Assembly: GCF_002355855.1 (NCBI RefSeq)
Contig: NZ_AP017655.1
Coordinates: 2,793,001 to 2,857,000, forward strand
Direction: 5' to 3'
Length of the DNA: 64,000 bases
Origin: Sphingobium cloacae
Lineage (GTDB): Bacteria > Pseudomonadota > Alphaproteobacteria > Sphingomonadales > Sphingomonadaceae
Shown: piece by piece, positions 1 to 64,000 of the stretch
How positions within the stretch are numbered: position 1 is the stretch's first letter
Layout of the letters: each line of letters opens with the position of its first letter
The notes under the pieces: generated by a model
Told to the model about the DNA's origin: nothing
Database searches by the model: none
The model's input: the letters and a program-made list of their open reading frames with translations, nothing else
Made by a program: the position numbers and the translations under genes

Positions 1-150
1 GCCGAGGGCATCGAGGCCATTCCATTGTCGCCGGCGCTCGGGGACTTCAACGAGGATCTCCAGCGTCTCGGCATTGATGCGCTCCGCGCTGGTATCCGGG
101 TGCAACTCGCACCGGAGGACGTTGCCCGCTTCATTACCCGGGCAGCGTAG
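1..150 (+). CDS. C-terminal end of a toprim/DUF7146-like protein (5' partial)
   Basis: An open frame enters from the left edge and ends in TAG after 49 codons. The visible tail reads SPALGDFNEDLQRLGID and later LAPEDVARFI. I recall this pattern from the C-terminus of DUF7146/toprim-domain proteins that sit next to DUF2493 genes in alphaproteobacterial conjugative elements. The toprim core itself is outside the window, so the assignment rests on this tail and on the DUF2493 neighbour. It could instead be another primase-like protein. Confidence 0.45.
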   Translation, partial: AEGIEAIPLSPALGDFNEDLQRLGIDALRAGIRVQLAPEDVARFITRAA

Positions 151-498
151 CCGGAAAGGGCTGAAGGGCTGCGCGCAGCGGTCATGTCCGAGTGGATGCG
201 CAGCGACGGAAAGAGGACCGCGCCTCGGCCTTCGAGAGGGCGATCGGCCGTCAGCCGGGCCGGACAAGGCAATGGCTGCGGCCGACGATTTTCCGGCGGC
301 CCAGGCCCACCCCATGCGGCAAGCCGCCTGGGGACCCCGAACCCGCGCCTTTCCATCGCGAAACAAAATCGCCTGCCTTCGCCATCCTACGCTGACGCTT
401 CGGCCCTTCGCTGCGCTCCGGGTGCAGGTCTGTCCCGCCCGACGGCTTCGTCGCCATGAAGGCCGCGACGGTCGCGGTCCAATCCGACGGAGCATTCC
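151..498. other. 348-bp intergenic leader region
   Basis: No convincing gene is seen; the open frames here lack ribosome sites and recognisable protein sequence. The region contains one copy of a leader repeat (351-393) that recurs upstream of the DUF736 gene at 3435. The last bases, GACGGAGCATTCC, supply the ribosome site for the DUF2493 gene at 499. Confidence 0.6.
351..393 (+). repeat. Leader repeat copy 1 (pairs with 3290-3332)
   Basis: The segment contains TCGCGAAACAAAATCGC followed by CTGCCTTCGCCATCCTACGC. The copy at 3290-3332 has TCGCGAAACAACAAAATCGC then CCTGCGCCATCCTCCGC, so the two align with short indels. Each lies roughly 100-150 bp upstream of a backbone gene start. The role is unknown; a conserved 5' leader or regulatory element is an inference. 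Confidence 0.6.
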
Positions 499-1425
499 AT
501 GAGCGAGCACGACGACTACGAACCGCACCACGAATCATCCCCGACCGACCAGCTGATCCAGGACTTGCAACTCCACGGCTATCGTCCTTCCGAAGACGAA
601 CTCGACCAACGCCCGCCACCGGAAGACCGCACCATCGAAGGCGCCGTCGCCGACATATTCGACGCCCTCGTCGCCACGATCACGGACACGAGCCTCGATT
701 TCGATCTCCCCGATCTGCTCTGGTCGACCGTCAACATCTTCCACCGCGCGGTGGACCGGATCGAACAGAAGCTCGACGACAACGAGCAAGCGCAAAAGCA
801 GCTTCAGCGCGAACAGGACGGCTCCGAGGTGAAATCCCTCCAGCTCGAGCGCCTCATCGACATCGGCATGAACCTGATCGACCGCCGCGACGGCATGGAA
901 ACCTTCCGCGAGGCTGCCGCCGAGCGCTATCGCGTCGCCACCGGCTCACCCTGGTCGCAACGCACCGGATCGCGGGTCAACCATCGCCACCTCACCGCGT
1001 CGCTGATCGACAGCCGCGATTTCCTCGCCGCCAGGAGGCGCGCAGATAGCGAGGTGCTCGTGCCAGCCGGGCCGAAGATCGCCTTCTCGGGTGGCGACAC
1101 CGCCGACCATAAGCATATCTGGGCCAAGCTCGATCAGATCCATGCCAAGCACCCGGACATGGTGCTGTTGCACGGCGGCTCGCCGAAAGGCGCCGAAAAG
1201 ATCGCTTCGCGCTGGGCCGATAGCCGCAAGGTGCCGCAGGTCGCCTTCAAGCCCGACTGGACCAGGCACGCCAAGGCGGCACCTTTCAAACGCAACGACC
1301 AGATGCTCAGCATCGTGCCGATCGGGGTCGTGATCTTCCCAGGTACGGGCATTCAGGATAATCTCGCCGACAAAGCCCGCAAGATGGGCATCCCGGTCTA
1401 TCGGTTCGGCTCGGGCGGCGCGTAA
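499..1425 (+). CDS. DUF2493 domain-containing protein
   Basis: 308 residues. The first ~190 residues are charged and helical (many E, D, R, Q), with no recognised domain. From about residue 192 the sequence KIAFSGGDTADHKHIW, then LLHGGSPKGAEKIASRWA and IGVVIFPGTGIQDNLADKA, follows the DUF2493 pattern, a Rossmann-like SLOG-superfamily fold thought to bind a nucleotide-type ligand. DUF2493 proteins are common passengers of alphaproteobacterial plasmids and ICEs next to toprim-like genes, as here. The ATG start has a GGAG ribosome site about 9 bases upstream. The ligand and function are unknown. Confidence 0.85.
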   Translation: MSEHDDYEPHHESSPTDQLIQDLQLHGYRPSEDELDQRPPPEDRTIEGAVADIFDALVATITDTSLDFDLPDLLWSTVNIFHRAVDRIEQKLDDNEQAQKQLQREQDGSEVKSLQLERLIDIGMNLIDRRDGMETFREAAAERYRVATGSPWSQRTGSRVNHRHLTASLIDSRDFLAARRRADSEVLVPAGPKIAFSGGDTADHKHIWAKLDQIHAKHPDMVLLHGGSPKGAEKIASRWADSRKVPQVAFKPDWTRHAKAAPFKRNDQMLSIVPIGVVIFPGTGIQDNLADKARKMGIPVYRFGSGGA

Positions 1426-1434
1426 GCGCCGCCG

Positions 1435-1788
1435 TCAACCCAAGAGTAGCTGAGGTTGCGTGCCCAGCACGATCCATTCGACGATGTTGCCGGCTCTGAT
1501 AGTGAAACCACGATTGCGCAGGGCGTCGGCATCGGCATCGCTCAGCCGGCATTGCGTGCCATGGCTCGATGAACCGTCAATATTTACAACGCCGATCTCA
1601 TCTCCTTTCCGCCCGTATACATGCGCATGGGTCTGCCCAACACCGTGAGTTGGCTGATCGATGCGAATGTTCTTATCGAAACGACCGTTAACCCATTTGC
1701 CTTCGTCCAGGCGTTCAAAGCGGTCATTGTCTTCGGACACAAGGATTTCGGTCAAAGTTGGAAGGTTCGCGAACTCACTGAATCTCAA
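1435..1788 (-). CDS. Hypothetical protein, probable TTG start
   Basis: The frame is opposite in strand to its neighbours and clearly more AT-rich, suggesting separate acquisition. I prefer a TTG start at 1788 because GGAGG lies 6 bases upstream (1795-1799); an upstream GTG at 1836 has no such site. The 117-residue product has a conserved-looking core: GKWVNGRFDKNIRIDQPTHG, THAHVYGRKGDEIGVVNIDG and SSHGTQCRLSDADADALRNR. The histidine-rich strand and compact C-terminal layout resemble small toxin-like domains of polymorphic toxins, but I do not recognise the family. No immunity gene or secretion signal is visible. Confidence 0.5.
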   Translation of the reverse strand: MRFSEFANLPTLTEILVSEDNDRFERLDEGKWVNGRFDKNIRIDQPTHGVGQTHAHVYGRKGDEIGVVNIDGSSSHGTQCRLSDADADALRNRGFTIRAGNIVEWIVLGTQPQLLLG

Positions 1789-2119
1789 AATTTTCCTCCA
1801 ATTCGAACATTGAGTACTAACTACGTGACGCACCACTCAGAGAAAACTACCAACTCCAAGTCTGGAGAACCCACCGCAGGATGCTCCAGTTCGGAAGAGG
1901 CATACACCCATCCCGTAGGCCGTCTGCCCACCCCCGCTTCAAGACGCTGACCCTTTGGTTCTGCCGATGGCCTGACGCCATCAACCCGTAAAGGGTCGGA
2001 CTACGCATGCGCGTGCCGCCGCTCCTGCTGCGCCTTGCGCGGTGATTGCGGCCAACGGCCGAACTCTTCGGGCGCCTGTCAGCGGGGGATGGACCTCCGC
2101 TCAAACAGGAGCCAGGTCG

Positions 2120-2287
2120 ATGTCCTTCCAAACCGCTCACGCCTTCGCCTTCAGCCTCGCCACCACCCTGATGGCCGCCATTGTCATCTACCGCGCCGGC
2201 GACGGCACGCTCTCCGTCACCCCGGCTACCGAATATGACGGCGACGACGACGCCATCATCGGTGAAATCGACCCCTTCGCCTCATGA
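2120..2287 (+). CDS. Small membrane protein, 55 aa
   Basis: ATG with CAGGAG about 9 bases upstream. Residues ~8-25 (AFAFSLATTLMAAIVIYRAG) form one hydrophobic segment, followed by an acidic tail containing YDGDDDAIIGEIDPF. This looks like a single-pass small membrane protein of the element backbone. No function is recognised. The upstream 283 bp (1837-2119) show no gene. Confidence 0.55.
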   Translation: MSFQTAHAFAFSLATTLMAAIVIYRAGDGTLSVTPATEYDGDDDAIIGEIDPFAS

Positions 2288-2419
2288 GGCGAACGGGGTC
2301 GCACGAACGGCGGACGCGGTGCGCTTGCGCTCCCCCGGCGACAGAATTTCTGCTAATCTCGCTGTCGCGCCATGGTGGTGGTGGAGGCGCATCCGTCTGA
2401 CATTTGCGGAGACACCACC

Positions 2420-2860
2420 ATGATCTTCATCGGCATTCTTCTCAGCATCGCCGCCATCGGCTTCCTTTGCTGGCTGCTGTTCACGCTTGCGGTATTCGCA
2501 CTTCCGTTCTTCGCGGGCGTGACCGCAGGCACATGGGCCTATGGCACTGGCGCCGGATGGCTAGGCGCGATCCTTGTCGGTTTTGTCGCCGCAGGTCTTA
2601 CCTTCGGCCTCGGCCAATTGCTGCTCGCGACCGTCCGTCCGACCTGGGCGCGGCTGCTCATCGCCGCGGCCTTCGTCGCCCCGGCTGTGGTCGCCGGTTT
2701 CCATGCCACTCATGGTATCGTGAAACACACCATGCCGTCGGAGACATGGCAGACCGCATTCTCGATCATCGGAGCCATCGCGGTCGGCATCGTGGCATTC
2801 GCCCGTATCACCGGAATGGCGGCGCCCAGCCCTGTGGCGGGGCATGTGTCCCACACCTAA
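2420..2860 (+). CDS. Membrane protein, about four TM segments
   Basis: 146 residues from ATG 2420, chosen because GGAGA lies 7-8 bases upstream; the frame stays open further upstream without a ribosome site. Hydrophobic segments are at residues ~2-40 (FIGILLSIAAIGFLCWLLF), ~45-75, ~80-100 and ~115-135. There are no enzymatic motifs. A backbone-associated inner-membrane protein is the most that can be said. Confidence 0.6.
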   Translation: MIFIGILLSIAAIGFLCWLLFTLAVFALPFFAGVTAGTWAYGTGAGWLGAILVGFVAAGLTFGLGQLLLATVRPTWARLLIAAAFVAPAVVAGFHATHGIVKHTMPSETWQTAFSIIGAIAVGIVAFARITGMAAPSPVAGHVSHT

Positions 2861-3434
2861 CCCCCGACACCCATTTGGAGCGGGATCAGGCGGCGCATGG
2901 CATTATCGCGCACGCCATCAGGCTAGCCCGATAGGAAGCGGAATTGCGGGACATCGGCTGTGCCCGCCTGTAGTGCAGCGGTGGAGCGCGCCGTAAGCGG
3001 CAGCGACGTCGTGGCCGGAGGAACCTCAGTGTCGAAGCGTTCCGTCAGGGCTAACGGAATGGCAAATGCGTAGCGCAGGCCTGTTCAAGGGATGTTTCCA
3101 CCTGTGATCATTGATCGGGTCTCTGGGGCCAATGCGAGGGCCGCCACTGTCTCCGCCAACGATCCCGTCCAGCACCCGCTCCAAAACGGCCTCTTCAATG
3201 GCCTGATCTGGCCGAAGGTCAGCTTCGCCTCGAGCGCCTAAGCCACAACGGCTGGTCCCGACTTTCTTCCCCTGCCGGCTGCGCCGTCATTCCTCGCGAA
3301 ACAACAAAATCGCGCCTGCGCCATCCTCCGCTCTCGCTGCGGTCGCAAGCGATGTGTCGGCGCTCGCCTCCGGCCGGTCGATCGCCATCGAGGCCGCAAT
3401 GGTGCGGGCTCGAAACGGAAAACGGAGACTTACA
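2861..3434. other. 574-bp region without a confident gene
   Basis: Two short coding-like remnants are visible on the plus strand: a tail ending QAAHGIIAHAIRLAR at about 2874-2933, and a possible 45-codon frame from GTG 3104 to TAA 3241 (IIDRVSGANARAATVSAN... ending WPKVSFASSA). Neither has a strong ribosome site and they may be remnants of deleted backbone genes. A small hairpin (TTCCGT, 8-nt loop, ACGGAA) lies near 3038-3060. Leader repeat copy 2 is at 3290-3332. Confidence 0.4.
3290..3332 (+). repeat. Leader repeat copy 2 (pairs with 351-393)
   Basis: It shares CGCGAAACAA, AAATCGC, CTGC and GCCATCCT blocks in the same order as the copy at 351-393. It ends about 100 bp before the DUF736 start codon. 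It is non-coding in any convincing frame. Confidence 0.6.
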
Positions 3435-3761
3435 ATGGCGACCATCGGCACCTTCAAGAAGACCGGATCGAACGAATTCACCGGCGAAATCGTCACCCTC
3501 AGCGTCCAGGCCAAGGGCGTGCGCATCGTTCCCGACCTGCGCGCCAACGGCGAGAACGCCCCCAGCCACCGGGTCCTGGTCGGCCGCGCCGAGATTGGCG
3601 CAGCCTGGTCCAAGCGCTCCAACGAGGGCCGCGACTATCTGGGCCTCAAGCTCGACGATCCGAGCTTCAACGCTCCGATCTATGCCAACCTCTTCGACGA
3701 CGACGATGGCGAAGGCTTCTCCCTCATCTGGTCCCGCCCCAACGGTCGCCGCAGCGACTGA
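3435..3761 (+). CDS. DUF736 domain-containing protein (first copy)
   Basis: 108 residues, full length for the family. It opens MATIGTFKKTGSNEFTGEI, a typical DUF736 N-terminus, and continues through RAEIGAAWSKRSNEGRDYLG and PIYANLFDDDDGEGFSLIWSR. DUF736 proteins are small soluble proteins found almost only on proteobacterial conjugative elements; their function is unknown. A second, diverged copy is at 9208. CGGAGA 8 bases upstream supports the ATG. A strong hairpin terminator follows. Confidence 0.9.
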   Translation: MATIGTFKKTGSNEFTGEIVTLSVQAKGVRIVPDLRANGENAPSHRVLVGRAEIGAAWSKRSNEGRDYLGLKLDDPSFNAPIYANLFDDDDGEGFSLIWSRPNGRRSD

Positions 3762-3775
3762 GGCGGACACAGCAA

Positions 3776-3799
3776 GGCCCCGGCCGCAAGGCCGGGGCC
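3776..3799 (+). terminator. GC-rich hairpin terminator
   Basis: A perfect 10-bp inverted repeat (GGCCCCGGCC / GGCCGGGGCC) closes on a GCAA tetraloop 14 bp after the DUF736 stop codon. The U-tract is weak (CCTTA), so efficiency is uncertain. Confidence 0.7.
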
Positions 3800-4070
3800 G
3801 CCTTACGGTTCAAAGCGGATCGGCTGCCACTGGTGCGGTCCGCGGATAGGTGCGCCGCAACCGAATGCGAACGGTTCGGCTTTACTGGTGAAATCCGAAA
3901 AACCGGGCAGAAGAACCCTCGGCCTCACCAATAACATCAAGACAAATAGGCGAATCGACCGGTCAAGATCATCGCGATGCCGGTCCCGACTCGGGCCTAT
4001 AAGCTAGCCGGAAGGGGCGAGGGCGACTAAAATAGTCGTAGTTCTGGAACGCGCGTGGGTTGCGATGGGA
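3800..4070. promoter_or_regulatory. XRE gene upstream region with CGACTA-AAA-TAGTCG inverted repeat
   Basis: There is no gene between the DUF736 terminator and the XRE gene. At 4024-4038 the sequence CGACTAAAATAGTCG is a 6-bp inverted repeat with a 3-base AAA spacer, a usual size for an XRE-family operator half-site pair. It lies about 45 bp upstream of the XRE start codon. Operator function is inferred. Confidence 0.45.
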
Positions 4071-4090
4071 GGTGATCATGCATGATCACC
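4071..4090. promoter_or_regulatory. 20-bp perfect palindrome over RBS and start codon of the XRE gene
   Basis: GGTGATCATGCATGATCACC reads the same on both strands. It includes the 3' half of the GGAGGTGAT ribosome site and the ATG at 4082. Autoregulation, by repressor binding or by an mRNA hairpin hiding the ribosome site, is an inference. Confidence 0.6.
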
Positions 4091-4348
4091 GCCCGACAAT
4101 CCCGGGCCGCACGCGCGTTGCTGGGTTGGACGCAGGAGACGCTCGCTGACAAGGCCCGCATATCGCTGACAGCACTCAAGCGCCTTGAATCCGAAAGCGG
4201 GCTCGAGGTATACGAGACAACACGCGATCAGGCACGCAGGGCCCTGGAAGCCGCCGGCATCGTTTTCCTGTCGACCGACCGAGGGCAAGGAGTGCTGCTG
4301 GTCGACGATCGCGGAAACAAGCCGAACCGATCCACCGTCGCGCACTGA
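4082..4348 (+). CDS. XRE-family helix-turn-helix regulator
   Basis: 88 residues. Residues ~3-60 (QSRAARALLGWTQETLADKA, then SLTALKRLESESG) form a typical XRE/Cro HTH with the W-T-Q-E-T-L-A pattern. The tail RALEAAGIVFLSTDRGQGVL matches short XRE proteins of ICE backbones. It probably represses neighbouring maintenance or transfer genes and itself. Its ribosome site and start codon lie within a perfect palindrome. Confidence 0.85.
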   Translation: MITARQSRAARALLGWTQETLADKARISLTALKRLESESGLEVYETTRDQARRALEAAGIVFLSTDRGQGVLLVDDRGNKPNRSTVAH

Positions 4349-4440
4349 CCTCCCGCGTAATTGCCCATTGCATACGCTGCCGATGCGCTCGATCGAACTT
4401 GGTTAACGGGCAAGCTTCGTTTACCAATCGCGTTTGTACC

Positions 4441-4701
4441 ATGACCAAAGCATTCGACGATATCGCTCCGTCCGGGCAGGAACTCACCGAGTACGACAGG
4501 TCGCATGTCAAACTCTACATGCGCTTGTTGGATGCGGCCGCTGACGGTGCGCATTGGGAAGAAGCCGTCCAGGTCCTGTTCGGCCTCGACCCCGCCAGCG
4601 AACCAGAGCGCTGCCAGCGCATCCATGATAGCCATCTCGCCCGCGCCCGCTGGATGACGCACACGGGTTATCAGCATCTCCTTCGGCAGGCCCACGGCTG
4701 A
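4441..4701 (+). CDS. Small DUF2285-like backbone protein
   Basis: 86 residues from ATG 4441; a TTG at 4399 would extend it, but neither start has a good ribosome site. The sequence contains YDRSHVKLYMRLLDAAADGA, WEEAVQVLFGLDP and SHLARARWMTHTGYQHLLR. I recall this pattern from short proteins labelled DUF2285 in proteobacterial ICEs, close to XRE and DUF6499 genes, exactly this context. An imperfect inverted repeat (TTGGTTAAC 4399-4407 and GTTTACCAA 4419-4427) lies just upstream. The molecular role is unknown. Confidence 0.6.
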   Translation: MTKAFDDIAPSGQELTEYDRSHVKLYMRLLDAAADGAHWEEAVQVLFGLDPASEPERCQRIHDSHLARARWMTHTGYQHLLRQAHG

Positions 4702-4827
4702 CATGCTTGCAGCCCGTGTGATGCCCTTTCAACATCACGCGATGCCCCGCTTCAGGGTTCCGGCATCCACCCCATGCCACGAACAATGGGCATTCGACTT
4801 ACGCGCACCACGCGGGGAGTTGATGCA

Positions 4828-5590
4828 ATGAAGCCTGATACATCGGACTGGCGGAATGAGGGGGGCTACGACTTCCTCGATACTCTTGCGATCGAAGGAC
4901 TCGCATGGGAATGCCTTCGCAGATCCCGCCTGTATCAGGACCATTACGCACGTCTGGCCGCCGCCAGCACCGAAACCTTGCCGCTGCCTCACGAAGCGCA
5001 GCAGCGCTGGGGGTTGCGATTTCGCCGCAAGACCCAGTCTTTCAGCGATGCAGCAGCAAGTGGTGTGGTCGCCATCAAACAATCCGGCCCTCATAGTGCT
5101 GACGCAGCGGCCAGACTTCCTGCCCCAGGCCGACAATAGTCTCGCCGATCGCTTCATTGCGGAGCGTGACGGCCCAGAAGGGGCCTACTCCGTTCTCCGC
5201 GAGCATGACCTCCAGATCCTTTTTCGCCCCGGCGTATCGCCCACTGATCAACTCGCGGCAGTCATACCAATCGATGACGACATCCTCGACCGCATCGATG
5301 CGCTTACCCGGTTGTCGCGAGCCTGGCTCGAACGCCCGCCCCTGCGCGACACACGCCTGACCGTCGACCAGCGCCGCCGTTTTCGTTTGAGGCTCCGCGC
5401 AGCCGATGGGCGCATGAACGGCGCCACCTATCGCGAGATCGCCATCGCAATTTACGGGGCGGCGCGCGTCGAAACCGACCCCTGGAAGACATCCCCGTTG
5501 CGCGACGCGGTGATCGGGTTCGTCGAGGCAGGCATGGCGCTCATCGGCGGCGGCTATCTGAAACTGCTCCGGCACCGCCGCCGCGCTTAG
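4828..5590 (+). pseudogene. DUF6499-DUF2285 regulator, frameshifted
   Basis: Two overlapping frames encode one recognisable protein. The first, from ATG 4828, has the DUF6499 N-terminus (YDFLDTLAIEGLAWECLRRS ... YARLAAAS ... RWGLRF). The second, one frame over, continues RPSLSAMQQQVVWSPSNNPA and ends with the DUF2285 DNA-binding segment (NGATYREIAIAIYG ... VIGFVEAGMALIGGGYLKLL). Dropping one base in TTTCGCCGC at about 5021-5027 would join them as WGLRFRARPSLSAM. Either this is a real inactivation or a base-call error. The intact family acts near ICE rep genes and is predicted to bind DNA. Confidence 0.7.
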
Positions 5591-5724
5591 CCGGGTCGAT
5601 GACTGGGGTGTGAAATTCAGCCACCCCAACTTCCCCATCCCACCCGCCGATGGTCCTCCGCCACCGTGGTCGCTGTCAGCCGCTGATCGCCAGCGGCCCC
5701 CAGCAACCTCACGGAGGCCCGCTC

Positions 5725-6006
5725 ATGCGACCCGATACCGCCGCGCTCCCGCCACGCTACCTGCGGACCAAGGAAGCCGCCGAGTTTCTCAGCCTCTCGG
5801 CACGCACGCTCGAAAAGCACCGCACCTATGGCACCGGCCCGGCCTACCGCAAACTCGGCGGGCGGGTCGTCTATTCCGTCGACGACCTCGAAAGCTGGGC
5901 GGCGCGCGGCGCCGTCACCTCGACTTCCGATCCGCGCGGATCGGTCCTTCCCGCCAAACGCCACGCGCTGCCGATCGGCCAGATCGCCGGCCGCTACGCA
6001 CGCTGA
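5725..6006 (+). CDS. Excisionase-like helix-turn-helix protein (MerR/AlpA type)
   Basis: 93 residues. The core YLRTKEAAEFLSLSARTLEK, then YGTGPAYRKLGGRVVYSVDD and LESWAARG, is the HTH_17 winged-helix pattern used by excisionases and AlpA-type regulators. CGGAGG lies 7 bases upstream of the ATG. It sits directly before repA, 17 bp apart, and is probably co-transcribed with it. In ICEs such proteins act as recombination directionality factors or as rep/par regulators; which applies here cannot be told from sequence. Confidence 0.8.
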   Translation: MRPDTAALPPRYLRTKEAAEFLSLSARTLEKHRTYGTGPAYRKLGGRVVYSVDDLESWAARGAVTSTSDPRGSVLPAKRHALPIGQIAGRYAR

Positions 6007-6023
6007 GCGCGCCGGTCCCCTGC

Positions 6024-7181
6024 ATGGCGGCGCGTCGTGACCTTTCGGAGCGCGGGCAGCTCGATCTGTTTCGCGCGCTCCCTGGCGACTTCGCGCCGCG
6101 AGACGCGCAGGATCTGATGGCCTATCCCTTTTTCTCCCTCTCCAAATCCCGTCGCATCGCTCCGATCGATTTTGCCGCCGGCAACGTCACGATCCGGGTC
6201 GAAGCCGTGCCCGATCACGGCATGGCCACGATCTGGGACGCGGACATCCTGATCTGGGCGGCCAGTCAGATCGTCGAAGCGCGCGATGCCGGTCTTCGCA
6301 CCTCGCGCCTGATGGCAGCGACGCCCTATGAAATCCTCAACTACGTTGGTCGCGGCACGTCCTTGCGCGACTATCAACGCCTCAAGGCGGCGCTGGACCG
6401 CCTGCAATCCACCACGGTGTCGACATCCATCCGGCAACCGGTCGAGGGTCGCCGCCATCGCTTCTCCTGGATCAACGAGTGGCAGGAGCGCACCAATCGT
6501 CAAGGGCGGCCTGACGGCATCGAACTGATCGTCCCGGACTGGTTCTACAAGGCCGTTCTCGATGACGCTCTCATCCTCACCATCGACCCGGCCTATTTTG
6601 ATCTCACCGGCGGCCTCGATCGCTGGCTCTACCGCCTCGTGCGCAAACATGGCGGCCGTCAGCGCGCCGGCTGGCGTTTCGACCTGCGCCATCTCCATCT
6701 CAAATCCGGCAGCCTGTCGCCGTTCAAGCGCTTCGCCTTCGAGCTACGCGACATCGTGCGGCGCCAGCCGCTGCCCGGCTACCGCCTCTCTCTCGAGGTG
6801 GAGATTGGTGGGCGCACGCTGCTCGCCTTCGAGCCGCTCGCAGCCTGTGGAAAAGCTGTGGACGGCCTCGTGCTATCGGGAACCCGGACTATCGTGCCAT
6901 CAGGAACCCGAGGCTCGTGCCATCGGGAACCCAAGTCAGCCATAAGCTCTGGAAAACACAGGTGGAATCGCACCCTTAACTTAGAGTCTAACCCAGAATC
7001 TAACTTTGAAGAGCGCGCGCGCGATGTGGGAAACCTTATCCGCACCGCCGCGAACAACCTCCGCGCCAACGGCAAAACGCCAGCTCGCGGCACCTCCGCC
7101 ACCCAGCCAGGCCGGCAGGAAGGCGAACCGCTTGCTACCGATCCGCGTCCGTTCGGGAACCGGCCCGGAGGTGCGCGATGA
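6024..7181 (+). CDS. repA: Replication initiator protein RepA (RPA family)
   Basis: 385 residues from ATG 6024 (GCATGGCGGCGCG). Conserved RPA-family segments include LMAYPFFSLSKSRRIAPIDF, MATIWDADILIWAASQI, RLMAATPYEILNYVGRGTS and LIVPDWFYKAVLDD, then GGLDRWLYRLVRKHGGRQ. In Tn4371-type ICEs and related plasmids this protein binds iterons and starts replication of the excised circle. The coding region after about residue 275 changes character: it carries iteron-like repeats, a DnaA-box-like site and an AT-rich stretch (see origin feature). The stop codon overlaps the parA start. Confidence 0.88.
   Translation: MAARRDLSERGQLDLFRALPGDFAPRDAQDLMAYPFFSLSKSRRIAPIDFAAGNVTIRVEAVPDHGMATIWDADILIWAASQIVEARDAGLRTSRLMAATPYEILNYVGRGTSLRDYQRLKAALDRLQSTTVSTSIRQPVEGRRHRFSWINEWQERTNRQGRPDGIELIVPDWFYKAVLDDALILTIDPAYFDLTGGLDRWLYRLVRKHGGRQRAGWRFDLRHLHLKSGSLSPFKRFAFELRDIVRRQPLPGYRLSLEVEIGGRTLLAFEPLAACGKAVDGLVLSGTRTIVPSGTRGSCHREPKSAISSGKHRWNRTLNLESNPESNFEERARDVGNLIRTAANNLRANGKTPARGTSATQPGRQEGEPLATDPRPFGNRPGGAR
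6846..7010 (+). other. Candidate replication origin inside repA: DnaA-like box, three iterons, AT-rich stretch
   Basis: Three 18-bp direct repeats are at 6869-6886 (CGTGCTATCGGGAACCCG), 6893-6910 (CGTGCCATCAGGAACCCG) and 6916-6933 (CGTGCCATCGGGAACCCA), spaced 24 and 23 bp, about two helical turns. Just before them, TGTGGAAAA (6846-6854) differs at one base from the reverse complement of the DnaA box TTATCCACA. After them, 6976-7010 is AT-rich for this genome and has repeated CTAAC/TAACT words. This box-iteron-AT order is that of iteron origins; activity is inferred. Confidence 0.6.
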
Positions 7182-7831
7182 TCGTCGCGCTGCTCAATCA
7201 GAAAGGCGGTGTCGGCAAGACGACGCTGGCGCTCAACCTCGCTGGCGAACTCGCCGGACGCGGCAAGCGCGTCACCCTGATCGATGCGGACCCGCAAGGC
7301 TCCGCGCTCGACTGGTCCGAGCAGCGCAGCCGTTGCGGCCTGCCGCGCCGCTTCGGCGTCGTCGGCCTGGCCCGTGACACGCTCCACCGCGAAGCGCCGG
7401 AACTGGCGAAGAGCGTCGATAACATCATCATCGACGGCCCGCCGCGCGTCGCGGGCCTGATGCGCTCGGCGCTCCTCGCCGCCGACCTCGTGCTGATCCC
7501 CGTGCAGCCGTCACCGCTCGATGGCTGGGCGTCGGCGGAGATGCTGGTGCTTCTGGGCGAGGCGCGCATCTACCGCCCCGAGCTTGTCGCCCGCTTCGTG
7601 CTGAACCGCTGCGACGCGCGCACCATCCTTGCCCGCGAGACGGCCGAGATGCTGGCGGAGCACGACCCGCCGCTCCTCGCCGCCACCATCGGCCAGCGTG
7701 TCGCCTTTGCCGCCGCGGCGCAGACGGGCCGTCTGGTCGCCGAACGCGACGATGCGACATTGGCCGCGCGCGAAATCGCGGCGCTCGCCGACGAACTGCT
7801 GCGTCTTCCCATCGGCAGGAGCGCTCCATGA
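7178..7831 (+). CDS. parA: ParA-family partition ATPase
   Basis: 217 residues. It opens MIVALLNQKGGVGKTTLALN, the deviant Walker A motif of ParA/MinD ATPases; LIDADPQGSALDW (Walker A') and IIDGPPRVAGLMRSALLAAD (Walker B region) follow. There is no N-terminal HTH, so it is a small type Ib-like ParA. The ATG overlaps the repA stop and its own stop overlaps the next gene start, so repA-parA-7828 form one translationally coupled unit. It is predicted to stabilise the excised, replicating element. Confidence 0.92.
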   Translation: MIVALLNQKGGVGKTTLALNLAGELAGRGKRVTLIDADPQGSALDWSEQRSRCGLPRRFGVVGLARDTLHREAPELAKSVDNIIIDGPPRVAGLMRSALLAADLVLIPVQPSPLDGWASAEMLVLLGEARIYRPELVARFVLNRCDARTILARETAEMLAEHDPPLLAATIGQRVAFAAAAQTGRLVAERDDATLAAREIAALADELLRLPIGRSAP

Positions 7832-8079
7832 CCGAGCGATCCACCCGTCGCGGCTTCGCAGCGCGCCCTGCCGATCCCGATCGATGGATCAAGGGTGCCG
7901 ACACCGCGCCGCACACGATCGATGCAAGCGCGTTCACCGCCCGGCTAACCATCGACGTGACACCCGAGTTGCGCGGCAGGATCAAGATCGCCGCCTTCGG
8001 TCGCGGCGTCACCGTCGCCGACATGCTGCGCGCGATGCTCGCGCGCGAGTTCCCGCCAACCGAAGGAGATTCCTCATGA
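7828..8079 (+). CDS. Small ParA partner (RHH/ParG-like candidate)
   Basis: 83 residues, overlapping parA by 4 bp (ATGA) and DUF2840 by 4 bp. The C-terminal half (FTARLTIDVTPELRGRIKIA, then GRGVTVADMLRAMLAREFPP) reads as a ribbon-helix-helix dimerisation/DNA-binding unit: one strand followed by two helices. Small RHH proteins encoded after parA commonly act as centromere-binding adaptors. This role follows from position and fold pattern, not from a close match that I can name. Confidence 0.7.
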   Translation: MTERSTRRGFAARPADPDRWIKGADTAPHTIDASAFTARLTIDVTPELRGRIKIAAFGRGVTVADMLRAMLAREFPPTEGDSS

Positions 8080-8597
8080 CCGGCATCGCGGCTCCCCACG
8101 CGAGCGGCGGCGCGATGCCGTCAGCACGTCCTCGCGACGACTTGACCCATGTCGAGCTGACATGGGTCGAGCAAAAGATCGAATACTGGATCAGGTTCGG
8201 CCGTGAGGCGCACGAACAGATCATCGACCGCCGGCGGCGTGTCGTCTCGTTCCTGCCCAATACCGTATTCGCCTTCGTCCGATGGACGGCCAACGACTTC
8301 GGAACGGTCAGTTCTCACATCGACATCGTGCGCGCGATCGAGCCGGGCGAACCGCACCAGACGCTGCCTTTCGTGCGCCCGGGCGGTGAAATCCTGCTGA
8401 AGATCGAAGGCTGGCCGAAGGTCGAAAGCGTCCTCCGGCATATCGATGGCATCGAGGCGATCGGGATCGACGCGGACACGGCTGCGCCGGACCATTGGCG
8501 TCATGTCCACAACCGCCTGGCGGCAGGTCATCAACCTCAGACCTACACGCCCGCGCAGCATCGCGCCTTCCTGCTGCGCACCAGGGTCATGCTGTGA
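8076..8597 (+). CDS. DUF2840 domain-containing protein
   Basis: 173 residues. The segment LTHVELTWVEQKIEYWIRFG, followed by FLPNTVFAFVRWTANDFGTV and LPFVRPGGEILLKIEGW, is the DUF2840 pattern, a family found between parA and traF in proteobacterial ICEs. GAAGGAGAT lies directly upstream of the ATG, which overlaps the previous stop. The family is uncharacterised; the tight coupling suggests a role in maintenance or mating. Confidence 0.85.
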   Translation: MTGIAAPHASGGAMPSARPRDDLTHVELTWVEQKIEYWIRFGREAHEQIIDRRRRVVSFLPNTVFAFVRWTANDFGTVSSHIDIVRAIEPGEPHQTLPFVRPGGEILLKIEGWPKVESVLRHIDGIEAIGIDADTAAPDHWRHVHNRLAAGHQPQTYTPAQHRAFLLRTRVML

Positions 8598-9139
8598 AGC
8601 GGCCCGGCCTCATCCTCACGATGGCGCTCGCCACGATGGGCGTTGCGTATCCGGCGCTCACGCCGATGCCGATCAAGCTCCTATGGAACGCATCGGCCAG
8701 CGCGCCGGTCGGCCTCTACATGATCGACTCCGACGGCCCATTCGAAGTCACCGACCTCGTCGCCGTCGATGCGCCCGAGCCGCTCGCCGCCTTCCTCGCC
8801 GAACGCGGCTATCTGCCCAAAGGCGTACCGCTATTGAAGCACATCCTCGGCGCCGCCGGGCAGACGGTTTGCCGCGCGAACCTCACCATCACCGTCGATG
8901 GCGTCGAGATGGGTGAAGCGCGGGAACGTGATCGCGCGGGCCGCGACCTGCCCGTCTGGCAGGGCTGCCGCCGCATTCCGACCGGCGAAGTCTTCCTCAT
9001 GAACTGGCAGGTCCCCGACAGCCTCGATGGCCGCTACTTCGGCCTGACCTCCACCAAGCAGATCATCGGCCGCGCGGCCCCGCTGTGGACCGACGAGGAA
9101 GGCAACGACCGCTTCGAATGGGGCGCGCCGACGCGGTGA
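8594..9139 (+). CDS. traF: Conjugal transfer signal peptidase TraF (S26 family)
   Basis: 181 residues from a GTG start that overlaps the DUF2840 stop. An N-terminal hydrophobic segment (ILTMALATMGVAYPAL) anchors it in the inner membrane. The catalytic serine is S36 in NASASAPVGLYM and the general base lysine is probably K82 in LLKHILGAAGQTV, the S26 order. TraF cleaves and in related systems cyclises the TrbC pilin; trbC lies at 15923. The length is normal. Confidence 0.88.
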   Translation: MKRPGLILTMALATMGVAYPALTPMPIKLLWNASASAPVGLYMIDSDGPFEVTDLVAVDAPEPLAAFLAERGYLPKGVPLLKHILGAAGQTVCRANLTITVDGVEMGEARERDRAGRDLPVWQGCRRIPTGEVFLMNWQVPDSLDGRYFGLTSTKQIIGRAAPLWTDEEGNDRFEWGAPTR

Positions 9140-9207
9140 GCGCGCGACCAGCGGCATTCCCACCGCCGCCGATTTCATCACCGCAGCACAATCGACAGGA
9201 GTCTCGC

Positions 9208-9543
9208 ATGACACAGATCGGAGAGTTCACGAAGCTGAAGACTGGCTATGACGGGCGCATTCGCACCCTCAGCCTCGACATCGCGGTCGCCATCGTAGCG
9301 GCCGAGCCGAGCGATACCGAGAATGCGCCGGACTATCGCGTTCATGCCGAGGGCGAGGACGGCCCGGAAATCGGTGCTGGCTGGAAACGCTCCAGCGACA
9401 AGGCCGGCGCGTTCGTCTCGATCCAGCTCGACGATCCCACACTCCCGCAGCCGATCCGCGCCAACCTCTTCCAGAACGGTGACGACAAAACGTCCTGGTC
9501 GCTGCACTGGTCGCGCCCGCGCGATCGCGCCGAGAAGGACTGA
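9208..9543 (+). CDS. DUF736 domain-containing protein (second copy)
   Basis: 111 residues, beginning MTQIGEFTKLKTGYDGRIRT and ending IRANLFQNGDDKTSWSLHWS. It has the same domain as the protein at 3435 but a different N-terminus and a longer first loop, so the two are paralogues, not a recent duplication. ACAGGAG sits 7 bases before the ATG. It lies between traF and the lytic transglycosylase, a usual Tn4371-type position. Confidence 0.9.
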   Translation: MTQIGEFTKLKTGYDGRIRTLSLDIAVAIVAAEPSDTENAPDYRVHAEGEDGPEIGAGWKRSSDKAGAFVSIQLDDPTLPQPIRANLFQNGDDKTSWSLHWSRPRDRAEKD

Positions 9544-9546
9544 TCG

Positions 9547-10323
9547 ATGTCTGCTCGCCGATCATCGACGAGCCGGCAGAGTGCGCCCGGGCGGCCTCGA
9601 TCCGCCCGGCGCATGGCTCTCCTTCTCCTTTCCGGCCTGATCGTCGCCACCAGCGCGGCCGGCACCGCTGTCGCGCAGAGCTCACCCGCCCCGAGCACGA
9701 CATCAGCCGAACCGCACGCCGCCTTCGTCGCGGAAGCTTCGCGGCGCTTCGGCATTCCCGAACTCTGGATCGGCACCGTCAAACGCGCCGAAAGCGCGGG
9801 TGATGTTCGGGCCATATCATCGGCCGGGGCGATGGGACTGATGCAGATCATGCCCGACACCTGGGCGGATTTGCGCACCCGCTATGGCCTCGGTCGTGAC
9901 CCCTACGATCCGCGCGACAATATCCTCGCAGGCACCGCCTATCTGCGCGAAATGTTCGACCGTTACGGCAATGTCCCGGCGATGCTGGGGGCCTATAATG
10001 CCGGTCCTGCCCGCTACGATGCCTATCTGCGAACAGGCCGCGCACTGCCTGCCGAAACGCGCGCCTACATCGCATTCCTCGCTCCGCAACTCGGCGCGGC
10101 ATCGCCATCCGGCCCACCGTCCGTCACGCCGCCACCCGCGCCAGATTGGCGTGAGGCCCCGCTGTTCGTCGTGCGGTCCATTGACGCGCGTTCCGTCGTT
10201 TCACGACCGGGTAACGCACATACGGACGATCGCCGGCCCCCGGTCACGGCGCGCGCATCCGATCCAGCCGAACCGCTGGACACGCCCCTCGTCGTCGCTC
10301 GCTCCGACCCGGGAACACCGTGA
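9547..10323 (+). CDS. Lytic transglycosylase (SLT domain), conjugation-associated
   Basis: 258 residues. A basic N-terminus and hydrophobic core (MALLLLSGLIVATSAAG) ending in AVAQ give a Sec signal peptide. The SLT domain at ~55-180 has the catalytic glutamate E82 in VKRAESAGD, then SSAGAMGLMQIMPDTWADL and GNVPAMLGAYNAGPARYDAY. The C-terminal ~75 residues are proline-rich and disordered. The enzyme cuts peptidoglycan so that the type IV secretion channel can cross the wall (the VirB1-like role). Confidence 0.88.
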   Translation: MSARRSSTSRQSAPGRPRSARRMALLLLSGLIVATSAAGTAVAQSSPAPSTTSAEPHAAFVAEASRRFGIPELWIGTVKRAESAGDVRAISSAGAMGLMQIMPDTWADLRTRYGLGRDPYDPRDNILAGTAYLREMFDRYGNVPAMLGAYNAGPARYDAYLRTGRALPAETRAYIAFLAPQLGAASPSGPPSVTPPPAPDWREAPLFVVRSIDARSVVSRPGNAHTDDRRPPVTARASDPAEPLDTPLVVARSDPGTP

Positions 10324-10427
10324 TGAGCCCGTCCGGCAACCGTCGCAGCCTGTCGCACCCTCGCGTAACATGGAGGGCGCAAGGGAGAGAGGCAGGCACA
10401 ACAACCGAACGATGGCAGGATAAAAGG

Positions 10428-10557
10428 GCGCACATTGTGCGGCGGTCGGGCGGTTGTTTTTGCAGGAATTTCTGGCGCGCCGCGCACATTGTCATGCTAT
10501 TGGGCAATGTGCGCCACAGGCCCAGTGCATTGTCTTTACGCACTTTTTTGCACATTG
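10428..10557. promoter_or_regulatory. Repeat-rich relaxase upstream region, oriT candidate
   Basis: The 246 bp between the transglycosylase and the relaxase have no gene. The 8-mer GCACATTG occurs at 10430-10437, 10484-10491 and 10550-10557, and inverted (CAATGTGC) at 10505-10512. Copies 2 and 3 are part of a perfect 10-bp inverted repeat, GCGCACATTG 10482-10491 and CAATGTGCGC 10505-10514, with a 13-base spacer. Position beside a relaxase gene plus an inverted repeat is the usual layout of an oriT or a relaxase operator. The nick site was not identified. Confidence 0.55.
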
Positions 10558-10569
10558 CGGGCTCGCCTC

Positions 10570-12309
10570 ATGGCCGATGACCATGAGTTCCGCGTTCGGC
10601 CTGGGCGCATCCGCTCGACCCGCGCCCAGTCGGCCCGGCCCTTCATTGCCCAGGCCCTCGCCGCAGCGAAGAAAGCGGGCGGCGGCATCTCGCGTTCCGG
10701 GCGCATCGTCTCCGCCAATCGCTCCCGCTTCGGCCGTGGCCAGCGCGCCAGCATCCAGGCGAACCGCTTCATCACCGCGCGCACGCGCGGCGCGGTCATC
10801 AAGGCCCGCGTCGTTCGGCATAGCGCCCGCGCAGCCCCCCTCGGCACCCATCTCGACTATCTCCGCCGCGACGGCGTCACCCGTGACGGAGAAAAGGCGC
10901 GGCTGTTCGGATCGGGGAACGAGGATGCTGACGGCCGGGTCTTCGCCGAACGGTGCGAGGAGGACCGCCATCACTTCCGTTTCATCGTCTCGCCCGACGA
11001 CGCTGCGGAGATGTCGGACCTGAAGTCCTTCGCCCGCGATCTGGTCGGCCAAATGGAGAAGGATCTGGACACGCAGCTCGACTGGGTCGGGGTCGATCAC
11101 TGGAACACCGCTCATCCGCACGTCCACCTGATCGTGCGCGGCGTCCGCGACGACGGCCAGGATCTCGTGATCTCCCGCGACTACATCAAGGAAGGGATGC
11201 GCGACCGGGCGCGCGACCTCATCACGCGGGAACTGGGACCGCGCAGCGATCTCGACATCCGCCGGACCCTCGAAAGCCAGATCGGGGCAGAACGCTGGAC
11301 GCAGCTCGACCGGCAGCTTGTCCGCGATGCTGGAAAATCGGGCGTCATTGATCTTGCCCCGGACGCCGACCGCCAGCCCGACGAGTTCCATGCACTGAAA
11401 GTCGGGCGGCTGCGCAGGCTGGAGGTGCTCGGCGTCGCCGAACAGGTCGGCCCAGGGCAATGGATCATCAAGTCCGAGGCCGAGACGGTGCTGCGCGAAC
11501 TTGGGCTACGCGGTGACATCATCAAGCGCATGCACCGCGCATTGGTCGAGCACGGCATCGAGCGCGGATCAACGAACTATGTCCTGGCCGGCGAAAGTCT
11601 CGACGTGCCGGTCATCGGCCGACTGGTCGCGCGCGGCCTCGACGACGAGCTGAAGGGGACGGCCTACGCCATCGTCGACGGCGTCGACGGCAGGACGCAT
11701 CACATCAGGCTGCCGCATCTCGACGCCGCCGGTGACAGCCGAGCGGGATCAATCGTCGAACTGCGCGCCTATGAGGATACGCGCGGTGATCGCCGCGTCG
11801 CGATCGCCATCCGATCCGACCTCGATCTCAAGCAGCAGGTAAGCGCGATCGGCGCGACGTGGCTCGACCGGCAGGCCATCGCCCGCGAGCCGGTCGCCAT
11901 GTCGGAGGGGGGATTCGGTGCCGAGGTCCGGGAGGCGATGCAGCGCCGCGCCGACCATCTGGTTGGCGAAGGTCTTGCCGATCGCCAGGGGCAGCGCATC
12001 ACCTTCGCCCGCAATCTGATCGACACGCTCCGCCGCCGCGAACTGGACGCCGTGGCCGACAAACTCAGCTCCGAAACCGGCCAGCCGTTCAAGCCAGCGG
12101 GAAACGGCGAATATGTCGCCGGCGCCTATCGCCAGCGCCTTGCGCTCGCATCCGGCCGCTTCGCCATGATCGATGACGGCCTCGGTTTCCAGCTCGTGCC
12201 CTGGTCGCCGTCCCTCGACAAGCATCTCGGCAAACACGTCTCCGGCGTCGCACGCGCCGACGGCGGCGTCGACTGGAGCTTCGGTCGCAAGCGCGGCCTC
12301 GGCCTCTAA
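10570..12309 (+). CDS. Relaxase (DUF3363 / VirD2-like, MobP type)
   Basis: 579 residues from ATG 10570, which lies just after the repeat region; a further upstream start would run through the candidate oriT. The metal-binding three-histidine motif is HWNTAHPHVHLIVRG (H177, H182, H184, H186). The N-terminal ~75 residues are rich in R and S. The C-terminal half matches the DUF3363 region of ICE relaxases (IKRMHRALVEHGIERG, GTAYAIVDGVDGRTHHIRL). It should nick oriT and pilot the strand with TraG. The nucleophilic tyrosine cannot be assigned with certainty. Confidence 0.88.
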   Translation: MADDHEFRVRPGRIRSTRAQSARPFIAQALAAAKKAGGGISRSGRIVSANRSRFGRGQRASIQANRFITARTRGAVIKARVVRHSARAAPLGTHLDYLRRDGVTRDGEKARLFGSGNEDADGRVFAERCEEDRHHFRFIVSPDDAAEMSDLKSFARDLVGQMEKDLDTQLDWVGVDHWNTAHPHVHLIVRGVRDDGQDLVISRDYIKEGMRDRARDLITRELGPRSDLDIRRTLESQIGAERWTQLDRQLVRDAGKSGVIDLAPDADRQPDEFHALKVGRLRRLEVLGVAEQVGPGQWIIKSEAETVLRELGLRGDIIKRMHRALVEHGIERGSTNYVLAGESLDVPVIGRLVARGLDDELKGTAYAIVDGVDGRTHHIRLPHLDAAGDSRAGSIVELRAYEDTRGDRRVAIAIRSDLDLKQQVSAIGATWLDRQAIAREPVAMSEGGFGAEVREAMQRRADHLVGEGLADRQGQRITFARNLIDTLRRRELDAVADKLSSETGQPFKPAGNGEYVAGAYRQRLALASGRFAMIDDGLGFQLVPWSPSLDKHLGKHVSGVARADGGVDWSFGRKRGLGL

Positions 12310-12335
12310 CCACCCAACAAGAAAGGAACGCTGCG

Positions 12336-14321
12336 ATGTCCGCGACCAAAATCCTCTGGGGGCAGATTACCGTCGTCTTTCTGATCATCCTGATCACCAC
12401 CTGGGCGGCAACCCAATATGTCGCGTGGAGCCTTGGCTTCCAGGCTCAGCTCGGTTCGCCCTGGTTCGTTCTGGCGGGGGTGCCGATCTACTATCCGCCT
12501 GCGCTCTTCTGGTGGTGGTACTTCTACGAAGCCTACGCCCCGGACATCTTCGCCGAGGGCGGGATGATCGCGGCATCGGGCGGCTTCATCGCCATAGCCG
12601 TCGCGATCGGCATGTCGGTCTGGCGCGCTCGCGAGGCGAAGAACGCCGAGACCTACGGCTCGGCGCGGTGGGCCGAGAAGGGAGAAGTGAAGGCGGCCGG
12701 GCTGCTCGGCGCTGACGGGGTGGTGCTGGGCCGCTACGAACGCGCATACCTCCGCCACGATGGGCCGGAGCATGTGCTGTGCTTTGCACCGACACGATCG
12801 GGCAAGGGCGTCGGTCTGGTCGTGCCCTCTCTCCTGACCTGGCCAGGCTCGGCCATCGTCCACGACATCAAGGGAGAGAACTGGCAGCTTACCGCAGGCT
12901 TTCGCGCCCGGCATGGCCGCGTCCTGCTGTTCGATCCGACCAATCCGAAATCCTCGGCCTACAATCCCTTGCTCGAGGTGCGCCGCGGCGAATGGGAGGT
13001 CCGCGACGTCCAGAATATCGCCGACATCCTCGTCGATCCCGAGGGCAGCCTCGAAAAGCGCAATCACTGGGAAAAAACCAGCCACGCTCTGCTGGTCGGC
13101 GCGATCCTGCACGTCCTCTACGCCGAGGACGACAAGACGCTCGCCGGCGTCGCGGCCTTCCTCTCCGATCCGAAGCGGCCGATCGAGTCGACCCTCGCGG
13201 CGATGATGAAGACCAGCCATCTCGGCGACGCGGGGCCGCACCCTGTCATCGCCAGCGCTGCGCGCGAACTCCTCAACAAGTCGGACAACGAGCGCTCCGG
13301 TGTGCTCAGCACCGCCATGTCATTTCTCGGCCTCTACCGCGATCCCGTCGTCGCCGAGGTGACGCGGCGCTGCGACTGGCGGATCACCGATATGGTGGGT
13401 GGCAAGCGCCCGGCCACACTCTACCTTGTCGTCCCGCCGTCCGACATCAACCGCACCAAGCCACTGATCCGCTTGATCCTCAACCAGGTCGGGCGGCGCC
13501 TGACCGAGGATCTACAGGCCAAGGCCGGGCGTCATCGGCTGCTGCTCATGCTCGACGAATTTCCCGCGCTCGGCCGGCTCGACTTCTTCGAATCCGCCCT
13601 GGCCTTCATGGCGGGCTACGGCCTCAAGGGTTTCCTGATCGCCCAGTCGCTGAACCAGATCGAGAAGGCCTACGGGCCGAACAACTCCATCCTCGACAAC
13701 TGCCATGTGCGCGTTTCCTTCGCCACCAACGACGAACGCACCGCCAAACGCGTTTCCGATGCACTCGGCACCGCCACCGAAATGAAGGCGATGAAGAACT
13801 ATGCCGGCCACCGGCTCTCGCCCTGGCTCGGCCACCTGATGGTATCGCGCTCGGAAACCGCGCGTCAGCTCCTGACCCCGGGCGAAATCATGCAGCTTCC
13901 ACCCACCGATGAGATCGTCATGGTCGCCGGCACGCCGCCCATTCGTGCAAAGAAGGCGCGCTACTACGAAGACATCCGCTTCAAGGAGCGCATCCTGCCA
14001 CCCCCCAAACTGGAACGACCCGCCGAAGGTCGGCCAGACGATTGGAGCAAGCTGCCGACGCCAGCGCGCCCCGAGGCGAGCGATGCTGCGGCCCCACCGA
14101 TCGGCCCCGATGACGATCCGACCGAGTCCGAGCGGCGTCACCAGCCCGAACTCAACCGGGTGACGCCCATCGAGAAGAAGACGCCGATCGACAATGAGTT
14201 CGAGATCGAACTGCCCGACGATACCCAAGACGAAGCAACCCGCAATCAGCGGCTGACCCGCGTCATGCGGGGCGTCGCTCGCCAGGTTTCGCTCGATCCC
14301 AACGACGGCATGGAGCTGTAG
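12336..14321 (+). CDS. traG: Type IV coupling protein TraG/VirD4
   Basis: 661 residues. Two N-terminal membrane segments (QITVVFLIILITTWAATQY and a second at ~60-95) precede the cytoplasmic ATPase. Walker A is APTRSGKGVGLVVPSLL at ~150 and Walker B is LLLMLDEFPALGRLDFFESA at ~400; AYNPLLEVRRGEWEVRDVQN is also family-typical. The C-terminal ~110 residues are acidic and proline-rich. It links the relaxosome to the Trb channel. It starts 27 bp after the relaxase, with AAGGAA as ribosome site. Confidence 0.95.
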   Translation: MSATKILWGQITVVFLIILITTWAATQYVAWSLGFQAQLGSPWFVLAGVPIYYPPALFWWWYFYEAYAPDIFAEGGMIAASGGFIAIAVAIGMSVWRAREAKNAETYGSARWAEKGEVKAAGLLGADGVVLGRYERAYLRHDGPEHVLCFAPTRSGKGVGLVVPSLLTWPGSAIVHDIKGENWQLTAGFRARHGRVLLFDPTNPKSSAYNPLLEVRRGEWEVRDVQNIADILVDPEGSLEKRNHWEKTSHALLVGAILHVLYAEDDKTLAGVAAFLSDPKRPIESTLAAMMKTSHLGDAGPHPVIASAARELLNKSDNERSGVLSTAMSFLGLYRDPVVAEVTRRCDWRITDMVGGKRPATLYLVVPPSDINRTKPLIRLILNQVGRRLTEDLQAKAGRHRLLLMLDEFPALGRLDFFESALAFMAGYGLKGFLIAQSLNQIEKAYGPNNSILDNCHVRVSFATNDERTAKRVSDALGTATEMKAMKNYAGHRLSPWLGHLMVSRSETARQLLTPGEIMQLPPTDEIVMVAGTPPIRAKKARYYEDIRFKERILPPPKLERPAEGRPDDWSKLPTPARPEASDAAAPPIGPDDDPTESERRHQPELNRVTPIEKKTPIDNEFEIELPDDTQDEATRNQRLTRVMRGVARQVSLDPNDGMEL

Positions 14322-14325
14322 TGCC

Positions 14326-14775
14326 ATGACCGGACGCAAGAAGAAGGCGCAGATCTCGGTCTATCTCGATCCCGATGTCATGGCGATGCTCTCGGACTTC
14401 GCCGCGCGCCGCGAGCAATCGCTCTCCCTGATAGCCGAAGCCGCCATCGCCTCCTTTCTGTCGCCGGACGACGCGCAGCGGCGGGAGGCGGTGGTCGCCA
14501 AACGGCTCGACCAGATCGATCGCCGCCTGACGCGCATCGAGCGCGATGTCGGCATCAGTGTCGAAGCCATGGCCGTGTTCGTCCGGTTCTGGCTGACGAC
14601 GACGCCGGCGCTTCCCGAACCTGCCGCTCAGGCGGCGCGGGCAATGGCCGGAAAGCGCTATGAGGCTTTCATCACCGCGCTCGGACGCCGTTTGGCGCAG
14701 GGGCCGAAGTTCAGACAGGAGATCGTCGAAGATGTCGGCGAGGCGCCGGCGGGCGAGGAGAAGGCCGCTTCATAG
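14326..14775 (+). CDS. Ribbon-helix-helix (CopG-type) regulator
   Basis: 149 residues, starting 4 bp after traG. The N-terminus (KAQISVYLDPDVMAMLSDFA, then RREQSLSLIAEAAIASFL) is a CopG-type RHH: one strand and two helices. A coiled-coil-like segment (AVVAKRLDQIDRRLTRIERD) and a helical tail follow. Genes of this type lie between traG and trbB in Tn4371-type elements and probably regulate transfer or help relaxosome assembly. The DNA target is unknown. Confidence 0.82.
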   Translation: MTGRKKKAQISVYLDPDVMAMLSDFAARREQSLSLIAEAAIASFLSPDDAQRREAVVAKRLDQIDRRLTRIERDVGISVEAMAVFVRFWLTTTPALPEPAAQAARAMAGKRYEAFITALGRRLAQGPKFRQEIVEDVGEAPAGEEKAAS

Positions 14776-14892
14776 AAGCTGGTCTCGCCGGATCAAGATC
14801 AGCGCGCCGCCGCCGTTCTCCTGTATTTGCACGCTACACCACTACGACGAGCGATACTTGTTGAACTGGCCTGATTCAGGGCTCTTTTAATC

Positions 14893-14909
14893 GTCCCCGA
14901 TCCGGGGAC
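14893..14909. terminator. Stem-loop before trbB
   Basis: GTCCCCG-ATC-CGGGGAC forms a 7-bp stem with a 3-nt loop, followed by GCCTTTTCGG. It lies in the 167-bp gap between the RHH gene and trbB, the only sizeable gap in the transfer operon. It could be an attenuator or partial terminator separating traG from trb expression. Confidence 0.4.
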
Positions 14910-14942
14910 CGCCTTTTCGGCCCCGCGAGAAAGTGGGGCGAG

Positions 14943-15926
14943 ATGACCACGATCAACCAGAAACCGGAGGCATTCGCACGCGGGGCGCGTATGCTGCGCA
15001 CCGCACTCGGGTCGACCATCGCCCATCTGCTCGAAGATCCCGCCGTCGTCGAGATCATGCTGAACCCGGATGGGCGCCTGTGGGTGGACCGGCTGTCCGA
15101 GGGGCTCTCCGATACAGGAGAGCGGATGTCGGCCGCCGATGGCGAACGCATCGTGCGTCTGGTCGCCCACCATGTCGGGGTCGAGGTGCATCCGCGCAGT
15201 CCGCGTGTCTCCGCCGAGCTGCCGGAAACCGGCGAGCGCTTCGAAGGCTTGCTGCCACCCGTCGTCGCCGCACCCGCCTTCGCGATCCGCAAGCCGGCCG
15301 TCGCGGTTTTCACGCTCGAGGCATATGTCGCCGCGGGCATCATGTCCGCCGACCAGGCCGCGATTCTCCGCAGCGCCGTCGCCTCACGCGCCAACATCCT
15401 CGTCGCCGGCGGAACGTCGACAGGCAAGACCACGCTCACCAACGCGCTCCTCGCCGAGGTGGCGAAGTCTACGGATCGGGTCGTCATCATCGAGGATACG
15501 CGCGAACTTCAATGCGCCGCGCCCAACCTCGTCGCCATGCGGACGAAAGATGGCGTCGCAACACTCTCCGAACTGGTCCGCTCCTCACTGCGCCTGCGCC
15601 CCGATCGCATCCCCATCGGCGAGGTGCGCGGCGCCGAGGCGCTCGATCTCCTCAAGGCCTGGGGCACCGGCCACCCTGGCGGCATCGGCACCATCCATGC
15701 CGGCACCGGCATCGGGGCGCTGCGCCGCCTCGAACAACTCATCCAGGAAGCCGTCGTCACGGTCCCGCGCGCGCTGATCGCGGAGACCATCGACCTCGTC
15801 GCTGTCCTCTCCGGCCGCGGCTCCGCGCGCCGCCTTGCCGAACTTACCCGCGTCGAAGGGCTCGGCCCCGACGGCGACTACAGCATCCGTCCGGCCACCC
15901 CCAACCCAACAGGAGACCTGTCATGA
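14943..15926 (+). CDS. trbB: Type IV secretion ATPase TrbB (VirB11-like)
   Basis: 327 residues. Walker A is [16 protein letters not shown] at ~155; the Walker B/Asp-box region is [40 protein letters not shown] and [13 protein letters not shown] complete the secretion-ATPase signature. It forms hexamers at the inner membrane that power pilus assembly. Its stop overlaps the trbC start by 4 bp. Confidence 0.95.
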
Positions 15927-16255
15927 TCCGCACTCTCTCGCGCGGCTGTCGCACTATGGCCAACGCGGCCGCCGCCGTTTCCCTGAGCCTGATGTTCACC
16001 TCGGCCGCGCATGCCTCCGGCTCCTCGATGCCGTGGGAAGCGCCGCTCCAGTCGATCCTGGAATCGATCGAAGGCCCGGTCGCCAAGATCATCGCCGTCA
16101 TCATCATCATCGTTACCGGGCTGACGCTCGCCTTCGGCGACACGTCCGGCGGCTTCCGCAGGCTCGTCCAGATCGTCTTCGGCCTGTCGATCGCCTTTGC
16201 CGCCAGTTCGTTCTTCCTGTCGTTCTTCTCGTTCGGCGGCGGAGCGCTCGTCTGA
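15923..16255 (+). CDS. trbC: Conjugative pilin TrbC (VirB2-like)
   Basis: 110 residues from ATG 15923 with AGGAGA upstream. A long signal peptide (VSLSLMFTSAAHASG) is followed by two hydrophobic segments, KIIAVIIIIVTGLTLAFGD and IVFGLSIAFAASSFFLSFFS, the layout of TrbC/VirB2 prepilins. TraF (8594) is the expected processing peptidase. The stop TGA overlaps the trbD ATG by one base. Confidence 0.92.
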   Translation: MIRTLSRGCRTMANAAAAVSLSLMFTSAAHASGSSMPWEAPLQSILESIEGPVAKIIAVIIIIVTGLTLAFGDTSGGFRRLVQIVFGLSIAFAASSFFLSFFSFGGGALV

Positions 16256-16536
16256 TGACCGCGACGCTCGAACAGCTTGGCGAAGTGCCGGGCTTCACCG
16301 TCCCGGTTCACAGGGCGCTGACCGAGCACATCCTGCTCGGCGGCGCACCGCGTGCGCTGGCCATCATGAACGGCACGCTCGCCGGCGCGATCGGCCTTGG
16401 CCTGCGCCTCTGGCTGGTCGGTCTGGCGATCTGGGCCATCGGCCATATCGCAGCGGTGTGGGCAGCCAAGCGTGATCCGCTCTTCGTCGAAGTCGGCCGC
16501 CGCCATCTGCGCATCCCCGCTCACCTGTCCGTCTGA
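16255..16536 (+). CDS. trbD: Inner-membrane protein TrbD (VirB3-like)
   Basis: 93 residues. PGFTVPVHRALTEHILLGGA precedes one strong hydrophobic hairpin (IGLGLRLWLVGLAIWAIGHI) and the conserved end KRDPLFVEVGRRHLRIPAHL. TrbD interacts with TrbE at the inner membrane. The size is normal. It is coupled to trbC by stop/start overlap and lies 14 bp before trbE. Confidence 0.92.
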   Translation: MTATLEQLGEVPGFTVPVHRALTEHILLGGAPRALAIMNGTLAGAIGLGLRLWLVGLAIWAIGHIAAVWAAKRDPLFVEVGRRHLRIPAHLSV

Positions 16537-16550
16537 GGAGGTGCGCTGCT

Positions 16551-19001
16551 ATGATGAACCTTGCCGAATATCGCCGCACGGCAACCCGCCTCGCGGACTT
16601 TTTGCCTTGGGTCGCGCTCGTCGCCGAAGGGGTCGTCCTCAACAAGGATGGTTCGTTCCAGCGGACGGCGCGTTTCCGTGGCCCAGATCTCGACTCGGCG
16701 GTCGCGGCCGAACTGGTCGCTGTCGCCGGGCGGCTCAACAACGCCTTCCGCCGTCTCGGGTCGGGCTGGGCCATCTTCGTCGAAGCGCAGCGCCACGAGG
16801 CGTCGACCTACCCCTCGGACCGGTTTCCCGACGCCGCCTCCGCGCTCCTCGATGCCGAGCGCAAGGCCGATTTCGAGGAGGCCGGCGCGCATTATGTCTC
16901 CGGCTATTTCCTTACGCTCACCTATCTGCCGCCGGCCGAGGATGCCGCGCGCACCGAATCCTGGCTCTACGAGGGGCGCGAACGCACCGGCATCGATCCG
17001 AACGAAACCCTCAAGGTCTTCGTTGACCGGACCGATCGGGTGCTGGCGCTGTTCGACGGCTTCATGCCCGAATGCGCCTGGCTCGATAGCGGCGAGACGC
17101 TGACCTATCTCCACTCGACGGTATCGACCAAACGGCATCGCGTTCGGGTGCCGGAAACCCCGGTCTATCTCGACGCACTCCTGGCCGATCAGCCGCTGAC
17201 AGGAGGCCTCGAACCCCGCCTCGGCGCCGCTAACTTGCGCATTCTCACCATCGTCGGCTTCCCGACCGCGACCACGCCTGGCATTCTCGATGATCTCAAT
17301 CGGCTGGCCTTTCCCTATCGCTGGTCGACGCGCGCGATCCTGCTCGACAAGACCGACGCCACCAAGCTGCTGACCAAGATCCGCCGCCAGTGGTTCGCGA
17401 AGCGCAAAAGCATCGCCGCAATCCTCAAGGAGGTGATGACCAACGAGGCGTCCGCGCTGGTCGACACCGACGCCGCCAACAAGGCGGCGGACGCGGACCT
17501 CGCGCTTCAGGAACTCGGCGCCGACTACGCCGGCCAGACCTATGTAACCGCCACGATCACGGTCTGGGACGATGATCCGCGTATCGCGGACGAGAAACTT
17601 CGTCTCGTCGAGAAGGTCGTCCAGGGCCGCGACTTCACCGCGATGACCGAAACCATCAACGCCGTCGATGCCTGGCTGGGTTCATTGCCGGGCCACGTCT
17701 ATGCCAACGTGCGCCAGCCCCCCATCTCGACGCTGAATCTCGCCCACATGATCCCGCTGTCAGCGGTGTGGGCGGGGCCGGAACGGGACGAGCATTTCGG
17801 GTCGCCCCCCTTGCTGTTCGGCAAGACCGAGGGCTCGACCCCGTTCCGGTTGTCCCTGCACGTCGGCGACGTCGGTCATACCCTGGTGGTCGGCCCGACG
17901 GGCGCCGGCAAATCTGTTCTGCTCGCCGTTATGGCGTTGCAGTTCCGGCGCTATGAAGGCTCCCAGGTCTTCGCTTTCGATTTCGGCGGTTCGATCCGCG
18001 CTGCCGCGCTCGCCATGGGCGGCGACTGGCACGATCTCGGCGGCGACCTGACAGACGGCGCGGCGTCCTCGGTCTCACTGCAACCGCTCGCCCGTGTCCA
18101 CGATACCTCCGAACGCGCATGGGCGGCCGACTGGATCGCCGCCATCCTGATCCGCGAGGGCATCGCCATCACGCCTGACGTGAAGGAGCATCTCTGGTCG
18201 GCACTTTCCTCGCTGGCCTCGGCGCCCGTCGAAGAACGCACCATCACCGGTTTCACGGTCCTGCTCCAATCCAACGACCTGAAGCAGGCGTTGCGGCCCT
18301 ACTGCGTCGGCGGCCCCTACGGACGGCTGCTCGACGCCGAAACCGAGCATCTCGGATCGGCGTCGGTCCAGGCGTTCGAGATTGAGGGGCTGGTCGGGAC
18401 CGGCTCGGCGCCAGCCGTGCTCGCCTACCTGTTCCACCGGATCGGTGACCGGCTCGATGGCGCCCCGACCTTGCTCGTCATCGACGAGGGCTGGCTCGCG
18501 CTCGACGACGACGCCTTCGCCGGGCAATTGCGCGAATGGCTGAAAACGCTGCGCAAGAAGAACGCCAGCGTCATCTTCGCCACGCAATCGCTGTCCGACA
18601 TCGACAACAGCAGCATCGCGCCCGCCATCATCGAGAGCTGCCCGACACGGCTGCTGCTGCCAAACGAGCGGGCGATCGAGCCGCAGATTACGGAGATCTA
18701 TCGCCGGTTTGGGCTCAACGACCGACAGATCGAGATCCTCGCCCGCGCGACACCGAAGCGCGACTACTACTGCCAGAGCCGCAAGGGCAATCGCCTCTTC
18801 GAGCTGGGCCTGTCGGAAGTCGGCCTCGCACTCGTCGCGGCATCCGCCAAGACCGACCAATCCGCGATCGCGCGCACCCTCGCTGAACATGGCCGCGAGG
18901 GCTTCCTCGCCGCGTGGCTGCGCCAGCGCGGCGCTGAATGGGCCGCGGACCTCATCCCCGACCTGACGAACCTCATCCCCCCGCAGCCCGAGAAGGAGTA
19001 A
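16551..19001 (+). CDS. trbE: Type IV secretion ATPase TrbE (VirB4-like)
   Basis: 816 residues. The N-terminal CagE/VirB4 domain (MNLAEYRRTATRLADFLPWV, LVAEGVVLNKDGSFQRTARF) is followed by Walker A VVGPTGAGKSVLLAVMALQF at ~447 and Walker B PTLLVIDEGWLALDDDAF at ~640, then SVIFATQSLSDIDNS. It is the main ATPase of the channel. A GAGGAGG ribosome site precedes the ATG-ATG pair; either Met could be the start. Confidence 0.95.
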   Translation: MMNLAEYRRTATRLADFLPWVALVAEGVVLNKDGSFQRTARFRGPDLDSAVAAELVAVAGRLNNAFRRLGSGWAIFVEAQRHEASTYPSDRFPDAASALLDAERKADFEEAGAHYVSGYFLTLTYLPPAEDAARTESWLYEGRERTGIDPNETLKVFVDRTDRVLALFDGFMPECAWLDSGETLTYLHSTVSTKRHRVRVPETPVYLDALLADQPLTGGLEPRLGAANLRILTIVGFPTATTPGILDDLNRLAFPYRWSTRAILLDKTDATKLLTKIRRQWFAKRKSIAAILKEVMTNEASALVDTDAANKAADADLALQELGADYAGQTYVTATITVWDDDPRIADEKLRLVEKVVQGRDFTAMTETINAVDAWLGSLPGHVYANVRQPPISTLNLAHMIPLSAVWAGPERDEHFGSPPLLFGKTEGSTPFRLSLHVGDVGHTLVVGPTGAGKSVLLAVMALQFRRYEGSQVFAFDFGGSIRAAALAMGGDWHDLGGDLTDGAASSVSLQPLARVHDTSERAWAADWIAAILIREGIAITPDVKEHLWSALSSLASAPVEERTITGFTVLLQSNDLKQALRPYCVGGPYGRLLDAETEHLGSASVQAFEIEGLVGTGSAPAVLAYLFHRIGDRLDGAPTLLVIDEGWLALDDDAFAGQLREWLKTLRKKNASVIFATQSLSDIDNSSIAPAIIESCPTRLLLPNERAIEPQITEIYRRFGLNDRQIEILARATPKRDYYCQSRKGNRLFELGLSEVGLALVAASAKTDQSAIARTLAEHGREGFLAAWLRQRGAEWAADLIPDLTNLIPPQPEKE

Positions 19002-19005
19002 TCAC

Positions 19006-19803
19006 ATGAAGGCCACCCAAGGTTCACGGCCCAAAGGCTCACGCCAGCGCGCATTGCCGTTCGCGGCATTGCTGTTTGCGATGCCGATCGCCGTCTCGCC
19101 GATCCTGACGGCGCCGGCGCATGCGCAGTTCGGCTTTGGCGGCATCGTCTATGATCCGACCAACTATGCGCAAAATGTCCTGACGGCGGCGCGCTCGCTC
19201 GAGCAGATCAACAACCAGATCCGCTCGCTACAGAACGAGGCGCAGGGCCTCATCAACCAGGCCAGGAATCTGGCGAACCTGCCCTATTCGGCACTCCAGC
19301 AGATTCAGCAGAACGTCCAGCGCACCCAGCAGCTCCTCCAGCAGGCGCAGAACATCGCCTTCGACGTCCAGACCGTCGATCGAATGTTCCAGCAACAATA
19401 TGGCCGCGTCTCCCTCTCGGCGAGCGACACCAAGCTCGTGACCGATGCCCGCACGCGCTGGCAGAACACCGTGGGCGGTTTGCAGGACGCCATGCGCGTC
19501 CAGGCGGGCGTCGTTACCAATATCGACGCCAACCGCGCCGAAATGTCGGCGCTCGTCTCCCAGAGCCAGGGCGCGCAAGGCGCGTTGCAGGCGACCCAGG
19601 CCGGCAATCAGCTTCTCGCGTTGCAATCGCAGCAGCTCTCCGACCTGATCGCACTGATCTCGGCAAATGGCCGCGCCGCCGCACTGACGGAAGCGGACCG
19701 TGCGACGGCCGCCGACCAGGGCCGGGAACAACGTCGCCGCTTCCTCACACCCGGTTCGGGCTATCAGCCGGGCAACGCACAGATGTTCGGCAACGACAAC
19801 TGA
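19006..19803 (+). CDS. trbJ: TrbJ (VirB5-like minor pilus protein)
   Basis: 265 residues. A signal peptide (ALPFAALLFAMPIAVSPILT ... AHAQ) is followed by the family hallmark VYDPTNYAQNVLTAARSLEQ and long Q/N-rich helices (residues ~65-125) that should form coiled coils. It is exported to the periplasm and probably sits at the pilus tip. It lies 4 bp after trbE and 10 bp before trbK. Confidence 0.93.
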   Translation: MKATQGSRPKGSRQRALPFAALLFAMPIAVSPILTAPAHAQFGFGGIVYDPTNYAQNVLTAARSLEQINNQIRSLQNEAQGLINQARNLANLPYSALQQIQQNVQRTQQLLQQAQNIAFDVQTVDRMFQQQYGRVSLSASDTKLVTDARTRWQNTVGGLQDAMRVQAGVVTNIDANRAEMSALVSQSQGAQGALQATQAGNQLLALQSQQLSDLIALISANGRAAALTEADRATAADQGREQRRRFLTPGSGYQPGNAQMFGNDN

Positions 19804-19813
19804 GGGCTCGGCC

Positions 19814-20098
19814 ATGGATGGCAAGATGTTGGCCCGGCTCGGTGCGGTGGTCTTCGTATCGCTCGCGATCACGGCGACGGCAATCGAGATGACCCGGACG
19901 GAAACGCCCCCGGACAGGGAGCCCGCCCGTGCTGCCGAATCCGCGCGCGATCCGCTCCGCGAGGACCAACGCCGGTGCCAGCAGCTTGGCCAGGCCGCGG
20001 CCAGTGATGCGCATTGCATGCGTATCTGGGCCGAAAGCCGCGACCGCTTTCTCGGCCGCGCCCCGGCATCCGCCAAACAGCCGTCGGAAGGTCAGTGA
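19814..20098 (+). CDS. trbK: TrbK-like entry-exclusion candidate
   Basis: 94 residues from ATG 19814. One N-terminal hydrophobic segment (LARLGAVVFVSLAITATAIE) precedes a small periplasmic domain with two cysteines (RRCQQLGQ and AHCMRIW) that may form a disulfide. The family of alternative TrbK proteins lies between trbJ and trbL and is linked to entry exclusion, which blocks redundant transfer into a cell that already holds the element. The specific function here is inferred. Confidence 0.8.
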   Translation: MDGKMLARLGAVVFVSLAITATAIEMTRTETPPDREPARAAESARDPLREDQRRCQQLGQAAASDAHCMRIWAESRDRFLGRAPASAKQPSEGQ

Positions 20099-20101
20099 GC
20101 C

Positions 20102-21460
20102 ATGGGCGGCGCAGGCGTCATCGACAATTTCCTGGGGGTCTTCACCTCCTACATCAATAGCGGGTTCGGGCTGCTCGGCGGCGACGTCGCGTTCATCGCC
20201 ACGACGCTCATCGTCATCGACGTGACGCTCGCCGCCCTGTTCTGGAGCTGGGGCGCGGATGACGACATCATCGCCCGACTGGTCAAGAAGACGATGTTCG
20301 TCGGCGTCTTCGCCTATCTGATCGGCAACTGGAACAACCTCGCCAGGATCGTCTTCGACTCGTTCGCCGGGCTGGGCCTCAAAGCCTCCGGCACGGGCTT
20401 TACCGCACAGGATCTGATGCGTCCCGGCAAGGTCGCGCAAACCGGGCTCGACGCTGCGCGTCCCCTGCTCGAATCCATCTCCGATCTGATGGGATGGGTC
20501 GCCTTCTTCGAGAACTTCATCCAGATCGCCTGCCTGCTTTTTGCCTGGGCGCTGGTGCTGCTCGCCTTCTTCATCCTGGCCATCCAGCTCTTCGTCACCC
20601 TGATCGAATTCAAACTGACGACGCTCGCCGGCTTCGTGCTCATCCCGTTCGGACTGTTCGGAAAGACCGCCTTCATGGCCGAGCGCGTGCTCGGCAATGT
20701 CGTCTCTTCGGGCATCAAGGTGCTGGTTCTCGCCGTCATCATCGGCATCGGCTCGACCCTCTTCAGCCAGTTCACCGCAGGGTTCGGCGGCGCGACGCCC
20801 ACCGTCGACGACGCCATGGCGATCGTGCTTGCGGCCCTTTCGCTGCTCGGACTTGGTATCTTCGGCCCCGGAATCGCAGCCGGTCTCGTCAGCGGCGGGC
20901 CTCAGCTCGGCGCGGGCGCGGCCGTCGGCACCGGCCTTGCGGTAGGCGGCGCAGCACTCGCCGCCGGTGGCGCCACTGGCCTTGCCCTGAAGGGCGGAGC
21001 GGCTGCGATGTCCGGGGGTGCGGCCGCTGTGCGCGGTGGTGCGGCTGCCGCAGGGGGCGCCGCCTCCGCCTACAGTCTCGGCTCTCTCGGTCAGTCCGGC
21101 GTCGCGGGCGTCGCATCCGGTCTCGGCGGTGTCGCCCGCGCGGCGGGAGCGGCCACCGTGTCACCGCTGAAACGCGCGGCTTCGCGCGCTGCCGAGAGCG
21201 TCAAATCCAGCTTCTCCGCAGGCGCCAAGGCCGGCTTCGGCGCAACGGGCGGTTCCTCGACCATGGATGCGATTGCCGGTTCGCAGACCGCGGGCCAGTC
21301 CGCAACCACGCCCCGCGAAGGGCCGCCCGACTGGGCCAAGCGCATGAAGCGGAGCCAGTCCCTCGGCCACGGGACCACGCTTGCGGCCCACGCCGTCCGT
21401 TCCGGCGACAGCCATGGCGGCGGTTCCTCCGTCAACCTTTCCGAAAGTGACCGCTCATGA
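20102..21460 (+). CDS. trbL: TrbL (VirB6-like polytopic channel protein)
   Basis: 452 residues. The N-terminal ~265 residues hold about six hydrophobic segments, with the family motifs VIDNFLGVFTSYINSGFGLL and EFKLTTLAGFVLIPFGLFGK. The C-terminal half is Gly/Ala-rich, then basic (GAALAAGGATGLALKGGAAA) and likely disordered. It forms the inner-membrane DNA path. The stop overlaps the trbF start by 4 bp. Confidence 0.94.
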   Translation: MGGAGVIDNFLGVFTSYINSGFGLLGGDVAFIATTLIVIDVTLAALFWSWGADDDIIARLVKKTMFVGVFAYLIGNWNNLARIVFDSFAGLGLKASGTGFTAQDLMRPGKVAQTGLDAARPLLESISDLMGWVAFFENFIQIACLLFAWALVLLAFFILAIQLFVTLIEFKLTTLAGFVLIPFGLFGKTAFMAERVLGNVVSSGIKVLVLAVIIGIGSTLFSQFTAGFGGATPTVDDAMAIVLAALSLLGLGIFGPGIAAGLVSGGPQLGAGAAVGTGLAVGGAALAAGGATGLALKGGAAAMSGGAAAVRGGAAAAGGAASAYSLGSLGQSGVAGVASGLGGVARAAGAATVSPLKRAASRAAESVKSSFSAGAKAGFGATGGSSTMDAIAGSQTAGQSATTPREGPPDWAKRMKRSQSLGHGTTLAAHAVRSGDSHGGGSSVNLSESDRS

Positions 21461-22146
21461 GCCTCTTCAAGCGACCCGCTGCCCACTATGGGAAATCTCC
21501 TGAACCCCAAACGCCCTATCAAAGGGCGGCCCAGGTATGGGACGAGCGTATCGGTTCGGCCCGCGTCCAGGCCAGGAACTGGCGCATCATGGCGTTCGGT
21601 TCGCTGTTCCTGTCTGCTGGCTTTGCTGCCGCACTCGTCTGGCAATCGGCGCGCGGGACCGTCGTGCCCTGGGTGGTCCAGGTCGATCGCCTCGGGCAGG
21701 CGCAATCGGTGGCGCCGGCGACGGCTGACTATCGGCCGACCGACCCGCAGATCGCCTGGCATCTCGCCCGCTTCATCGAGCAGGTGCGCTCGATTCCGGC
21801 CGACCCCATCATCGTGCGCCAGAACTGGCTGCGCGCCTATGAATGGACGACAGACCGTGGCGCGGCGTCTCTCAATGACTATGCCCGGGCCAACGATCCC
21901 TTCACCAAGGTCGGCCGCCAGCAGATCGCGGTCGAGGTTTCCAGCGTCCTGCGCGCCTCGCCTGATTCCTTCCGCGTGGCCTGGATCGAAAAGCGTTACG
22001 AGAACGGCCAGCTAGCCGGTTCCGAACGCTGGACCGCGATCCTCACCATCGTCATCCAGACGCCTCGCGACGCCGAACGGCTGCGCGCGAACCCGCTCGG
22101 GATCTATGTCAACGCCATCTCCTGGTCGCGGGAGATGGCCCAATGA
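21457..22146 (+). CDS. trbF: TrbF (VirB8-like)
   Basis: 229 residues. The cytoplasmic N-terminus contains TPYQRAAQVWDERIGSARVQ, followed by one TM segment (MAFGSLFLSAGFAAALVW) and a periplasmic NTF2-like domain (VVPWVVQVDRLGQAQSVAPA, then RVAWIEKRYENGQLAGSERW). VirB8-type proteins nucleate channel assembly. The gene overlaps both neighbours by 4 bp. Confidence 0.94.
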   Translation: MSLFKRPAAHYGKSPEPQTPYQRAAQVWDERIGSARVQARNWRIMAFGSLFLSAGFAAALVWQSARGTVVPWVVQVDRLGQAQSVAPATADYRPTDPQIAWHLARFIEQVRSIPADPIIVRQNWLRAYEWTTDRGAASLNDYARANDPFTKVGRQQIAVEVSSVLRASPDSFRVAWIEKRYENGQLAGSERWTAILTIVIQTPRDAERLRANPLGIYVNAISWSREMAQ

Positions 22147-23123
22147 GCATGTCTATCCGCAGGTCCGGCCCGCCGGCTTTCCGCAAAGCCACCTTGGCGA
22201 TGGTGCTGATTTCCGCAACGACGTTGGCGGGATGCGCGACGTTCAAGCCTCCCACCATCAGTTACGACAACGATGTGCCGCCCTTGCCGGCCGTACCGGC
22301 ACCCGTCGCGGAACAACCGCCACGTCCACTCCATACGCCGCCCGCCTGGACCGTCGCGCATGGCGGAACCGCCGCGGGCACGCCGATCGGTCGGGTCGGG
22401 AACGCCAATGCCGCCGCGCGCGTCGAGCCCCGGCGCGAAGGCTACTACAATTCCATCCAGATCTACCCCTGGAGCGAAGGAGCGCTCTATCAGGTGTATG
22501 CGTCGCCCGGACAGGTCACCAACATCGCGCTCGAGCCCGGTGAAAGCCTGACAGGCGCGGGTCCGATCGCCGCCGGTGATACCGCCCGCTGGATCATCGG
22601 CGACACCGAGAGCGGGTCCGGGCTCGCACGCCGCGTCCATATTCTCGTCAAACCGACGCGCCCCGACATCACGACGAACTTGGTCATCACGACGGATCGG
22701 CGCATCTACATGCTCGAACTGCGGGCGGGCCAGAACCCCTATATGCCGGCGGTCGCCTGGGCCTATCCCGCGCCCCCAGCGTCGCAGCGCGCCAGCATGC
22801 CGGCAACGCCGATCATTCCTGCGGCCGCAGCGCGTCACTACCGATACGGCATTGCCGGCGACACACCCCCCTGGCGGCCAATCACGGCCTATGATGATGG
22901 CAGGCGTGTCTATGTCGAGTTTCCGCGCGGCATCGCTCAGGGCGAGATGCCGCCGATCTTCGTGCTCGGCTCCGATGGCGAGCCGCAGATCGTCAACAGC
23001 CGTGTCCACCAGAACATCCTGATCGTCGACCGCATCTTCGGCGCCGCCGAGCTGCGTCTCGGCAGTGGCGATCGCCAGCAGACGGTCAGGATCGTGCGAA
23101 CCGATGGGAAGCCCGCATCATGA
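22143..23123 (+). CDS. trbG: TrbG (VirB9-like)
   Basis: 326 residues. The N-terminus ends in a likely lipoprotein signal: AMVLISATTLAGCATFKPP, with the lipobox cysteine in LAGC. The body has the VirB9 pattern: IQIYPWSEGALYQVYASPGQ, LVITTDRRIYMLELRAG and RVYVEFPRGIAQGEMPPIFV. It is part of the outer-membrane core complex with TrbI. It overlaps trbF and trbI by 4 bp each. Confidence 0.94.
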   Translation: MSMSIRRSGPPAFRKATLAMVLISATTLAGCATFKPPTISYDNDVPPLPAVPAPVAEQPPRPLHTPPAWTVAHGGTAAGTPIGRVGNANAAARVEPRREGYYNSIQIYPWSEGALYQVYASPGQVTNIALEPGESLTGAGPIAAGDTARWIIGDTESGSGLARRVHILVKPTRPDITTNLVITTDRRIYMLELRAGQNPYMPAVAWAYPAPPASQRASMPATPIIPAAAARHYRYGIAGDTPPWRPITAYDDGRRVYVEFPRGIAQGEMPPIFVLGSDGEPQIVNSRVHQNILIVDRIFGAAELRLGSGDRQQTVRIVRTDGKPAS

Positions 23124-24307
23124 GCGACACTGACAACGACAGCGCAGAACAGGAACATCCGACGACTCCTGCTGCCGATGCAGCCGCTCCCATGCGGCTG
23201 CGCGCCGAACCGCCGCGCGTGACCCGCCTGTCGCGCAAAGTTCTCGCGAGCATCGGCCTCGTCGTCAGCCTCAGCATCGGCGGCGCGCTCGTCTACGCAC
23301 TCCAGACCCGCGATACCGGCAAAGCCAGCGAAGAACTCTATTCGACCGACAATCGCGCGACGGCCGATGGCCTGGCTGGCTTGCCGCGCGACTATACCGG
23401 GCCAGTCCTGGGTCCGGCGCTGCCCGGAGATCTCGGTCGGCCGATCCTCAATGCGCAGAACCGCGGCCAGCCCGTCATGCCGCCCGCCATGGCGACGCCC
23501 CAGGCCGATCCCGAGGAGCAGCGTCGTTTGGCCGAACTCGAAGCCGCTCGCACCAGTCGCGTCTTCTTCCAGAGCGGCCCCGGCTCCACGCCGGCAATGC
23601 CGGCGAGCATGGGCGTCGGTCCGCTCGCCGGCCTGGCGCAGGGGCAGCAACCGGGCGCACCCAGCGCGCAGGATCGCCAGCTCGCCTTCCTGGGCGCCCC
23701 CGTTGACCGACGCACGGCGGCGGCCGATCGCGTCATGGCGCCAGCATCACCCTATATTCTCCAGGCGGGCGCAGTCATTTCGGCCGCGCTCATCACCGGC
23801 ATCCGCTCCGACCTGCCGGGCCAGATCACCGCGCAGGTGACGGAGAGCATCTATGACAGCCCGACTGGCCGCATCCTCGTCGTTCCCCAGGGCACGCGGA
23901 TCATCGGCGAGTACAGCAACGATGTCGGCTACGGGCAACGCCGCGTCCTGCTCGTGTGGAGCCGCCTGATTTTCCCGAATGGCCGCTCGATCGTGCTGGA
24001 ACGCCAGCCTGGCGCCGATCCGATAGGCCATGCGGGTCTGGAGGATGGCGTGGACTATCACTGGTGGGATCTCGCCAAGGCCGCCGGTCTCTCCACGCTG
24101 CTATCGGTCGGCGCGGAACTCGCCGTCGATGACGACGACCGGCTTTTGCGCGCCATCCGCAATGGCGGACAGGACACCATCAATGACGCCGGCCAGCAAA
24201 TCATCCGCCGCCAGCTCCAGGTCGCGCCGACCCTGACCATTCGGCCGGGCTTTCCTGTCCGCGTCGTCGTCACCCGCGATCTCATCCTCGAACCCTACGG
24301 AGGCTGA
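23120..24307 (+). CDS. trbI: TrbI (VirB10-like)
   Basis: 395 residues. A cytoplasmic tail, one TM segment (VLASIGLVVSLSIGGALVYA) and a proline-rich linker precede the VirB10 periplasmic domain (YILQAGAVISAALITGIRSD, SIYDSPTGRILVVPQGTRII, YSNDVGYGQRRVLLVWSRLI). It spans both membranes in the core complex and ends the trb run. It starts 4 bp before the trbG stop. Confidence 0.95.
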   Translation: MSDTDNDSAEQEHPTTPAADAAAPMRLRAEPPRVTRLSRKVLASIGLVVSLSIGGALVYALQTRDTGKASEELYSTDNRATADGLAGLPRDYTGPVLGPALPGDLGRPILNAQNRGQPVMPPAMATPQADPEEQRRLAELEAARTSRVFFQSGPGSTPAMPASMGVGPLAGLAQGQQPGAPSAQDRQLAFLGAPVDRRTAAADRVMAPASPYILQAGAVISAALITGIRSDLPGQITAQVTESIYDSPTGRILVVPQGTRIIGEYSNDVGYGQRRVLLVWSRLIFPNGRSIVLERQPGADPIGHAGLEDGVDYHWWDLAKAAGLSTLLSVGAELAVDDDDRLLRAIRNGGQDTINDAGQQIIRRQLQVAPTLTIRPGFPVRVVVTRDLILEPYGG

Positions 24308-24308
24308 C

Positions 24309-24548
24309 ATGACGAAATTGAAGCTCGGTCCAATCATGGCGGAAAAGCCCGTCAAGGCCGCACTGGAGCTGCCGGCCTCGCTTCACCGCGATCTCACCGC
24401 CTATGCCGAGGTGCTGGGCCGGCAGACCGGCCAGCCTGTACGCGATCCCGTCCAACTGATCGTGCCGATGCTGGAGCGCTTCATCGCCACCGATCGCGGG
24501 TTCGCCAAGGCTCGCCGGGCGAAACCCATGGGCGATGCCGGTTCATAA
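24309..24548 (+). CDS. DUF2274 domain-containing protein
   Basis: 79 residues, 1 bp after the trbI stop. The sequence KLGPIMAEKPVKAALELPAS, followed by LHRDLTAYAEVLGRQTGQ, is typical of DUF2274, a small family encoded right after trbI in Tn4371-type ICEs. A CopG-like fold is possible but unproven. The stop codon overlaps the end of the convergent LysR gene. Confidence 0.88.
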   Translation: MTKLKLGPIMAEKPVKAALELPASLHRDLTAYAEVLGRQTGQPVRDPVQLIVPMLERFIATDRGFAKARRAKPMGDAGS

Positions 24549-25436
24549 ATCCACGCCCTGACGCCACGCCATCGTCTTCGCCATGCTGACGAAGCGCCTG
24601 AGCGCCGGGTTGTCATTCTCTGGCGACCAAACGCCGTTGAAGGGAAGAACCTCGCCAATGATCGGCCGATAGCAGATGCCCGGCACATGGGCTGCTGTTG
24701 CAGCCTCGCTCATGACTGTGAGCCCGCTGCCGATCGCGACGAGCGTCAACAAATTGTCGCGCCCGACAAACTGCGCATGAATCTTCGGATGGTGGCCTAG
24801 ATCGGCGACCCGCTGCACCAGATAGTCATGGATTTCCTGGCCCGGCGGCACATCGCTGACGATGAAGGTCTCGTGCGCGAGATCCTGCCAATTCACTTCC
24901 TCCTTCACGGCGAGAGCATGTGTCTCCGGCAGCACCACGAAAACACGCTCCGACCAGAGGTAGGTGGTCTCGCATCGGGGCCACTCCAGCGTCCCTGTGA
25001 GAAAGGCGATGTCCAAGCGAAACTGCCGGATCGCGGCGACATGCTCCGCGGGATTGCCGTCGGCAACCTCGACATGGATACTGGGGTGCTCTGCCGCGAA
25101 GGTCCGGAGAAGATCCTGGAGGAAACCCGATGCCAGGGACGAGAAGATTCCCACGCGCAATTGACCTTCCGCGCCACGTCCTACCGCGTCCACGATCTCC
25201 GCGCCTTCATTGATGTATCGAAGAACCTTTTGCGCTTTCGACAAAAGCCGCTGTCCAGCAACGGTCAGGCATACACCGCCACTGTGACGGTGAAACAGGG
25301 CCGAGCCAAGCCCGTCTTCCATGTCGCGAATCCGGCGGCTGATGGTGGACTCCTGTACGCCCAGAGCCGCGCCCGCCTTGCGGAAACTCCCATGCTCGGA
25401 AGCCGCCACGAAATAGCGCAGATGTCGAAAGTTCAT
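24543..25436 (-). CDS. LysR-family transcriptional regulator
   Basis: 297 residues from ATG 25436; the frame extends upstream but the LysR N-terminus MNFRHLRYFVAASEHGSFRK begins here. The HTH reads AGAALGVQESTISRRIRDME. The effector domain follows from ~90 (GQLRVGIFSSLASGFLQDLL). LysR genes at this position, convergent with the trb operon, are usual in this ICE type and may control transfer in response to a small molecule. The ligand is unknown. Confidence 0.9.
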   Translation of the reverse strand: MNFRHLRYFVAASEHGSFRKAGAALGVQESTISRRIRDMEDGLGSALFHRHSGGVCLTVAGQRLLSKAQKVLRYINEGAEIVDAVGRGAEGQLRVGIFSSLASGFLQDLLRTFAAEHPSIHVEVADGNPAEHVAAIRQFRLDIAFLTGTLEWPRCETTYLWSERVFVVLPETHALAVKEEVNWQDLAHETFIVSDVPPGQEIHDYLVQRVADLGHHPKIHAQFVGRDNLLTLVAIGSGLTVMSEAATAAHVPGICYRPIIGEVLPFNGVWSPENDNPALRRFVSMAKTMAWRQGVDL

Positions 25437-25531
25437 ACTCACACCTGGAAATCGTCCGGGCAGCCCCCTTATCCCGAATGCTTGACTGAGACGCTGGGAG
25501 GCCTGCCAAAGCATCTTCCCAGCGTGGCGAC

Positions 25532-25581
25532 ATAGTTCGGTCGGCGCTACCCCGCACACCGGAGAACGCCGACCGAACTAT
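25532..25581. terminator. 15-bp perfect inverted repeat between LysR and the DUF499 operon
   Basis: ATAGTTCGGTCGGCG (25532-25546) and CGCCGACCGAACTAT (25567-25581) are perfect arms around a 20-base loop. The right arm touches the DUF499 stop codon. It is probably the end-of-operon terminator for the minus-strand defence operon; the long loop is unusual for a simple terminator. Confidence 0.55.
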
Positions 25582-28500
25582 TACTCTACGGATTTCTCTA
25601 GGAATCCAAGTGTGTTGGCATTCTCGACCAACGTCCGCACCTTGGCGCGCTCAAGACCATCAGGCACTTCCGCCTCGATTTCGAGCCTGAGCTTCACCTG
25701 ACTTCCTGGCAGCGTCGTGAGCTGTTCGACAATAGCTTCGACGATCTGATGGATGTCTCGGGCAGGGCGCTCCGGCGAGATCATCACGGCGCCGGAGAAG
25801 CGTGTCGGCTTCTTTTCCGGGGGAGGCGTCGTTGTCGTGCCGTCCGTGGGTTGGCCATCGGGTGCCGGCGTGCCGTCGCTGGTTACGGGGGAAGTGCCGC
25901 CCGTCCCAGGCTGAGCCGGCACCGGACGGTGAGCTTCCGCCACCGCAGGCGTCACGATGACGCTGTCACTGTCGATCACGACCACGGCGTTGACCGCTCG
26001 TTCGATAGCCAGTCCCAGATAGGTGTCGGACTTTTCGTCCCATCGCTCGGCATAGGCGAACGGCCCCGGCAACATGCCGCTTACTGCCGCCTGTACGGCT
26101 TTGACCAGCACGTCCTGACCTTTGAGGCGCGGCAGATAGATGTAGCGGTTGAGATATTCCCGCAAATCCTTCAGCGACAAATGCGGCTTGTCGTTCCAGA
26201 TATATTTCTGGAGATCGCGGTCGAGACGTGCAGGCCCGAGCTCGGTGAGCAAGCCTTCTTCCGCTACCAGCTTCTTGCTTGCGCGTGCTAACAACCCGTC
26301 CTGTGCCGGGATCTTACCCGAAACCCATTCCCAGTCGGCTTGGGCGCTCTCCTGTGCGGGATAATGCAGGTAGCACCACGCCTCTTTCAGGCGCGTCTTC
26401 ATCGTCTCATTCGCTTCAGCCAACTTCGCCTTGGCCAGCGCGCTGTCGCTCTGGGTCAGGTTCAGCCGCTCCGTGTCGCGGACGATTTCGCCCCAGGCAA
26501 GAGAGGCACGCACGGCGTCTTTGAGATGATCAAGCTGGCGCGCCTCCGCGGCTATGAACACCAACGTATTGCGATAGACCCGCGGCGTGCTGCCGCGCTG
26601 AGTAAGAATGTCTTTCGCTTCGACGAGCGCATCCGACCCCTCGCGCCCATTGTGCGGATATTTGACGCCCAGCACCACAGCGCGCACGCCGCCGGCCTCA
26701 TCTGGCACTTCGGCCGATGTCGCCGGCGCGACCTGCACGGCGTCGAAATGCCCGCGATCGGCGAGGCCATACACATATTTCCCAAGTTCGGCATCGATTG
26801 TCACGTCAACCAGCGCCGCCTCGATCTGTGCGGCCTTGTCAGCCGCGATCCTGTTGAGGCTCGCCGACATCGAGTACCAATACCGTCCAAGATCGGCATG
26901 CATGAACTTGGCCTGGTTGGTCAGGCGCCTCAGCGCATCACCGAAGATTGCAGGACGCTCGCCGGGCTGCACGACGCCGAGATTGATCTGCTTGTCGTCG
27001 AGACCGGTGTTCTGCTGCTGCGCCGTCGGAGCGGTCCCCATGAAGATCGCGCGGGCGACACGACGTGTCGCCGAATAGCGATTGAGATTGGGTGCCGACT
27101 GATCGACCTTGTACGGCGTGGATGTCGTGCCATCGACATCGCCGGCGATGATCGCCTGCCAGCTCACATCAAGATAATGGAGCAGTTCCGGTTCGACGCG
27201 AGGCGAACTGACCGCCACGCTGCCCGGCATGATCATTACCGACGGATCGCCGCTCATCCAAAGCTCATGGATTGCCTGCGCCATCAGGCGCAGCACACCG
27301 CGCGTGCGCTGGAATTTCTCGAGCGATCCCCAGCTCGTATAAAGCTGATCGAATAACTCGGGATGGATCGGATAAGCCTTCTCCAGCTTGCGCCGGTAGT
27401 CCTCATCCGCACAGCCTTGCGGGAAATCGTTGGCATTCTCCCGGTACATCTTGGCGAACTGCTTCAGCGTGTTGTCACGGTGATGGAACTTGTCGCCCGG
27501 AATTTCCTTGAACAGCCGTCGCCGCACGATCTCATAGCTTTCTTCCTGACTCGCCGGCCTCCACGAGGATTCCACGCGGCTGAAGGTCTGCTTGAGACGA
27601 GCGAGGGCTTCTTGCCCACCTTCGCCACCCACTTCGATCTGCGACGCAGGCAGGGAAGCCACGAGCAGCGTGCCGGGGCTGGCTTTCACCGCCTCCGTGA
27701 GCGACTGTACGAAGGACAGGTTCGCGTCGAACGACCCCGACGGCAGCCCCTCGACCTTGTAGATCTGGCGGAGATAAGCGACCCATTCGTCGATCAGGAT
27801 CAGGCACGGCGCATATTTCTTGAACAGCGCCTCCAGCAGATTCGAGCCCGGCGCGATGCCACTAGCGTCATTTTCCGCAACCATGTCGAAGGCTTCGGCG
27901 CCGCCTAGCTGCCAAGCCAGATCACCCCAGGTCGTGCGGATCTTCCGGTCGCCCTCGGCGATGAGCACGTCCTGCGGCCCCCGCGACGTGCCGACCAGCA
28001 CCGCGCGGCGGATATTCTTCGGAACCGTCAGCCCGTTGTTGTCGAACAATTGGTCGAGGCCCGACAGGTCCTGCACCGGCGTCTGGCCCGCCATATGATA
28101 GAGGGCGAGCATGGAGTGCGTCTTGCCGCCACCGAAGTTGGTTTGCAGTTCGACGACGGGATCGCCGCCGCTACCGGTCAGTCGCTTTGCGGCCCCGATC
28201 AACAGCGTACTCAAGCCCTCGGTCAGATAGGTGCGGCTGAAGAACTGACGCGGATCGCGATATTCTGACGGCGCGCTCCCCGAATGAACCTTGGCGAGAT
28301 CGGCTGCAAACTCGGCCTGCTGGAACTCACCAGTGGCGACATCCTGATGCGGCTCGACCACTTCTCGCCACGGCAGCAGCCCCGCGACCGTTTCGACCGA
28401 GATTTCAAGGCGCTGGGTTTTGCGCCGCTCCTCATTGCGGGCCAGTTCGCTAAACTTCGTCCGAAGGATGGTGTCGCGCATCTTGCCAAGCTGCTCGGCG

Positions 28501-28877
28501 ACATCACCCGCGCTAATTGCCTCCATCAAGCGACGCATGGAATCGAGCGCGCGCTCGGCATCATCGTAGGTAAAATTCTCGTTGTGCGAGAGCTTGTTAC
28601 GTACATCGAGCAGTTCGGACACGTAGGACCGTTCCGGATGACCAAGGACGTTCGCGAATGCGTCCCTCCAGAAGGCCATCATGGTCTTCAACAACCCTTG
28701 CTGATCCCACCCCACTTCTCCAGCAGAATTCGGGCGGAGTCCTTGGACACGCTCGACCACCTCCAATTGCCAATGGCCCTTGAGCGAAGTCTCCAACCGC
28801 TTTTCAACGAAAGGGATCAGCGCCGACGGCAGCAGTTCCATGCCTTCAAAAACATACTGGCGGGTGCTTTTTGCCAC
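25581..28877 (-). CDS. DUF499 ATPase with Swt1/HEPN-like N-terminus
   Basis: 1,098 residues from a GTG start with GAGGGGGA upstream. The N-terminal ~140 residues (LLPSALIPFVEKRLETSLKG, then LDVRNKLSHNENFTYDDAER) resemble the Swt1/HEPN-type domain, with an R-x4-H pair near residues 91-97. The DUF499 P-loop core has Walker A LQTNFGGGKTHSMLALYHM at ~250 and Walker B CLILIDEWVAYLRQIYKV at ~360. The C-terminus has a proline/threonine-rich linker (~1000) and a small alpha/beta domain. DUF499 ATPases are typical partners of DUF1156 methyltransferases in defence islands. It is the last gene of the WYL-headed operon. Confidence 0.85.
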   Translation of the reverse strand: MAKSTRQYVFEGMELLPSALIPFVEKRLETSLKGHWQLEVVERVQGLRPNSAGEVGWDQQGLLKTMMAFWRDAFANVLGHPERSYVSELLDVRNKLSHNENFTYDDAERALDSMRRLMEAISAGDVAEQLGKMRDTILRTKFSELARNEERRKTQRLEISVETVAGLLPWREVVEPHQDVATGEFQQAEFAADLAKVHSGSAPSEYRDPRQFFSRTYLTEGLSTLLIGAAKRLTGSGGDPVVELQTNFGGGKTHSMLALYHMAGQTPVQDLSGLDQLFDNNGLTVPKNIRRAVLVGTSRGPQDVLIAEGDRKIRTTWGDLAWQLGGAEAFDMVAENDASGIAPGSNLLEALFKKYAPCLILIDEWVAYLRQIYKVEGLPSGSFDANLSFVQSLTEAVKASPGTLLVASLPASQIEVGGEGGQEALARLKQTFSRVESSWRPASQEESYEIVRRRLFKEIPGDKFHHRDNTLKQFAKMYRENANDFPQGCADEDYRRKLEKAYPIHPELFDQLYTSWGSLEKFQRTRGVLRLMAQAIHELWMSGDPSVMIMPGSVAVSSPRVEPELLHYLDVSWQAIIAGDVDGTTSTPYKVDQSAPNLNRYSATRRVARAIFMGTAPTAQQQNTGLDDKQINLGVVQPGERPAIFGDALRRLTNQAKFMHADLGRYWYSMSASLNRIAADKAAQIEAALVDVTIDAELGKYVYGLADRGHFDAVQVAPATSAEVPDEAGGVRAVVLGVKYPHNGREGSDALVEAKDILTQRGSTPRVYRNTLVFIAAEARQLDHLKDAVRASLAWGEIVRDTERLNLTQSDSALAKAKLAEANETMKTRLKEAWCYLHYPAQESAQADWEWVSGKIPAQDGLLARASKKLVAEEGLLTELGPARLDRDLQKYIWNDKPHLSLKDLREYLNRYIYLPRLKGQDVLVKAVQAAVSGMLPGPFAYAERWDEKSDTYLGLAIERAVNAVVVIDSDSVIVTPAVAEAHRPVPAQPGTGGTSPVTSDGTPAPDGQPTDGTTTTPPPEKKPTRFSGAVMISPERPARDIHQIVEAIVEQLTTLPGSQVKLRLEIEAEVPDGLERAKVRTLVENANTLGFLEKSVE

Positions 28878-28890
28878 GTCCCGTTCCCCC

Positions 28891-31689
28891 TCAAATATCC
28901 ATGCGGGTCTGGCGATCCCCGCTCGTGTCGTGGATGGCTGCGGCTGCCTTCGTCAGCTCGGCCCAATCGGCGATCAGGGCGTTGTAAGCGGTGGCCTCCT
29001 TCGCATCCTTCCGCTTGTTGGCGCTAATGTCATAGAGGCAGTATGCGAGATCCTTTACGGTCTCGGCCTGGGCGTTGATCTTCTTCAGGAGGACGGCAGT
29101 GTCATGAGAGATACCGTCCTTCTCGTGCAAACGGACCAGATGCTGAAGGCATTCCCACACCGTCAGGTGGCTATCGCTTTCCGGCTCCCAATCCTCGTCG
29201 AGTTCGTCGCGGATCAGAATGCGAACCTTGCCAGCGGCACTTTCGACGATACCGGCATGCTTGACGCTCTCGACCGAGATGCCACGTGCGCGGGCAAGAT
29301 TATCGGCAACGCCATAGTCGCCCTTACCATTGCCGTTCTGCTCGAACCAGGTGATGGCGAACCGCGTGTCGGCGTCGAACTCGCCCTGGATGCCGCCGAG
29401 ATACTCATCGAGTTCCCGGTTAATGAGCTGAAGTGCTGTCTTTACGCTCATCGGACTGTCATCGGATTCCAATACGGCCTTGTAGCGAGAAAACACTCCC
29501 ATGCCGGGTCCGATGGCTGATTGCGGCATGTCGGCAGGCGCAATGTTCGCGACCTGAAGCTCGGCGATGGCCGGTGGCAATTCGCGCTTCAACGCGCGAA
29601 CGAACTCGGCGCGCGTAATGGCCTCAGCCGTGGCTTCCTTTTTCCGGCAAACAAGGACAACCGAGTTGGCGAGGGCGTTAGTGCCCGAGGCAATCATGCG
29701 GTTCGCCATCTCGGTACGCATGGGCCATGTGCCGACAACGGCATAGCCCGCTTCAACCACGGCTTGCAGGAAGGTCGCCCAACCGGTCGAACTAATCCCG
29801 TCCTGCGCGACTTCGCTTTGCTTGAAAGCGTAATAGATTGTTGCAGGGAACAGGTCTGACGATTGGGCCGCCATATTGGCGATCGCCCGGCTCATGCCAT
29901 CGAGAAAGAAGGCTTCCGCAGCATCTTTCCCTCCATGACGGTATGGAGTTGCGACTAATTCCTCGGCCTTGGGTGTGGCAAGCACCCCGAAAATCTCGGG
30001 GTAAACCGGCCGCAGTGCAGGCTTCATCCAAGAAAAGAAAAAATCTGAAAGATCGGCATATCCAATGTTGTCGTAATATGGCGGATCAGACGAGATAACA
30101 GTCCTTTCTGGATAAGTGACCGACTGCGCATCATGCTGGATTTCTAATCCAGTATTTCTCGGCATCAGAGCGTCCAAGGTTTTCACACCCCATTCGATAC
30201 AGTTGCGCCAATTTCCCGTAGATGCCGAAAAAATATTTGCTTCCGTGAAATCCCACGTCATCGGAAGAGCTTGCCGCCCAAAGGTATTCCGAATGATTTC
30301 TCTGCTACTGTGCCAAGTAGTTATCGACGAATGATAATCCGTCGCTTTGGAGACGCCAAAAGTCAGATAAACACTCACCGCTTCGGCATATGCCTTGGCC
30401 CCACTGCCACCGTCGCACAGCGAGGTCAGATCAGATGAAAGGCCAGCGGCGCGAGCATCAACCTCAACCTGCGCCCGCGCCTCATGCACCAGATCGCTGA
30501 ACGTATTCAGCGCAAGAAGCTGGCGGTCGGTGAACAGGTCGCCAAAAGTTTCCATACCGTAGGCTGGTGGCGAGAACCAACGGGGGTTGTTCGGCTGGCG
30601 CTGTTCAGGCTTCCACGCCGGCTTGCCTGATTTTGCAAGCGTATCATGCCTGTCGGTCGGCGCGACATAGGCCCTGCCGCCTTTACCTTCGGCCACGATG
30701 GCAATCAGGGTCTGCCCCATATGCCCGGCTTTGCCCGCTGACGTGATGTGCTTTGGCGTGATCGCGGTATCCGACATGATGCAGCGGAAATTCGCGCCAC
30801 GCCCGGCCTTGGTACCTTCCTTCGCCACCTCAAGCTCGGCCTTCGTTCCGCCCTTCCGGATGCGATAGGTGATAGTCTTGGCCTTACGGTCCACGATGGG
30901 TTCAATCCATGCCTCTTTCCCGGCCTTGGAACTCAGCAGGAAACTCGACGCAATCGGCACCTGCACATCCGCAAACGCCGGGTCCGGGCTTGGCACGGTC
31001 CGAGCCCAGATCCAGGCAATCACCGTAGCCTTGCCTCCGCCATACTCCTGCGGCAAATCCACCTCTGGGTAGAGATGTCCGATGCGCTCCCACGCCTTTT
31101 CGCGCATCCACTCGCCGTAATATTTCACGTCCTCGGCGAGCCCCTCCGAATTGCGGTAGAACTGCCGGTCTTTGACGCCGGGATGGATAGGCTCCTTGTC
31201 TTTAAACTTCGGTGGGATCTCGATCATTGCCTTGCCGATCATTACCGCGACCGGGTTCAAGTCTGAGCCATAGGCGGGGAGGCCAAGGCGTTGCGCCTCT
31301 AGCGGGATCGACCCGCCACCCGAGAACGGATCATAGACCGGCGGCAGTTCTCCGCCGCAGCTCTTGCGGATTTCGGCGCGGGCGCGCTCCAGCACCTCCT
31401 CGTTGGTCGAGTTTTCCCACTTCACCAGTTCCTCGATGATCCCGAACAACCGCTTGCGCTCAGCCTCCTGCGCCTCGGGCGTGGGGAAGTTTTCGGGGTT
31501 GCTCGATGGATCATCTACGAGTTGGGCGAACAAGACCGCACGGCATGCGGCCAACGGCCGCCGCGCCCACCACAAGTGCAACGTGGACGGATGCCCATGC
31601 CGGATAGACTTCTCTCGTGCGGAAGCCGCGTTGATCGCTTCGAGCGGGATCGCGACTTCGATGAGCTTCTTTTTGTAGGGCTGGGTCAT
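28891..31689 (-). CDS. DUF1156 DNA methyltransferase
   Basis: 932 residues. The N-terminal DUF1156 signature is EVAIPLEAINAASAREKSIR, then HGHPSTLHLWWARRPLAACR. The SAM-binding motif DPFSGGGSIPLEAQRLG is at ~118, and catalytic motif IV is SSDPPYYDNIGYADLSDFFF at ~533. DPPY indicates an amino-methyltransferase (N6-adenine or N4-cytosine). The large insert between motifs is normal for the family. It starts inside the DUF4917 stop (ATGA). It presumably marks self DNA for the operon. Confidence 0.9.
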   Translation of the reverse strand: MTQPYKKKLIEVAIPLEAINAASAREKSIRHGHPSTLHLWWARRPLAACRAVLFAQLVDDPSSNPENFPTPEAQEAERKRLFGIIEELVKWENSTNEEVLERARAEIRKSCGGELPPVYDPFSGGGSIPLEAQRLGLPAYGSDLNPVAVMIGKAMIEIPPKFKDKEPIHPGVKDRQFYRNSEGLAEDVKYYGEWMREKAWERIGHLYPEVDLPQEYGGGKATVIAWIWARTVPSPDPAFADVQVPIASSFLLSSKAGKEAWIEPIVDRKAKTITYRIRKGGTKAELEVAKEGTKAGRGANFRCIMSDTAITPKHITSAGKAGHMGQTLIAIVAEGKGGRAYVAPTDRHDTLAKSGKPAWKPEQRQPNNPRWFSPPAYGMETFGDLFTDRQLLALNTFSDLVHEARAQVEVDARAAGLSSDLTSLCDGGSGAKAYAEAVSVYLTFGVSKATDYHSSITTWHSSREIIRNTFGRQALPMTWDFTEANIFSASTGNWRNCIEWGVKTLDALMPRNTGLEIQHDAQSVTYPERTVISSDPPYYDNIGYADLSDFFFSWMKPALRPVYPEIFGVLATPKAEELVATPYRHGGKDAAEAFFLDGMSRAIANMAAQSSDLFPATIYYAFKQSEVAQDGISSTGWATFLQAVVEAGYAVVGTWPMRTEMANRMIASGTNALANSVVLVCRKKEATAEAITRAEFVRALKRELPPAIAELQVANIAPADMPQSAIGPGMGVFSRYKAVLESDDSPMSVKTALQLINRELDEYLGGIQGEFDADTRFAITWFEQNGNGKGDYGVADNLARARGISVESVKHAGIVESAAGKVRILIRDELDEDWEPESDSHLTVWECLQHLVRLHEKDGISHDTAVLLKKINAQAETVKDLAYCLYDISANKRKDAKEATAYNALIADWAELTKAAAAIHDTSGDRQTRMDI

Positions 31690-32681
31690 TGTGCAGGCTC
31701 TTCAATCGTAAGGGCAGCAGCACCCAGTGGGTGCGAGGCGGCGTCGTAGAAATGCAGGGTGGCTTCGGGCAGCGCTTCGATCAACGCAGCCTTCTTCTGG
31801 CGAATATTGCCGTTGGCGCGGAGCGAGACGGCAACCGCTCGGCCTTTGTGGTTTCCGATAGCGTCAATAAGGTGCTTGTCGCTGTCCCCGAGGCTGTGGC
31901 CGAAGACTACCAAGGGTTCGATGTCCTGCGCCAAGCGGGCAAATACAAAGGAAAGGTAATCGGACCGATAAATCGACGCGAGCTTCTCCTGAGCCGTCCC
32001 TTCCGAAATGAAGAGCGGCATAGCATCCTGATAAGCGGTTCCGAACAGGTCCAGCAGGTTCTGTCCCGCAGCAGCCGGCCTTTTCAATGTCTGGCCGTTC
32101 GGCCGCCGATAGAGGTGGAGGCCACCATGCAGGAAATGCACCTTGGTCTTTTTGCCCCAGATCTCCGTGTTTGTGACATCGAACTTTTCCGACCAGAAAT
32201 AATCCCGGAAGCCGTTCAGATTCCGCATAAGCGCCCAGTAGAGCGTAAGATCATAGTTCGTGCAGTAGATCGACGCAAAAGCCGATAGTTCGGTCGCGAT
32301 AGCGTCGAGATGGGCGTCAGGCACGGATTGCCATGGCACATGCACCGAATGGACCGCCCGGATCAGCGCCCCCCGAATGCTGGCCTCCCGCTCTGAAAAC
32401 GAATCTAAAGGCAGGTCGAGCGCCGCAGACACCGTCTTGCTGGTCGCCAAGGCGCTCAAGACAACTTCGAAATTTCGTGTTTCCAGACGCTCAAAGAGCG
32501 AGATGTCTGCGGCGTTGAGCTGTGCTCCATCGCCTTGGGCTGCGGTCTCGAATAGCGAGCCATACCCGAAACGCTGCCACAAATTCTGGCTGAAACCGTT
32601 GCCGATGAGCAATCCGGACCAATCCTCCTGGTCTTTCAGATCGGTCCAATCCCGAAGCTGGTCATCCAATCCGTCGGTCAT
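31686..32681 (-). CDS. DUF4917 family protein, SIR2-like
   Basis: 331 residues. The layout follows SIR2-like NAD-binding folds: a glycine loop WSGLLIGNGFSQNLWQRF at ~24, IYCTNYDLTLYWALMRN at ~140, VHFLHGGLHLYRR with the candidate catalytic His at ~182, and PLVVFGHSLGDSDKHLIDAI at ~255. NGF/TNYD/LHG/GHSLGDSD are the positions expected for a SIR2-type NADase effector. Known SIR2-like proteins in phage defence deplete NAD+; that activity here is inferred. It is coupled to both neighbours by 4-bp overlaps. Confidence 0.78.
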   Translation of the reverse strand: MTDGLDDQLRDWTDLKDQEDWSGLLIGNGFSQNLWQRFGYGSLFETAAQGDGAQLNAADISLFERLETRNFEVVLSALATSKTVSAALDLPLDSFSEREASIRGALIRAVHSVHVPWQSVPDAHLDAIATELSAFASIYCTNYDLTLYWALMRNLNGFRDYFWSEKFDVTNTEIWGKKTKVHFLHGGLHLYRRPNGQTLKRPAAAGQNLLDLFGTAYQDAMPLFISEGTAQEKLASIYRSDYLSFVFARLAQDIEPLVVFGHSLGDSDKHLIDAIGNHKGRAVAVSLRANGNIRQKKAALIEALPEATLHFYDAASHPLGAAALTIEEPAQ

Positions 32682-33658
32682 TGGGCCGCTCCCTCTCGAA
32701 ACCCCTGTTTTCTGAGGCTGACACGATACCGATAGGCCGCGACCTCCTCGACCACGACGCGATCGCCAGCTTGGGCGCGATACAATTGATAGAAAGCGCC
32801 GATCCAGCCTCGCGCGCGGAAGAACTTCTTCTGACCGTCGAGGTCGGTTTCGACCGGTTCTGCGCCGCCCCAGTCGATCGTGAGATCACGCTTCGCCCGC
32901 GTCGCCCTGTTTGAACCGCCAATGGCGTCGGCGGGAAAGCGGTCGAAGAACGAGCGCAAATAAATGTGCTTGTTCGTGATGTTTCCATCGGTGATCTCCA
33001 CCTCACCGATGACGCGCCCTGACACCTGCGACCGTGTTATGGCCATTACCGCTGAGGATTGCGCATTGTGGCTAGCGGCCGGTGATGGCTCCGCCCTTAC
33101 GGGAGTGGGCATGCTCGGCGTGCCGTCATCCCATTCAATATCGATATGAAGCTTGCGACCGCGCTGCGCGACATCGACCGTTACGGTGTCTGCACTGCCG
33201 GACCGATTCCACCGCGAAGCGTCGGCCAGAGGCATCGCCACTTTAGGCTCAACCGTCGTGTCCACGGCTCCAAGCCGTCCCGCAACACCTTCGATGGCAG
33301 CGTCGTCCAGCTCGACCCAAGTCACGGCACCGCTCTTGTGTCGGTAAGCGACCGGCTGGTCGAAGCGACGCACGTCGACGAGCTTCCATGGGGTAGTCCA
33401 TTTGGCGACTTCGCCCGAGCGGATCATATCCTCAGGAATACGGTGATGCTCGAAGGTGGCGATCATCTCGGCCGGAAGCAGCGGCGTGCCCGATTCGATC
33501 AGCTTGGCAACGCCGTAAATCGCCCCGGTGCCTTTGCGGATCAGGGCAAACCAGCCACGATGCGATGTCGCCGACGACCGCATCTCCCAGTCCTTCGTGC
33601 CATCGAGAATGTAGCCGATCCAGGGATCAGCGATGATCAGGCCTTTGGTGATCCTCAT
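32678..33658 (-). CDS. ASCH-domain protein with possible B3-like DNA-binding tail
   Basis: 326 residues. Residues ~1-115 (IADPWIGYILDGTKDWEMRS, then RGWFALIRKGTGAIYGVAKL) are ASCH/PUA-like. ASCH and EVE folds often bind modified bases or RNA. A variable linker precedes a second domain at ~215-326 (HIYLRSFFDRFPADAIGG, then KKFFRARGWIGAFYQLYRAQ and AGDRVVVEEVAAYRYRVSL) that reads like the pseudobarrel DNA-binding domain of EcoRII-N/B3 type. Possible role: recognition of the operon's own or foreign DNA modification. The second assignment is tentative. Confidence 0.65.
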   Translation of the reverse strand: MRITKGLIIADPWIGYILDGTKDWEMRSSATSHRGWFALIRKGTGAIYGVAKLIESGTPLLPAEMIATFEHHRIPEDMIRSGEVAKWTTPWKLVDVRRFDQPVAYRHKSGAVTWVELDDAAIEGVAGRLGAVDTTVEPKVAMPLADASRWNRSGSADTVTVDVAQRGRKLHIDIEWDDGTPSMPTPVRAEPSPAASHNAQSSAVMAITRSQVSGRVIGEVEITDGNITNKHIYLRSFFDRFPADAIGGSNRATRAKRDLTIDWGGAEPVETDLDGQKKFFRARGWIGAFYQLYRAQAGDRVVVEEVAAYRYRVSLRKQGFREGAAQ

Positions 33659-35480
33659 CGCGGCGCCTCCGCCCGCTCGAGGAGGCGCGGCAGGTGGAAC
33701 TGGATCGCGGTTTCGAGGAAAGAAGGTTCACGTTCGACCAGCGGCCCGCGTACATATCGCGGCTCGTGCGCGAAGCCGGCGTTGACAGATACGATCGCCA
33801 GGATGAATTTTTCCGGCTCGTGCAAGGAAGTGATGACCTCCTGCCGCGTGACCATCACGCTATCGGCACCGTCGATGCGGCCCTTCACCTCGATGAAGCG
33901 CAGATGCCCCGACCTCGGATCATGCGAAGCGATGTCGTAGCCGATTTTCTGGTCAGAGACGTCGGCCGGCTCATTGCCCAAGGCCCGCTCCGCCGCCATG
34001 ACAGCTTCCATCGCCGCCAATTCGATGGCCCGGCGTGCTGCGGAGTCCTCCGCGAAATGGTTCGGAATGCTCGGCGCCTGACGCGTTTCGAGCAGGCCAC
34101 GCGGAATGACCACCATGCCGCCCCTCACACGCGGCGGCTGCGACGAGATGAACCTTTCGCGCTCTAACTGGTCCATTCGGCGCTTCTGGCGCTCCGCCAG
34201 GTCCTCGGCCCGGCGCTGGGCATTCTGCCAGTTCACACGCGTTTTCTTTCCGGCCCGTTCCTCTTCCTTCAGCTCAAAGGCGCGCGAGTCCCAGTAATTG
34301 ATCTCCTTCTTGAGCCGCGCACGAACTTCCTGCTCGACCTTTTCAATTTCAGGCAAGCGACGTGCCTTGACCTCGGCGACATGACCTTGGGCCAGATCGA
34401 CCGTAGCAAACCGGATCGCAGCTTTTTCCAGATCGGTGGTCAGCCAGCTTTCCTCCAAAAGGTCGCGCACACTGGCGACTTCTTCCGGTCTGGCGGGCCG
34501 CAAATTCAGATGCGGAGCAATGCCGGCATTGACGGTCGTGCCGGCCTTGTCGATCGCGGCAAACTGAAGGCGCTGAGAAATCACATGTGGTTTGCCGATG
34601 CTGGTGACGCGCCCGTCCTGGACCGTGTGCTCCAGCAGGAATATCGCCGACAGCGCATCACCGTCATCAGTGTCATCCACCAGGATCGCGCCCTGCCGCA
34701 TGATCTGCTCATACTGTTCCCGGATCAGGCTGATCACCGCTTCGAGCAGCGGATGGCCGGGACAGACAAACGCGGCGACCGGCTGCTGGTTGATCTTGTC
34801 CTTCTCGAAACAGATCCGCTCATATTGCGTCTGGATTGGCGCGCCGGTCCCGATCTGACGATCGCGCTCGCGGATACGCACGGGGACATGTGTTATCTCC
34901 CAGCGCCCTTCCTCGCGGCGCTTGATCCGGCCACCAAGGTGCTGGAACGCCTCGACAAAGAAGCTCTGAATGTGATGCGGCTGTAAGCGCAGCGCCTCTG
35001 CCCGCTCCATTTCGAGGCGCAGTTCCTCGACTCTGGCCTCGGGCATGGTGTCGTTGGTCAGCGCGCGGCGGCGGAGCAATTCAAGCAGGTGCGCTTGGTC
35101 AACCGCGCCATCGACTTGCTGGAAGAGGCGGGCCTTGACGTCCTCCTGTTCGCCGTACTGGATTGCTTCGAACAAAAGGTCCTTGAGGGCCACGCCGTCG
35201 AACAATTCACCGAGCACATCGTAGACGCGGCCACCAAGCGCCTCACGCGCAGCTTCCAGCTTTTCGAGCAGGCGCGCGTAAACCTCACCTTCGCGCGTAT
35301 CAGCCGCGACGAGATTCCACAGGTGGCAAACCTCGGTCTGTCCGATGCGGTGGATGCGGCCAAACCGCTGCTCGATCTTGTTCGGGTTCCACGGCAGGTC
35401 GTAGTTGACCATGAGATGACCCCGCTGAAGGTTCACACCTTCGCCCGCCGCATCGTTGGCGATCAGGACCAACATGTCCT
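33655..35480 (-). pseudogene. SF2 helicase-DUF3883, 3' part (split by IS21)
   Basis: This is the downstream part of a helicase gene interrupted at 35481-35485. It carries helicase motifs V and VI (MLVLIANDAAGEGVNLQRGH, then PWNPNKIEQRFGRIHRIGQT), a long charged coiled-coil region, and a C-terminal DUF3883 domain (KIGYDIASHDPRSGHLRFIE, then VKGRIDGADSVMV) whose D...E-x-K spacing resembles PD-(D/E)XK nucleases. An ATG at 35475 could restart translation but would give a protein without Walker A or DEAH. It overlaps the ASCH gene start by 4 bp. Confidence 0.85.
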
Positions 35481-35485
35481 TATCC
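35481..35485. repeat. IS21 target duplication, left copy (TATCC)
   Basis: TATCC lies immediately outside the left TGTCA end of the insertion sequence; the same five bases follow the right end at 37833-37837. Removing the element and one copy restores the helicase frame as FMQDKDMLVLIAND. Confidence 0.85.
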
Positions 35486-35562
35486 TGTCAACGGGCACCG
35501 AAGATTCCGCAAAAGTGGGCATCTAAAATTCCCTAGTTTGGCGGGAGGGTTTGTGTCGGTGA

Positions 35563-36423
35563 TCAGCCGTGATGGAGATCGGGCTTTTCCTTTGCTGGCG
35601 GGCGGCCGCGCCGTTTCGGCAAGGGCGGCGGGTTGATGGACGGTGCCATGCGCGCATGCTCGGGCAGGAGGTCGGCGTGCTGTCGCATGCGATAGCTGGA
35701 GCCCTCGATCTGGATGACCACAGCGTGGTGAAGAAGGCGGTCGAGCAGCGCGGTGGCCACCACCGGATCGCCAAAGACATCACCCCATTCGGCGAAGCCG
35801 CGGTTGGATGTCAGGATCATGGCACCCTTTTCGTATCGGGCGTTGACGAGCTGGAAGAAGAGATTGCCGCCGCCGGGCGTGACGGGAAGATACCCGATCT
35901 CGTCGACGACGAGCAGGGAGGATCGGCATAGGAAGCGGATCTTCTCGCGCAACGTGCCCTCGCGTTCAGCCTTGGTCAGTGAAGCGATCAGATCGGCGAG
36001 CGGGATGAAGTAGACGCTCTTGCCCGCCTTCACGGCCTCGACGGCAAGGGCCGTGGCGATATGGCTTTTCCCGGTACCGGGCGGGCCCAGCAGATGCACC
36101 ACCTCGGCCCGGTTGATGAAGTCCAGGCCAGCGAGCGCCAGGATGCGGTTCCTGTCGAGCGATGGCTGGAAGGAGAAGTCATATCCGTCCAGCGTCTTGA
36201 TGATCGGCAGCCTTGCCATGCGCAGGGCTGCCTTGATCCTGCGGTTCTCCCGGAGCGACAGTTCTTCGTTCAGCAATATGTCGATGGCCTCGATGCCATC
36301 GATTTTGCCCTGCTCTATGCCGCGCAGGGTGGCGTCGAGCATCTCCAGGGCGCGTGGCATTTTGAGATGGACGAGGCTGCGGCGGATATTATCGACGCGG
36401 GATGCGGCACCCCCATGGTTCAT
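35563..36423 (-). CDS. istB: IS21 helper ATPase IstB
   Basis: 286 residues. DnaA-like AAA+ ATPase with Walker A HLLGPPGTGKSHIATALAVE and Walker B SLLVVDEIGYLPVTPGGGN; GAMILTSNRGFAEWGDVFGD is family-typical. It regulates IstA and target choice. The start overlaps the istA stop by 4 bp. The C-terminus ends in a basic proline-rich tail. Confidence 0.95.
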   Translation of the reverse strand: MNHGGAASRVDNIRRSLVHLKMPRALEMLDATLRGIEQGKIDGIEAIDILLNEELSLRENRRIKAALRMARLPIIKTLDGYDFSFQPSLDRNRILALAGLDFINRAEVVHLLGPPGTGKSHIATALAVEAVKAGKSVYFIPLADLIASLTKAEREGTLREKIRFLCRSSLLVVDEIGYLPVTPGGGNLFFQLVNARYEKGAMILTSNRGFAEWGDVFGDPVVATALLDRLLHHAVVIQIEGSSYRMRQHADLLPEHARMAPSINPPPLPKRRGRPPAKEKPDLHHG

Positions 36424-37682
36424 GGCCGGTCTCCCCGCGCCAGTTGGCTGCCGATCGCCTGATAGATGGCCAGGGAGCGCACGGCGACATGCTCGCCTAC
36501 ACGACCGATGGCGATTACCTCTTTGCCATGGATACGGCGCTTGGCGCCGCTGCTGCCTGTCCGATGCGCAGGATCGATCCTGTACTGCCGACGCCCCTCA
36601 AGAACCGGGTGCTCGGCAATGACCTGGCCCAGGTCTACGATCCGGATCTTGTCGGGTAACTGCTGGATTTCGACGACGCGCCGGGTGCGATCGGGAACGC
36701 TGTAGTAATTGCCGCCGACCGAGACCATCCCATCGTGGCTGACGCGGCGCTCCAGCTTCAGAACAGCGTCAAAGCGGCCCGCCGGGAGCAGCTGCAACTC
36801 AGGCTGCTCGGCGGCGAAGGCTTCAGCAATAATCCGCTGCGTCGTGCCGTGGACACGGACGTTGGCGACGGTATCGAGCCAGTCGATCAGCTGGACATTG
36901 AGATCGTCCAGATTGCGGAAGCTCCGGCCCAGGAAGAAGTCCTTGCGGATATAGCTGAATGGCCGCTCGACCTTTCCCTTGGTCTTGGCCCGATAGGGAC
37001 GGCAGGCGCGCGGCACGAAGCGATAATGCCCGGCCAGAGCCAGCAATGATCGATTGTAGATGATGTGGCCCTGATCATCTTCCCCGGTCACAGCGGTTTT
37101 CATGCGATCGTAGAGGATCTCGATCGGGACGCCGCCGAGCGCTTCAAAGGCCTGCATATGACAGCGCAACAGGCTTTGGAGATCCTGATGCATGACGTAG
37201 CGCGCAAACAGGAAGCGCGAATGTCCCAGCACCAGGCTGAACAGCCAGACGATCCGGCTGACGCCGGGCTCATCGGTAAATTCGACGACGAACCGGGCAA
37301 AGTCGACCTGTGCCTGCACGCCAGGCGGCGTCTCGAACCGAACCTCAAAGGGCTTGGGGCCGTTTTCCGGCCGGATCGCTGCCAGGAACCGCTTTACCGC
37401 GGTATAGGCGCCCATATATCCCAGCTCACGGATTTCCCGCGTCAGGCGCGCCGCAGTCAGATCGGGAAAGGCCGTCACTCGCTCACGCAAAAATTCCAGA
37501 TAGGGTGCCAGTTTGTTCGGTCGACCCAGCATGCGAGGGCCGTAAACCGGGGCCTCGATGCCCCGTTCGATATATTTTCGGATGGTCTTGGGATCGCGAC
37601 CAGTGCGTCGGGCAATGGCGGATATCGATACGCCCTGCCGATGTAGTTCGAGGATCATCATCAATTCTCCAAGTCGGATCAT
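36420..37682 (-). CDS. istA: IS21 transposase IstA
   Basis: 420 residues. The N-terminal HTH is MIRLGELMMILELHRQGVS, then ISAIARRTGRDPKTIRKYIE. The DDE rve core includes GVQAQVDFARFVVEF and later EALGGVPIEILYDRMKTAV, YRAKTKGKVERPFSYIRKDF. The length is a little short of the longest family members but contains all core regions. It is transcribed with istB. Confidence 0.95.
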   Translation of the reverse strand: MIRLGELMMILELHRQGVSISAIARRTGRDPKTIRKYIERGIEAPVYGPRMLGRPNKLAPYLEFLRERVTAFPDLTAARLTREIRELGYMGAYTAVKRFLAAIRPENGPKPFEVRFETPPGVQAQVDFARFVVEFTDEPGVSRIVWLFSLVLGHSRFLFARYVMHQDLQSLLRCHMQAFEALGGVPIEILYDRMKTAVTGEDDQGHIIYNRSLLALAGHYRFVPRACRPYRAKTKGKVERPFSYIRKDFFLGRSFRNLDDLNVQLIDWLDTVANVRVHGTTQRIIAEAFAAEQPELQLLPAGRFDAVLKLERRVSHDGMVSVGGNYYSVPDRTRRVVEIQQLPDKIRIVDLGQVIAEHPVLEGRRQYRIDPAHRTGSSGAKRRIHGKEVIAIGRVGEHVAVRSLAIYQAIGSQLARGDRP

Positions 37683-37727
37683 CGGCCCCGTCTCCGCGTC
37701 TGCAAAGGAGATGAGGACAATGTCGGC

Positions 37728-37769
37728 TCATCTCATTCTGCCGGGGCTAGCCCCGGCAGAATGAGATGA
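37728..37769. repeat. 42-bp perfect palindrome upstream of istA
   Basis: The sequence centred between 37748 and 37749 (…GCCGGGGCTAGCCCCGGC…) is fully self-complementary over 42 bases, starting TCATCTCATTC and ending in its reverse complement. It lies between the right IS end and the istA start. In RNA it would make a very stable hairpin that may block readthrough from the helicase gene into istA. Confidence 0.85.
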
Positions 37770-39510
37770 AGGGGCCACCAACTAGGGAATTTTCAAAGCC
37801 CACTTTTGCGGAGAATTGCACGACCGATGACATATCCTGCATGAAGCGCTCGACGACCTTGCGCCGCTCCTCGCGCGACACGCCGCCATGGATCACCTCC
37901 ACGGCCTCGGGATTGCCAAGCCGCGCCCTCACCTTGTCGAGCAGGTAATGCAGTGTGTCCTTGGGCTCGGTGAAGATGATCAGCTTGCGGCGGTTGCCCG
38001 CCGCGTCAACCATCAGATCGTCGTCGAGGATACGATTGAGCTGGCTCCACTTGGTGTCCACGCCCGAGCGCAGCACGCCGAGCGCCATGGTCTCGAGGCC
38101 CTTCAGTGTCTCGACTTCCAGGGCGAGCTGCTCAACCGTCTCGGCCGTCGTCGCGCCAGTGGAGATTAGATCCTCAAGTTCGTCGATCTCCTCCTGACCA
38201 TATTCCTCGATGTTGCGTAGCATGTCGGCGTTGATCGCGGACTCGGACGCGCCAGATCGCCGGCCCTTGGCGGCAAGGCGGGCTTCACCCAGTTCGTTTT
38301 CCAGCCGTTCCCGACGCCGTTTGAGGGACTGGTAGATGGCGGCCGGTGACGAAGCGAGGCGCCGCTGGAGAATCTGCAAGGCGAAACCGACATTATTGCG
38401 CTTCTTTCCGTCCCCCTCGGCGAAGCGCTGCACCCGGTTCATCTCGGTGCGCACATACTCGGTGACGGCGGTATAGAGCGCGGCCTCGCCGTCCGAGAGC
38501 TGATATTTGACCGTGCGCGCTCGCCGCTCGGGGAACAGCGGTCGGCCATCGAACTTGAGGAGCTCTTCCTTGGTCAGTCTCCGCATCATGTCTTCGGTGT
38601 CAGCATAATGGACCCCGTCGCGGAACCGGCCTTCAAACCGGTCGCCGTCGAGCAAAGCCATGAAGAGCTGGAAATCCTCTTCCTTGCCGTTGTGCGGGGT
38701 CGCCGACATGAGCAGCAGGTGCCGGCAGACCTGGCCGAGCTTCTGGCCAACCTGATAGCGCCGCGTATATTTGACCTCGCCGCCGAAATAGGTGGCCGAC
38801 ATGCGGTGGGCCTCGTCGCAAATGATCAGGTCCCATTCGCGCGCGCTCATGAGCTTGTCCTGAAGCTCCTCATTGCGCGCCAGCACGTCGAGGCGGACAA
38901 TCAGCCGATCGCGGTCGCTGAACGGATTACCCGAGCGCGAATTTTCGATCATGTCGCGGGAGAGGATATCGAACTCAAGATTGAACTTCTGGCCGAGCTC
39001 GTCCTGCCATTGCTCGACCAGACTGCCCGGCGCGACGACGAGGCAGCGTTCGAGATCGCTCCGTGCGATCAACTCCTTCATCAGCAATCCGGCCATGATG
39101 GTCTTGCCGGCACCCGGATCGTCGGCAAGCAGGAAGCGGAGCGGCTGACGCGGCAGCATTTCACCATAGACCGCCGAAATCTGGTGCGGCAGCGGATCGA
39201 CCAGGCTGGTATGGATCGCCAGATACGGGTCAAAAAAATGGGCCAGCTTGATGCGGTTGGCTTCGGTCACCAGACGCAGCAGAGCGCCATCGGCATCAAA
39301 CGACCAAGGCCGCCCATTCTGCTCGACTTCAAGGCGATGCTCGTCGTCCCGGTAAAGCACAGACTCGGCCACTGTGCCATTGTGATCGCGGAAAACGACA
39401 CTGATCGCCTGATCGCCGATCCAGTCGACAGAAACGACATGTACAGCTTGCGCCGAGGCTACGCCTCGCACAGACGCGCCGTTCTTTATCTCCTCAAGCC
39501 TTGCCGCCAT
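37747..39510 (-). pseudogene. SF2 helicase-DUF3883, 5' part (split by IS21)
   Basis: The start ATG 39510 lies 22 bp after the WYL gene stop. Walker A is LLADDPGAGKTIMAGLLMKE at ~129, motif II is LIICDEAHRMSATYFGG at ~228, then LLMSATPHNGKEEDFQLFMA. The host frame ends at KVVERFMQD; the last 28 codons (SSVVQFSAKV...) come from the insertion sequence. With the 3' part (33655-35480) and one TATCC copy the gene is 3,504 bp, exactly 1,168 codons. The truncated 587-residue product keeps ATP-binding motifs but lacks motifs V-VI and the nuclease-like tail. Confidence 0.88.
37833..37837. repeat. IS21 target duplication, right copy (TATCC)
   Basis: TATCC directly follows the TGACA right end of the element and matches 35481-35485. 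Confidence 0.85.
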
Positions 39511-39532
39511 CAGTCAGCGCCCCCCGAATCAT

Positions 39533-40417
39533 TCATAGCTGAAGCTCTGCCTTTTCAAGCGCAGCTTCAGTTTCCTTGCGGTTTATTGTTACGATATGCT
39601 GCGTGTACGCGCTTTGCTTTGCGGCATCGGCAAGCAAACCGAGGCGCTTCAAGACATAGAAGAGCATCGCATATCGAACCGTGAGCACGCCGTTACCGTG
39701 ATCCAGCCCGTAATCCTTGGCGACAACCTGCTTCTGGCTGGCCGTAAGCGCGGGGTGCGGACCGATCTGTACGTCGAAATAATTGTTCCAGAGCCAGTCC
39801 CGTTCACCCGCTTCTCCCGGTTCGCCCTTTTCGCCAACTTCCAGAATGCGTGGCAGCAGGAAATCTTTGAACTTGTGCTCAAGGTGGCAATAGGCCCGCG
39901 CGTGCCAACGAAAGCCGTCATAGCCAAAGGCGTGAGGCGTGATGCGGCGCCAGATAGGCTCTGGGCGCACCTTGTTCATCGATTGATAGAAAACGTCGAT
40001 TGAGACGCCTGCGCGGGTGGCATCGAGAATTTTGCGTAGGACTTCGATATCGATGTCGCGCCGGGGAGTCATTGCGACATCGGCGCTGGGCAGCTCAGCG
40101 ATCCACGAATCGCTTGCAGGAATGGCCCCTTCGGCGACCGAGCGAAGCTGGGAGAGATAGATGTAGGGGTCCGGCTCAAGGAAGCGCAGAACGAACTTTG
40201 CGGCCGCGACATAGCGCTTGGCGCGAGTATCATACTCCATATTTCCTGGCGCGCGCTCTTGATAGAGCGTCAGATCTTTTGATGCTTGGGGCACCGACAC
40301 GCCAAACGTCTCGACGAGATCGGCACGGTTGATTGACCCCTCCCAGAACAGCCGAAATTCAATGAATTCAAGCCGGCGCTCCACCCCCCATTTCAGCGTC
40401 GTTGCGGCTTCTGCCAT
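39533..40417 (-). CDS. WYL-domain transcriptional regulator (BrxR/CapW-like)
   Basis: 294 residues from ATG 40417 (MAEAATTLKWGVERRLEFIE); an upstream ATG would add 24 unlikely residues. N-terminal winged helix: LFWEGSINRADLVETFGVSV, then PQASKDLTLYQERAPGNMEY. WYL domain: GVSIDVFYQSMNKVRPEPIW, then ITPHAFGYDGFRWHARAYC. A C-terminal extension completes the BrxR-type layout. Such proteins repress phage-defence operons and respond to a ligand. It is the first gene of the minus-strand operon and faces the AddB-like gene across 223 bp. Confidence 0.88.
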   Translation of the reverse strand: MAEAATTLKWGVERRLEFIEFRLFWEGSINRADLVETFGVSVPQASKDLTLYQERAPGNMEYDTRAKRYVAAAKFVLRFLEPDPYIYLSQLRSVAEGAIPASDSWIAELPSADVAMTPRRDIDIEVLRKILDATRAGVSIDVFYQSMNKVRPEPIWRRITPHAFGYDGFRWHARAYCHLEHKFKDFLLPRILEVGEKGEPGEAGERDWLWNNYFDVQIGPHPALTASQKQVVAKDYGLDHGNGVLTVRYAMLFYVLKRLGLLADAAKQSAYTQHIVTINRKETEAALEKAELQL

Positions 40418-40640
40418 CTTGGCCTCGCATAAGTAAGAATAAAAACTATATGGACATGCCGTATCGATCCGTGTAATTATTATTCCCATATTGAGCTACA
40501 GTCAATGGGCTATCGGGTGCAGAGATGGAGCAAGACATGCATCAACAGGGCTTGAAATGTCAGACCATCTGCGCGCGGGCGGCATCCGCCGCCACTGGTG
40601 TGACGCCCGGCAGTAAACGATTCCTGAAAGGAGAGCGGCA
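40418..40640. promoter_or_regulatory. Divergent promoter region between the two defence operons
   Basis: 223 bp with no gene. The part next to the WYL start is much more AT-rich than its surroundings (AAGTAAGAATAAAAACTATA, then GTGTAATTATTATTCCCATA), suggesting promoters and operators for both directions. I found no perfect operator palindrome by eye. GGAGAG sits 6 bases before the AddB-like ATG. Confidence 0.6.
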
Positions 40641-43295
40641 ATGACCATTGCGCATCGATCCACCCTGATCGTTCACGGCCGCCTTGCGATGCGGGAGAGC
40701 CGGTTGGCCGCCGGTCGTGACGCTCGCCACGGTCTCCAGATCATGTCCTTCGAGCAGGCCGCTGTCCGCCTCGCTGGTGGCTTCGTCCGTCCGATCGATG
40801 ATGAAAGCCTGCGCTCGGCCATTCAGGCAGCCATTCCGGCGACACCGATGGGTGAGTTGGAGAGCATCAAGACGCTTCCTGGCATGATCGACGCTGCTGC
40901 GGACACGCTGCACAAAGCCTGGCGCGCGGGGATCGATCTTGCTGGGCGCTCGGCCGATCATCCGCGCCTCGCTGCCATCGCTCGCCTAGAAGCGGCGGTC
41001 CTGGATCAACTGCCCACCGCCATGATGCGGCCAGTTGACATTGTCGCCGCCGCGATGGCCCGCATCGGCCATGCACCGGCAGTCCTCGGCCCGGTGGAAA
41101 TCACTGGCCTTACCGAACTATCGCCTTGCTGGCGGCCCTTGCTCCAAGCCCTCACCGACCACATCCCAGTGCAGTGGACGGCTGGCCCGAGGGGCATTCC
41201 TGCATGGCTGGAGGGCATGGGCGTCACTATCGCGCGGGCGCCGGCAGGAGCCCCGGAGATCAGTGCCGTCAGCGCCGCGACCTCCTATCACGAAGCTGTT
41301 GAGGCGATGCGCTGGGCGCGAGGCCTGCTGGCATCGGGCGTCTCGCCCTCGGAGATCGCCATCGCGACGGCCTCGCCTGCGGACTATGACGATCATTTCC
41401 TGGCATTGCGCGCTGACGCCAATATCGACCTCCATTTCGTCCACGGTGTCCGAACCGTCGCCACCCGGGAAGGCCAGGCAGCCGCAGCGCTCGCCGACAT
41501 TGTCGTTCGTGGGCTGTCACAATCACGGCTGCGGCGCCTTGCTGCTCTATGCCGGGAAAGCGCACCTTTCGAAGCGCTACCTGATGGCTGGCTGCGTGTT
41601 TTGCCCGCAGATGCGCCGCTTTCTACGGAAGGCGCCTGGAGCCGCGTGCTCACTCGGTTGACGCCTGAGCACTGGCCTGACGGCAAGGATCACGCCCCGG
41701 CGCTCCGCGCCGCTGTCGATGTTCTGGCGAAAGGGCCGGACGCCGCCAGCGAAATCGGTGAGGCCTTTCTCTCTGGCCGGGGGCTCGCAATCTGGCGTAA
41801 GGCACTGGTGGCTGGCCCCGCCGCCTCGATCGACGCAACTCTAGAGACCCTGAAACAGGACGATGGACTGGAGGCCTGCGTCTCTATCGTCTGGATGCCT
41901 GCCAGCGCGCTAGCGTCGTCGCCGCGCCGCTTCGTGCGTCTTCTCGGGCTGAATTCTTCGCGCTGGCCGCGTGGGATCGCCGAGGATCGGCTCATTCCCG
42001 ACCATATCATCTCAACTCCGGTTCTCGATCCCTTGCCGGTCAATCTCGCCGACCGCCGTGACTTCGAGACAATCCTCGCCACGACAGCCGATACCGTCGT
42101 TCTCTCGCGCGCCAGACGCGACAGTGATGGCCGTCTCCTGGGACGCAGCCCATTGCTCGCTGGACGCGGCGACGAAATCTACCTCCGCCGCAATGCGATT
42201 CCAACGCATGCCTTCAGCGAGACCGATCGCCTCATGGGCCGGCCAAAGGAGTTCGCTGCCGACCCGCAAGCGATCGGCGCACAGGGCTGCTGGCACGACT
42301 GGAGGCAGGCGGATATCACTCCTCATGACGGTCTGGTGCGTGCGGACCATCCACTTGTTCTCGCCATCCTCAACCGCACCCAGTCAGCCAGCTCACTGCG
42401 GCGCCTGCTGCGCAATCCACTCAGCTTCGTCTGGGTCTATGCGTTCGGCTGGCGTGAACCACAGAGCAGCGCCGAACCACTCGTCCTCGACGCGCTCGGA
42501 ATTGGCGATCTCGTCCACATGGTTCTCGACCGCGCCTTGCGTGACCTCGAAGCCGCAGGTGGGCTTGCAGCCGCTGACGCGCAATCCATCGAAGTCGCGG
42601 TGACACAGGCCGTTCAGGCTGTCGCTGCGGATTGGGAAAGCGAACGGCCGGTTCCGCCGACGGTCATTTGGGGGCGAACCCTCGACGATGCCCGCGTCCT
42701 GGCAGGCCGGGCTCTGTCCTACGGCGATGCCCTATTGCCGGGCACGCGCTCCTACGGAGAGGTGCCTTTTGGCGGATCGGAAGCCAAAACCGCAACCGAG
42801 GCTCCGTGGGATACGAGCACGCCAGTCACGATCCCCGACACTGGCTTCAACATCGCCGGCTATATCGACCGGATCGACATATCCGGCGACGGCAAGCGTG
42901 CGATGGTGCGCGACTATAAAACAGGTCGTCCACCGCGCGGGGACATCCAGCTGAATGGCGGACGCGAGCTTCAGCGTTGCCTCTATGCCTTCGCAGTGAA
43001 AGCGCTTCTCGGCGATGACGTCGCCATCAGCGCCTCGCTGCTGTATCCGCGCGAGCCGATTGATCTCCATCTCGATGATCCAGAGGCGGTGCTCGCGCAG
43101 ATCACGGGCTATCTCCGCGCGGCACGGGCAAGTTTTGCTGGCGGCGCGGCTCTGCCTGGTCCGGATACCGGCGGCGATTATGACGATCTCGCCTTTGCCC
43201 TGCCGGCGAATGCCAGCGCTACCTATTGCAAACGCAAAATGCCCGCTGTGACGGAACGGCTGGGCGAAGTCGCTCAGGTCTGGGAGGCGGAATGA
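40641..43295 (+). CDS. AddB-like PD-(D/E)XK nuclease
   Basis: 884 residues. No Walker A motif is visible; the body has an inactive SF1-helicase-like layout as in AddB (AAALADIVVRGLSQSRLRRL, VRLLGLNSSRWPRGIAEDRL). The RecB/AddB-type nuclease motif lies near residue 755: GYIDRIDISGDGKRAMVRDY-KTG followed by ELQRCLYAFAVKALLG, giving D...D-x-K and the Q-x3-Y element. The four-cysteine Fe-S set of classical AddB was not seen. The stop overlaps the AddA-like start. It may act with that protein in end-processing of foreign or broken DNA. Confidence 0.82.
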   Translation: MTIAHRSTLIVHGRLAMRESRLAAGRDARHGLQIMSFEQAAVRLAGGFVRPIDDESLRSAIQAAIPATPMGELESIKTLPGMIDAAADTLHKAWRAGIDLAGRSADHPRLAAIARLEAAVLDQLPTAMMRPVDIVAAAMARIGHAPAVLGPVEITGLTELSPCWRPLLQALTDHIPVQWTAGPRGIPAWLEGMGVTIARAPAGAPEISAVSAATSYHEAVEAMRWARGLLASGVSPSEIAIATASPADYDDHFLALRADANIDLHFVHGVRTVATREGQAAAALADIVVRGLSQSRLRRLAALCRESAPFEALPDGWLRVLPADAPLSTEGAWSRVLTRLTPEHWPDGKDHAPALRAAVDVLAKGPDAASEIGEAFLSGRGLAIWRKALVAGPAASIDATLETLKQDDGLEACVSIVWMPASALASSPRRFVRLLGLNSSRWPRGIAEDRLIPDHIISTPVLDPLPVNLADRRDFETILATTADTVVLSRARRDSDGRLLGRSPLLAGRGDEIYLRRNAIPTHAFSETDRLMGRPKEFAADPQAIGAQGCWHDWRQADITPHDGLVRADHPLVLAILNRTQSASSLRRLLRNPLSFVWVYAFGWREPQSSAEPLVLDALGIGDLVHMVLDRALRDLEAAGGLAAADAQSIEVAVTQAVQAVAADWESERPVPPTVIWGRTLDDARVLAGRALSYGDALLPGTRSYGEVPFGGSEAKTATEAPWDTSTPVTIPDTGFNIAGYIDRIDISGDGKRAMVRDYKTGRPPRGDIQLNGGRELQRCLYAFAVKALLGDDVAISASLLYPREPIDLHLDDPEAVLAQITGYLRAARASFAGGAALPGPDTGGDYDDLAFALPANASATYCKRKMPAVTERLGEVAQVWEAE

Positions 43296-46200
43296 TGAGC
43301 AACATGTCCAAAGTGCTGAAAGATGACGGTGCACGCCGCGATGCGATCAGCCTTCACGATCGTTCGATCCTGGTCGAGGCTGGTGCGGGTTCAGGCAAGA
43401 CCGCGGTGATGGCAGGGCGCATCGCCGCCATGTTGGCCGAAGGCGTCGCGCCGCGCTCCATCGCCGCCGTCACCTTCACCGAACTCGCGGCGAGTGAGCT
43501 ACTTTCGCGCGTCCGCGAATTTGTCGCCGATCTGTCGGCCGGCACGATCGCAACCGAACTGCGCGTGGCTCTGCCCGATGGGCTGTCCCAGGCCCATCGC
43601 GACAATCTCACCGCCGCTAGCGCCGCGATCGACGAAATCACCTGCTCGACGATCCACGGTTTCTGCCAGCGGCTGATCAAGCCCTATCCGGCGGAAGCCG
43701 ACATCGATCCCGGCGCCGGCGTGATGGATCGCAACCAGGCCGATCTCACCTTCCTGGAGATCGTCGATGGCTGGCTGCGCGAACGCCTGTCAGGCGGCCA
43801 GGGCGGCGTCCTGGCTGAAATGGTGCTACACAGCCCCGGCGAAACCGTGGCGCTCATCCACAAGATCGCCGAAAATCTGCGCCGCCGCCCCACGCTTACC
43901 GCGCCGCTCGTTTCCCCGCTCGAGGGACACCTGACAGCGTTCCGGCAGGCCGTGGCGGATTTTGCAGGTTTCCTGGATGGCATCGCGGCGGTCGAACCGG
44001 AAACGGTGACAATCGCCGAGCAGCTCGCCGAGATGGCGACCGCTGTGGCGGATGGTCCCGATCCCGCCACGTCTGCGGGTCTCATCTGGCTTCTGACCTC
44101 GCGGCCCCATCCGGATCTTTGTAAAAAAGACGGCACTTTCTACTCCTACCGCAAGAAGGGCAAATGGGCGGCCGCCGCAAAGCAGGCCGGCCTTGCCAAG
44201 GCTGACGGGGACCGGCTGAATGACGCAGCCGACGCCCACTATGCGGCCTGCTGTGAAAGCTGGATATCGCTTGTGCAGTCCGCCGCCGGCCACGCCCTGG
44301 CGGCGTTGATGGACGAAGCACGGCCGATCCTGCAACGCTATCGCGAGCACAAGCGTGCCAGCGCGCAGCTTGATTTCGATGATCTGATTTTCGCCGCACG
44401 CGATCTGCTGCGCGATCATGATGCTGTGCGCCGTTCGCTGGGGCAGCGTTTCGCTCATGTCCTCGTCGACGAATTTCAGGACACCGACCCGCTACAAACC
44501 GAAATCTTCTGGCGGCTCTGCGGCGAGCCGGTCGATGGCGAGGACGATTGGACCCAGTTCCGAATCCGACCGGGTGCGCTGTTTCTGGTCGGTGATCCCA
44601 AGCAGGCCATCTACCGCTTCCGGGGCGCCGATGTCGGCGCCTATGTGCAAGCGCGCGACGCCTTTCGCGACCAGAATCCAGACAGCCTCTTGTCTATCTC
44701 CACCAACTTCCGCTCCTGCGGCTCGATCCTCACCTTCGTCAACGAGCGCTTCGAAGCCGTTCTCTCGGCTGATGGGCAGCCTGGCTTCACCGCTCTCGAC
44801 TCCTTCCACGAGGACCGGGGCGGCCTGTGCGTGGCAGCCCTCGACATCGCCGTGGCTGACGAAAACGGCAAAGCCAGTGCAGAAAAGCAGCGCGACGCCG
44901 AAGCCGACGCGATCGCGCAGCTATGCGCCCAGCTCATCGAAAGCCACCCTATTATCGACCGTCGCAGCGGTGCGGAACGGCCCTGCCTGCCAGGCGACAT
45001 CGCCTTGCTGGCACCGACCGGCGCAGAGCTATGGCGCTACGAGGAAGCTTTGGAGCGTCGCGGCATCCCCGTGGCAACCCAAGCTGGCAAGGGGCTATTC
45101 CGTCGCCAGGAAATCCAGGACCTGATCGCACTGAGCCGCGTCCTCGCCGATCGGCGCGACACGCTCGCGCTCGGCGCGCTGCTGCGCGGCCCCCTGGTCG
45201 GCCTCACAGAGGAAGAGCTTCTGGACATCATCTGGGGACTTCCGCGCACGGAGGAACAGCCAGATCGGATTCCGCGCCTGGATCTCAACGTCGACCCCTC
45301 CGCCATCGCGCACCCGCTGGCGCGGGAAATCATCGAGCGGCTGCAATCGCTCTCCCGGCGTGTCAACAGCACGACCCCGCACGAGCTGCTATCTCAGGCC
45401 GTGGATGTCATGCGCGTCCGACCGCTTCTCCTCGAGCGTCATCGCGGCCAAGCCGAGCGCGCACTCGCCAATGTCGATCTCTATCTCAGCCTGTCGACAG
45501 GCTATGCCGTGCGCGGTCTGCGCGCCTTCGCGGAAGCCATGACAGCAGCATGGTCCGACGAGGCGCGCGCCGTTGAGGGACGGCCTGACGCGCAAGAGGA
45601 AGCGGTTGCGCTGTTTACCATGCATGCGGCCAAGGGGCTGGAATGGCCGATCGTCATTCCAATCAATACCATGACCGGCGTCATGGCACCCGAAAGCGCT
45701 GTCATCGACCGTCAGGCCGAGACCTTTTATTGTCCCGTTCTCGGCGTTGCGCCTGAGGGCTACGAAACGGTACGCCAAGCCGAAAAGGAAGAACTGGACC
45801 GCGAACGCATCCGCCTGTGGTATGTCGCCGCAACGCGCGCTCGCGAGCTTCTCGTTCTCCCGCGGCTCGACATCACGCCGTCGAAATCAGCGTGGATCGG
45901 TCTTGTCGATCTGTCGCTCGCCGATCTTCCAGCCCTCGACGCTTCGCACTTGCCGGCGGGTTTTACGACGACTGCTGCTGGCGTGGCCAACCCCCAGACG
46001 CGCGCAAGTTTCGCCGCGGAAGCCGAAACCATTGCCGCCGGTCAAACCCGGCTGACTTGGCTTGCTCCCAGCCGCGACGAAAGCGCCGCCGGACGCGTTC
46101 TGCGAGAAGAAGAACCCTCGCTCTGGACAGGATCGGCTGATGACCTGCCCCAGGAGCTGGAGACCACCGCTCAGGTGCAAGGCGGCCGCGAACGCGGCTT

Positions 46201-46681
46201 GATCCTCCATAAGCTCATGGAAGAGGTGCTGACCGGCGAAACGGATGAGGCCGAAGCCACTCTGACCGACCGTGCCGCTGATCTTATTCGCGCCTTCGGC
46301 AAAGTCCCTGTTGCAGATCCGGCCACCGGGCTTTGCGCTGGAGAGCTGGCCGGCTGCGTCGCGCGAACCCTTGCATTGCCGGAGATCGCCGCTCTCCGGC
46401 CGGAGCTGCTCGCCGAATTTCCTGTCTATGCGCTATATGGCGAAGGCTCAGAACTGGTGGCAACGGCGGGCATTGCTGATGCACTGACCATTGGCAGCGA
46501 CGGTCGGCCGGTTGCAGTGGTCGACTGGAAGAGCGACGTGAACCCCAACGCTCAGACGCTCGACCACTATCGGGCTCAGGTCAGCGCCTATCTCGACATG
46601 ACCGACGCCGATCGCGGACTGATCGTGCTGATGACCTCGGGGCGGATCATTGAGGTTCAGGCAAGTGCAGCGATTTCGTAA
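43292..46681 (+). CDS. AddA-like UvrD/RecB helicase-nuclease
   Basis: 1,129 residues from ATG 43292, chosen because GGGAGGCGGA precedes it and it overlaps the upstream stop. Walker A is LVEAGAGSGKTAVMAGRIAA at ~29, motif II is VLVDEFQDTDPLQTEIFWRL at ~390, motif V region is TMHAAKGLEWPIVIPINTM and motif VI is LWYVAATRARELLVLPRL. The C-terminal RecB nuclease has VAVVDWKSDVNPNAQTLDHY at ~1075. This is a complete AddA-like protein. It pairs with the AddB-like protein; both keep nuclease motifs, as in AddAB. Confidence 0.9.
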   Translation: MMSNMSKVLKDDGARRDAISLHDRSILVEAGAGSGKTAVMAGRIAAMLAEGVAPRSIAAVTFTELAASELLSRVREFVADLSAGTIATELRVALPDGLSQAHRDNLTAASAAIDEITCSTIHGFCQRLIKPYPAEADIDPGAGVMDRNQADLTFLEIVDGWLRERLSGGQGGVLAEMVLHSPGETVALIHKIAENLRRRPTLTAPLVSPLEGHLTAFRQAVADFAGFLDGIAAVEPETVTIAEQLAEMATAVADGPDPATSAGLIWLLTSRPHPDLCKKDGTFYSYRKKGKWAAAAKQAGLAKADGDRLNDAADAHYAACCESWISLVQSAAGHALAALMDEARPILQRYREHKRASAQLDFDDLIFAARDLLRDHDAVRRSLGQRFAHVLVDEFQDTDPLQTEIFWRLCGEPVDGEDDWTQFRIRPGALFLVGDPKQAIYRFRGADVGAYVQARDAFRDQNPDSLLSISTNFRSCGSILTFVNERFEAVLSADGQPGFTALDSFHEDRGGLCVAALDIAVADENGKASAEKQRDAEADAIAQLCAQLIESHPIIDRRSGAERPCLPGDIALLAPTGAELWRYEEALERRGIPVATQAGKGLFRRQEIQDLIALSRVLADRRDTLALGALLRGPLVGLTEEELLDIIWGLPRTEEQPDRIPRLDLNVDPSAIAHPLAREIIERLQSLSRRVNSTTPHELLSQAVDVMRVRPLLLERHRGQAERALANVDLYLSLSTGYAVRGLRAFAEAMTAAWSDEARAVEGRPDAQEEAVALFTMHAAKGLEWPIVIPINTMTGVMAPESAVIDRQAETFYCPVLGVAPEGYETVRQAEKEELDRERIRLWYVAATRARELLVLPRLDITPSKSAWIGLVDLSLADLPALDASHLPAGFTTTAAGVANPQTRASFAAEAETIAAGQTRLTWLAPSRDESAAGRVLREEEPSLWTGSADDLPQELETTAQVQGGRERGLILHKLMEEVLTGETDEAEATLTDRAADLIRAFGKVPVADPATGLCAGELAGCVARTLALPEIAALRPELLAEFPVYALYGEGSELVATAGIADALTIGSDGRPVAVVDWKSDVNPNAQTLDHYRAQVSAYLDMTDADRGLIVLMTSGRIIEVQASAAIS

Positions 46682-46800
46682 CATGAAAAGGAGGCAGTGA
46701 GGATCGAACTGGCTGCGGCGAGTAAGAAAATCAAAATCTTGAGGTAGTTATTCTGGACTTCGGGCAACTGGCTTACCAAGGTGAACGTCCATCGGGGGGA

Positions 46801-49482
46801 ATGGCTTTGAGTTTGAGTGTCAACGAACACACCAGCGATATTGCAAGAGAAGCTTTGGCTATCTTCGATAATGTTGCGACAGGTGCAAAAGCGGAACTGG
46901 CGCGCTTCAAAGGCCCGTCGGCCGAAAGCCTCGCCCCCTTGAATACGCTCACCACCGAGAAGGCCGTAGCGAAGCTCAATGAAATCGGCCGCGAGATACT
47001 CAACGGTCACCAGATCCTGTCGCGCGAGCCGGCTATTGCCAGGGTGATCGCGGCTGACGAATCTGACAACATAACGACATTCTACATTTCCCGTTTCGCG
47101 CCCTCCGGTTTGCGCGATTCCAAGGTGCGTTTTGCCAGTTACAACGCTCCAGTCGGTCGCCTCGCGTCACTGCGCCCCGGCGGGTATATCGAGGTGCCGG
47201 GCGGCTCCCTGGAAGTGCTGGAACGGACGGTGTTTCACGCGGAGGCCCTGCCTGTCGGCTGGGACTCTCTGGACACGATATTCGAGGCAGATGGCCAGAA
47301 GACCGTCACTGTCACCTCATTGCTACGGCTGCTTTCCGAGCGCGATGCCCCCGCAGATGCGCTCGACGAGATTGAGCGGATGCTCAAAGACGCCGAGGTC
47401 GACGACAACGTCACCATTGGGCGGAAGCGCGGGATCATCGACAAGATGCAGCTTCGCGATCAGGCGGTGCTCGATGAATATCAAGATGCGATCTTCCGAT
47501 TGTCGCTGGACTCGCAGCTTCTGATCCTTGGTCCTCCCGGAACAGGAAAAACGACTACGCTCATCCGCCGATTGGGGCAAAAACTCGACCCACACGGCCT
47601 CAGTGACGATGAGCAGAGCCTGATCGACGTTTCGCCTTCGCCTCTGCCGCATGGCCAAAGCTGGATCATGTTCACGCCGACTGATCTGCTGGGACAATAT
47701 CTCAAAGAGGCATTCAGCCGAAACAACGTGCCTGCGCCGGACCTGCGGATCAAAACGTGGATCGGACATCGAAAGGAACTCGCGCGCAATCACCTCTCGA
47801 TTTTGCGCACGGCAAATGGCGGCGGCCCCTTCATTTTGAAGGATAACGCTGCCACCATCACCCCGGATGCCGTGCAATCACCGATCGAGTGGTTCGAGCA
47901 ATTCCAAACCAAGCAGAACAGCGACTTTTGGTCTGGCCTGGAAGGTGCTGCGGCAATTTTATCTTCGGCTACGGACGCAGAAATCGCAAAGCTTGGTGAC
48001 CGTCTTCGCGCCGCTGTTCAGAGCGCCCAGACTACCTCCGCTGCAAGCGGCATCTATGCGCTTGTCTCACTCAGCGAAGACGTTCGCCGCGTTCTTGGCC
48101 GTGTTCGAGCAGACGTCGACGGCGTGCTGAAAACTGCGCTTGCTCGGGCTCAGGCCGGTGCGCGCACGCAGGGCGAGAATTTTTTCGAGCAGCTTATCGC
48201 CTTTCTCGACACCCTGGATGATCAGACAGATCAGGCCGACGACGATCTCGATGACGAGGAAGAGGAAGAGGAGGATCGTCCGACGAACAAGCCGGCTGCG
48301 GCGCAACGGGCCTATTATGCGGCCCTGCGGTTGCAGGCGCGTTCAAAGGCACGTCGCCGGTCAGCGAGTTCCCGCAGCGCGCTGGTTCTCGACTGGATTG
48401 GTGATCGAGGCTTAACTGATACCGAGGCCAGCGGATTGGCTGAACGATTGGGCTGGCAATTGTCCCTCAATCGCTTCAGCGCCCCCGTCCGCCAATATCT
48501 GGGCAAGGTTCCGGCTCGATACAGGCAATTCAGGAGGAGTGAGCGAGGCGGGCGTTGGTATCCCGACGGAAATCCGGGCCGTGACCTTCATCCTCTGGAG
48601 GCAGACCTTATCATTCTGGCCATGCTTCGCGCTGGAAACGCGCTGATGGCAGATAATCGGGTGCGGCGGAATATAGATCAATCCGCCTATGAGTCCCTTC
48701 GCGCGCTGTACGACATCCAGCGCAATCAGATTCTCGTGGACGAGGCGCCCGATTTCTCGCCGGTTCAGCTCGCCTGCATGCGAGCACTGGCGATCGAACC
48801 TATCGGGTCATTTTTCGCATGCGGCGATTTCAATCAGCGCATCACAGATTGGGGGAGCCGAAGCGAAGAAAGTCTCCAGTGGGTTGAACCATCGCTCCAG
48901 ATTCAAAGAATTTCGATCGCCTATCGGCAAAGCCGTCAGCTTAACGATCTGGCTAAAGCATTGGCTGACCCGGCAAGCGGGAACCAGTCTGATGCTGATT
49001 TGCCGGAGGACGTGAACAACGATGCCGTGTCACCAGTGATGGCTTCCGGTCTTTCCGAGCCCGAGGACGTGGCTCTCTGGCTCAGTCAGCGCCTCTCCGA
49101 AATCGAGCGGTCAGTGTCCCCGCGACCGCTCCCTTCCATCGCGATTTTGGTGCCTGAAGAAGCGGCAGTTCGCCCAATAACAGATGCCTTGAACGCGGTC
49201 ATTGAAGATCAAAACCTCCATGCGGTCGCTTGCGTTGATGGAAAAATAATCGGCCGGGATGATGAGATCCGCGTATTTGACGTTCGCCATATCAAGGGCC
49301 TCGAGTTTGAGGCTGTTTTCTTTGTCGGGGTGGACAGATTGGCGGCATCGGAGCCGTCACTGTTTGAGCGCTATCTCTATGTCGGCGCGACGCGTGCGGC
49401 GACATATCTAGGAATGTGTGCCGACGACGAAATCCCCCCGTCATTAGCCCGCCTGAGCGATCACTTTGGCGAGCGCTGGTAG
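46801..49482 (+). CDS. SF1 (UvrD-like) helicase with defence-island context
   Basis: 893 residues. An N-terminal ~230-residue domain is unrecognised. Walker A is LILGPPGTGKTTTLIRRLGQ at ~242. An acidic run (DDDLDDEEEEEEDRP) lies near 480. Motif II is ILVDEAPDFSPVQLACMRAL at ~644, then SIAYRQSRQLNDLAKALAD, VRHIKGLEFEAVFFVGVDRL and YLYVGATRAATYLGM. The order is that of UvrD-type SF1 enzymes, but the A-P-D-F replacement in motif II differs from the usual DEFQD. A 119-bp gap separates it from the AddA-like gene. Confidence 0.8.
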   Translation: MALSLSVNEHTSDIAREALAIFDNVATGAKAELARFKGPSAESLAPLNTLTTEKAVAKLNEIGREILNGHQILSREPAIARVIAADESDNITTFYISRFAPSGLRDSKVRFASYNAPVGRLASLRPGGYIEVPGGSLEVLERTVFHAEALPVGWDSLDTIFEADGQKTVTVTSLLRLLSERDAPADALDEIERMLKDAEVDDNVTIGRKRGIIDKMQLRDQAVLDEYQDAIFRLSLDSQLLILGPPGTGKTTTLIRRLGQKLDPHGLSDDEQSLIDVSPSPLPHGQSWIMFTPTDLLGQYLKEAFSRNNVPAPDLRIKTWIGHRKELARNHLSILRTANGGGPFILKDNAATITPDAVQSPIEWFEQFQTKQNSDFWSGLEGAAAILSSATDAEIAKLGDRLRAAVQSAQTTSAASGIYALVSLSEDVRRVLGRVRADVDGVLKTALARAQAGARTQGENFFEQLIAFLDTLDDQTDQADDDLDDEEEEEEDRPTNKPAAAQRAYYAALRLQARSKARRRSASSRSALVLDWIGDRGLTDTEASGLAERLGWQLSLNRFSAPVRQYLGKVPARYRQFRRSERGGRWYPDGNPGRDLHPLEADLIILAMLRAGNALMADNRVRRNIDQSAYESLRALYDIQRNQILVDEAPDFSPVQLACMRALAIEPIGSFFACGDFNQRITDWGSRSEESLQWVEPSLQIQRISIAYRQSRQLNDLAKALADPASGNQSDADLPEDVNNDAVSPVMASGLSEPEDVALWLSQRLSEIERSVSPRPLPSIAILVPEEAAVRPITDALNAVIEDQNLHAVACVDGKIIGRDDEIRVFDVRHIKGLEFEAVFFVGVDRLAASEPSLFERYLYVGATRAATYLGMCADDEIPPSLARLSDHFGERW

Positions 49483-49575
49483 CCAACTTCCTATCCCGAT
49501 CCGTATCGCGGCGAGCTGAGAACCTCGGATCGCCGCGTCGACCTCACAGTATCGATAAAAAGGCATCAAAGCAGG

Positions 49576-50760
49576 ATGTCGTCACTAGCTTGGATAGATT
49601 TCGACGAAGCTGAGCGGCAGCGCGCCCAGCGGATCATGGAGCTTTTCCAGGAACGCGAAACTCGCGACGAACTGGGACTGGGTGCCATTCGCGATTCCAT
49701 TGCCGACCATCTCTTTCCCGGGACCAGCACAATCCAGACCCGGCTGCGCTATATGCTGTTCATTCCCTGGCTGTTTCAGATGATCGAAGGATCATCGGTC
49801 GGTTCGGATCAGCTCGCCCGCGAAGCAAGATCGCTGGAGATCCGGCTCGTCAACGCGCTCAAGGCTGGCGGGGAATCGAATGGGGTCATCGGCCGCGATG
49901 CCGGCGCGAACCTCCAGCGCCTGCCCAGTTCGGTCTATTGGGCCGGCTTGGGGAGCTGGGGCATACGCTTATTTCCCGGTTCGACTGACAATCTCTTTAC
50001 CTCGATGCGCCACCTTCAGCGCAGCCGCCCGCGCGTGCGCGAAAGCGAGGATGCGGCATCCGAACGCCAGGCCTTGCAGATCTGGACGCCGACGCTGCCG
50101 CAGTGTCCCAACGATCTGCTCGATGCGGCGCATTTCAAGCTCTCCTCGGACGAAGCGCAGTTTGTCGTCGATCGACTGGTCGCCACTCACCCGGACAGCT
50201 TGCTGACCTTTTTGGCCCGTAGCGGTGACGGCGAGGCAGAGTGCGACAACATCTGGGAACATCCCCAGCTTGCCAATTTCCCTGCCGTTCCCCGCCGCCT
50301 GGTCGAGCACGCGGCGCTTTTTTCCAGCGTGATGCACGGAGCGTCGCTTCTTTACAATTTGCTGCTTAGCAGGCTGCGGGATCGATCCGAATGGATCGAA
50401 CGCTATGAGACAAGGCTGGCCGACTGGCGTGCGGGCCTCGACATGGCGGCCATCCGCGCCTGGTCGCTCGACGCATTTTGGCAGGCCATTGAGCATCCGG
50501 CACATGGCATTCGACCTGCGGCCAAACGGTTCGTTACCGACTGGTTGGGATTACTGACCTCCGAAGGTATCGGGGACAGCCTGACGGCGCCGGCTAGCCG
50601 CCTCGTGCAGGAGCGCGAACGGCGGCTCAAAACCAATCAGTCGCGCTTCGTGAACCGAGCCGTGCGGGACAGGTGGACTGGCGCATCAGGTGCCGAGCCG
50701 CTCAGCTTCCGCTGGTCGCAAGCCCACTCACATCTGCGGGATCTGGCCCATGTTGAATAG
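49576..50760 (+). CDS. DUF6361 family protein
   Basis: 394 residues. It opens MSSLAWIDFDEAERQRAQRI, then MELFQERETRDELGLGAIRD and SIADHLFPGTSTIQTRLRYM, a pattern I recognise as DUF6361. No catalytic motif is evident; the protein is mainly helical. DUF6361 genes are typically found directly before a phospholipase-D-like gene and a large helicase, as here. The stop overlaps the PLD gene start by 11 bp. The function is unknown. Confidence 0.82.
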   Translation: MSSLAWIDFDEAERQRAQRIMELFQERETRDELGLGAIRDSIADHLFPGTSTIQTRLRYMLFIPWLFQMIEGSSVGSDQLAREARSLEIRLVNALKAGGESNGVIGRDAGANLQRLPSSVYWAGLGSWGIRLFPGSTDNLFTSMRHLQRSRPRVRESEDAASERQALQIWTPTLPQCPNDLLDAAHFKLSSDEAQFVVDRLVATHPDSLLTFLARSGDGEAECDNIWEHPQLANFPAVPRRLVEHAALFSSVMHGASLLYNLLLSRLRDRSEWIERYETRLADWRAGLDMAAIRAWSLDAFWQAIEHPAHGIRPAAKRFVTDWLGLLTSEGIGDSLTAPASRLVQERERRLKTNQSRFVNRAVRDRWTGASGAEPLSFRWSQAHSHLRDLAHVE

Positions 50761-52606
50761 GCCCACCCTCGATCCCGAAACCCGCGTGCTCTACGGCGAC
50801 AGCCTTCAACCGCCGCCGGGCTATGTTTTCGATGCCGCCGTCGCGACCACTTTCTCGCTCGACTTTGAGACTGCGCTCGCAGCGCCGGTCAGCCTGGCTC
50901 TGTTCGCGGCTGAAAATCGCGATGATATTCTGACCCATCCACTCGCCCTGCTAGAAGGTGCGGAACGGATTGCCGGCAGGCTCGTCGTTTATGCCGATGC
51001 CGGGCACCTTCACGCCCAGGGACGACCTCACTCTCGCCTTTGCTCTTTGTTGGAGCGTATCATTGTCGAAGTCGCAGCGCCTCGCGGTGGCGCATTTCAT
51101 CCCAAACTCTGGGCGCTGCGCTATCGTCCGATCCGAGCGGGCGATCCGACCCTGCTGCGCCTGCTTATTCTTTCCCGGAACCTGACGCGCGACCGTTCGT
51201 GGGACATCTCGCTCCGCCTCGATGGCAAACTTACACGACGGGTCGATGCCGAGAACCGGCCGCTGTTCGACCTCGTCAACAGCTTGCCGGACCTTGCGGT
51301 TACCGAGGTCTCGCAAGATGCGCGGGAACTGACAAATTCGGTGGCACAGGATCTGCGACGCGCCGAGTGGACGCTTCCCGAGCGGTTCGATGAGGTTCGT
51401 TTTGCGGTAAACGGTTTCAGCAACAAGGTCTGGCAGCCGGAGCCATGCGCACGGCTCGGCATCATTTCGCCATTCTGCGACGGCCAGGCCCTTGAACTGC
51501 TCCGTAACTTATCACGGGCCGAGCCGAGACTGCTAAGCCGGCCCGACGAGCTGGCATGTATCGATGCGGATGTCCTGGAGCGCTTTGAACAGGTGGCCGT
51601 GCTCGATGAAATGGCCGCCAGTGAGGATGGTGAGGAGGACGCCTCGCCCAATGCGATTCAGGGCCTTCACGCCAAGGCATTCATCGCAGAGGTGAGTTGG
51701 GACACCGTGCTTACCGTGGGATCGGGCAACGCGACCCGTCCGGCACTTATTTCAGGCAACAATGTCGAACTCTTCGCTTCGCTCAAGGGTAAGCGTTCCA
51801 AGGTTGGCAGCGTCGATGACATCATGGGCGAGAAAGGCTTTGGCCGGCTTACCCGGACCTATGAACGCAGCGAATTGGCCCCTGTCGATGCGGCCACCAA
51901 ATCGGCCGAGTTGCGGCTTGACGAAGCCCGCCGCGCTTTGTGCCGTGGCGGATTACGTCTGCGGTGCGAGCGGATCGAAGACCAGGACAGCGAGGCGTTG
52001 TGGCGGGTCTGGCTGATCCCCGTTGAGCCTATCGTGCTCGCAGGCGTGGCCGCGCTCAGCATATGGCCGATTACCCGCGGCGATGGGCATGCCCGCGATG
52101 GCTTAGCCGCCCTGCGCGAGGGTGTTGCGGTCGATTTGGGAGCCATGCCCTTGGTCGATCTTACCCGGTTTCTCGCCTTTCGCCTGGAGGCCGAGGACGG
52201 CCTTGCATCCGCATTGTTTAGTACGGGGCTCGTTATGGATGGGCTCCCGTCCGAACGGCACGCAGCCATCCTTCGCTGGGTCATTGATAGCCGGGGTGCG
52301 TTTTTCCGCTATCTGCGCCTCCTCCTCTCGGAGCTGGGCGATCCCTTCGGTGCGGCTCTGGCGGCACAGGAAGGCGGCGGAGGTGGCGGATGGGAAGCGG
52401 CCGCCGACGATGCGCCGCTATTAGAAGACATGGTCCGCGCGCTCTGCCGGGGCGGCGAGCGTCTTCATGCCATCGAGCGCCTGATGACCCGGCTGGAGGC
52501 CGGCGGGGAAGACCCCGTGGGCAATCCAATTCCGCCGGAATTCCGCACACTCTGGGAAGCATTTCGTATCGCACTACAGGATCGGGGAGACGGCCGTGCC
52601 AGATAG
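50750..52606 (+). CDS. Phospholipase-D-type nuclease
   Basis: 618 residues from ATG 50750 (MLNRPTLDPETRVLYGDSLQ). Two HKD-type half-sites are visible: GAFHPKLWALRYRPIRAGDP, then RLLILSRNLTRDRSWD at ~116, and GLHAKAFIAEVSWDTVLTVG-SGNATRPAL at ~306. PLD nucleases of this kind cut DNA in several defence systems (DrmC of DISARM is a known example). A C-terminal ~250-residue region has no recognised domain. It is coupled to the DUF6361 and helicase genes. Confidence 0.85.
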   Translation: MLNRPTLDPETRVLYGDSLQPPPGYVFDAAVATTFSLDFETALAAPVSLALFAAENRDDILTHPLALLEGAERIAGRLVVYADAGHLHAQGRPHSRLCSLLERIIVEVAAPRGGAFHPKLWALRYRPIRAGDPTLLRLLILSRNLTRDRSWDISLRLDGKLTRRVDAENRPLFDLVNSLPDLAVTEVSQDARELTNSVAQDLRRAEWTLPERFDEVRFAVNGFSNKVWQPEPCARLGIISPFCDGQALELLRNLSRAEPRLLSRPDELACIDADVLERFEQVAVLDEMAASEDGEEDASPNAIQGLHAKAFIAEVSWDTVLTVGSGNATRPALISGNNVELFASLKGKRSKVGSVDDIMGEKGFGRLTRTYERSELAPVDAATKSAELRLDEARRALCRGGLRLRCERIEDQDSEALWRVWLIPVEPIVLAGVAALSIWPITRGDGHARDGLAALREGVAVDLGAMPLVDLTRFLAFRLEAEDGLASALFSTGLVMDGLPSERHAAILRWVIDSRGAFFRYLRLLLSELGDPFGAALAAQEGGGGGGWEAAADDAPLLEDMVRALCRGGERLHAIERLMTRLEAGGEDPVGNPIPPEFRTLWEAFRIALQDRGDGRAR

Positions 52607-55600
52607 CAGATTTGAAGCTGCTGCCGCGCTGGCGCCGCTCAAGGCCTTCCAGCGTCGGACTGTCGATTATGTGTTTGACCGGCTTTACGGAGAGCAGGAT
52701 CCTGTCAGGCAGTTTCTCGTCGCCGATGAGGTAGGCCTGGGCAAGACGATGGTTGCACGCGGCGTCATTGCGCGAACGATCGAAAAACTCTGGGACACGA
52801 CCGACCGCATCGACATTCTTTACATCTGCTCAAACCAGGCCATTGCCGCACAGAATCTCAACCGCCTCAACGTCCTTGGCCGTAAGGAATTGGCGCTCCC
52901 CACACGCATGACCCTCATCCCGTTGCAAGTCCGCGGCGACCAGGGCCTCGATGCCAATAAGGTGAATTTCATCAGCCTGACGCCGGGCACGACATTCGAT
53001 CTGAAATCAACCACCGGTGTAACCCAGGAACGCGCACTTTTGCTGCGGATGTTGGAGGACCGCGTTTCCAGGCCGCGTGGTCTGCACAATCTGCTTCAGG
53101 TGAGCGCCGGCGTCACGGGATGGAACGGCGCCGTGAGCGACCTGTCGCTCAAGGGTGTTGACCCGCGGATTGTCGAACGCTTCCGCCGTGATGTCGAAGC
53201 AGACACTGATCTATTCGAGGAACTGGAGGCGGTATGCGACCTCTTTCCCCGGCGCCGGGAGACCTATCCTCACGAGCTTAACCAGCGGCGAAACGCGCTG
53301 GTCGGACGTCTGCGCGGAAAGCTTTCCCATGCGTGTATCGACGCCCTGAAGCCGGATCTGATCATCATGGACGAGTTTCAGCGGTTTCGCGATCTCCTCC
53401 ATGGCAAGACGCCTGCGGCCGAACTGGCTCAGGAGCTGTTCGACTATTCCGATGGTTCAGGCCTTGGCGCACGTACCTTGCTGCTGTCGGCTACCCCTTA
53501 TCGGATGCTCACTCTTTCCGGCGATGAACCCGATGACGGCGAGCATTATCGTGATTTTCTCGAAACGCTCTCCTTCCTTTACGGCAAGGCCAATGGACCT
53601 GAAATCGCCCAGACGCTGGAACGCGAGATGCGGGCGTTTCGCGGCTTCCTCCACGCGCTGCCCGGATCCCGTCCAGAAGCCATCACGGCCCGCCAGACGA
53701 TCGAGGGCCGCCTGCGGCGGGTGATTGCACGCACTGAACGGGTGGCGAGTACGATCGAGCGAGATTCCATGGTCAGCGAACCGCCGATGACCATCTCCAT
53801 ACAACCTGCCGATCTTCGCCAGGCAACCGTCGTTTCCGACGTCGCCCGCGCGCTCGAAGCGCCGGAAATTACCGAGTATTGGAAATCGGCGCCCTATCTC
53901 CTCAATTTCATGCGCGATTATGCGCTCAAACGCCTTCTGAGGGATAAGCTAGACAAACCTGCGCCCGAACTGCGCGAAGCCCTGGAGCAGGCCCGGCCAG
54001 CGATGCTCGATCACGAGGCGCTCGCCAATTATGCGCCATTGGAACCTGCCAATGGCCGCATGCGCGGGCTGATGGACGAGATGTTCGCGGACGATCTCGA
54101 ACAGCATCTTTGGATCCCGCCTTCGCTGCCCTATTATGGACCAGAGCGGAAGGGGGCGCCGCTTACCAAGGCGCTGATCTTTTCGTCATGGTCGATGGTG
54201 CCCGATGCGATCGCAGCGATCCTATCATATGAAGCGGAACGCCGCATGGGTGTCGGTGCCACGGGGCACCGCTATTTCGACCGAGTGCGCCCACGCCCCA
54301 TTCAGTTCCGACAAGCACAGGAGCGCCTGGTCGCGATGCGCGCGCTGCATCTTGTTTATCCCTCGCCAACACTCGCGCAGCTTGCCGACCCCCGAGAAAT
54401 CTTCGGTCAGACCACCCAACGGCTGACCTATGAGGCGATGCGTCAGGCTGTCGCCGAACGTCTGCGTGCAAGCGTGGCGGCACTCGAGGCTCGGACGGGA
54501 GACGCATCGGACGGCCGCGATTGGGAATGGGCCGCACCCGCCGTGATTGACGCGGTCGCGGGTGCGCGCTCGGTCTCCTGGGTGACAACGTCCTATGGCT
54601 TTGCCGCGCTTGGCAATGAAGAAGGCTTCAAGGAGCATGTTGCCGAACTTCGCACCGCTGCCGGTGACAGGCTGTTTGGTGCAGTGCCCGACACGCTCAT
54701 CGATCTTCTCACCGACATCGCGCTCGGAAGCCCTGCCGTGTGTGCCTTGCGAGCCTTGCAACGGGTCGCGCCCGACATGGCACTGGACGACCATCGGCTG
54801 CTCAACGCCGCGAGCCAGATCGCTTGGGGATTTCGCACGCTATTCAACCAGCACGATGCCGTCGCACTGCTGCGCAAGGGCGATGACGATCGCTACTGGC
54901 ATCGCGTGCTGACTTTCAGCGCCGAGCACAATCTCCAGGCCGTCCTCGACGAATATGTCCATTATCTCGTTGACGCCGAAGGGCTTGGCGCACGCCCGTC
55001 CGCAGATCGGATTGCCGGGATCAGCCGGGCGATCTCAGACGCGCTTTCGATCCGGCCTTCGCAGATCGATGTGGAAGACCCGCGCGTCGAAGGCAAGAAG
55101 CTCGTTATCGGTAAGTTCCAGATGCGCGGACGCTTCGCCATGCGGTTGTCCGACTATAAGGACGAGGAAGGCGGCGCGGCACGGTTGGGCAGCGTTCGCG
55201 ATGCCTTCAACTCGCCGTTTCGTCCCTTCGCTTTGGCGACCACATCGGTCGGCCAGGAGGGGCTCGATTTTCACCCCTACTGCTATCGGCTTTACCATTG
55301 GAACCTGCCCGGCAATCCGGTTGATCTCGAACAGCGCGAGGGACGGGTTCATCGCTTCAAGGGCCATGCAATCCGGCTCAATCTGGCGTTTAATCAAACC
55401 GATGTCGTGCGCGGTGCAGGCGCGGACAAGGGTGACCCTTGGCAGGCCATGTTCAACGCCGCGCGCGCTGAAGCTGCGGTCGATTCCGACCTCATCCCCT
55501 ATTGGATCTATGAGGGACCGGTTAAGGTTGAACGGCGCGTTCCAACGCTGCCATTCAGCCGCGAGGTGCGCCGATTGGAATGGCTCAAACGGAGCCTGAC

Positions 55601-55724
55601 CCTCTATCGTCTAGCCTTCGGTCAGCCACGGCAGGAAGATTTGCTGGAATATCTGCACTCCCTTCTGGGCTCGGACATGAGCGCAGAAGACCTGGCCGAG
55701 CTTCAAATCCAGCTTCAGCCGTAA
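52596..55724 (+). CDS. Large SF2 (SNF2/DEAD-like) helicase
   Basis: 1,042 residues from a GTG start (GGGGAGACGGCC upstream) overlapping the PLD stop by 11 bp. Walker A is FLVADEVGLGKTMVARGVIA at ~42. Motif II is LIIMDEFQRFRDLLHGKTPA at ~257, then TLLLSATPYRMLTLSGDEP. Motifs V-VI are TTSVGQEGLDFHPYCYRLYH and DLEQREGRVHRFKGHAIRLN near 900. The ~400-residue insert between the two RecA-like domains is unusually long. It probably translocates on DNA for the PLD nuclease. Confidence 0.87.
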   Translation: MPDSRFEAAAALAPLKAFQRRTVDYVFDRLYGEQDPVRQFLVADEVGLGKTMVARGVIARTIEKLWDTTDRIDILYICSNQAIAAQNLNRLNVLGRKELALPTRMTLIPLQVRGDQGLDANKVNFISLTPGTTFDLKSTTGVTQERALLLRMLEDRVSRPRGLHNLLQVSAGVTGWNGAVSDLSLKGVDPRIVERFRRDVEADTDLFEELEAVCDLFPRRRETYPHELNQRRNALVGRLRGKLSHACIDALKPDLIIMDEFQRFRDLLHGKTPAAELAQELFDYSDGSGLGARTLLLSATPYRMLTLSGDEPDDGEHYRDFLETLSFLYGKANGPEIAQTLEREMRAFRGFLHALPGSRPEAITARQTIEGRLRRVIARTERVASTIERDSMVSEPPMTISIQPADLRQATVVSDVARALEAPEITEYWKSAPYLLNFMRDYALKRLLRDKLDKPAPELREALEQARPAMLDHEALANYAPLEPANGRMRGLMDEMFADDLEQHLWIPPSLPYYGPERKGAPLTKALIFSSWSMVPDAIAAILSYEAERRMGVGATGHRYFDRVRPRPIQFRQAQERLVAMRALHLVYPSPTLAQLADPREIFGQTTQRLTYEAMRQAVAERLRASVAALEARTGDASDGRDWEWAAPAVIDAVAGARSVSWVTTSYGFAALGNEEGFKEHVAELRTAAGDRLFGAVPDTLIDLLTDIALGSPAVCALRALQRVAPDMALDDHRLLNAASQIAWGFRTLFNQHDAVALLRKGDDDRYWHRVLTFSAEHNLQAVLDEYVHYLVDAEGLGARPSADRIAGISRAISDALSIRPSQIDVEDPRVEGKKLVIGKFQMRGRFAMRLSDYKDEEGGAARLGSVRDAFNSPFRPFALATTSVGQEGLDFHPYCYRLYHWNLPGNPVDLEQREGRVHRFKGHAIRLNLAFNQTDVVRGAGADKGDPWQAMFNAARAEAAVDSDLIPYWIYEGPVKVERRVPTLPFSREVRRLEWLKRSLTLYRLAFGQPRQEDLLEYLHSLLGSDMSAEDLAELQIQLQP

Positions 55725-55725
55725 G

Positions 55726-57579
55726 CTAACCCGCATCGTCGGCGAGCGCAGTGCAGCGCTCGCCGACGATGGCCAATATCTGGCCCTGGACGGTAGCAGC
55801 GGCCTCGGCCTCCGCTGCAAAAGCCGGTAGCCTGACGGTTTCGACGGCTTGGGCGAGGCTGCCCGTCAATTCGGCAATCGCCGCCTCCGCATCGCTCTGG
55901 GGCAGGCCGATGGTGCGCGCCAGCGTCATGAAATCTCGGCGCGTCAGCCGATCATCCTTGCCGTTGAGCTTGAGCGCCATGCGATCGCCGCCGAGACCCG
56001 GGAATACCCGCGTCGTGACCGCATCATAAAGCGGGGCGAAACGAACCGAGGTGAAGGCCTTGGCGTCCGGTTCAGCGATTTTGAGCAGCGCGAGGTTTTT
56101 GAGGTGCATGTCGCCATCGGCGATCAGCCAGGCGAAAACCGCGCGGCGAAAGAGAATATCGAGATCGGCCGCAGGGTCGGTCGACAGCGGCCGCAGTCCG
56201 CGCGCCATCCGCTCTATCGTCCCATCATATTTGGCCGAGGCGGGAAGATCCAGGATCGAACAGAAATCCTCAAGCGCGATCCGCCTTTGATCGTCCGGTC
56301 CCTGGCGGATGTCGAACCGCTCCACGACGAGGGCTGGGGCCATGCCATCGGGCATCGCCGTCAGGGCGACGTCAGGCGCCGCGAAGCCGGCCGCTCGGCC
56401 AAGTTGAAGGCAGAGCCATTCCACGATCGGCAGCATCTCGAAGCCAGCGGTGCCTGCCGGCTTGAGGATATGGGTAAATGGCAGATCGATGGCCGGGAGG
56501 AGCGCGCCATCGGACGCCAGATGCATCGGCGCCTTGATCTGGACACCCGACAGGCGCGGCGTTTCCGCGCGAGCGAATATGCGCGCGAGGTTCTGCTCGA
56601 AACTCTCCTCGATCGCGCCGCGTGCCGGGCCATCATAGCGACCGGTGAAGCGCCCTGCGTCGATAAAGCCGTTCAGCCTCGTCGTGAGAATGTCCGCCGG
56701 TAGCGCCGCCAGCTCGTCGCGGGCCTCGACCACTGTGATGTTCGACATATAACGCCGCCCACGCTTCAACGCCTCGCGCTCATCGCGCTCGTGAAGCACC
56801 TGGGCGAGCCAGCCTTCCGGTAACAGGGATTCGACAAATGCCGGGAGCTTCCCGGGTGTTGTCTCCCGGACGAGCGCCGGTCCTGAACGCCGAGCCGGCT
56901 TCCAGCGCCATTCAAAGCCGTCATGAATCAGGCGGCCGAGCGGCTCGCCGTGCCAGGCGATCATCAGATCCAGCGCCGCTTTGTTGACGGGCGCTTTGGA
57001 TGTGCCCGGCTGCGCCAGGAGGAAGCGTTCAGCGCCTTCGCCTTCGCGATACCAGCCATTTTCGCGCGCCAGCGCCCAGACTGCATCGGCGGCATCCTTG
57101 GGCGAGCCGTGCTCCTCGACGAGGCGCGCGGCCATCTGGACGCGCATTTCGGCAGTAATGGCGCTGGCATGCTCGCTGCGCAGACGAAAGGCTTCCAGAA
57201 AACGCTGCCGGGGTGAGGATGCGTCGATGCGCAACTCGCCCAGTTCGTCGCCGATCACCGCTGAGGCGGTCGAAGGATGCGGCGGCGCTTCGTTCTGAAC
57301 GATCTCCAGGCTGCGCAGCCTCGTGCGCTGGTTGCGCCTGCCGCTGATAAAGAGCCGGCCGTCGGGTGTCGGCGCAAGCAGCACGGCGCTCGCCGACGAC
57401 AGGTAGGCATGGGGATAAAGATAGTGGGCGATGCGGATCGCATGGTTCATTATGGCGGCGTCTGCATCGACATCGTGATCGACATATATGCCCCGCACGA
57501 GCTGCACGAGCTCGCCGGCTTGCGCGCGCTGGTGCGCGCGCTTGGCATCGATCGTCTCGCCAACCAGATGGATCGTCAT
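55726..57579 (-). CDS. AbiEi-like antitoxin domain fused to HipA kinase
   Basis: 617 residues from ATG 57579 (MTIHLVGETIDAKRAHQRAQ); I prefer this to ATG 57594, which lies inside an operator repeat. Residues ~1-120 (AGELVQLVRGIYVDHDVDAD, then YLSSASAVLLAPTPDGRLFI) are an AbiEi-type winged helix. The HipA N-subdomain follows at ~250-300 (KLPAFVESLLPEGWLAQVLH). The kinase has THILKPAGTAG, then WLIADGDMHLKNLALL (catalytic loop, ~487) and RFAPLYDAVTTRVFP (DFG-like metal site, ~514). A DNA-binding antitoxin-type domain and a Ser/Thr kinase toxin in one chain would be self-regulated. No separate hipB is seen. Confidence 0.85.
   Translation of the reverse strand: MTIHLVGETIDAKRAHQRAQAGELVQLVRGIYVDHDVDADAAIMNHAIRIAHYLYPHAYLSSASAVLLAPTPDGRLFISGRRNQRTRLRSLEIVQNEAPPHPSTASAVIGDELGELRIDASSPRQRFLEAFRLRSEHASAITAEMRVQMAARLVEEHGSPKDAADAVWALARENGWYREGEGAERFLLAQPGTSKAPVNKAALDLMIAWHGEPLGRLIHDGFEWRWKPARRSGPALVRETTPGKLPAFVESLLPEGWLAQVLHERDEREALKRGRRYMSNITVVEARDELAALPADILTTRLNGFIDAGRFTGRYDGPARGAIEESFEQNLARIFARAETPRLSGVQIKAPMHLASDGALLPAIDLPFTHILKPAGTAGFEMLPIVEWLCLQLGRAAGFAAPDVALTAMPDGMAPALVVERFDIRQGPDDQRRIALEDFCSILDLPASAKYDGTIERMARGLRPLSTDPAADLDILFRRAVFAWLIADGDMHLKNLALLKIAEPDAKAFTSVRFAPLYDAVTTRVFPGLGGDRMALKLNGKDDRLTRRDFMTLARTIGLPQSDAEAAIAELTGSLAQAVETVRLPAFAAEAEAAATVQGQILAIVGERCTALADDAG
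55734..55771. terminator. 16-bp perfect hairpin between convergent helicase and HipA genes
   Basis: CATCGTCGGCGAGCGC (55734-55749) and GCGCTCGCCGACGATG (55756-55771) are perfect arms around a 6-base loop. It begins 9 bp after the helicase stop and overlaps the last codons of the hipA-like gene. It is probably a bidirectional terminator. Confidence 0.7.
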
Positions 57580-57582
57580 GGA

Positions 57583-57611
57583 ATTATCTCGCATTTCAGA
57601 TGCGCGATAAT
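57583..57611. promoter_or_regulatory. Operator 1 upstream of the HipA-like gene (12-5-12 inverted repeat)
   Basis: ATTATCTCGCAT, five bases, ATGCGCGATAAT: 11 of 12 positions are complementary. It lies directly before the start codon at 57579. Confidence 0.75.
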
Positions 57612-57637
57612 CCCACTGATGGACGTGATGGGCAAGA

Positions 57638-57666
57638 ATTATCTCTCATCTCACATGCGCGATAAT
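57638..57666. promoter_or_regulatory. Operator 2 upstream of the HipA-like gene (12-5-12 inverted repeat)
   Basis: ATTATCTCTCAT, five bases, ATGCGCGATAAT: 10 of 12 positions are complementary, and its right arm is identical to operator 1. The centres of the two sites are 55 bp apart. Paired inverted repeats are the known arrangement for AbiEi autorepression. Confidence 0.75.
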
Positions 57667-57889
57667 TCCAAAGGTCATTTTGGAGCGCGCCGATGGGCAG
57701 CTGCCATCTGCGCGCTCCTTGGACCATCATGCCGTAATCACGGCAAGCAGCCAGCCCTATGACGGCTGACCTAGCGGGCTCCGAGCGGGTTCGCCGCCAT
57801 CCCCGCCGCCGTCCTTGATCCGCCCCATACGACGGCTTCTCCGACGGTCCCGGCGCTTTTGGGTCCCGGTCCCCATATGCTTCTTACCG

Positions 57890-58783
57890 TCAGGCCGACG
57901 TCGACTGGTCGAGCGATGTGGCCTGAACAATGGCGCGGAAATTCTCCAGAAACTCTGGATGACGGCGCTCCAGAAAGCCCTCGATCTCGGGCTTGGAAAG
58001 GAGCCGTTCGATAAAGCCCGAGGCAACCACTAGCACCAGCATGTCATCGCCATAGGACGCCTCGAGCTCCTTATAATCCTCGCTCACCGAGGCCATCTCG
58101 CGTTCAAGCCTGGCCATCTGCTCGGCGGAAAGGCCCGTCGCTTTCTTCAGCTCGTCGGGCTTGTGCAAGTCGGCAGGCTTTGATGTCGCGAGCAGGGCCT
58201 TGGCATAGCTCACCGTGTAATTGTTCGCCGACACCATGAGCTCGGCGACCTCAAGCTGCCGGATAGGCTTCATCTTGCGCAGCTTCTGGAAGGCATGATG
58301 CCCAACCGGCTTGTCCTTGAGCAGCTCGGCGACATCCGCGCTGATCCCGGCCAGCAGGTGACGCCGCTGCCGGATGACCTTCACATCGACATTAAGCGCC
58401 CGCGCCAGCTTCTCCTCGGGCACGCCGCGATCAAGCGCGCGCACGATCATGTAATGCTCCTGGATCGTCGCGAGACGGTTCACGCGCTTGTTGTAGGTGA
58501 ACGCCTCATCGTCGTCGGCCACGACGCAGGCCGCCTCGGTCGCGCCCAGAAATCGCAGGGCATCGAGCCGCATATGGCCATCGAGCAGCAAATAGCCCCC
58601 GCCTCCTTTCTGCCGGGCGATCGAAAGGGGTTCGATCAACCCGACCTCGGCGACAGACGCGGCGATCCGGCGATATTTAACCGTCTCGCGCACCCCCGCC
58701 GGCAAACCCTTGGTCGGGAGGAGATCGGCGATCGGCTGGATGATGATCTTGCGCTCGAAGGCGATTTTCACAGGATCCACCAT
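57890..58783 (-). CDS. ParB/RepB-family partition protein
   Basis: 297 residues. ParB N-terminal domain: AFERKIIIQPIADLLPTKGL, then VGLIEPLSIARQKGGGGYLL and LDGHMRLDALRFLG. The central HTH region is VPEEKLARALNVDVKVIRQR. A RepB-type C-terminal helix bundle follows. No ParA is encoded beside it; the ICE parA is 50 kb away. It lies 7 bp after a truncated RepB-like gene. Homologous pairs after a serine recombinase gene are known from alphaproteobacterial mobile regions; the role may be regulatory rather than partition. The 222 bp toward the HipA operators hold no gene, only a small hairpin (TGCCGT-AATC-ACGGCA) near 57730. Confidence 0.85.
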   Translation of the reverse strand: MVDPVKIAFERKIIIQPIADLLPTKGLPAGVRETVKYRRIAASVAEVGLIEPLSIARQKGGGGYLLLDGHMRLDALRFLGATEAACVVADDDEAFTYNKRVNRLATIQEHYMIVRALDRGVPEEKLARALNVDVKVIRQRRHLLAGISADVAELLKDKPVGHHAFQKLRKMKPIRQLEVAELMVSANNYTVSYAKALLATSKPADLHKPDELKKATGLSAEQMARLEREMASVSEDYKELEASYGDDMLVLVVASGFIERLLSKPEIEGFLERRHPEFLENFRAIVQATSLDQSTSA

Positions 58784-58790
58784 GGCTCAC

Positions 58791-59267
58791 CTATGCCGGT
58801 TCGATGCGCTCGGCGAGCGCGCGCGGGAGCGTGCTGAGGCCTTCGGCTCGCAGCAACGTCACAAAATGCTCGTTGGCCAGGAGGCGCCGCATCGCATTGG
58901 CAACGAACAGCAAACGGCTGCGCGCCAGCGAGGCGCGCTTGATGAGGAGCTTTTGCCGCTCAGTCTCCCGCTGATAGGCACGGATGAGGCCTTCGGAGGT
59001 CACCGGCCGCTGTACCCGCCCTGGACGTGAACCGCGCTTGTGGAGCTGTTTGCCGCTGGTGTTGCGCTGATCGATGATCTTGCGAATAGCCAGAACCTGA
59101 TTGCCCGGAATGGCCTTCTCCTCATAGGCCTGCGCCAGCGCTTGCTGGACCTCGCCATCCTTGGCCCTGGCGATTTCCATTGCGATCGTGTGCGGGATGA
59201 CCCCGCGATCGACCGCCGCGATCAGCTTTTCCTCGCCCCGATCGAGCAGCAGGCAAATGGCGCTCAC
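58791..59267 (-). CDS. RepB/ParB-like C-terminal protein, 5'-truncated
   Basis: 158 residues are readable from ATG 59267, but the same frame continues upstream without a start to about 59312, encoding SYAEVAAKVDFSVEYVSAIC, the middle of a ParB HTH. The ParB nuclease-like N-terminal domain is missing. At about 59312-59322 the sequence changes into a serine recombinase in another frame. So the original 5' end was deleted and the gene is now fused to the recombinase 3' end. It is likely non-functional, or expressed only as a fragment. Confidence 0.75.
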   Translation of the reverse strand: MSAICLLLDRGEEKLIAAVDRGVIPHTIAMEIARAKDGEVQQALAQAYEEKAIPGNQVLAIRKIIDQRNTSGKQLHKRGSRPGRVQRPVTSEGLIRAYQRETERQKLLIKRASLARSRLLFVANAMRRLLANEHFVTLLRAEGLSTLPRALAERIEPA

Positions 59268-60136
59268 ATATTCGACAGAGAAATCGACCTTGGCGGCGAC
59301 TTCCGCATAGGAATATAGACATTGTTGCCGATATACTTCTCGTTGGTCAGTACCTGATGAACCGTGCCGCGTGTCCAGGGACGGCCGAGATCGGTAAGAA
59401 TGCCTTCCTCGTTCAGTGCTGCGGCGATCTCGGTTTCCGTCCGCCGTTGCACCACGAACATCCGGTAGAGCCGCCGAACCACCTCGACCTCTTCGGGAGG
59501 GCCGGGTTTCAAAATGACGCGGTCGGTTTGCAGGCTCTTCTGCTCACCGCGACTGAGCACGGCCTTGGGCTGCCGGTGCTCATCGACGAGATAACGCCGC
59601 AATCCGAAACCCGCAGCGCCGCCTTGCCGAAACCCCAACCGGATAAGACGGCATTGCCCGGTAAAGACCTTGACCGACAGTTCGCGGCTATATTCACCGG
59701 CCATCGCGCGCTTCATGCTCTTGATGATCGTCGCGCTCAGGCTGCCGTCATTCTCGAACTGTTCCGCGCAATATTGAACGGTGATGCCAGCCTCGCGGCA
59801 GATAAACTCATAATAGGCGCTCTCGTCGGCATCCTGAAATCGACCCCACCGGCTCACGTCATAGACGAGGATGGCCTTGAAGTCGGTCTGGCCGCTCCGC
59901 ACATCGGCAATCAGCTGCTGGAGCGATCGCCGTCCGTCGAGACGCAGGCCGCTCTTGCCCGAATCCTCATAGGTCTTGACGATCTCGAACCCCCGCCGGG
60001 CGGCATATTGAGCGATGACCTCGGCTTGGTTCTCGGTCGAATATTTCTGATGTTCTGTCGACATACGGACATATTGCGCGGCGCGGACAGGTTCGCGCGG
60101 TACGGCTTCTGCGGCAATTATCTCCGTAGAGTTCAT
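59264..60136 (-). CDS. Serine recombinase, C-terminally truncated
   Basis: 290 residues from ATG 60136 (MNSTEIIAAEAVPREPVRAA). The resolvase domain has the catalytic serine in AAQYVRMSTEHQKYSTENQ, then FKAILVYDVSRWGRFQDADE. The recombinase domain runs to TRGTVHQVLTNEKYIGNNVY and stops there: the rest of that domain and the zinc-ribbon/coiled-coil region of large serine recombinases are missing. The last ~17 residues (PMRKSPPRSISLSNM) are out-of-frame sequence of the adjoining RepB-like gene. Probably inactive for integration. Confidence 0.82.
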   Translation of the reverse strand: MNSTEIIAAEAVPREPVRAAQYVRMSTEHQKYSTENQAEVIAQYAARRGFEIVKTYEDSGKSGLRLDGRRSLQQLIADVRSGQTDFKAILVYDVSRWGRFQDADESAYYEFICREAGITVQYCAEQFENDGSLSATIIKSMKRAMAGEYSRELSVKVFTGQCRLIRLGFRQGGAAGFGLRRYLVDEHRQPKAVLSRGEQKSLQTDRVILKPGPPEEVEVVRRLYRMFVVQRRTETEIAAALNEEGILTDLGRPWTRGTVHQVLTNEKYIGNNVYIPMRKSPPRSISLSNM

Positions 60137-60209
60137 GACACCGACTGCTTTCGTTGACCGCAAGCGGACAGGCTCGACTTCCCACCAACTGTATTGGGAG
60201 TGAGCCAGA

Positions 60210-60626
60210 ATGTCGTTTTCCAAGAAAGACCGAAAACTTCAGTCCAGAAGTGGAATAATATTTCCTACCTCCTCCTTCACGGAACCGCTGGCGATGGCCA
60301 TCGCCGGAGCCCTCAAGGAAGAGTTCGGCAACACGCCCTCAGCCCTCAAGACGATCGCGCAACTGACCCGCTCCAACGAGCGTGCCGTGCGCAACTGGTT
60401 CGAGGGGAAAAACAGTCCAAGCGCCGAGAATCTGGTCATTCTTATGCGCCATTCCGATCTCATCCTGCGCACGGTGCTTGCGCTTGCGGATCGCCAGGAT
60501 CTCGTCGTGGCAGTCGGTCTTGCCGGCCTCCGCCGTCAGCTCATGGACGCGGTCGCGGCGATCGACGGGTTGCCGACAAACACCTCGGACCATGGATCGG
60601 ATGACGCCGAAGACGCCGGGACATAA
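60210..60626 (+). CDS. XRE-like helix-turn-helix protein
   Basis: 138 residues. Residues ~28-85 (LAMAIAGALKEEFGNTPSAL, then KTIAQLTRSNERAVRNWFEG) form an HTH in which the recognition helix NERAVRNWFEGKNSPSAENL is typical of XRE/Cro-type proteins of phage and plasmid origin. The C-terminus is acidic. GGGAG precedes the ATG. It is divergent from the serine recombinase, sharing 73 bp of upstream DNA, so it may regulate that gene or its original neighbours. Confidence 0.72.
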   Translation: MSFSKKDRKLQSRSGIIFPTSSFTEPLAMAIAGALKEEFGNTPSALKTIAQLTRSNERAVRNWFEGKNSPSAENLVILMRHSDLILRTVLALADRQDLVVAVGLAGLRRQLMDAVAAIDGLPTNTSDHGSDDAEDAGT

Positions 60627-60776
60627 CGACTTTGGAACTGTGCTATGACTATATGGTCTGGTGCAGAGACGAAACGACATTGATTTCAAACGACTCGCGG
60701 CGCCGGAAAACGGTGCCGTGGCGAGCGGCGACACGCTCACCCTGCGCGCACGCCTCGTCCCCGGCCGGAGGCGCAC

Positions 60777-63431
60777 ATGATCGAATGGATCATCGGCGCC
60801 GCCCTCCTTGCCGGCGGTCTCTTCGGCAACAACAAGACGAAGCCACAAAGCCCGCGCCCGGCGCCCGGCCCGCGTGAGGACTTTCCTGCCAAGGTCGCGC
60901 AATGGCGCACCAACTGGGAGCCCGCCGTCGATCGCTCACGCTGGATCCCCAAAAGCATGGCATCGCGCATCATTGCTCGCTTTCCGCCGCCCAAGCGCTC
61001 TGACATCTCCTTATCCTGGATGGGTGGGGATCGCGTCGAGCAGGAATTGCTCACCGAATTTGCCGCGCACAATGTCGCCTATCTGGCGAAGCAAAAGGAA
61101 CGGCTGAAACCCTTCTTCGACACGGTCGAGAAGAACCCGCTCACCGATGATCAGATGGACGGCTGCATCTGCATGGACGATGCGGTACAAATCGTGGCCG
61201 CGGCGGGGTCGGGCAAGACATCGACCATGGTGGCGAGGGTCGGCTATGCGCTTCACGAAGACCTGGTACAGCCCGAGCAGATTCTCGTACTCGCCTTCAA
61301 CCGGGCCGTTGCTGAAGAACTCCAGGCCAGAATCAAGGCCAGGCTGGCAGGATTCGATGGCGTCGATGCTGTGACCGTCAAGACGTTCAATGCCTTTGGT
61401 CTAAGCGTGATCGGCAAGGCAACGGGGCGCAAGCCTTCGCTCGCTGAATGGGCCGAGCCGGGCCGGGATGGAGCCATGATCGTCGAGATCATCGATGACC
61501 TGCGGTCCGGCGATGATAAATTCCGTCACGACTGGGATCTGTTTCGCACGGTTTTTGGCCGAAACATTGGTTCATGGAACGAGCCTGTGCAGGCCAACGC
61601 CTATCGCGACGGCAGGCGAGGCATTCTCACGGCCAATGGCGAAATCGTCAAAAGCGAAGAGGAGCGGATGATCGCCGACTGGCTCTTCTATCATGGAGTC
61701 CTCTACCAGTACGAACGTCCCTATGAGCATGATACCGCCACCGAACATCATCGACAGTATCGTCCCGACTTTTTCTACCCGGAGATCAGCCTCTATCACG
61801 AGCATTTCGCGCTCGACGATAAGGGGCAGGCGCCGCCACATTTCGGTGGCGACTATGTCAGCGGGGTCCACTGGAAACGCGAACTTCATGCCGAGAAGGG
61901 CACGCGGCTCTTCGAGACCACCTCTCACGGGATCAGGGGAGCGGCCGGCTTTGCAGGCCTTGCAGATGAGCTGAAACGGAGCGGGATCACCCTCCAATAT
62001 GATCCTGACCGGCCGGCCAAAGGCCAGCGCCCTATCACCACCGAGCAGCTCGCTGCGACAATCCGAATTTTCCAGCAGCACGTCAAAAGCAACGGTCTTT
62101 CCCACGAGCAGCTCCGGGATGCAGCTGCCAAGGATGCGCAGGATCATGCCGACCGCTCAGCCCGGTTCCTGACACTTTTCGAACGGATAGCGAACGAGTG
62201 GGAACGGCGGCTGCGTGAGGCTGACTGTATCGATTTCGATGACATGCTGCTGATGGCGATCGAGCATATCGAGAGTGGCAGGTTCGCCAGCCCCTATTTG
62301 ATGGTGCTGGCGGATGAATTTCAGGACACCTCACGGGCCAAGGTGCGCATGTTGAAGGCTCTGTTGAAGAACGCCGGCGAAGAGGCGCATCTGTGTGTCG
62401 TCGGCGATGATTGGCAGGGTATCAATCGATTTGCCGGAGCCGATATCGCGGTCATGACCGAGTTCGATAAGGTATTTGATCATTCGACCCGGCTCATGCT
62501 GAACACGACGTTCCGCTGTCCTGCGCAATTATGCGAGGCCTCAAGCACTTTTGTTCAAGCCAATCCCCGGCAGATCAAAAAGGCGGTCGAGACGACGAAC
62601 CTCTATGCGAAAAAGGCGCTGCATGCCTTCGCCGCGGAAACGCCTGCTTTGGCGCAGGAACGGCTCGAGCAGGATCTGCAAAGCATGTACGACTTTGCGC
62701 GGGACGGCCGGCTGAGCCCGGACGTCGACGGCCGCATCAGCGTGATGATGCTCGGCCGGTACAACAATGACGAACCCCGTGGCTGGCGGCGCTGGCAACG
62801 GCGCTTTGGCGAGTTTCTGAGTATCGAGTACCGCACGGTCCATTCCTCCAAGGGCCTCGAAGCGGACTATGTGATGCTCCTCAACGTCGTCGAGGGGATG
62901 ATGGGCTTTCCAAGCCAGATTACCGACGATCCGGTCCTACAGATCGCGATGCCCGAACCCGATCCCTATCCGTTGGCCGAGGAGCGCCGCCTCTTTTACG
63001 TCGCACTGACCCGGGCGCGCCGCCAGGTACGCATCTACACCCAGACAGACTCGCCTTCGCGCTTCCTGAGCGAATTGGCGAAGTCTGGCGCGATAGAGGT
63101 GGAAACTGAGGGAGGGGTTCTGACCCCGTGCCCGAAGTGCGGCGAGGGTACGATGAGGCGGTACGATGGCCAATATGGCCCGTTCGAAGCGTGCAGCACC
63201 CACCCCCGGTGCGATTTCAAACGCAATGTTTCAGGGGAGGGTTCTGCCGCGCCCCCGCCATCCAACCGGGTGAGGATCACCCATCCGATATCAGCCGGAG
63301 ATGCCTGTCCCACCTGCGGCGACGGATTGATGGTTGTCCGCTCCGGCGGCGCGTATCAGCCGTTCCTGGCTTGCTCAGCTTACCCTTCCTGCAAGACGAC
63401 CGCAGCGCTAGTCCCACTACCGACCGAGTGA
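60777..63431 (+). CDS. HelD/UvrD-type helicase with inserted nuclease-like segment and two zinc ribbons
   Basis: 884 residues; CCGGAGG precedes the ATG. A short N-terminal hydrophobic segment (MIEWIIGAALLAGGLFGNN) may anchor it. Walker A is IVAAAGSGKTSTMVARVGYA at ~139 and motif II is MVLADEFQDTSRAKVRMLKA at ~509, with TVHSSKGLEADYVMLLNVVE and RRLFYVALTRARRQVRIYTQ later. Between ~300 and ~390 (EERMIADWLFYHGVLYQYER, YRPDFFYPEISLYHEHFALD) an E...D...E pattern resembles a PD-(D/E)XK fold, as in some HelD-like helicases. Two C4 zinc ribbons (CPKCGEGTMRR ... C, CPTCGDGLMVV ... C) end the protein. Confidence 0.88.
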   Translation: MIEWIIGAALLAGGLFGNNKTKPQSPRPAPGPREDFPAKVAQWRTNWEPAVDRSRWIPKSMASRIIARFPPPKRSDISLSWMGGDRVEQELLTEFAAHNVAYLAKQKERLKPFFDTVEKNPLTDDQMDGCICMDDAVQIVAAAGSGKTSTMVARVGYALHEDLVQPEQILVLAFNRAVAEELQARIKARLAGFDGVDAVTVKTFNAFGLSVIGKATGRKPSLAEWAEPGRDGAMIVEIIDDLRSGDDKFRHDWDLFRTVFGRNIGSWNEPVQANAYRDGRRGILTANGEIVKSEEERMIADWLFYHGVLYQYERPYEHDTATEHHRQYRPDFFYPEISLYHEHFALDDKGQAPPHFGGDYVSGVHWKRELHAEKGTRLFETTSHGIRGAAGFAGLADELKRSGITLQYDPDRPAKGQRPITTEQLAATIRIFQQHVKSNGLSHEQLRDAAAKDAQDHADRSARFLTLFERIANEWERRLREADCIDFDDMLLMAIEHIESGRFASPYLMVLADEFQDTSRAKVRMLKALLKNAGEEAHLCVVGDDWQGINRFAGADIAVMTEFDKVFDHSTRLMLNTTFRCPAQLCEASSTFVQANPRQIKKAVETTNLYAKKALHAFAAETPALAQERLEQDLQSMYDFARDGRLSPDVDGRISVMMLGRYNNDEPRGWRRWQRRFGEFLSIEYRTVHSSKGLEADYVMLLNVVEGMMGFPSQITDDPVLQIAMPEPDPYPLAEERRLFYVALTRARRQVRIYTQTDSPSRFLSELAKSGAIEVETEGGVLTPCPKCGEGTMRRYDGQYGPFEACSTHPRCDFKRNVSGEGSAAPPPSNRVRITHPISAGDACPTCGDGLMVVRSGGAYQPFLACSAYPSCKTTAALVPLPTE

Positions 63432-63466
63432 ATGACGTCCGATCACACCGGATCGCCAGTATGCGT

Positions 63467-63494
63467 TGCGGCGAGGTTAGAGAACCTCGCCGCA
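63467..63494. terminator. Bidirectional hairpin between convergent helicase and DUF6527 genes
   Basis: TGCGGCGAGGTT and AACCTCGCCGCA form a perfect 12-bp stem with an AGAG loop. It starts 36 bp after the helicase stop and ends 6 bp before the convergent DUF6527 stop. Confidence 0.75.
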
Positions 63495-63499
63495 GAACA

Positions 63500-63961
63500 T
63501 TATTCTCGGCCGATCAGCTTGCGGCAGATTGCCTTGATCCAAGTAAGGGTGCGTTGGACCAAACCAGTTCTGGGCGGCGGCACGGGCGTTGGCGTCGGCA
63601 TGCCGATGGGCGCCGGCTTTGGCGCAGGCGGCCGCTTGAGCCTACGATCACGCTCCCGTCCCGCCTCGATAGCACCGCGAGACATTCTGCCCGCCCAAAG
63701 GATCTTGCCCTGCTTGATCACATAATGTGAAGCGCAAGCGAAGTCGTGATTGCCGATCGAAGGCCAGATCGATGCTGCATCCCCTTCCATCGTCAGTCGA
63801 TATTCGGTGCGCACGAGAGGCGTGGACACTTCTTCCCCGCACCCACATGCACAATTATGCAACGCGACGCAGCATTCCTCCGAGACATACAGGATCCCGT
63901 CTTCGAGAACCTCAGGTATCTCATCCACGAACACGGTTTGAAGCCTATCGACCCGGGCCAT
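63500..63961 (-). CDS. DUF6527-like protein
   Basis: 153 residues. The N-terminal half (DEIPEVLEDGILYVSEECCV, then ALHNCACGCGEEVSTPLVRT) has a cysteine cluster C-x7-CACGCG likely to bind zinc, followed by ASIWPSIGNHDFACASHYVI; this is the DUF6527 pattern. The C-terminus is proline-rich and basic. DUF6527 genes often follow ThiF/E1-like and ubiquitin-like genes in bacterial conjugation-like systems; I cannot see those here because the window ends. The ATG overlaps the stop of the upstream gene (TAATG). Confidence 0.75.
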   Translation of the reverse strand: MARVDRLQTVFVDEIPEVLEDGILYVSEECCVALHNCACGCGEEVSTPLVRTEYRLTMEGDAASIWPSIGNHDFACASHYVIKQGKILWAGRMSRGAIEAGRERDRRLKRPPAPKPAPIGMPTPTPVPPPRTGLVQRTLTWIKAICRKLIGRE

Positions 63962-63999
63962 TAGGCAGCCCTGTTCGAGATGTTGTTTCCCTCGATCAT
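63961..63999 (-). CDS. 3' end of an unidentified gene continuing beyond the right edge
   Basis: The last 12 sense codons (ending EGNNISNRAA) precede TAA at 63963-63961, which overlaps the DUF6527 ATG. The in-frame ATG at 63999 is probably internal. The overlap indicates an operon entering from the right. The identity cannot be told. Confidence 0.4.
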   Translation of the reverse strand: MIEGNNISNRAA

Positions 64000-64000
64000 G

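Follow-up and report, generated by a model that had tools for sequence, protein, structure and literature searches.

The locus analysed here, within a window of 64,000 nucleotides of Sphingobium cloacae DNA, is best explained as a two-sided defence island around an AddB-AddA gene pair (AddBA), with Azaca to the right and, across a divergent WYL-domain regulator, Hma to the left. Azaca itself is already known; the new part is the AddB-AddA pair among defence cassettes. AddBA may be a mobile, defence-dedicated DNA-end shredder that acts as a plug-in hub for many defence cassettes, a proposal to which we give an even chance of being correct. It draws on gene content, motifs, gene overlaps, a constant core with swapping cassettes and the linkage to Azaca, function being predicted from these. 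Against it, AddBA also occurs with cassettes in places where Azaca is absent, and the link could therefore be one of island company only.

Gene content of the locus

Six large, intact open reading frames on the + strand were confirmed within 40641..55724, at the positions given by an earlier note on this DNA, whose domain calls also held (PDDEXK_1, UvrD, DUF6361 and DEAD by Pfam; PLD by way of PADLOC ZacB). The first, at 40641..43295 (884 aa; PDDEXK_1, 1.7e-16), encodes an AddB-like nuclease subunit and forms the core of the module. The second, at 43292..46681 (1129 aa from ATG 43292; UvrD and PDDEXK_1), encodes an AddA-like SF1 helicase-nuclease subunit and overlaps the first by ATGA, with ATG 43292 preferred as its start over TTG 43226. 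An SF1 (UvrD/HelD-like) helicase follows at 46801..49482 (893 aa; Pfam UvrD_C_2 and UvrD), separated by 119 bp from AddA and 93 bp from ZacA with no overlap.

The last three genes are Azaca (ZacABC), an already named system. ZacA (DUF6361) is encoded at 49576..50760 (394 aa; PADLOC ZacA 446 bits, residues 2-392; PF19888 287.7 bits), ZacB, a PLD-type nuclease, at 50750..52606 (PADLOC ZacB 568 bits; two HxK motifs and one GSxN motif) and ZacC, an SF2 helicase, at 52596..55724 (1042 aa; PADLOC ZacC 1155 bits, residues 6-1042). The matches are near full-length, and the genes are adjacent, on one strand and in the expected order (49576-55724). Both junctions overlap by 11 bp, the ZacB start at ATG 50750 being preferred over GTG 50690; the stop/start overlaps reported earlier for AddB-AddA and for DUF6361-PLD-helicase are thus real. 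The PLD gene yielded no Pfam match at 1e-3, with PLDc_2 appearing at E 0.35 only. In ZacC the motifs GLGKT, DE and QxxGRxxR were read from the sequence, and Pfam assigned DEAD, with Helicase_C only below its cut-off. The predicted fold of ZacA (pLDDT 65.2) returned no PDB match better than E 1.4. Annotations of DUF6361, PLD and helicase, in an order matching Azaca, are present on Cronobacter plasmid pESA3. The original descriptions of Azaca, Hma and Shango are reportedly those of Millman 2022 and Gao 2020. Excerpts of published work link ZacC to Azaca (PMC12278908), give the system a PLD domain (PMC10952713) and place it among those of 'unknown mechanisms' (PMC10482375).

To the left of AddB and divergent from it lies a WYL-domain regulator (39533..40489, - strand; Pfam WYL); an operator sought between the two genes yielded weak inverted repeats only. 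The minus-strand operon beyond is Hma, with hmaA interrupted by an IS21 element, and it is the neighbouring defence operon that had been recognised earlier. The N-terminal part of HmaA (37747..39510; PADLOC HmaA 823 bits, profile 3-569 of 1176) is separated from the C-terminal part (33655..35475; 753 bits, profile 568-1172 of 1176) by IS21-family istA/istB (35563..37682; IstB_IS21, rve, Mu-transpos_C_2), and the HmaB methyltransferase (28891..31689; PADLOC HmaB 1253 bits) and HmaC ATPase (25581..28877; PADLOC HmaC 953 bits) complete the operon, all on the - strand. Three further genes on the left were scanned and comprised a RepA-type initiator, a conjugative coupling protein and a TrbE/VirB4-type ATPase, the latter two in agreement with the conjugative-element context proposed earlier.

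The AddB-AddA pair and its changing neighbours

Both subunits carry the features expected of AddAB: SF1A helicase motifs and a C-terminal PDDEXK nuclease in AddA, and in AddB a helicase-like part with a C-terminal nuclease, as judged from motif rows and a low-confidence fold. Walker A and DExQDT motifs were present in all 69 AddA rows, the window's included, and the VDWK-type nuclease motif in 68. Among 78 AddB rows, again with that of the window, the Walker A pattern occurred in none, the IDRxD-type motif in 78 and the DYK-type motif in 75. The predicted AddB model had a pLDDT of 61.6 and a pTM of 0.34; five of its six best Foldseek matches were AddB chains, at TM-scores of ~0.2. AddB matched no PADLOC family and no PDB sequence, the latter searched with both the single sequence and a profile.

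AddBA as the host's housekeeping copy was ruled out by a separate AddAB encoded elsewhere in the host genome together with low identity, which is 29% between the two AddA proteins; for AddB, the one clear match between window and host is a nuclease stretch of 51 residues. Against the addA_alphas profile the window AddA scored 301.6 bits, under the equivalog cut-off of 860.75 for housekeeping AddA. Iron-sulphur cysteines in AddB characterise the Bacillus subtilis enzyme. The set is absent from the AddB studied here, where C780 and C863 are the only cysteines in columns that are fully or almost fully conserved. Loss of these cysteines was dropped as a mark of specialisation, since the host AddB, by eye, is also without an evident set.

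From 258 AddB relatives, 80 loci were kept for survey. The core is 83-89% identical in the 120 best relatives, with several orders represented. AddA stands after AddB in 78 of the 80 loci, the remaining two ending there, and co-directional Azaca genes are present in 21, so the arrangement is not a matter of chance. No viral contig was confirmed among the relatives of AddB and ZacA.

Flanks were counted over fixed lengths of at least 4 kb on the left (n = 66) and at least 2 kb on the right (n = 64). A known system occupied the left flank in 47 of 66 loci (Hma 21, BREX 10, multiubiquitin/ThiF 9, type III RM 5, Shango 2). On the right, co-directional Azaca was present in 20 of 64, and a ResIII-type helicase and SIR2-HerA were other partners. 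The class 'other' took 17 of the 66 left and 14 of the 64 right flanks, and all eight large proteins hand-picked from such flanks matched PADLOC families, namely BrxC twice, JetC3, LmuB/mad3, type III Res, HamB, ZorD and GajA. The pair thus accompanies many unrelated cassettes on both sides and is not the dedicated part of one system that it had been taken for. Cassette genes were found in none of 16 arbitrary 20-kb alphaproteobacterial stretches, a control that speaks for non-ubiquity only, as its queries derived from AddBA flanks and the stretches are not matched mobile-element controls. Single Zorya, Wadjet, Hachiman or Gabija genes were also seen near AddBA in some loci.

Of the loci whose left flank exceeds 1.5 kb (n = 71), 49 have a WYL gene on the minus strand to the left of AddB. 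Where AddB identity is at least 78%, the identity of the WYL protein is 81-97% with Hma, 60-65% with BREX and 51% with type III RM; the WYL regulator travels with the left cassette. When mapped on a tree of 83 AddB rows, the known left cassettes required 16 or more changes across 55 rows (mean of shuffles 28.3), and those known on the right 24 across 58 rows (mean of shuffles 33.3), fewer swaps than random because the labels show phylogenetic inertia.

Among 385 genomes of Alphaproteobacteria, 7 have Azaca and 9 have AddB, with 6 having the two together (Fisher p 1.3e-10). Of 12 alphaproteobacterial plasmids that encode a full-length ZacC (at least 40% identity), 10 carry AddB no more than 10 kb from it. 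No AddB was found on the 20 plasmids from outside the Alphaproteobacteria that encode full-length ZacC (19 Cronobacter, 1 Halomarina). ZacA also stands without adjoining AddBA in three genomes (G065, G582, G516). The earlier note had held that an Azaca-type trio regularly lacking the first three genes would count against the set; those 20 plasmids with ZacC and three genomes with ZacA fit that outcome in part. Azaca is independent of AddBA inasmuch as it occurs without it in these places. In one locus (L158) ZacABC is immediately preceded by a second AddB-AddA pair, the overlaps being ATGA and TGATG; compared with the window pair, its AddB gives no clear BLAST match and its AddA is 29% identical. 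Of the two-module machine envisaged earlier, the AddAB-like degrader, the PLD/helicase part and their recurrent coupling stand, the PLD/helicase part being, however, the named Azaca.

Proposed role of AddBA and alternatives

In the mechanism we propose, ZacC would translocate along invading DNA and ZacB, as a PLD nuclease, would nick or cut it, with ZacA perhaps a partner or sensor. AddBA would next load on DNA ends or gaps and unwind them, degrading the DNA with a pair of PDDEXK nuclease domains and needing neither host AddAB nor control by Chi. Since inhibition of host RecBCD-type enzymes by phages is common, a separate AddBA could be a spare shredder used by different cassettes. The pair would have two sockets, the right receiving Azaca, a ResIII-type helicase or SIR2-HerA and the left Hma, BREX, type III RM, multiubiquitin/ThiF or Shango. 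The fuller reading, in which AddBA would be a portable, Chi-independent shredding hub between these sockets and would supply the island with a RecBCD-like synergy hub that phage inhibitors of the host enzyme do not block, is considered less likely than not.

Alternatively, AddBA may be a stand-alone end-degrading defence system that accumulates in islands with no functional coupling, which we regard as rather unlikely. Such a system would be found beside many unrelated systems, as AddBA is; Azaca does occur elsewhere without it, and the cassettes swap often. It fits poorly with operon-tight spacing on both sides, since AddA is 4 bp from ZacA in 7 of 17 direct Azaca loci and SngC 2 bp from AddB in 6 of 6 checked; AddA is also 14 bp from the C6 helicase in 17 of 23. 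The distantly related pair that likewise heads Azaca and the strong co-occurrence of Azaca and AddB in Alphaproteobacteria also argue against it.

A service to the mobile element, either recombination and repair for conjugative establishment or exchange of the cassettes beside it, appears improbable. Plasmid records in which AddB was matched (E up to 1e-20) numbered 60, 39 of them typed conjugative, and a conserved core with variable flanks is what a recombination anchor would be expected to leave. The nameable neighbours, however, are defence genes, the host already has its own AddAB, and a degrader of DNA ends might threaten incoming DNA of the element.

The SF1 gene is a rare insert between AddA and ZacA. 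Apart from the window, 2 of 21 AddBA-Azaca loci have it, and in the other 19 the gene after AddA is either ZacA, 4-240 bp away, or a different helicase gene; 2 of the 80 AddB loci hold SF1 without Azaca. As a linked part it was rejected, occurring in 5 of 385 genomes, of which the window's own is the only one that also has AddB (Fisher p 0.11). The protein matches HelD weakly in the PDB. Five loci with its relatives are on viral contigs, two of them (L020 and L021) without a known cassette. Weak GreA/GreB-like stretches were seen in three relatives (E 0.0099 in L017, 0.21 in L019 and 0.24 in L042), with none among the matches listed for the window SF1. The under-described six-gene system of the earlier note, a single dedicated machine AddB-AddA-SF1-DUF6361-PLD-SF2, is scarcely credible: all six genes recur in identical order in L056 (98-99%) and L072 (86-96%), but SF1 is missing from those 19 loci, its relatives are found in type III RM, BREX-like and ARMADA-like operons, and Azaca already bears a name.

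If AddBA is a hub as proposed, many separately named defence systems have a common physical partner that annotation tools have missed because it resembles ordinary DNA repair. This would explain the cooperation of different defence systems and make AddBA a common target for phage counter-defence. Why defence systems cluster and synergise would become directly testable through one two-gene core. Titles and abstract openings returned by a literature search described no AddAB pair in the role of a common core for defence systems, and the terms AddA and AddB do not occur in PMC12458937 or PMC12839542.

Comparison with known systems

Azaca is matched in all three genes, near full-length and with order kept; the window set differs in being preceded by AddB-AddA and, rarely, by SF1. 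Hma is matched by the left cassette of the window, which is a separate system with hmaA interrupted by IS21. DISARM, Gabija and ARMADA resemble the locus in their SF1/SF2 helicase and PLD or nuclease domains. No DrmB or DrmC and no GajA appeared among the matches listed for eight proteins (for AddA, the best 25 of 47), and membership of DISARM and Gabija was rejected. The DISARM-type logic suggested earlier accordingly lacks its hallmarks, the last gene giving only weak helicase-motif matches to DrmD/DrmA. PADLOC matches listed for the window AddA and SF1 are mainly of generic UvrD type, and those to GajB probably reflect this similarity. ARMADA-like genes are found in this genome at a different locus, 62-77 kb away from AddB.

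The window pair resembles AddAB/RecBCD in the helicase and nuclease motifs of AddA and in an AddB whose helicase-like part lacks Walker A and whose C-terminus is PDDEXK. It differs in being carried on plasmids and islands amid defence cassettes, and in scoring far under the addA cut-off. In RecBCD-dependent defence synergy, two systems that act together likewise require an enzyme of the AddAB/RecBCD helicase-nuclease type; the hub there is the host's own RecBCD, whereas here the island would supply its own enzyme.

Composition of the six-gene array and its neighbourhood

All six open reading frames described in the earlier note were found intact in the window, on the plus strand. AddB (40641-43295) and AddA (ATG at 43292, end at 46681) are joined by an ATGA overlap, and the SF1 gene (46801-49482) lies between spacers of 119 bp and 93 bp. 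ZacA (49576-50760), ZacB (ATG at 50750, end at 52606) and ZacC (52596-55724) follow with 11-bp overlaps at both junctions. The window AddA contains Walker A, DEFQDTD, GDPKQAI, KGLE and VDWK motifs; AddB has GYIDR and DYK and lacks Walker A. ZacB has two HxK motifs and one GSGN, and ZacC has GLGKT, DE and QREGRVHR.

The proposal that these genes constitute a single six-gene defence system was unsupported as such, the last three being the already known Azaca. Judged from profile matches, the right half of the array is this named system: ZacA (DUF6361), ZacB (PLD nuclease) and ZacC (SF2 helicase) scored 446, 568 and 1155 bits with PADLOC over almost the whole profiles. The helicase is named ZacC in an excerpt of PMC12278908. 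Cronobacter plasmid pESA3 carries Azaca-type genes without AddBA, in the window order DUF6361, PLD, helicase. To the right of Azaca (55726-64000) lie genes for a HipA-like kinase, a ParB-like protein, a serine recombinase and a zinc-ribbon UvrD helicase. Relatives of ThiF (37%) and multiubiquitin (28%) are encoded on the minus strand just beyond the window end (L044).

The AddBA pair is distinct from the host AddAB copy, which is located within G000:C1:833001-846000 of the same genome (AddB 991 aa, AddA 1147 aa). Window and host AddA share 29% identity, and the AddB proteins match clearly only across 51 residues round the nuclease motif. Window AddA scored 301.6 bits against the NCBI addA_alphas model, far below the 860.75 cut-off, and window AddB matched no PADLOC family. 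Five of the best six PDB matches of a low-confidence predicted AddB model (pLDDT 61.6, pTM 0.34) were AddB chains of solved AddAB structures; the other was AdnA.

The minus-strand operon to the left (25581-39510) was identified as Hma by PADLOC (HmaC 953 bits, HmaB 1253, N-terminal part of HmaA 823, C-terminal part 753). Since an IS21-family istA/istB pair (35563-37682) interrupts hmaA (33655-39510), Hma is probably inactive in the window strain. A gene for a WYL regulator (39533-40489) separates Hma from AddB. Between hmaB and hmaA (31686-33658) are a DUF4917 gene (PADLOC PDC-S21, 340 bits) and an uncharacterised 326-aa gene, relatives of which occupy the same place in L091, L114 and L118.

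A constant AddBA core with exchangeable flanks

Scanning an AddB alignment against the genome_contigs collection yielded 258 relatives. The 80 best were retained as loci together with flanks of at most 10 kb; 76 were alphaproteobacterial by record title. AddA followed AddB in 78 of the 80, and the sequences of L078 and L135 end there. Flanks were labelled by mapping window genes, clustering ORFs and identifying cluster representatives with PADLOC and Pfam. AddBA is the constant core of these loci, and the flanks swap.

Left flanks of at least 4 kb (66 loci) comprised Hma (21), BREX (10), multiubiquitin/ThiF (9), type III RM with an HKD-SNF2 helicase (5), Shango (2), an unidentified pair (2) and 'other' (17). 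The 14 loci left out for short left flanks included 4 with a recognised cassette. In L095 and L124 a gene pair occupies the left place beside WYL-AddBA, encoding in L095 proteins of 562 aa and 2154 aa, the larger truncated where the locus ends. Multiubiquitin operons lie upstream of AddBA in L079, L083-L085, L089, L092, L097, L098, L112 and plasmid L023; ThiF was detected in all except L089. These operons have their own UvrD-type protein of ~1133 aa, and two further genes had no Pfam match.

Right flanks of at least 2 kb (64 loci) comprised Azaca directly (16, including distant relatives at 27-44% and a degenerate copy in L108), SF1+Azaca (2), the 1113-aa ResIII-type helicase C6 with Azaca (2), C6 with distant Zac-like genes (6), C6 without co-directional Azaca (14), gene u27 (3), SIR2-HerA (2), reversed Shango (2), SF1 alone (2), reversed Azaca (1) and 'other' (14). 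Short right flanks excluded 16 loci, 3 with a recognised cassette. Beyond C6 in L059, L077, L082, L091, L094 and L120 a ZacC-like helicase (31-32%) on the opposite strand is possibly a divergent Azaca type.

Each of eight large proteins from 'other' flanks of seven loci, chosen by size among 12 candidates, had a PADLOC match with E no higher than 1e-10: BrxC (twice), JetC3 (Wadjet), LmuB/mad3, type III Res, HamB (Hachiman), ZorD (Zorya) and GajA (Gabija). The LmuB/mad3 match, at 85 bits, could represent a repair protein of the SbcC-like type. Flank queries gave zero matches in 16 arbitrary alphaproteobacterial 20-kb stretches (19 requested, 3 nonexistent), a background not matched to mobile elements.

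A quick AddB tree covered 83 proteins, one from the window, five from plasmids and the others from 77 of the 80 loci. Left labels changed at least 23 times across 74 rows (shuffle mean 43.0) and right labels at least 33 times across 73 rows (45.5); with 'other' excluded, the changes were at least 16 across 55 rows (28.3) and at least 24 across 58 rows (33.3). The changes are numerous yet below the shuffled values, and cassettes therefore change often and are partly inherited. Closely placed AddB rows differ in cassette: L094 (BREX) and L120 (Hma) on the left, for instance, and L072 (SF1+Azaca) and L080 (C6 with Zac-like genes) on the right. Where AddB identity was at least 78%, WYL identity tracked the left cassette (Hma 81-97%, BREX 60-65%, type III RM 51%).

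The spacing of AddBA to its flank partners is operon-like. Of the 17 direct Azaca loci, seven have an AddA-ZacA gap of 4 bp and ten a gap of 18-240 bp, taken to the match start; the AddA-C6 gap was 14 bp in 17 of 23, and the SngC-AddB gap 2 bp in all six checked.

Linkage of AddB with Azaca

Of 385 alphaproteobacterial genomes, 7 contained DUF6361 and 9 contained AddB, with 6 containing the two together (Fisher p 1.3e-10, treating genomes as independent). Eleven Azaca genomes were chosen regardless of AddB, 7 from this class sample and 4 more from a phylum sample. Window-family AddBA lay directly upstream of Azaca in four (the window's own genome G000, G175, G271 and G025, the last showing just a fragment of AddA where a contig ends) and a distant pair did so in G668. 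AddBA was near a distant ZacA relative (29-30%), in convergent order, in G547 and probably also in G060, where the locus is divided between two contigs. AddBA did not adjoin ZacA in G065, G582 and G516, and in G288 a contig end hides the adjacency. Among the eleven, SF1 accompanied Azaca in the window alone.

In 32 plasmid records with ZacC at 40% identity or more over at least 98%, AddB lay within 10 kb of ZacC on 10 of 12 alphaproteobacterial plasmids and was not found, at E up to 1e-20, on the remaining 20 (19 Cronobacter, 1 Halomarina); the contrast gave Fisher p 1e-6, several records being near copies of one another.

The most telling case is L158 (G668:C1:852001-872000), where a second AddB-AddA pair precedes ZacABC. 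BLAST finds no clear similarity between its AddB and window AddB (best E 0.029), and the two AddA proteins are 29% identical. Because this diverged pair keeps the order AddB-AddA-ZacA-ZacB-ZacC, with operon-like overlaps at AddB/AddA and AddA/ZacA, it suggests, without proof, that AddBA and Azaca were paired on more than one occasion.

The SF1 gene, proposed action and known systems

The SF1 gene occupies the place held by C6 at other loci. It has few close relatives: six other proteins were at least 59% identical among the best 120 of 1729 relatives. Relatives at 44-46% accompany an HKD-SNF2 helicase and DUF4391 in type III RM operons (L019, L029) and lie beside weak BrxC and PglX matches of 25-27% (L017, L018). 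Upstream of the window, an operon at G000:C1:2756704-2771444 (in L042) combines an SF1 paralogue (38-40%) with an Eco57I-type methyltransferase, an SNF2 helicase and a 1718-aa MZB-domain helicase, a gene set resembling ARMADA as set out in an excerpt of PMC12458937. From these contexts, SF1 is best seen as a helicase acquired by several defence operons.

Going by the protein families, the Azaca helicase and PLD nuclease would locate and cut foreign DNA, which AddBA would then degrade from its ends. A private AddBA copy would avoid dependence on host AddAB and could evade phage inhibitors aimed at RecBCD-type enzymes; the island would supply its own hub. Azaca is counted among systems with unknown mechanism in an excerpt of PMC10482375. 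Literature searches found no account of an AddBA core with interchangeable cassettes, an arrangement that merits experimental test.
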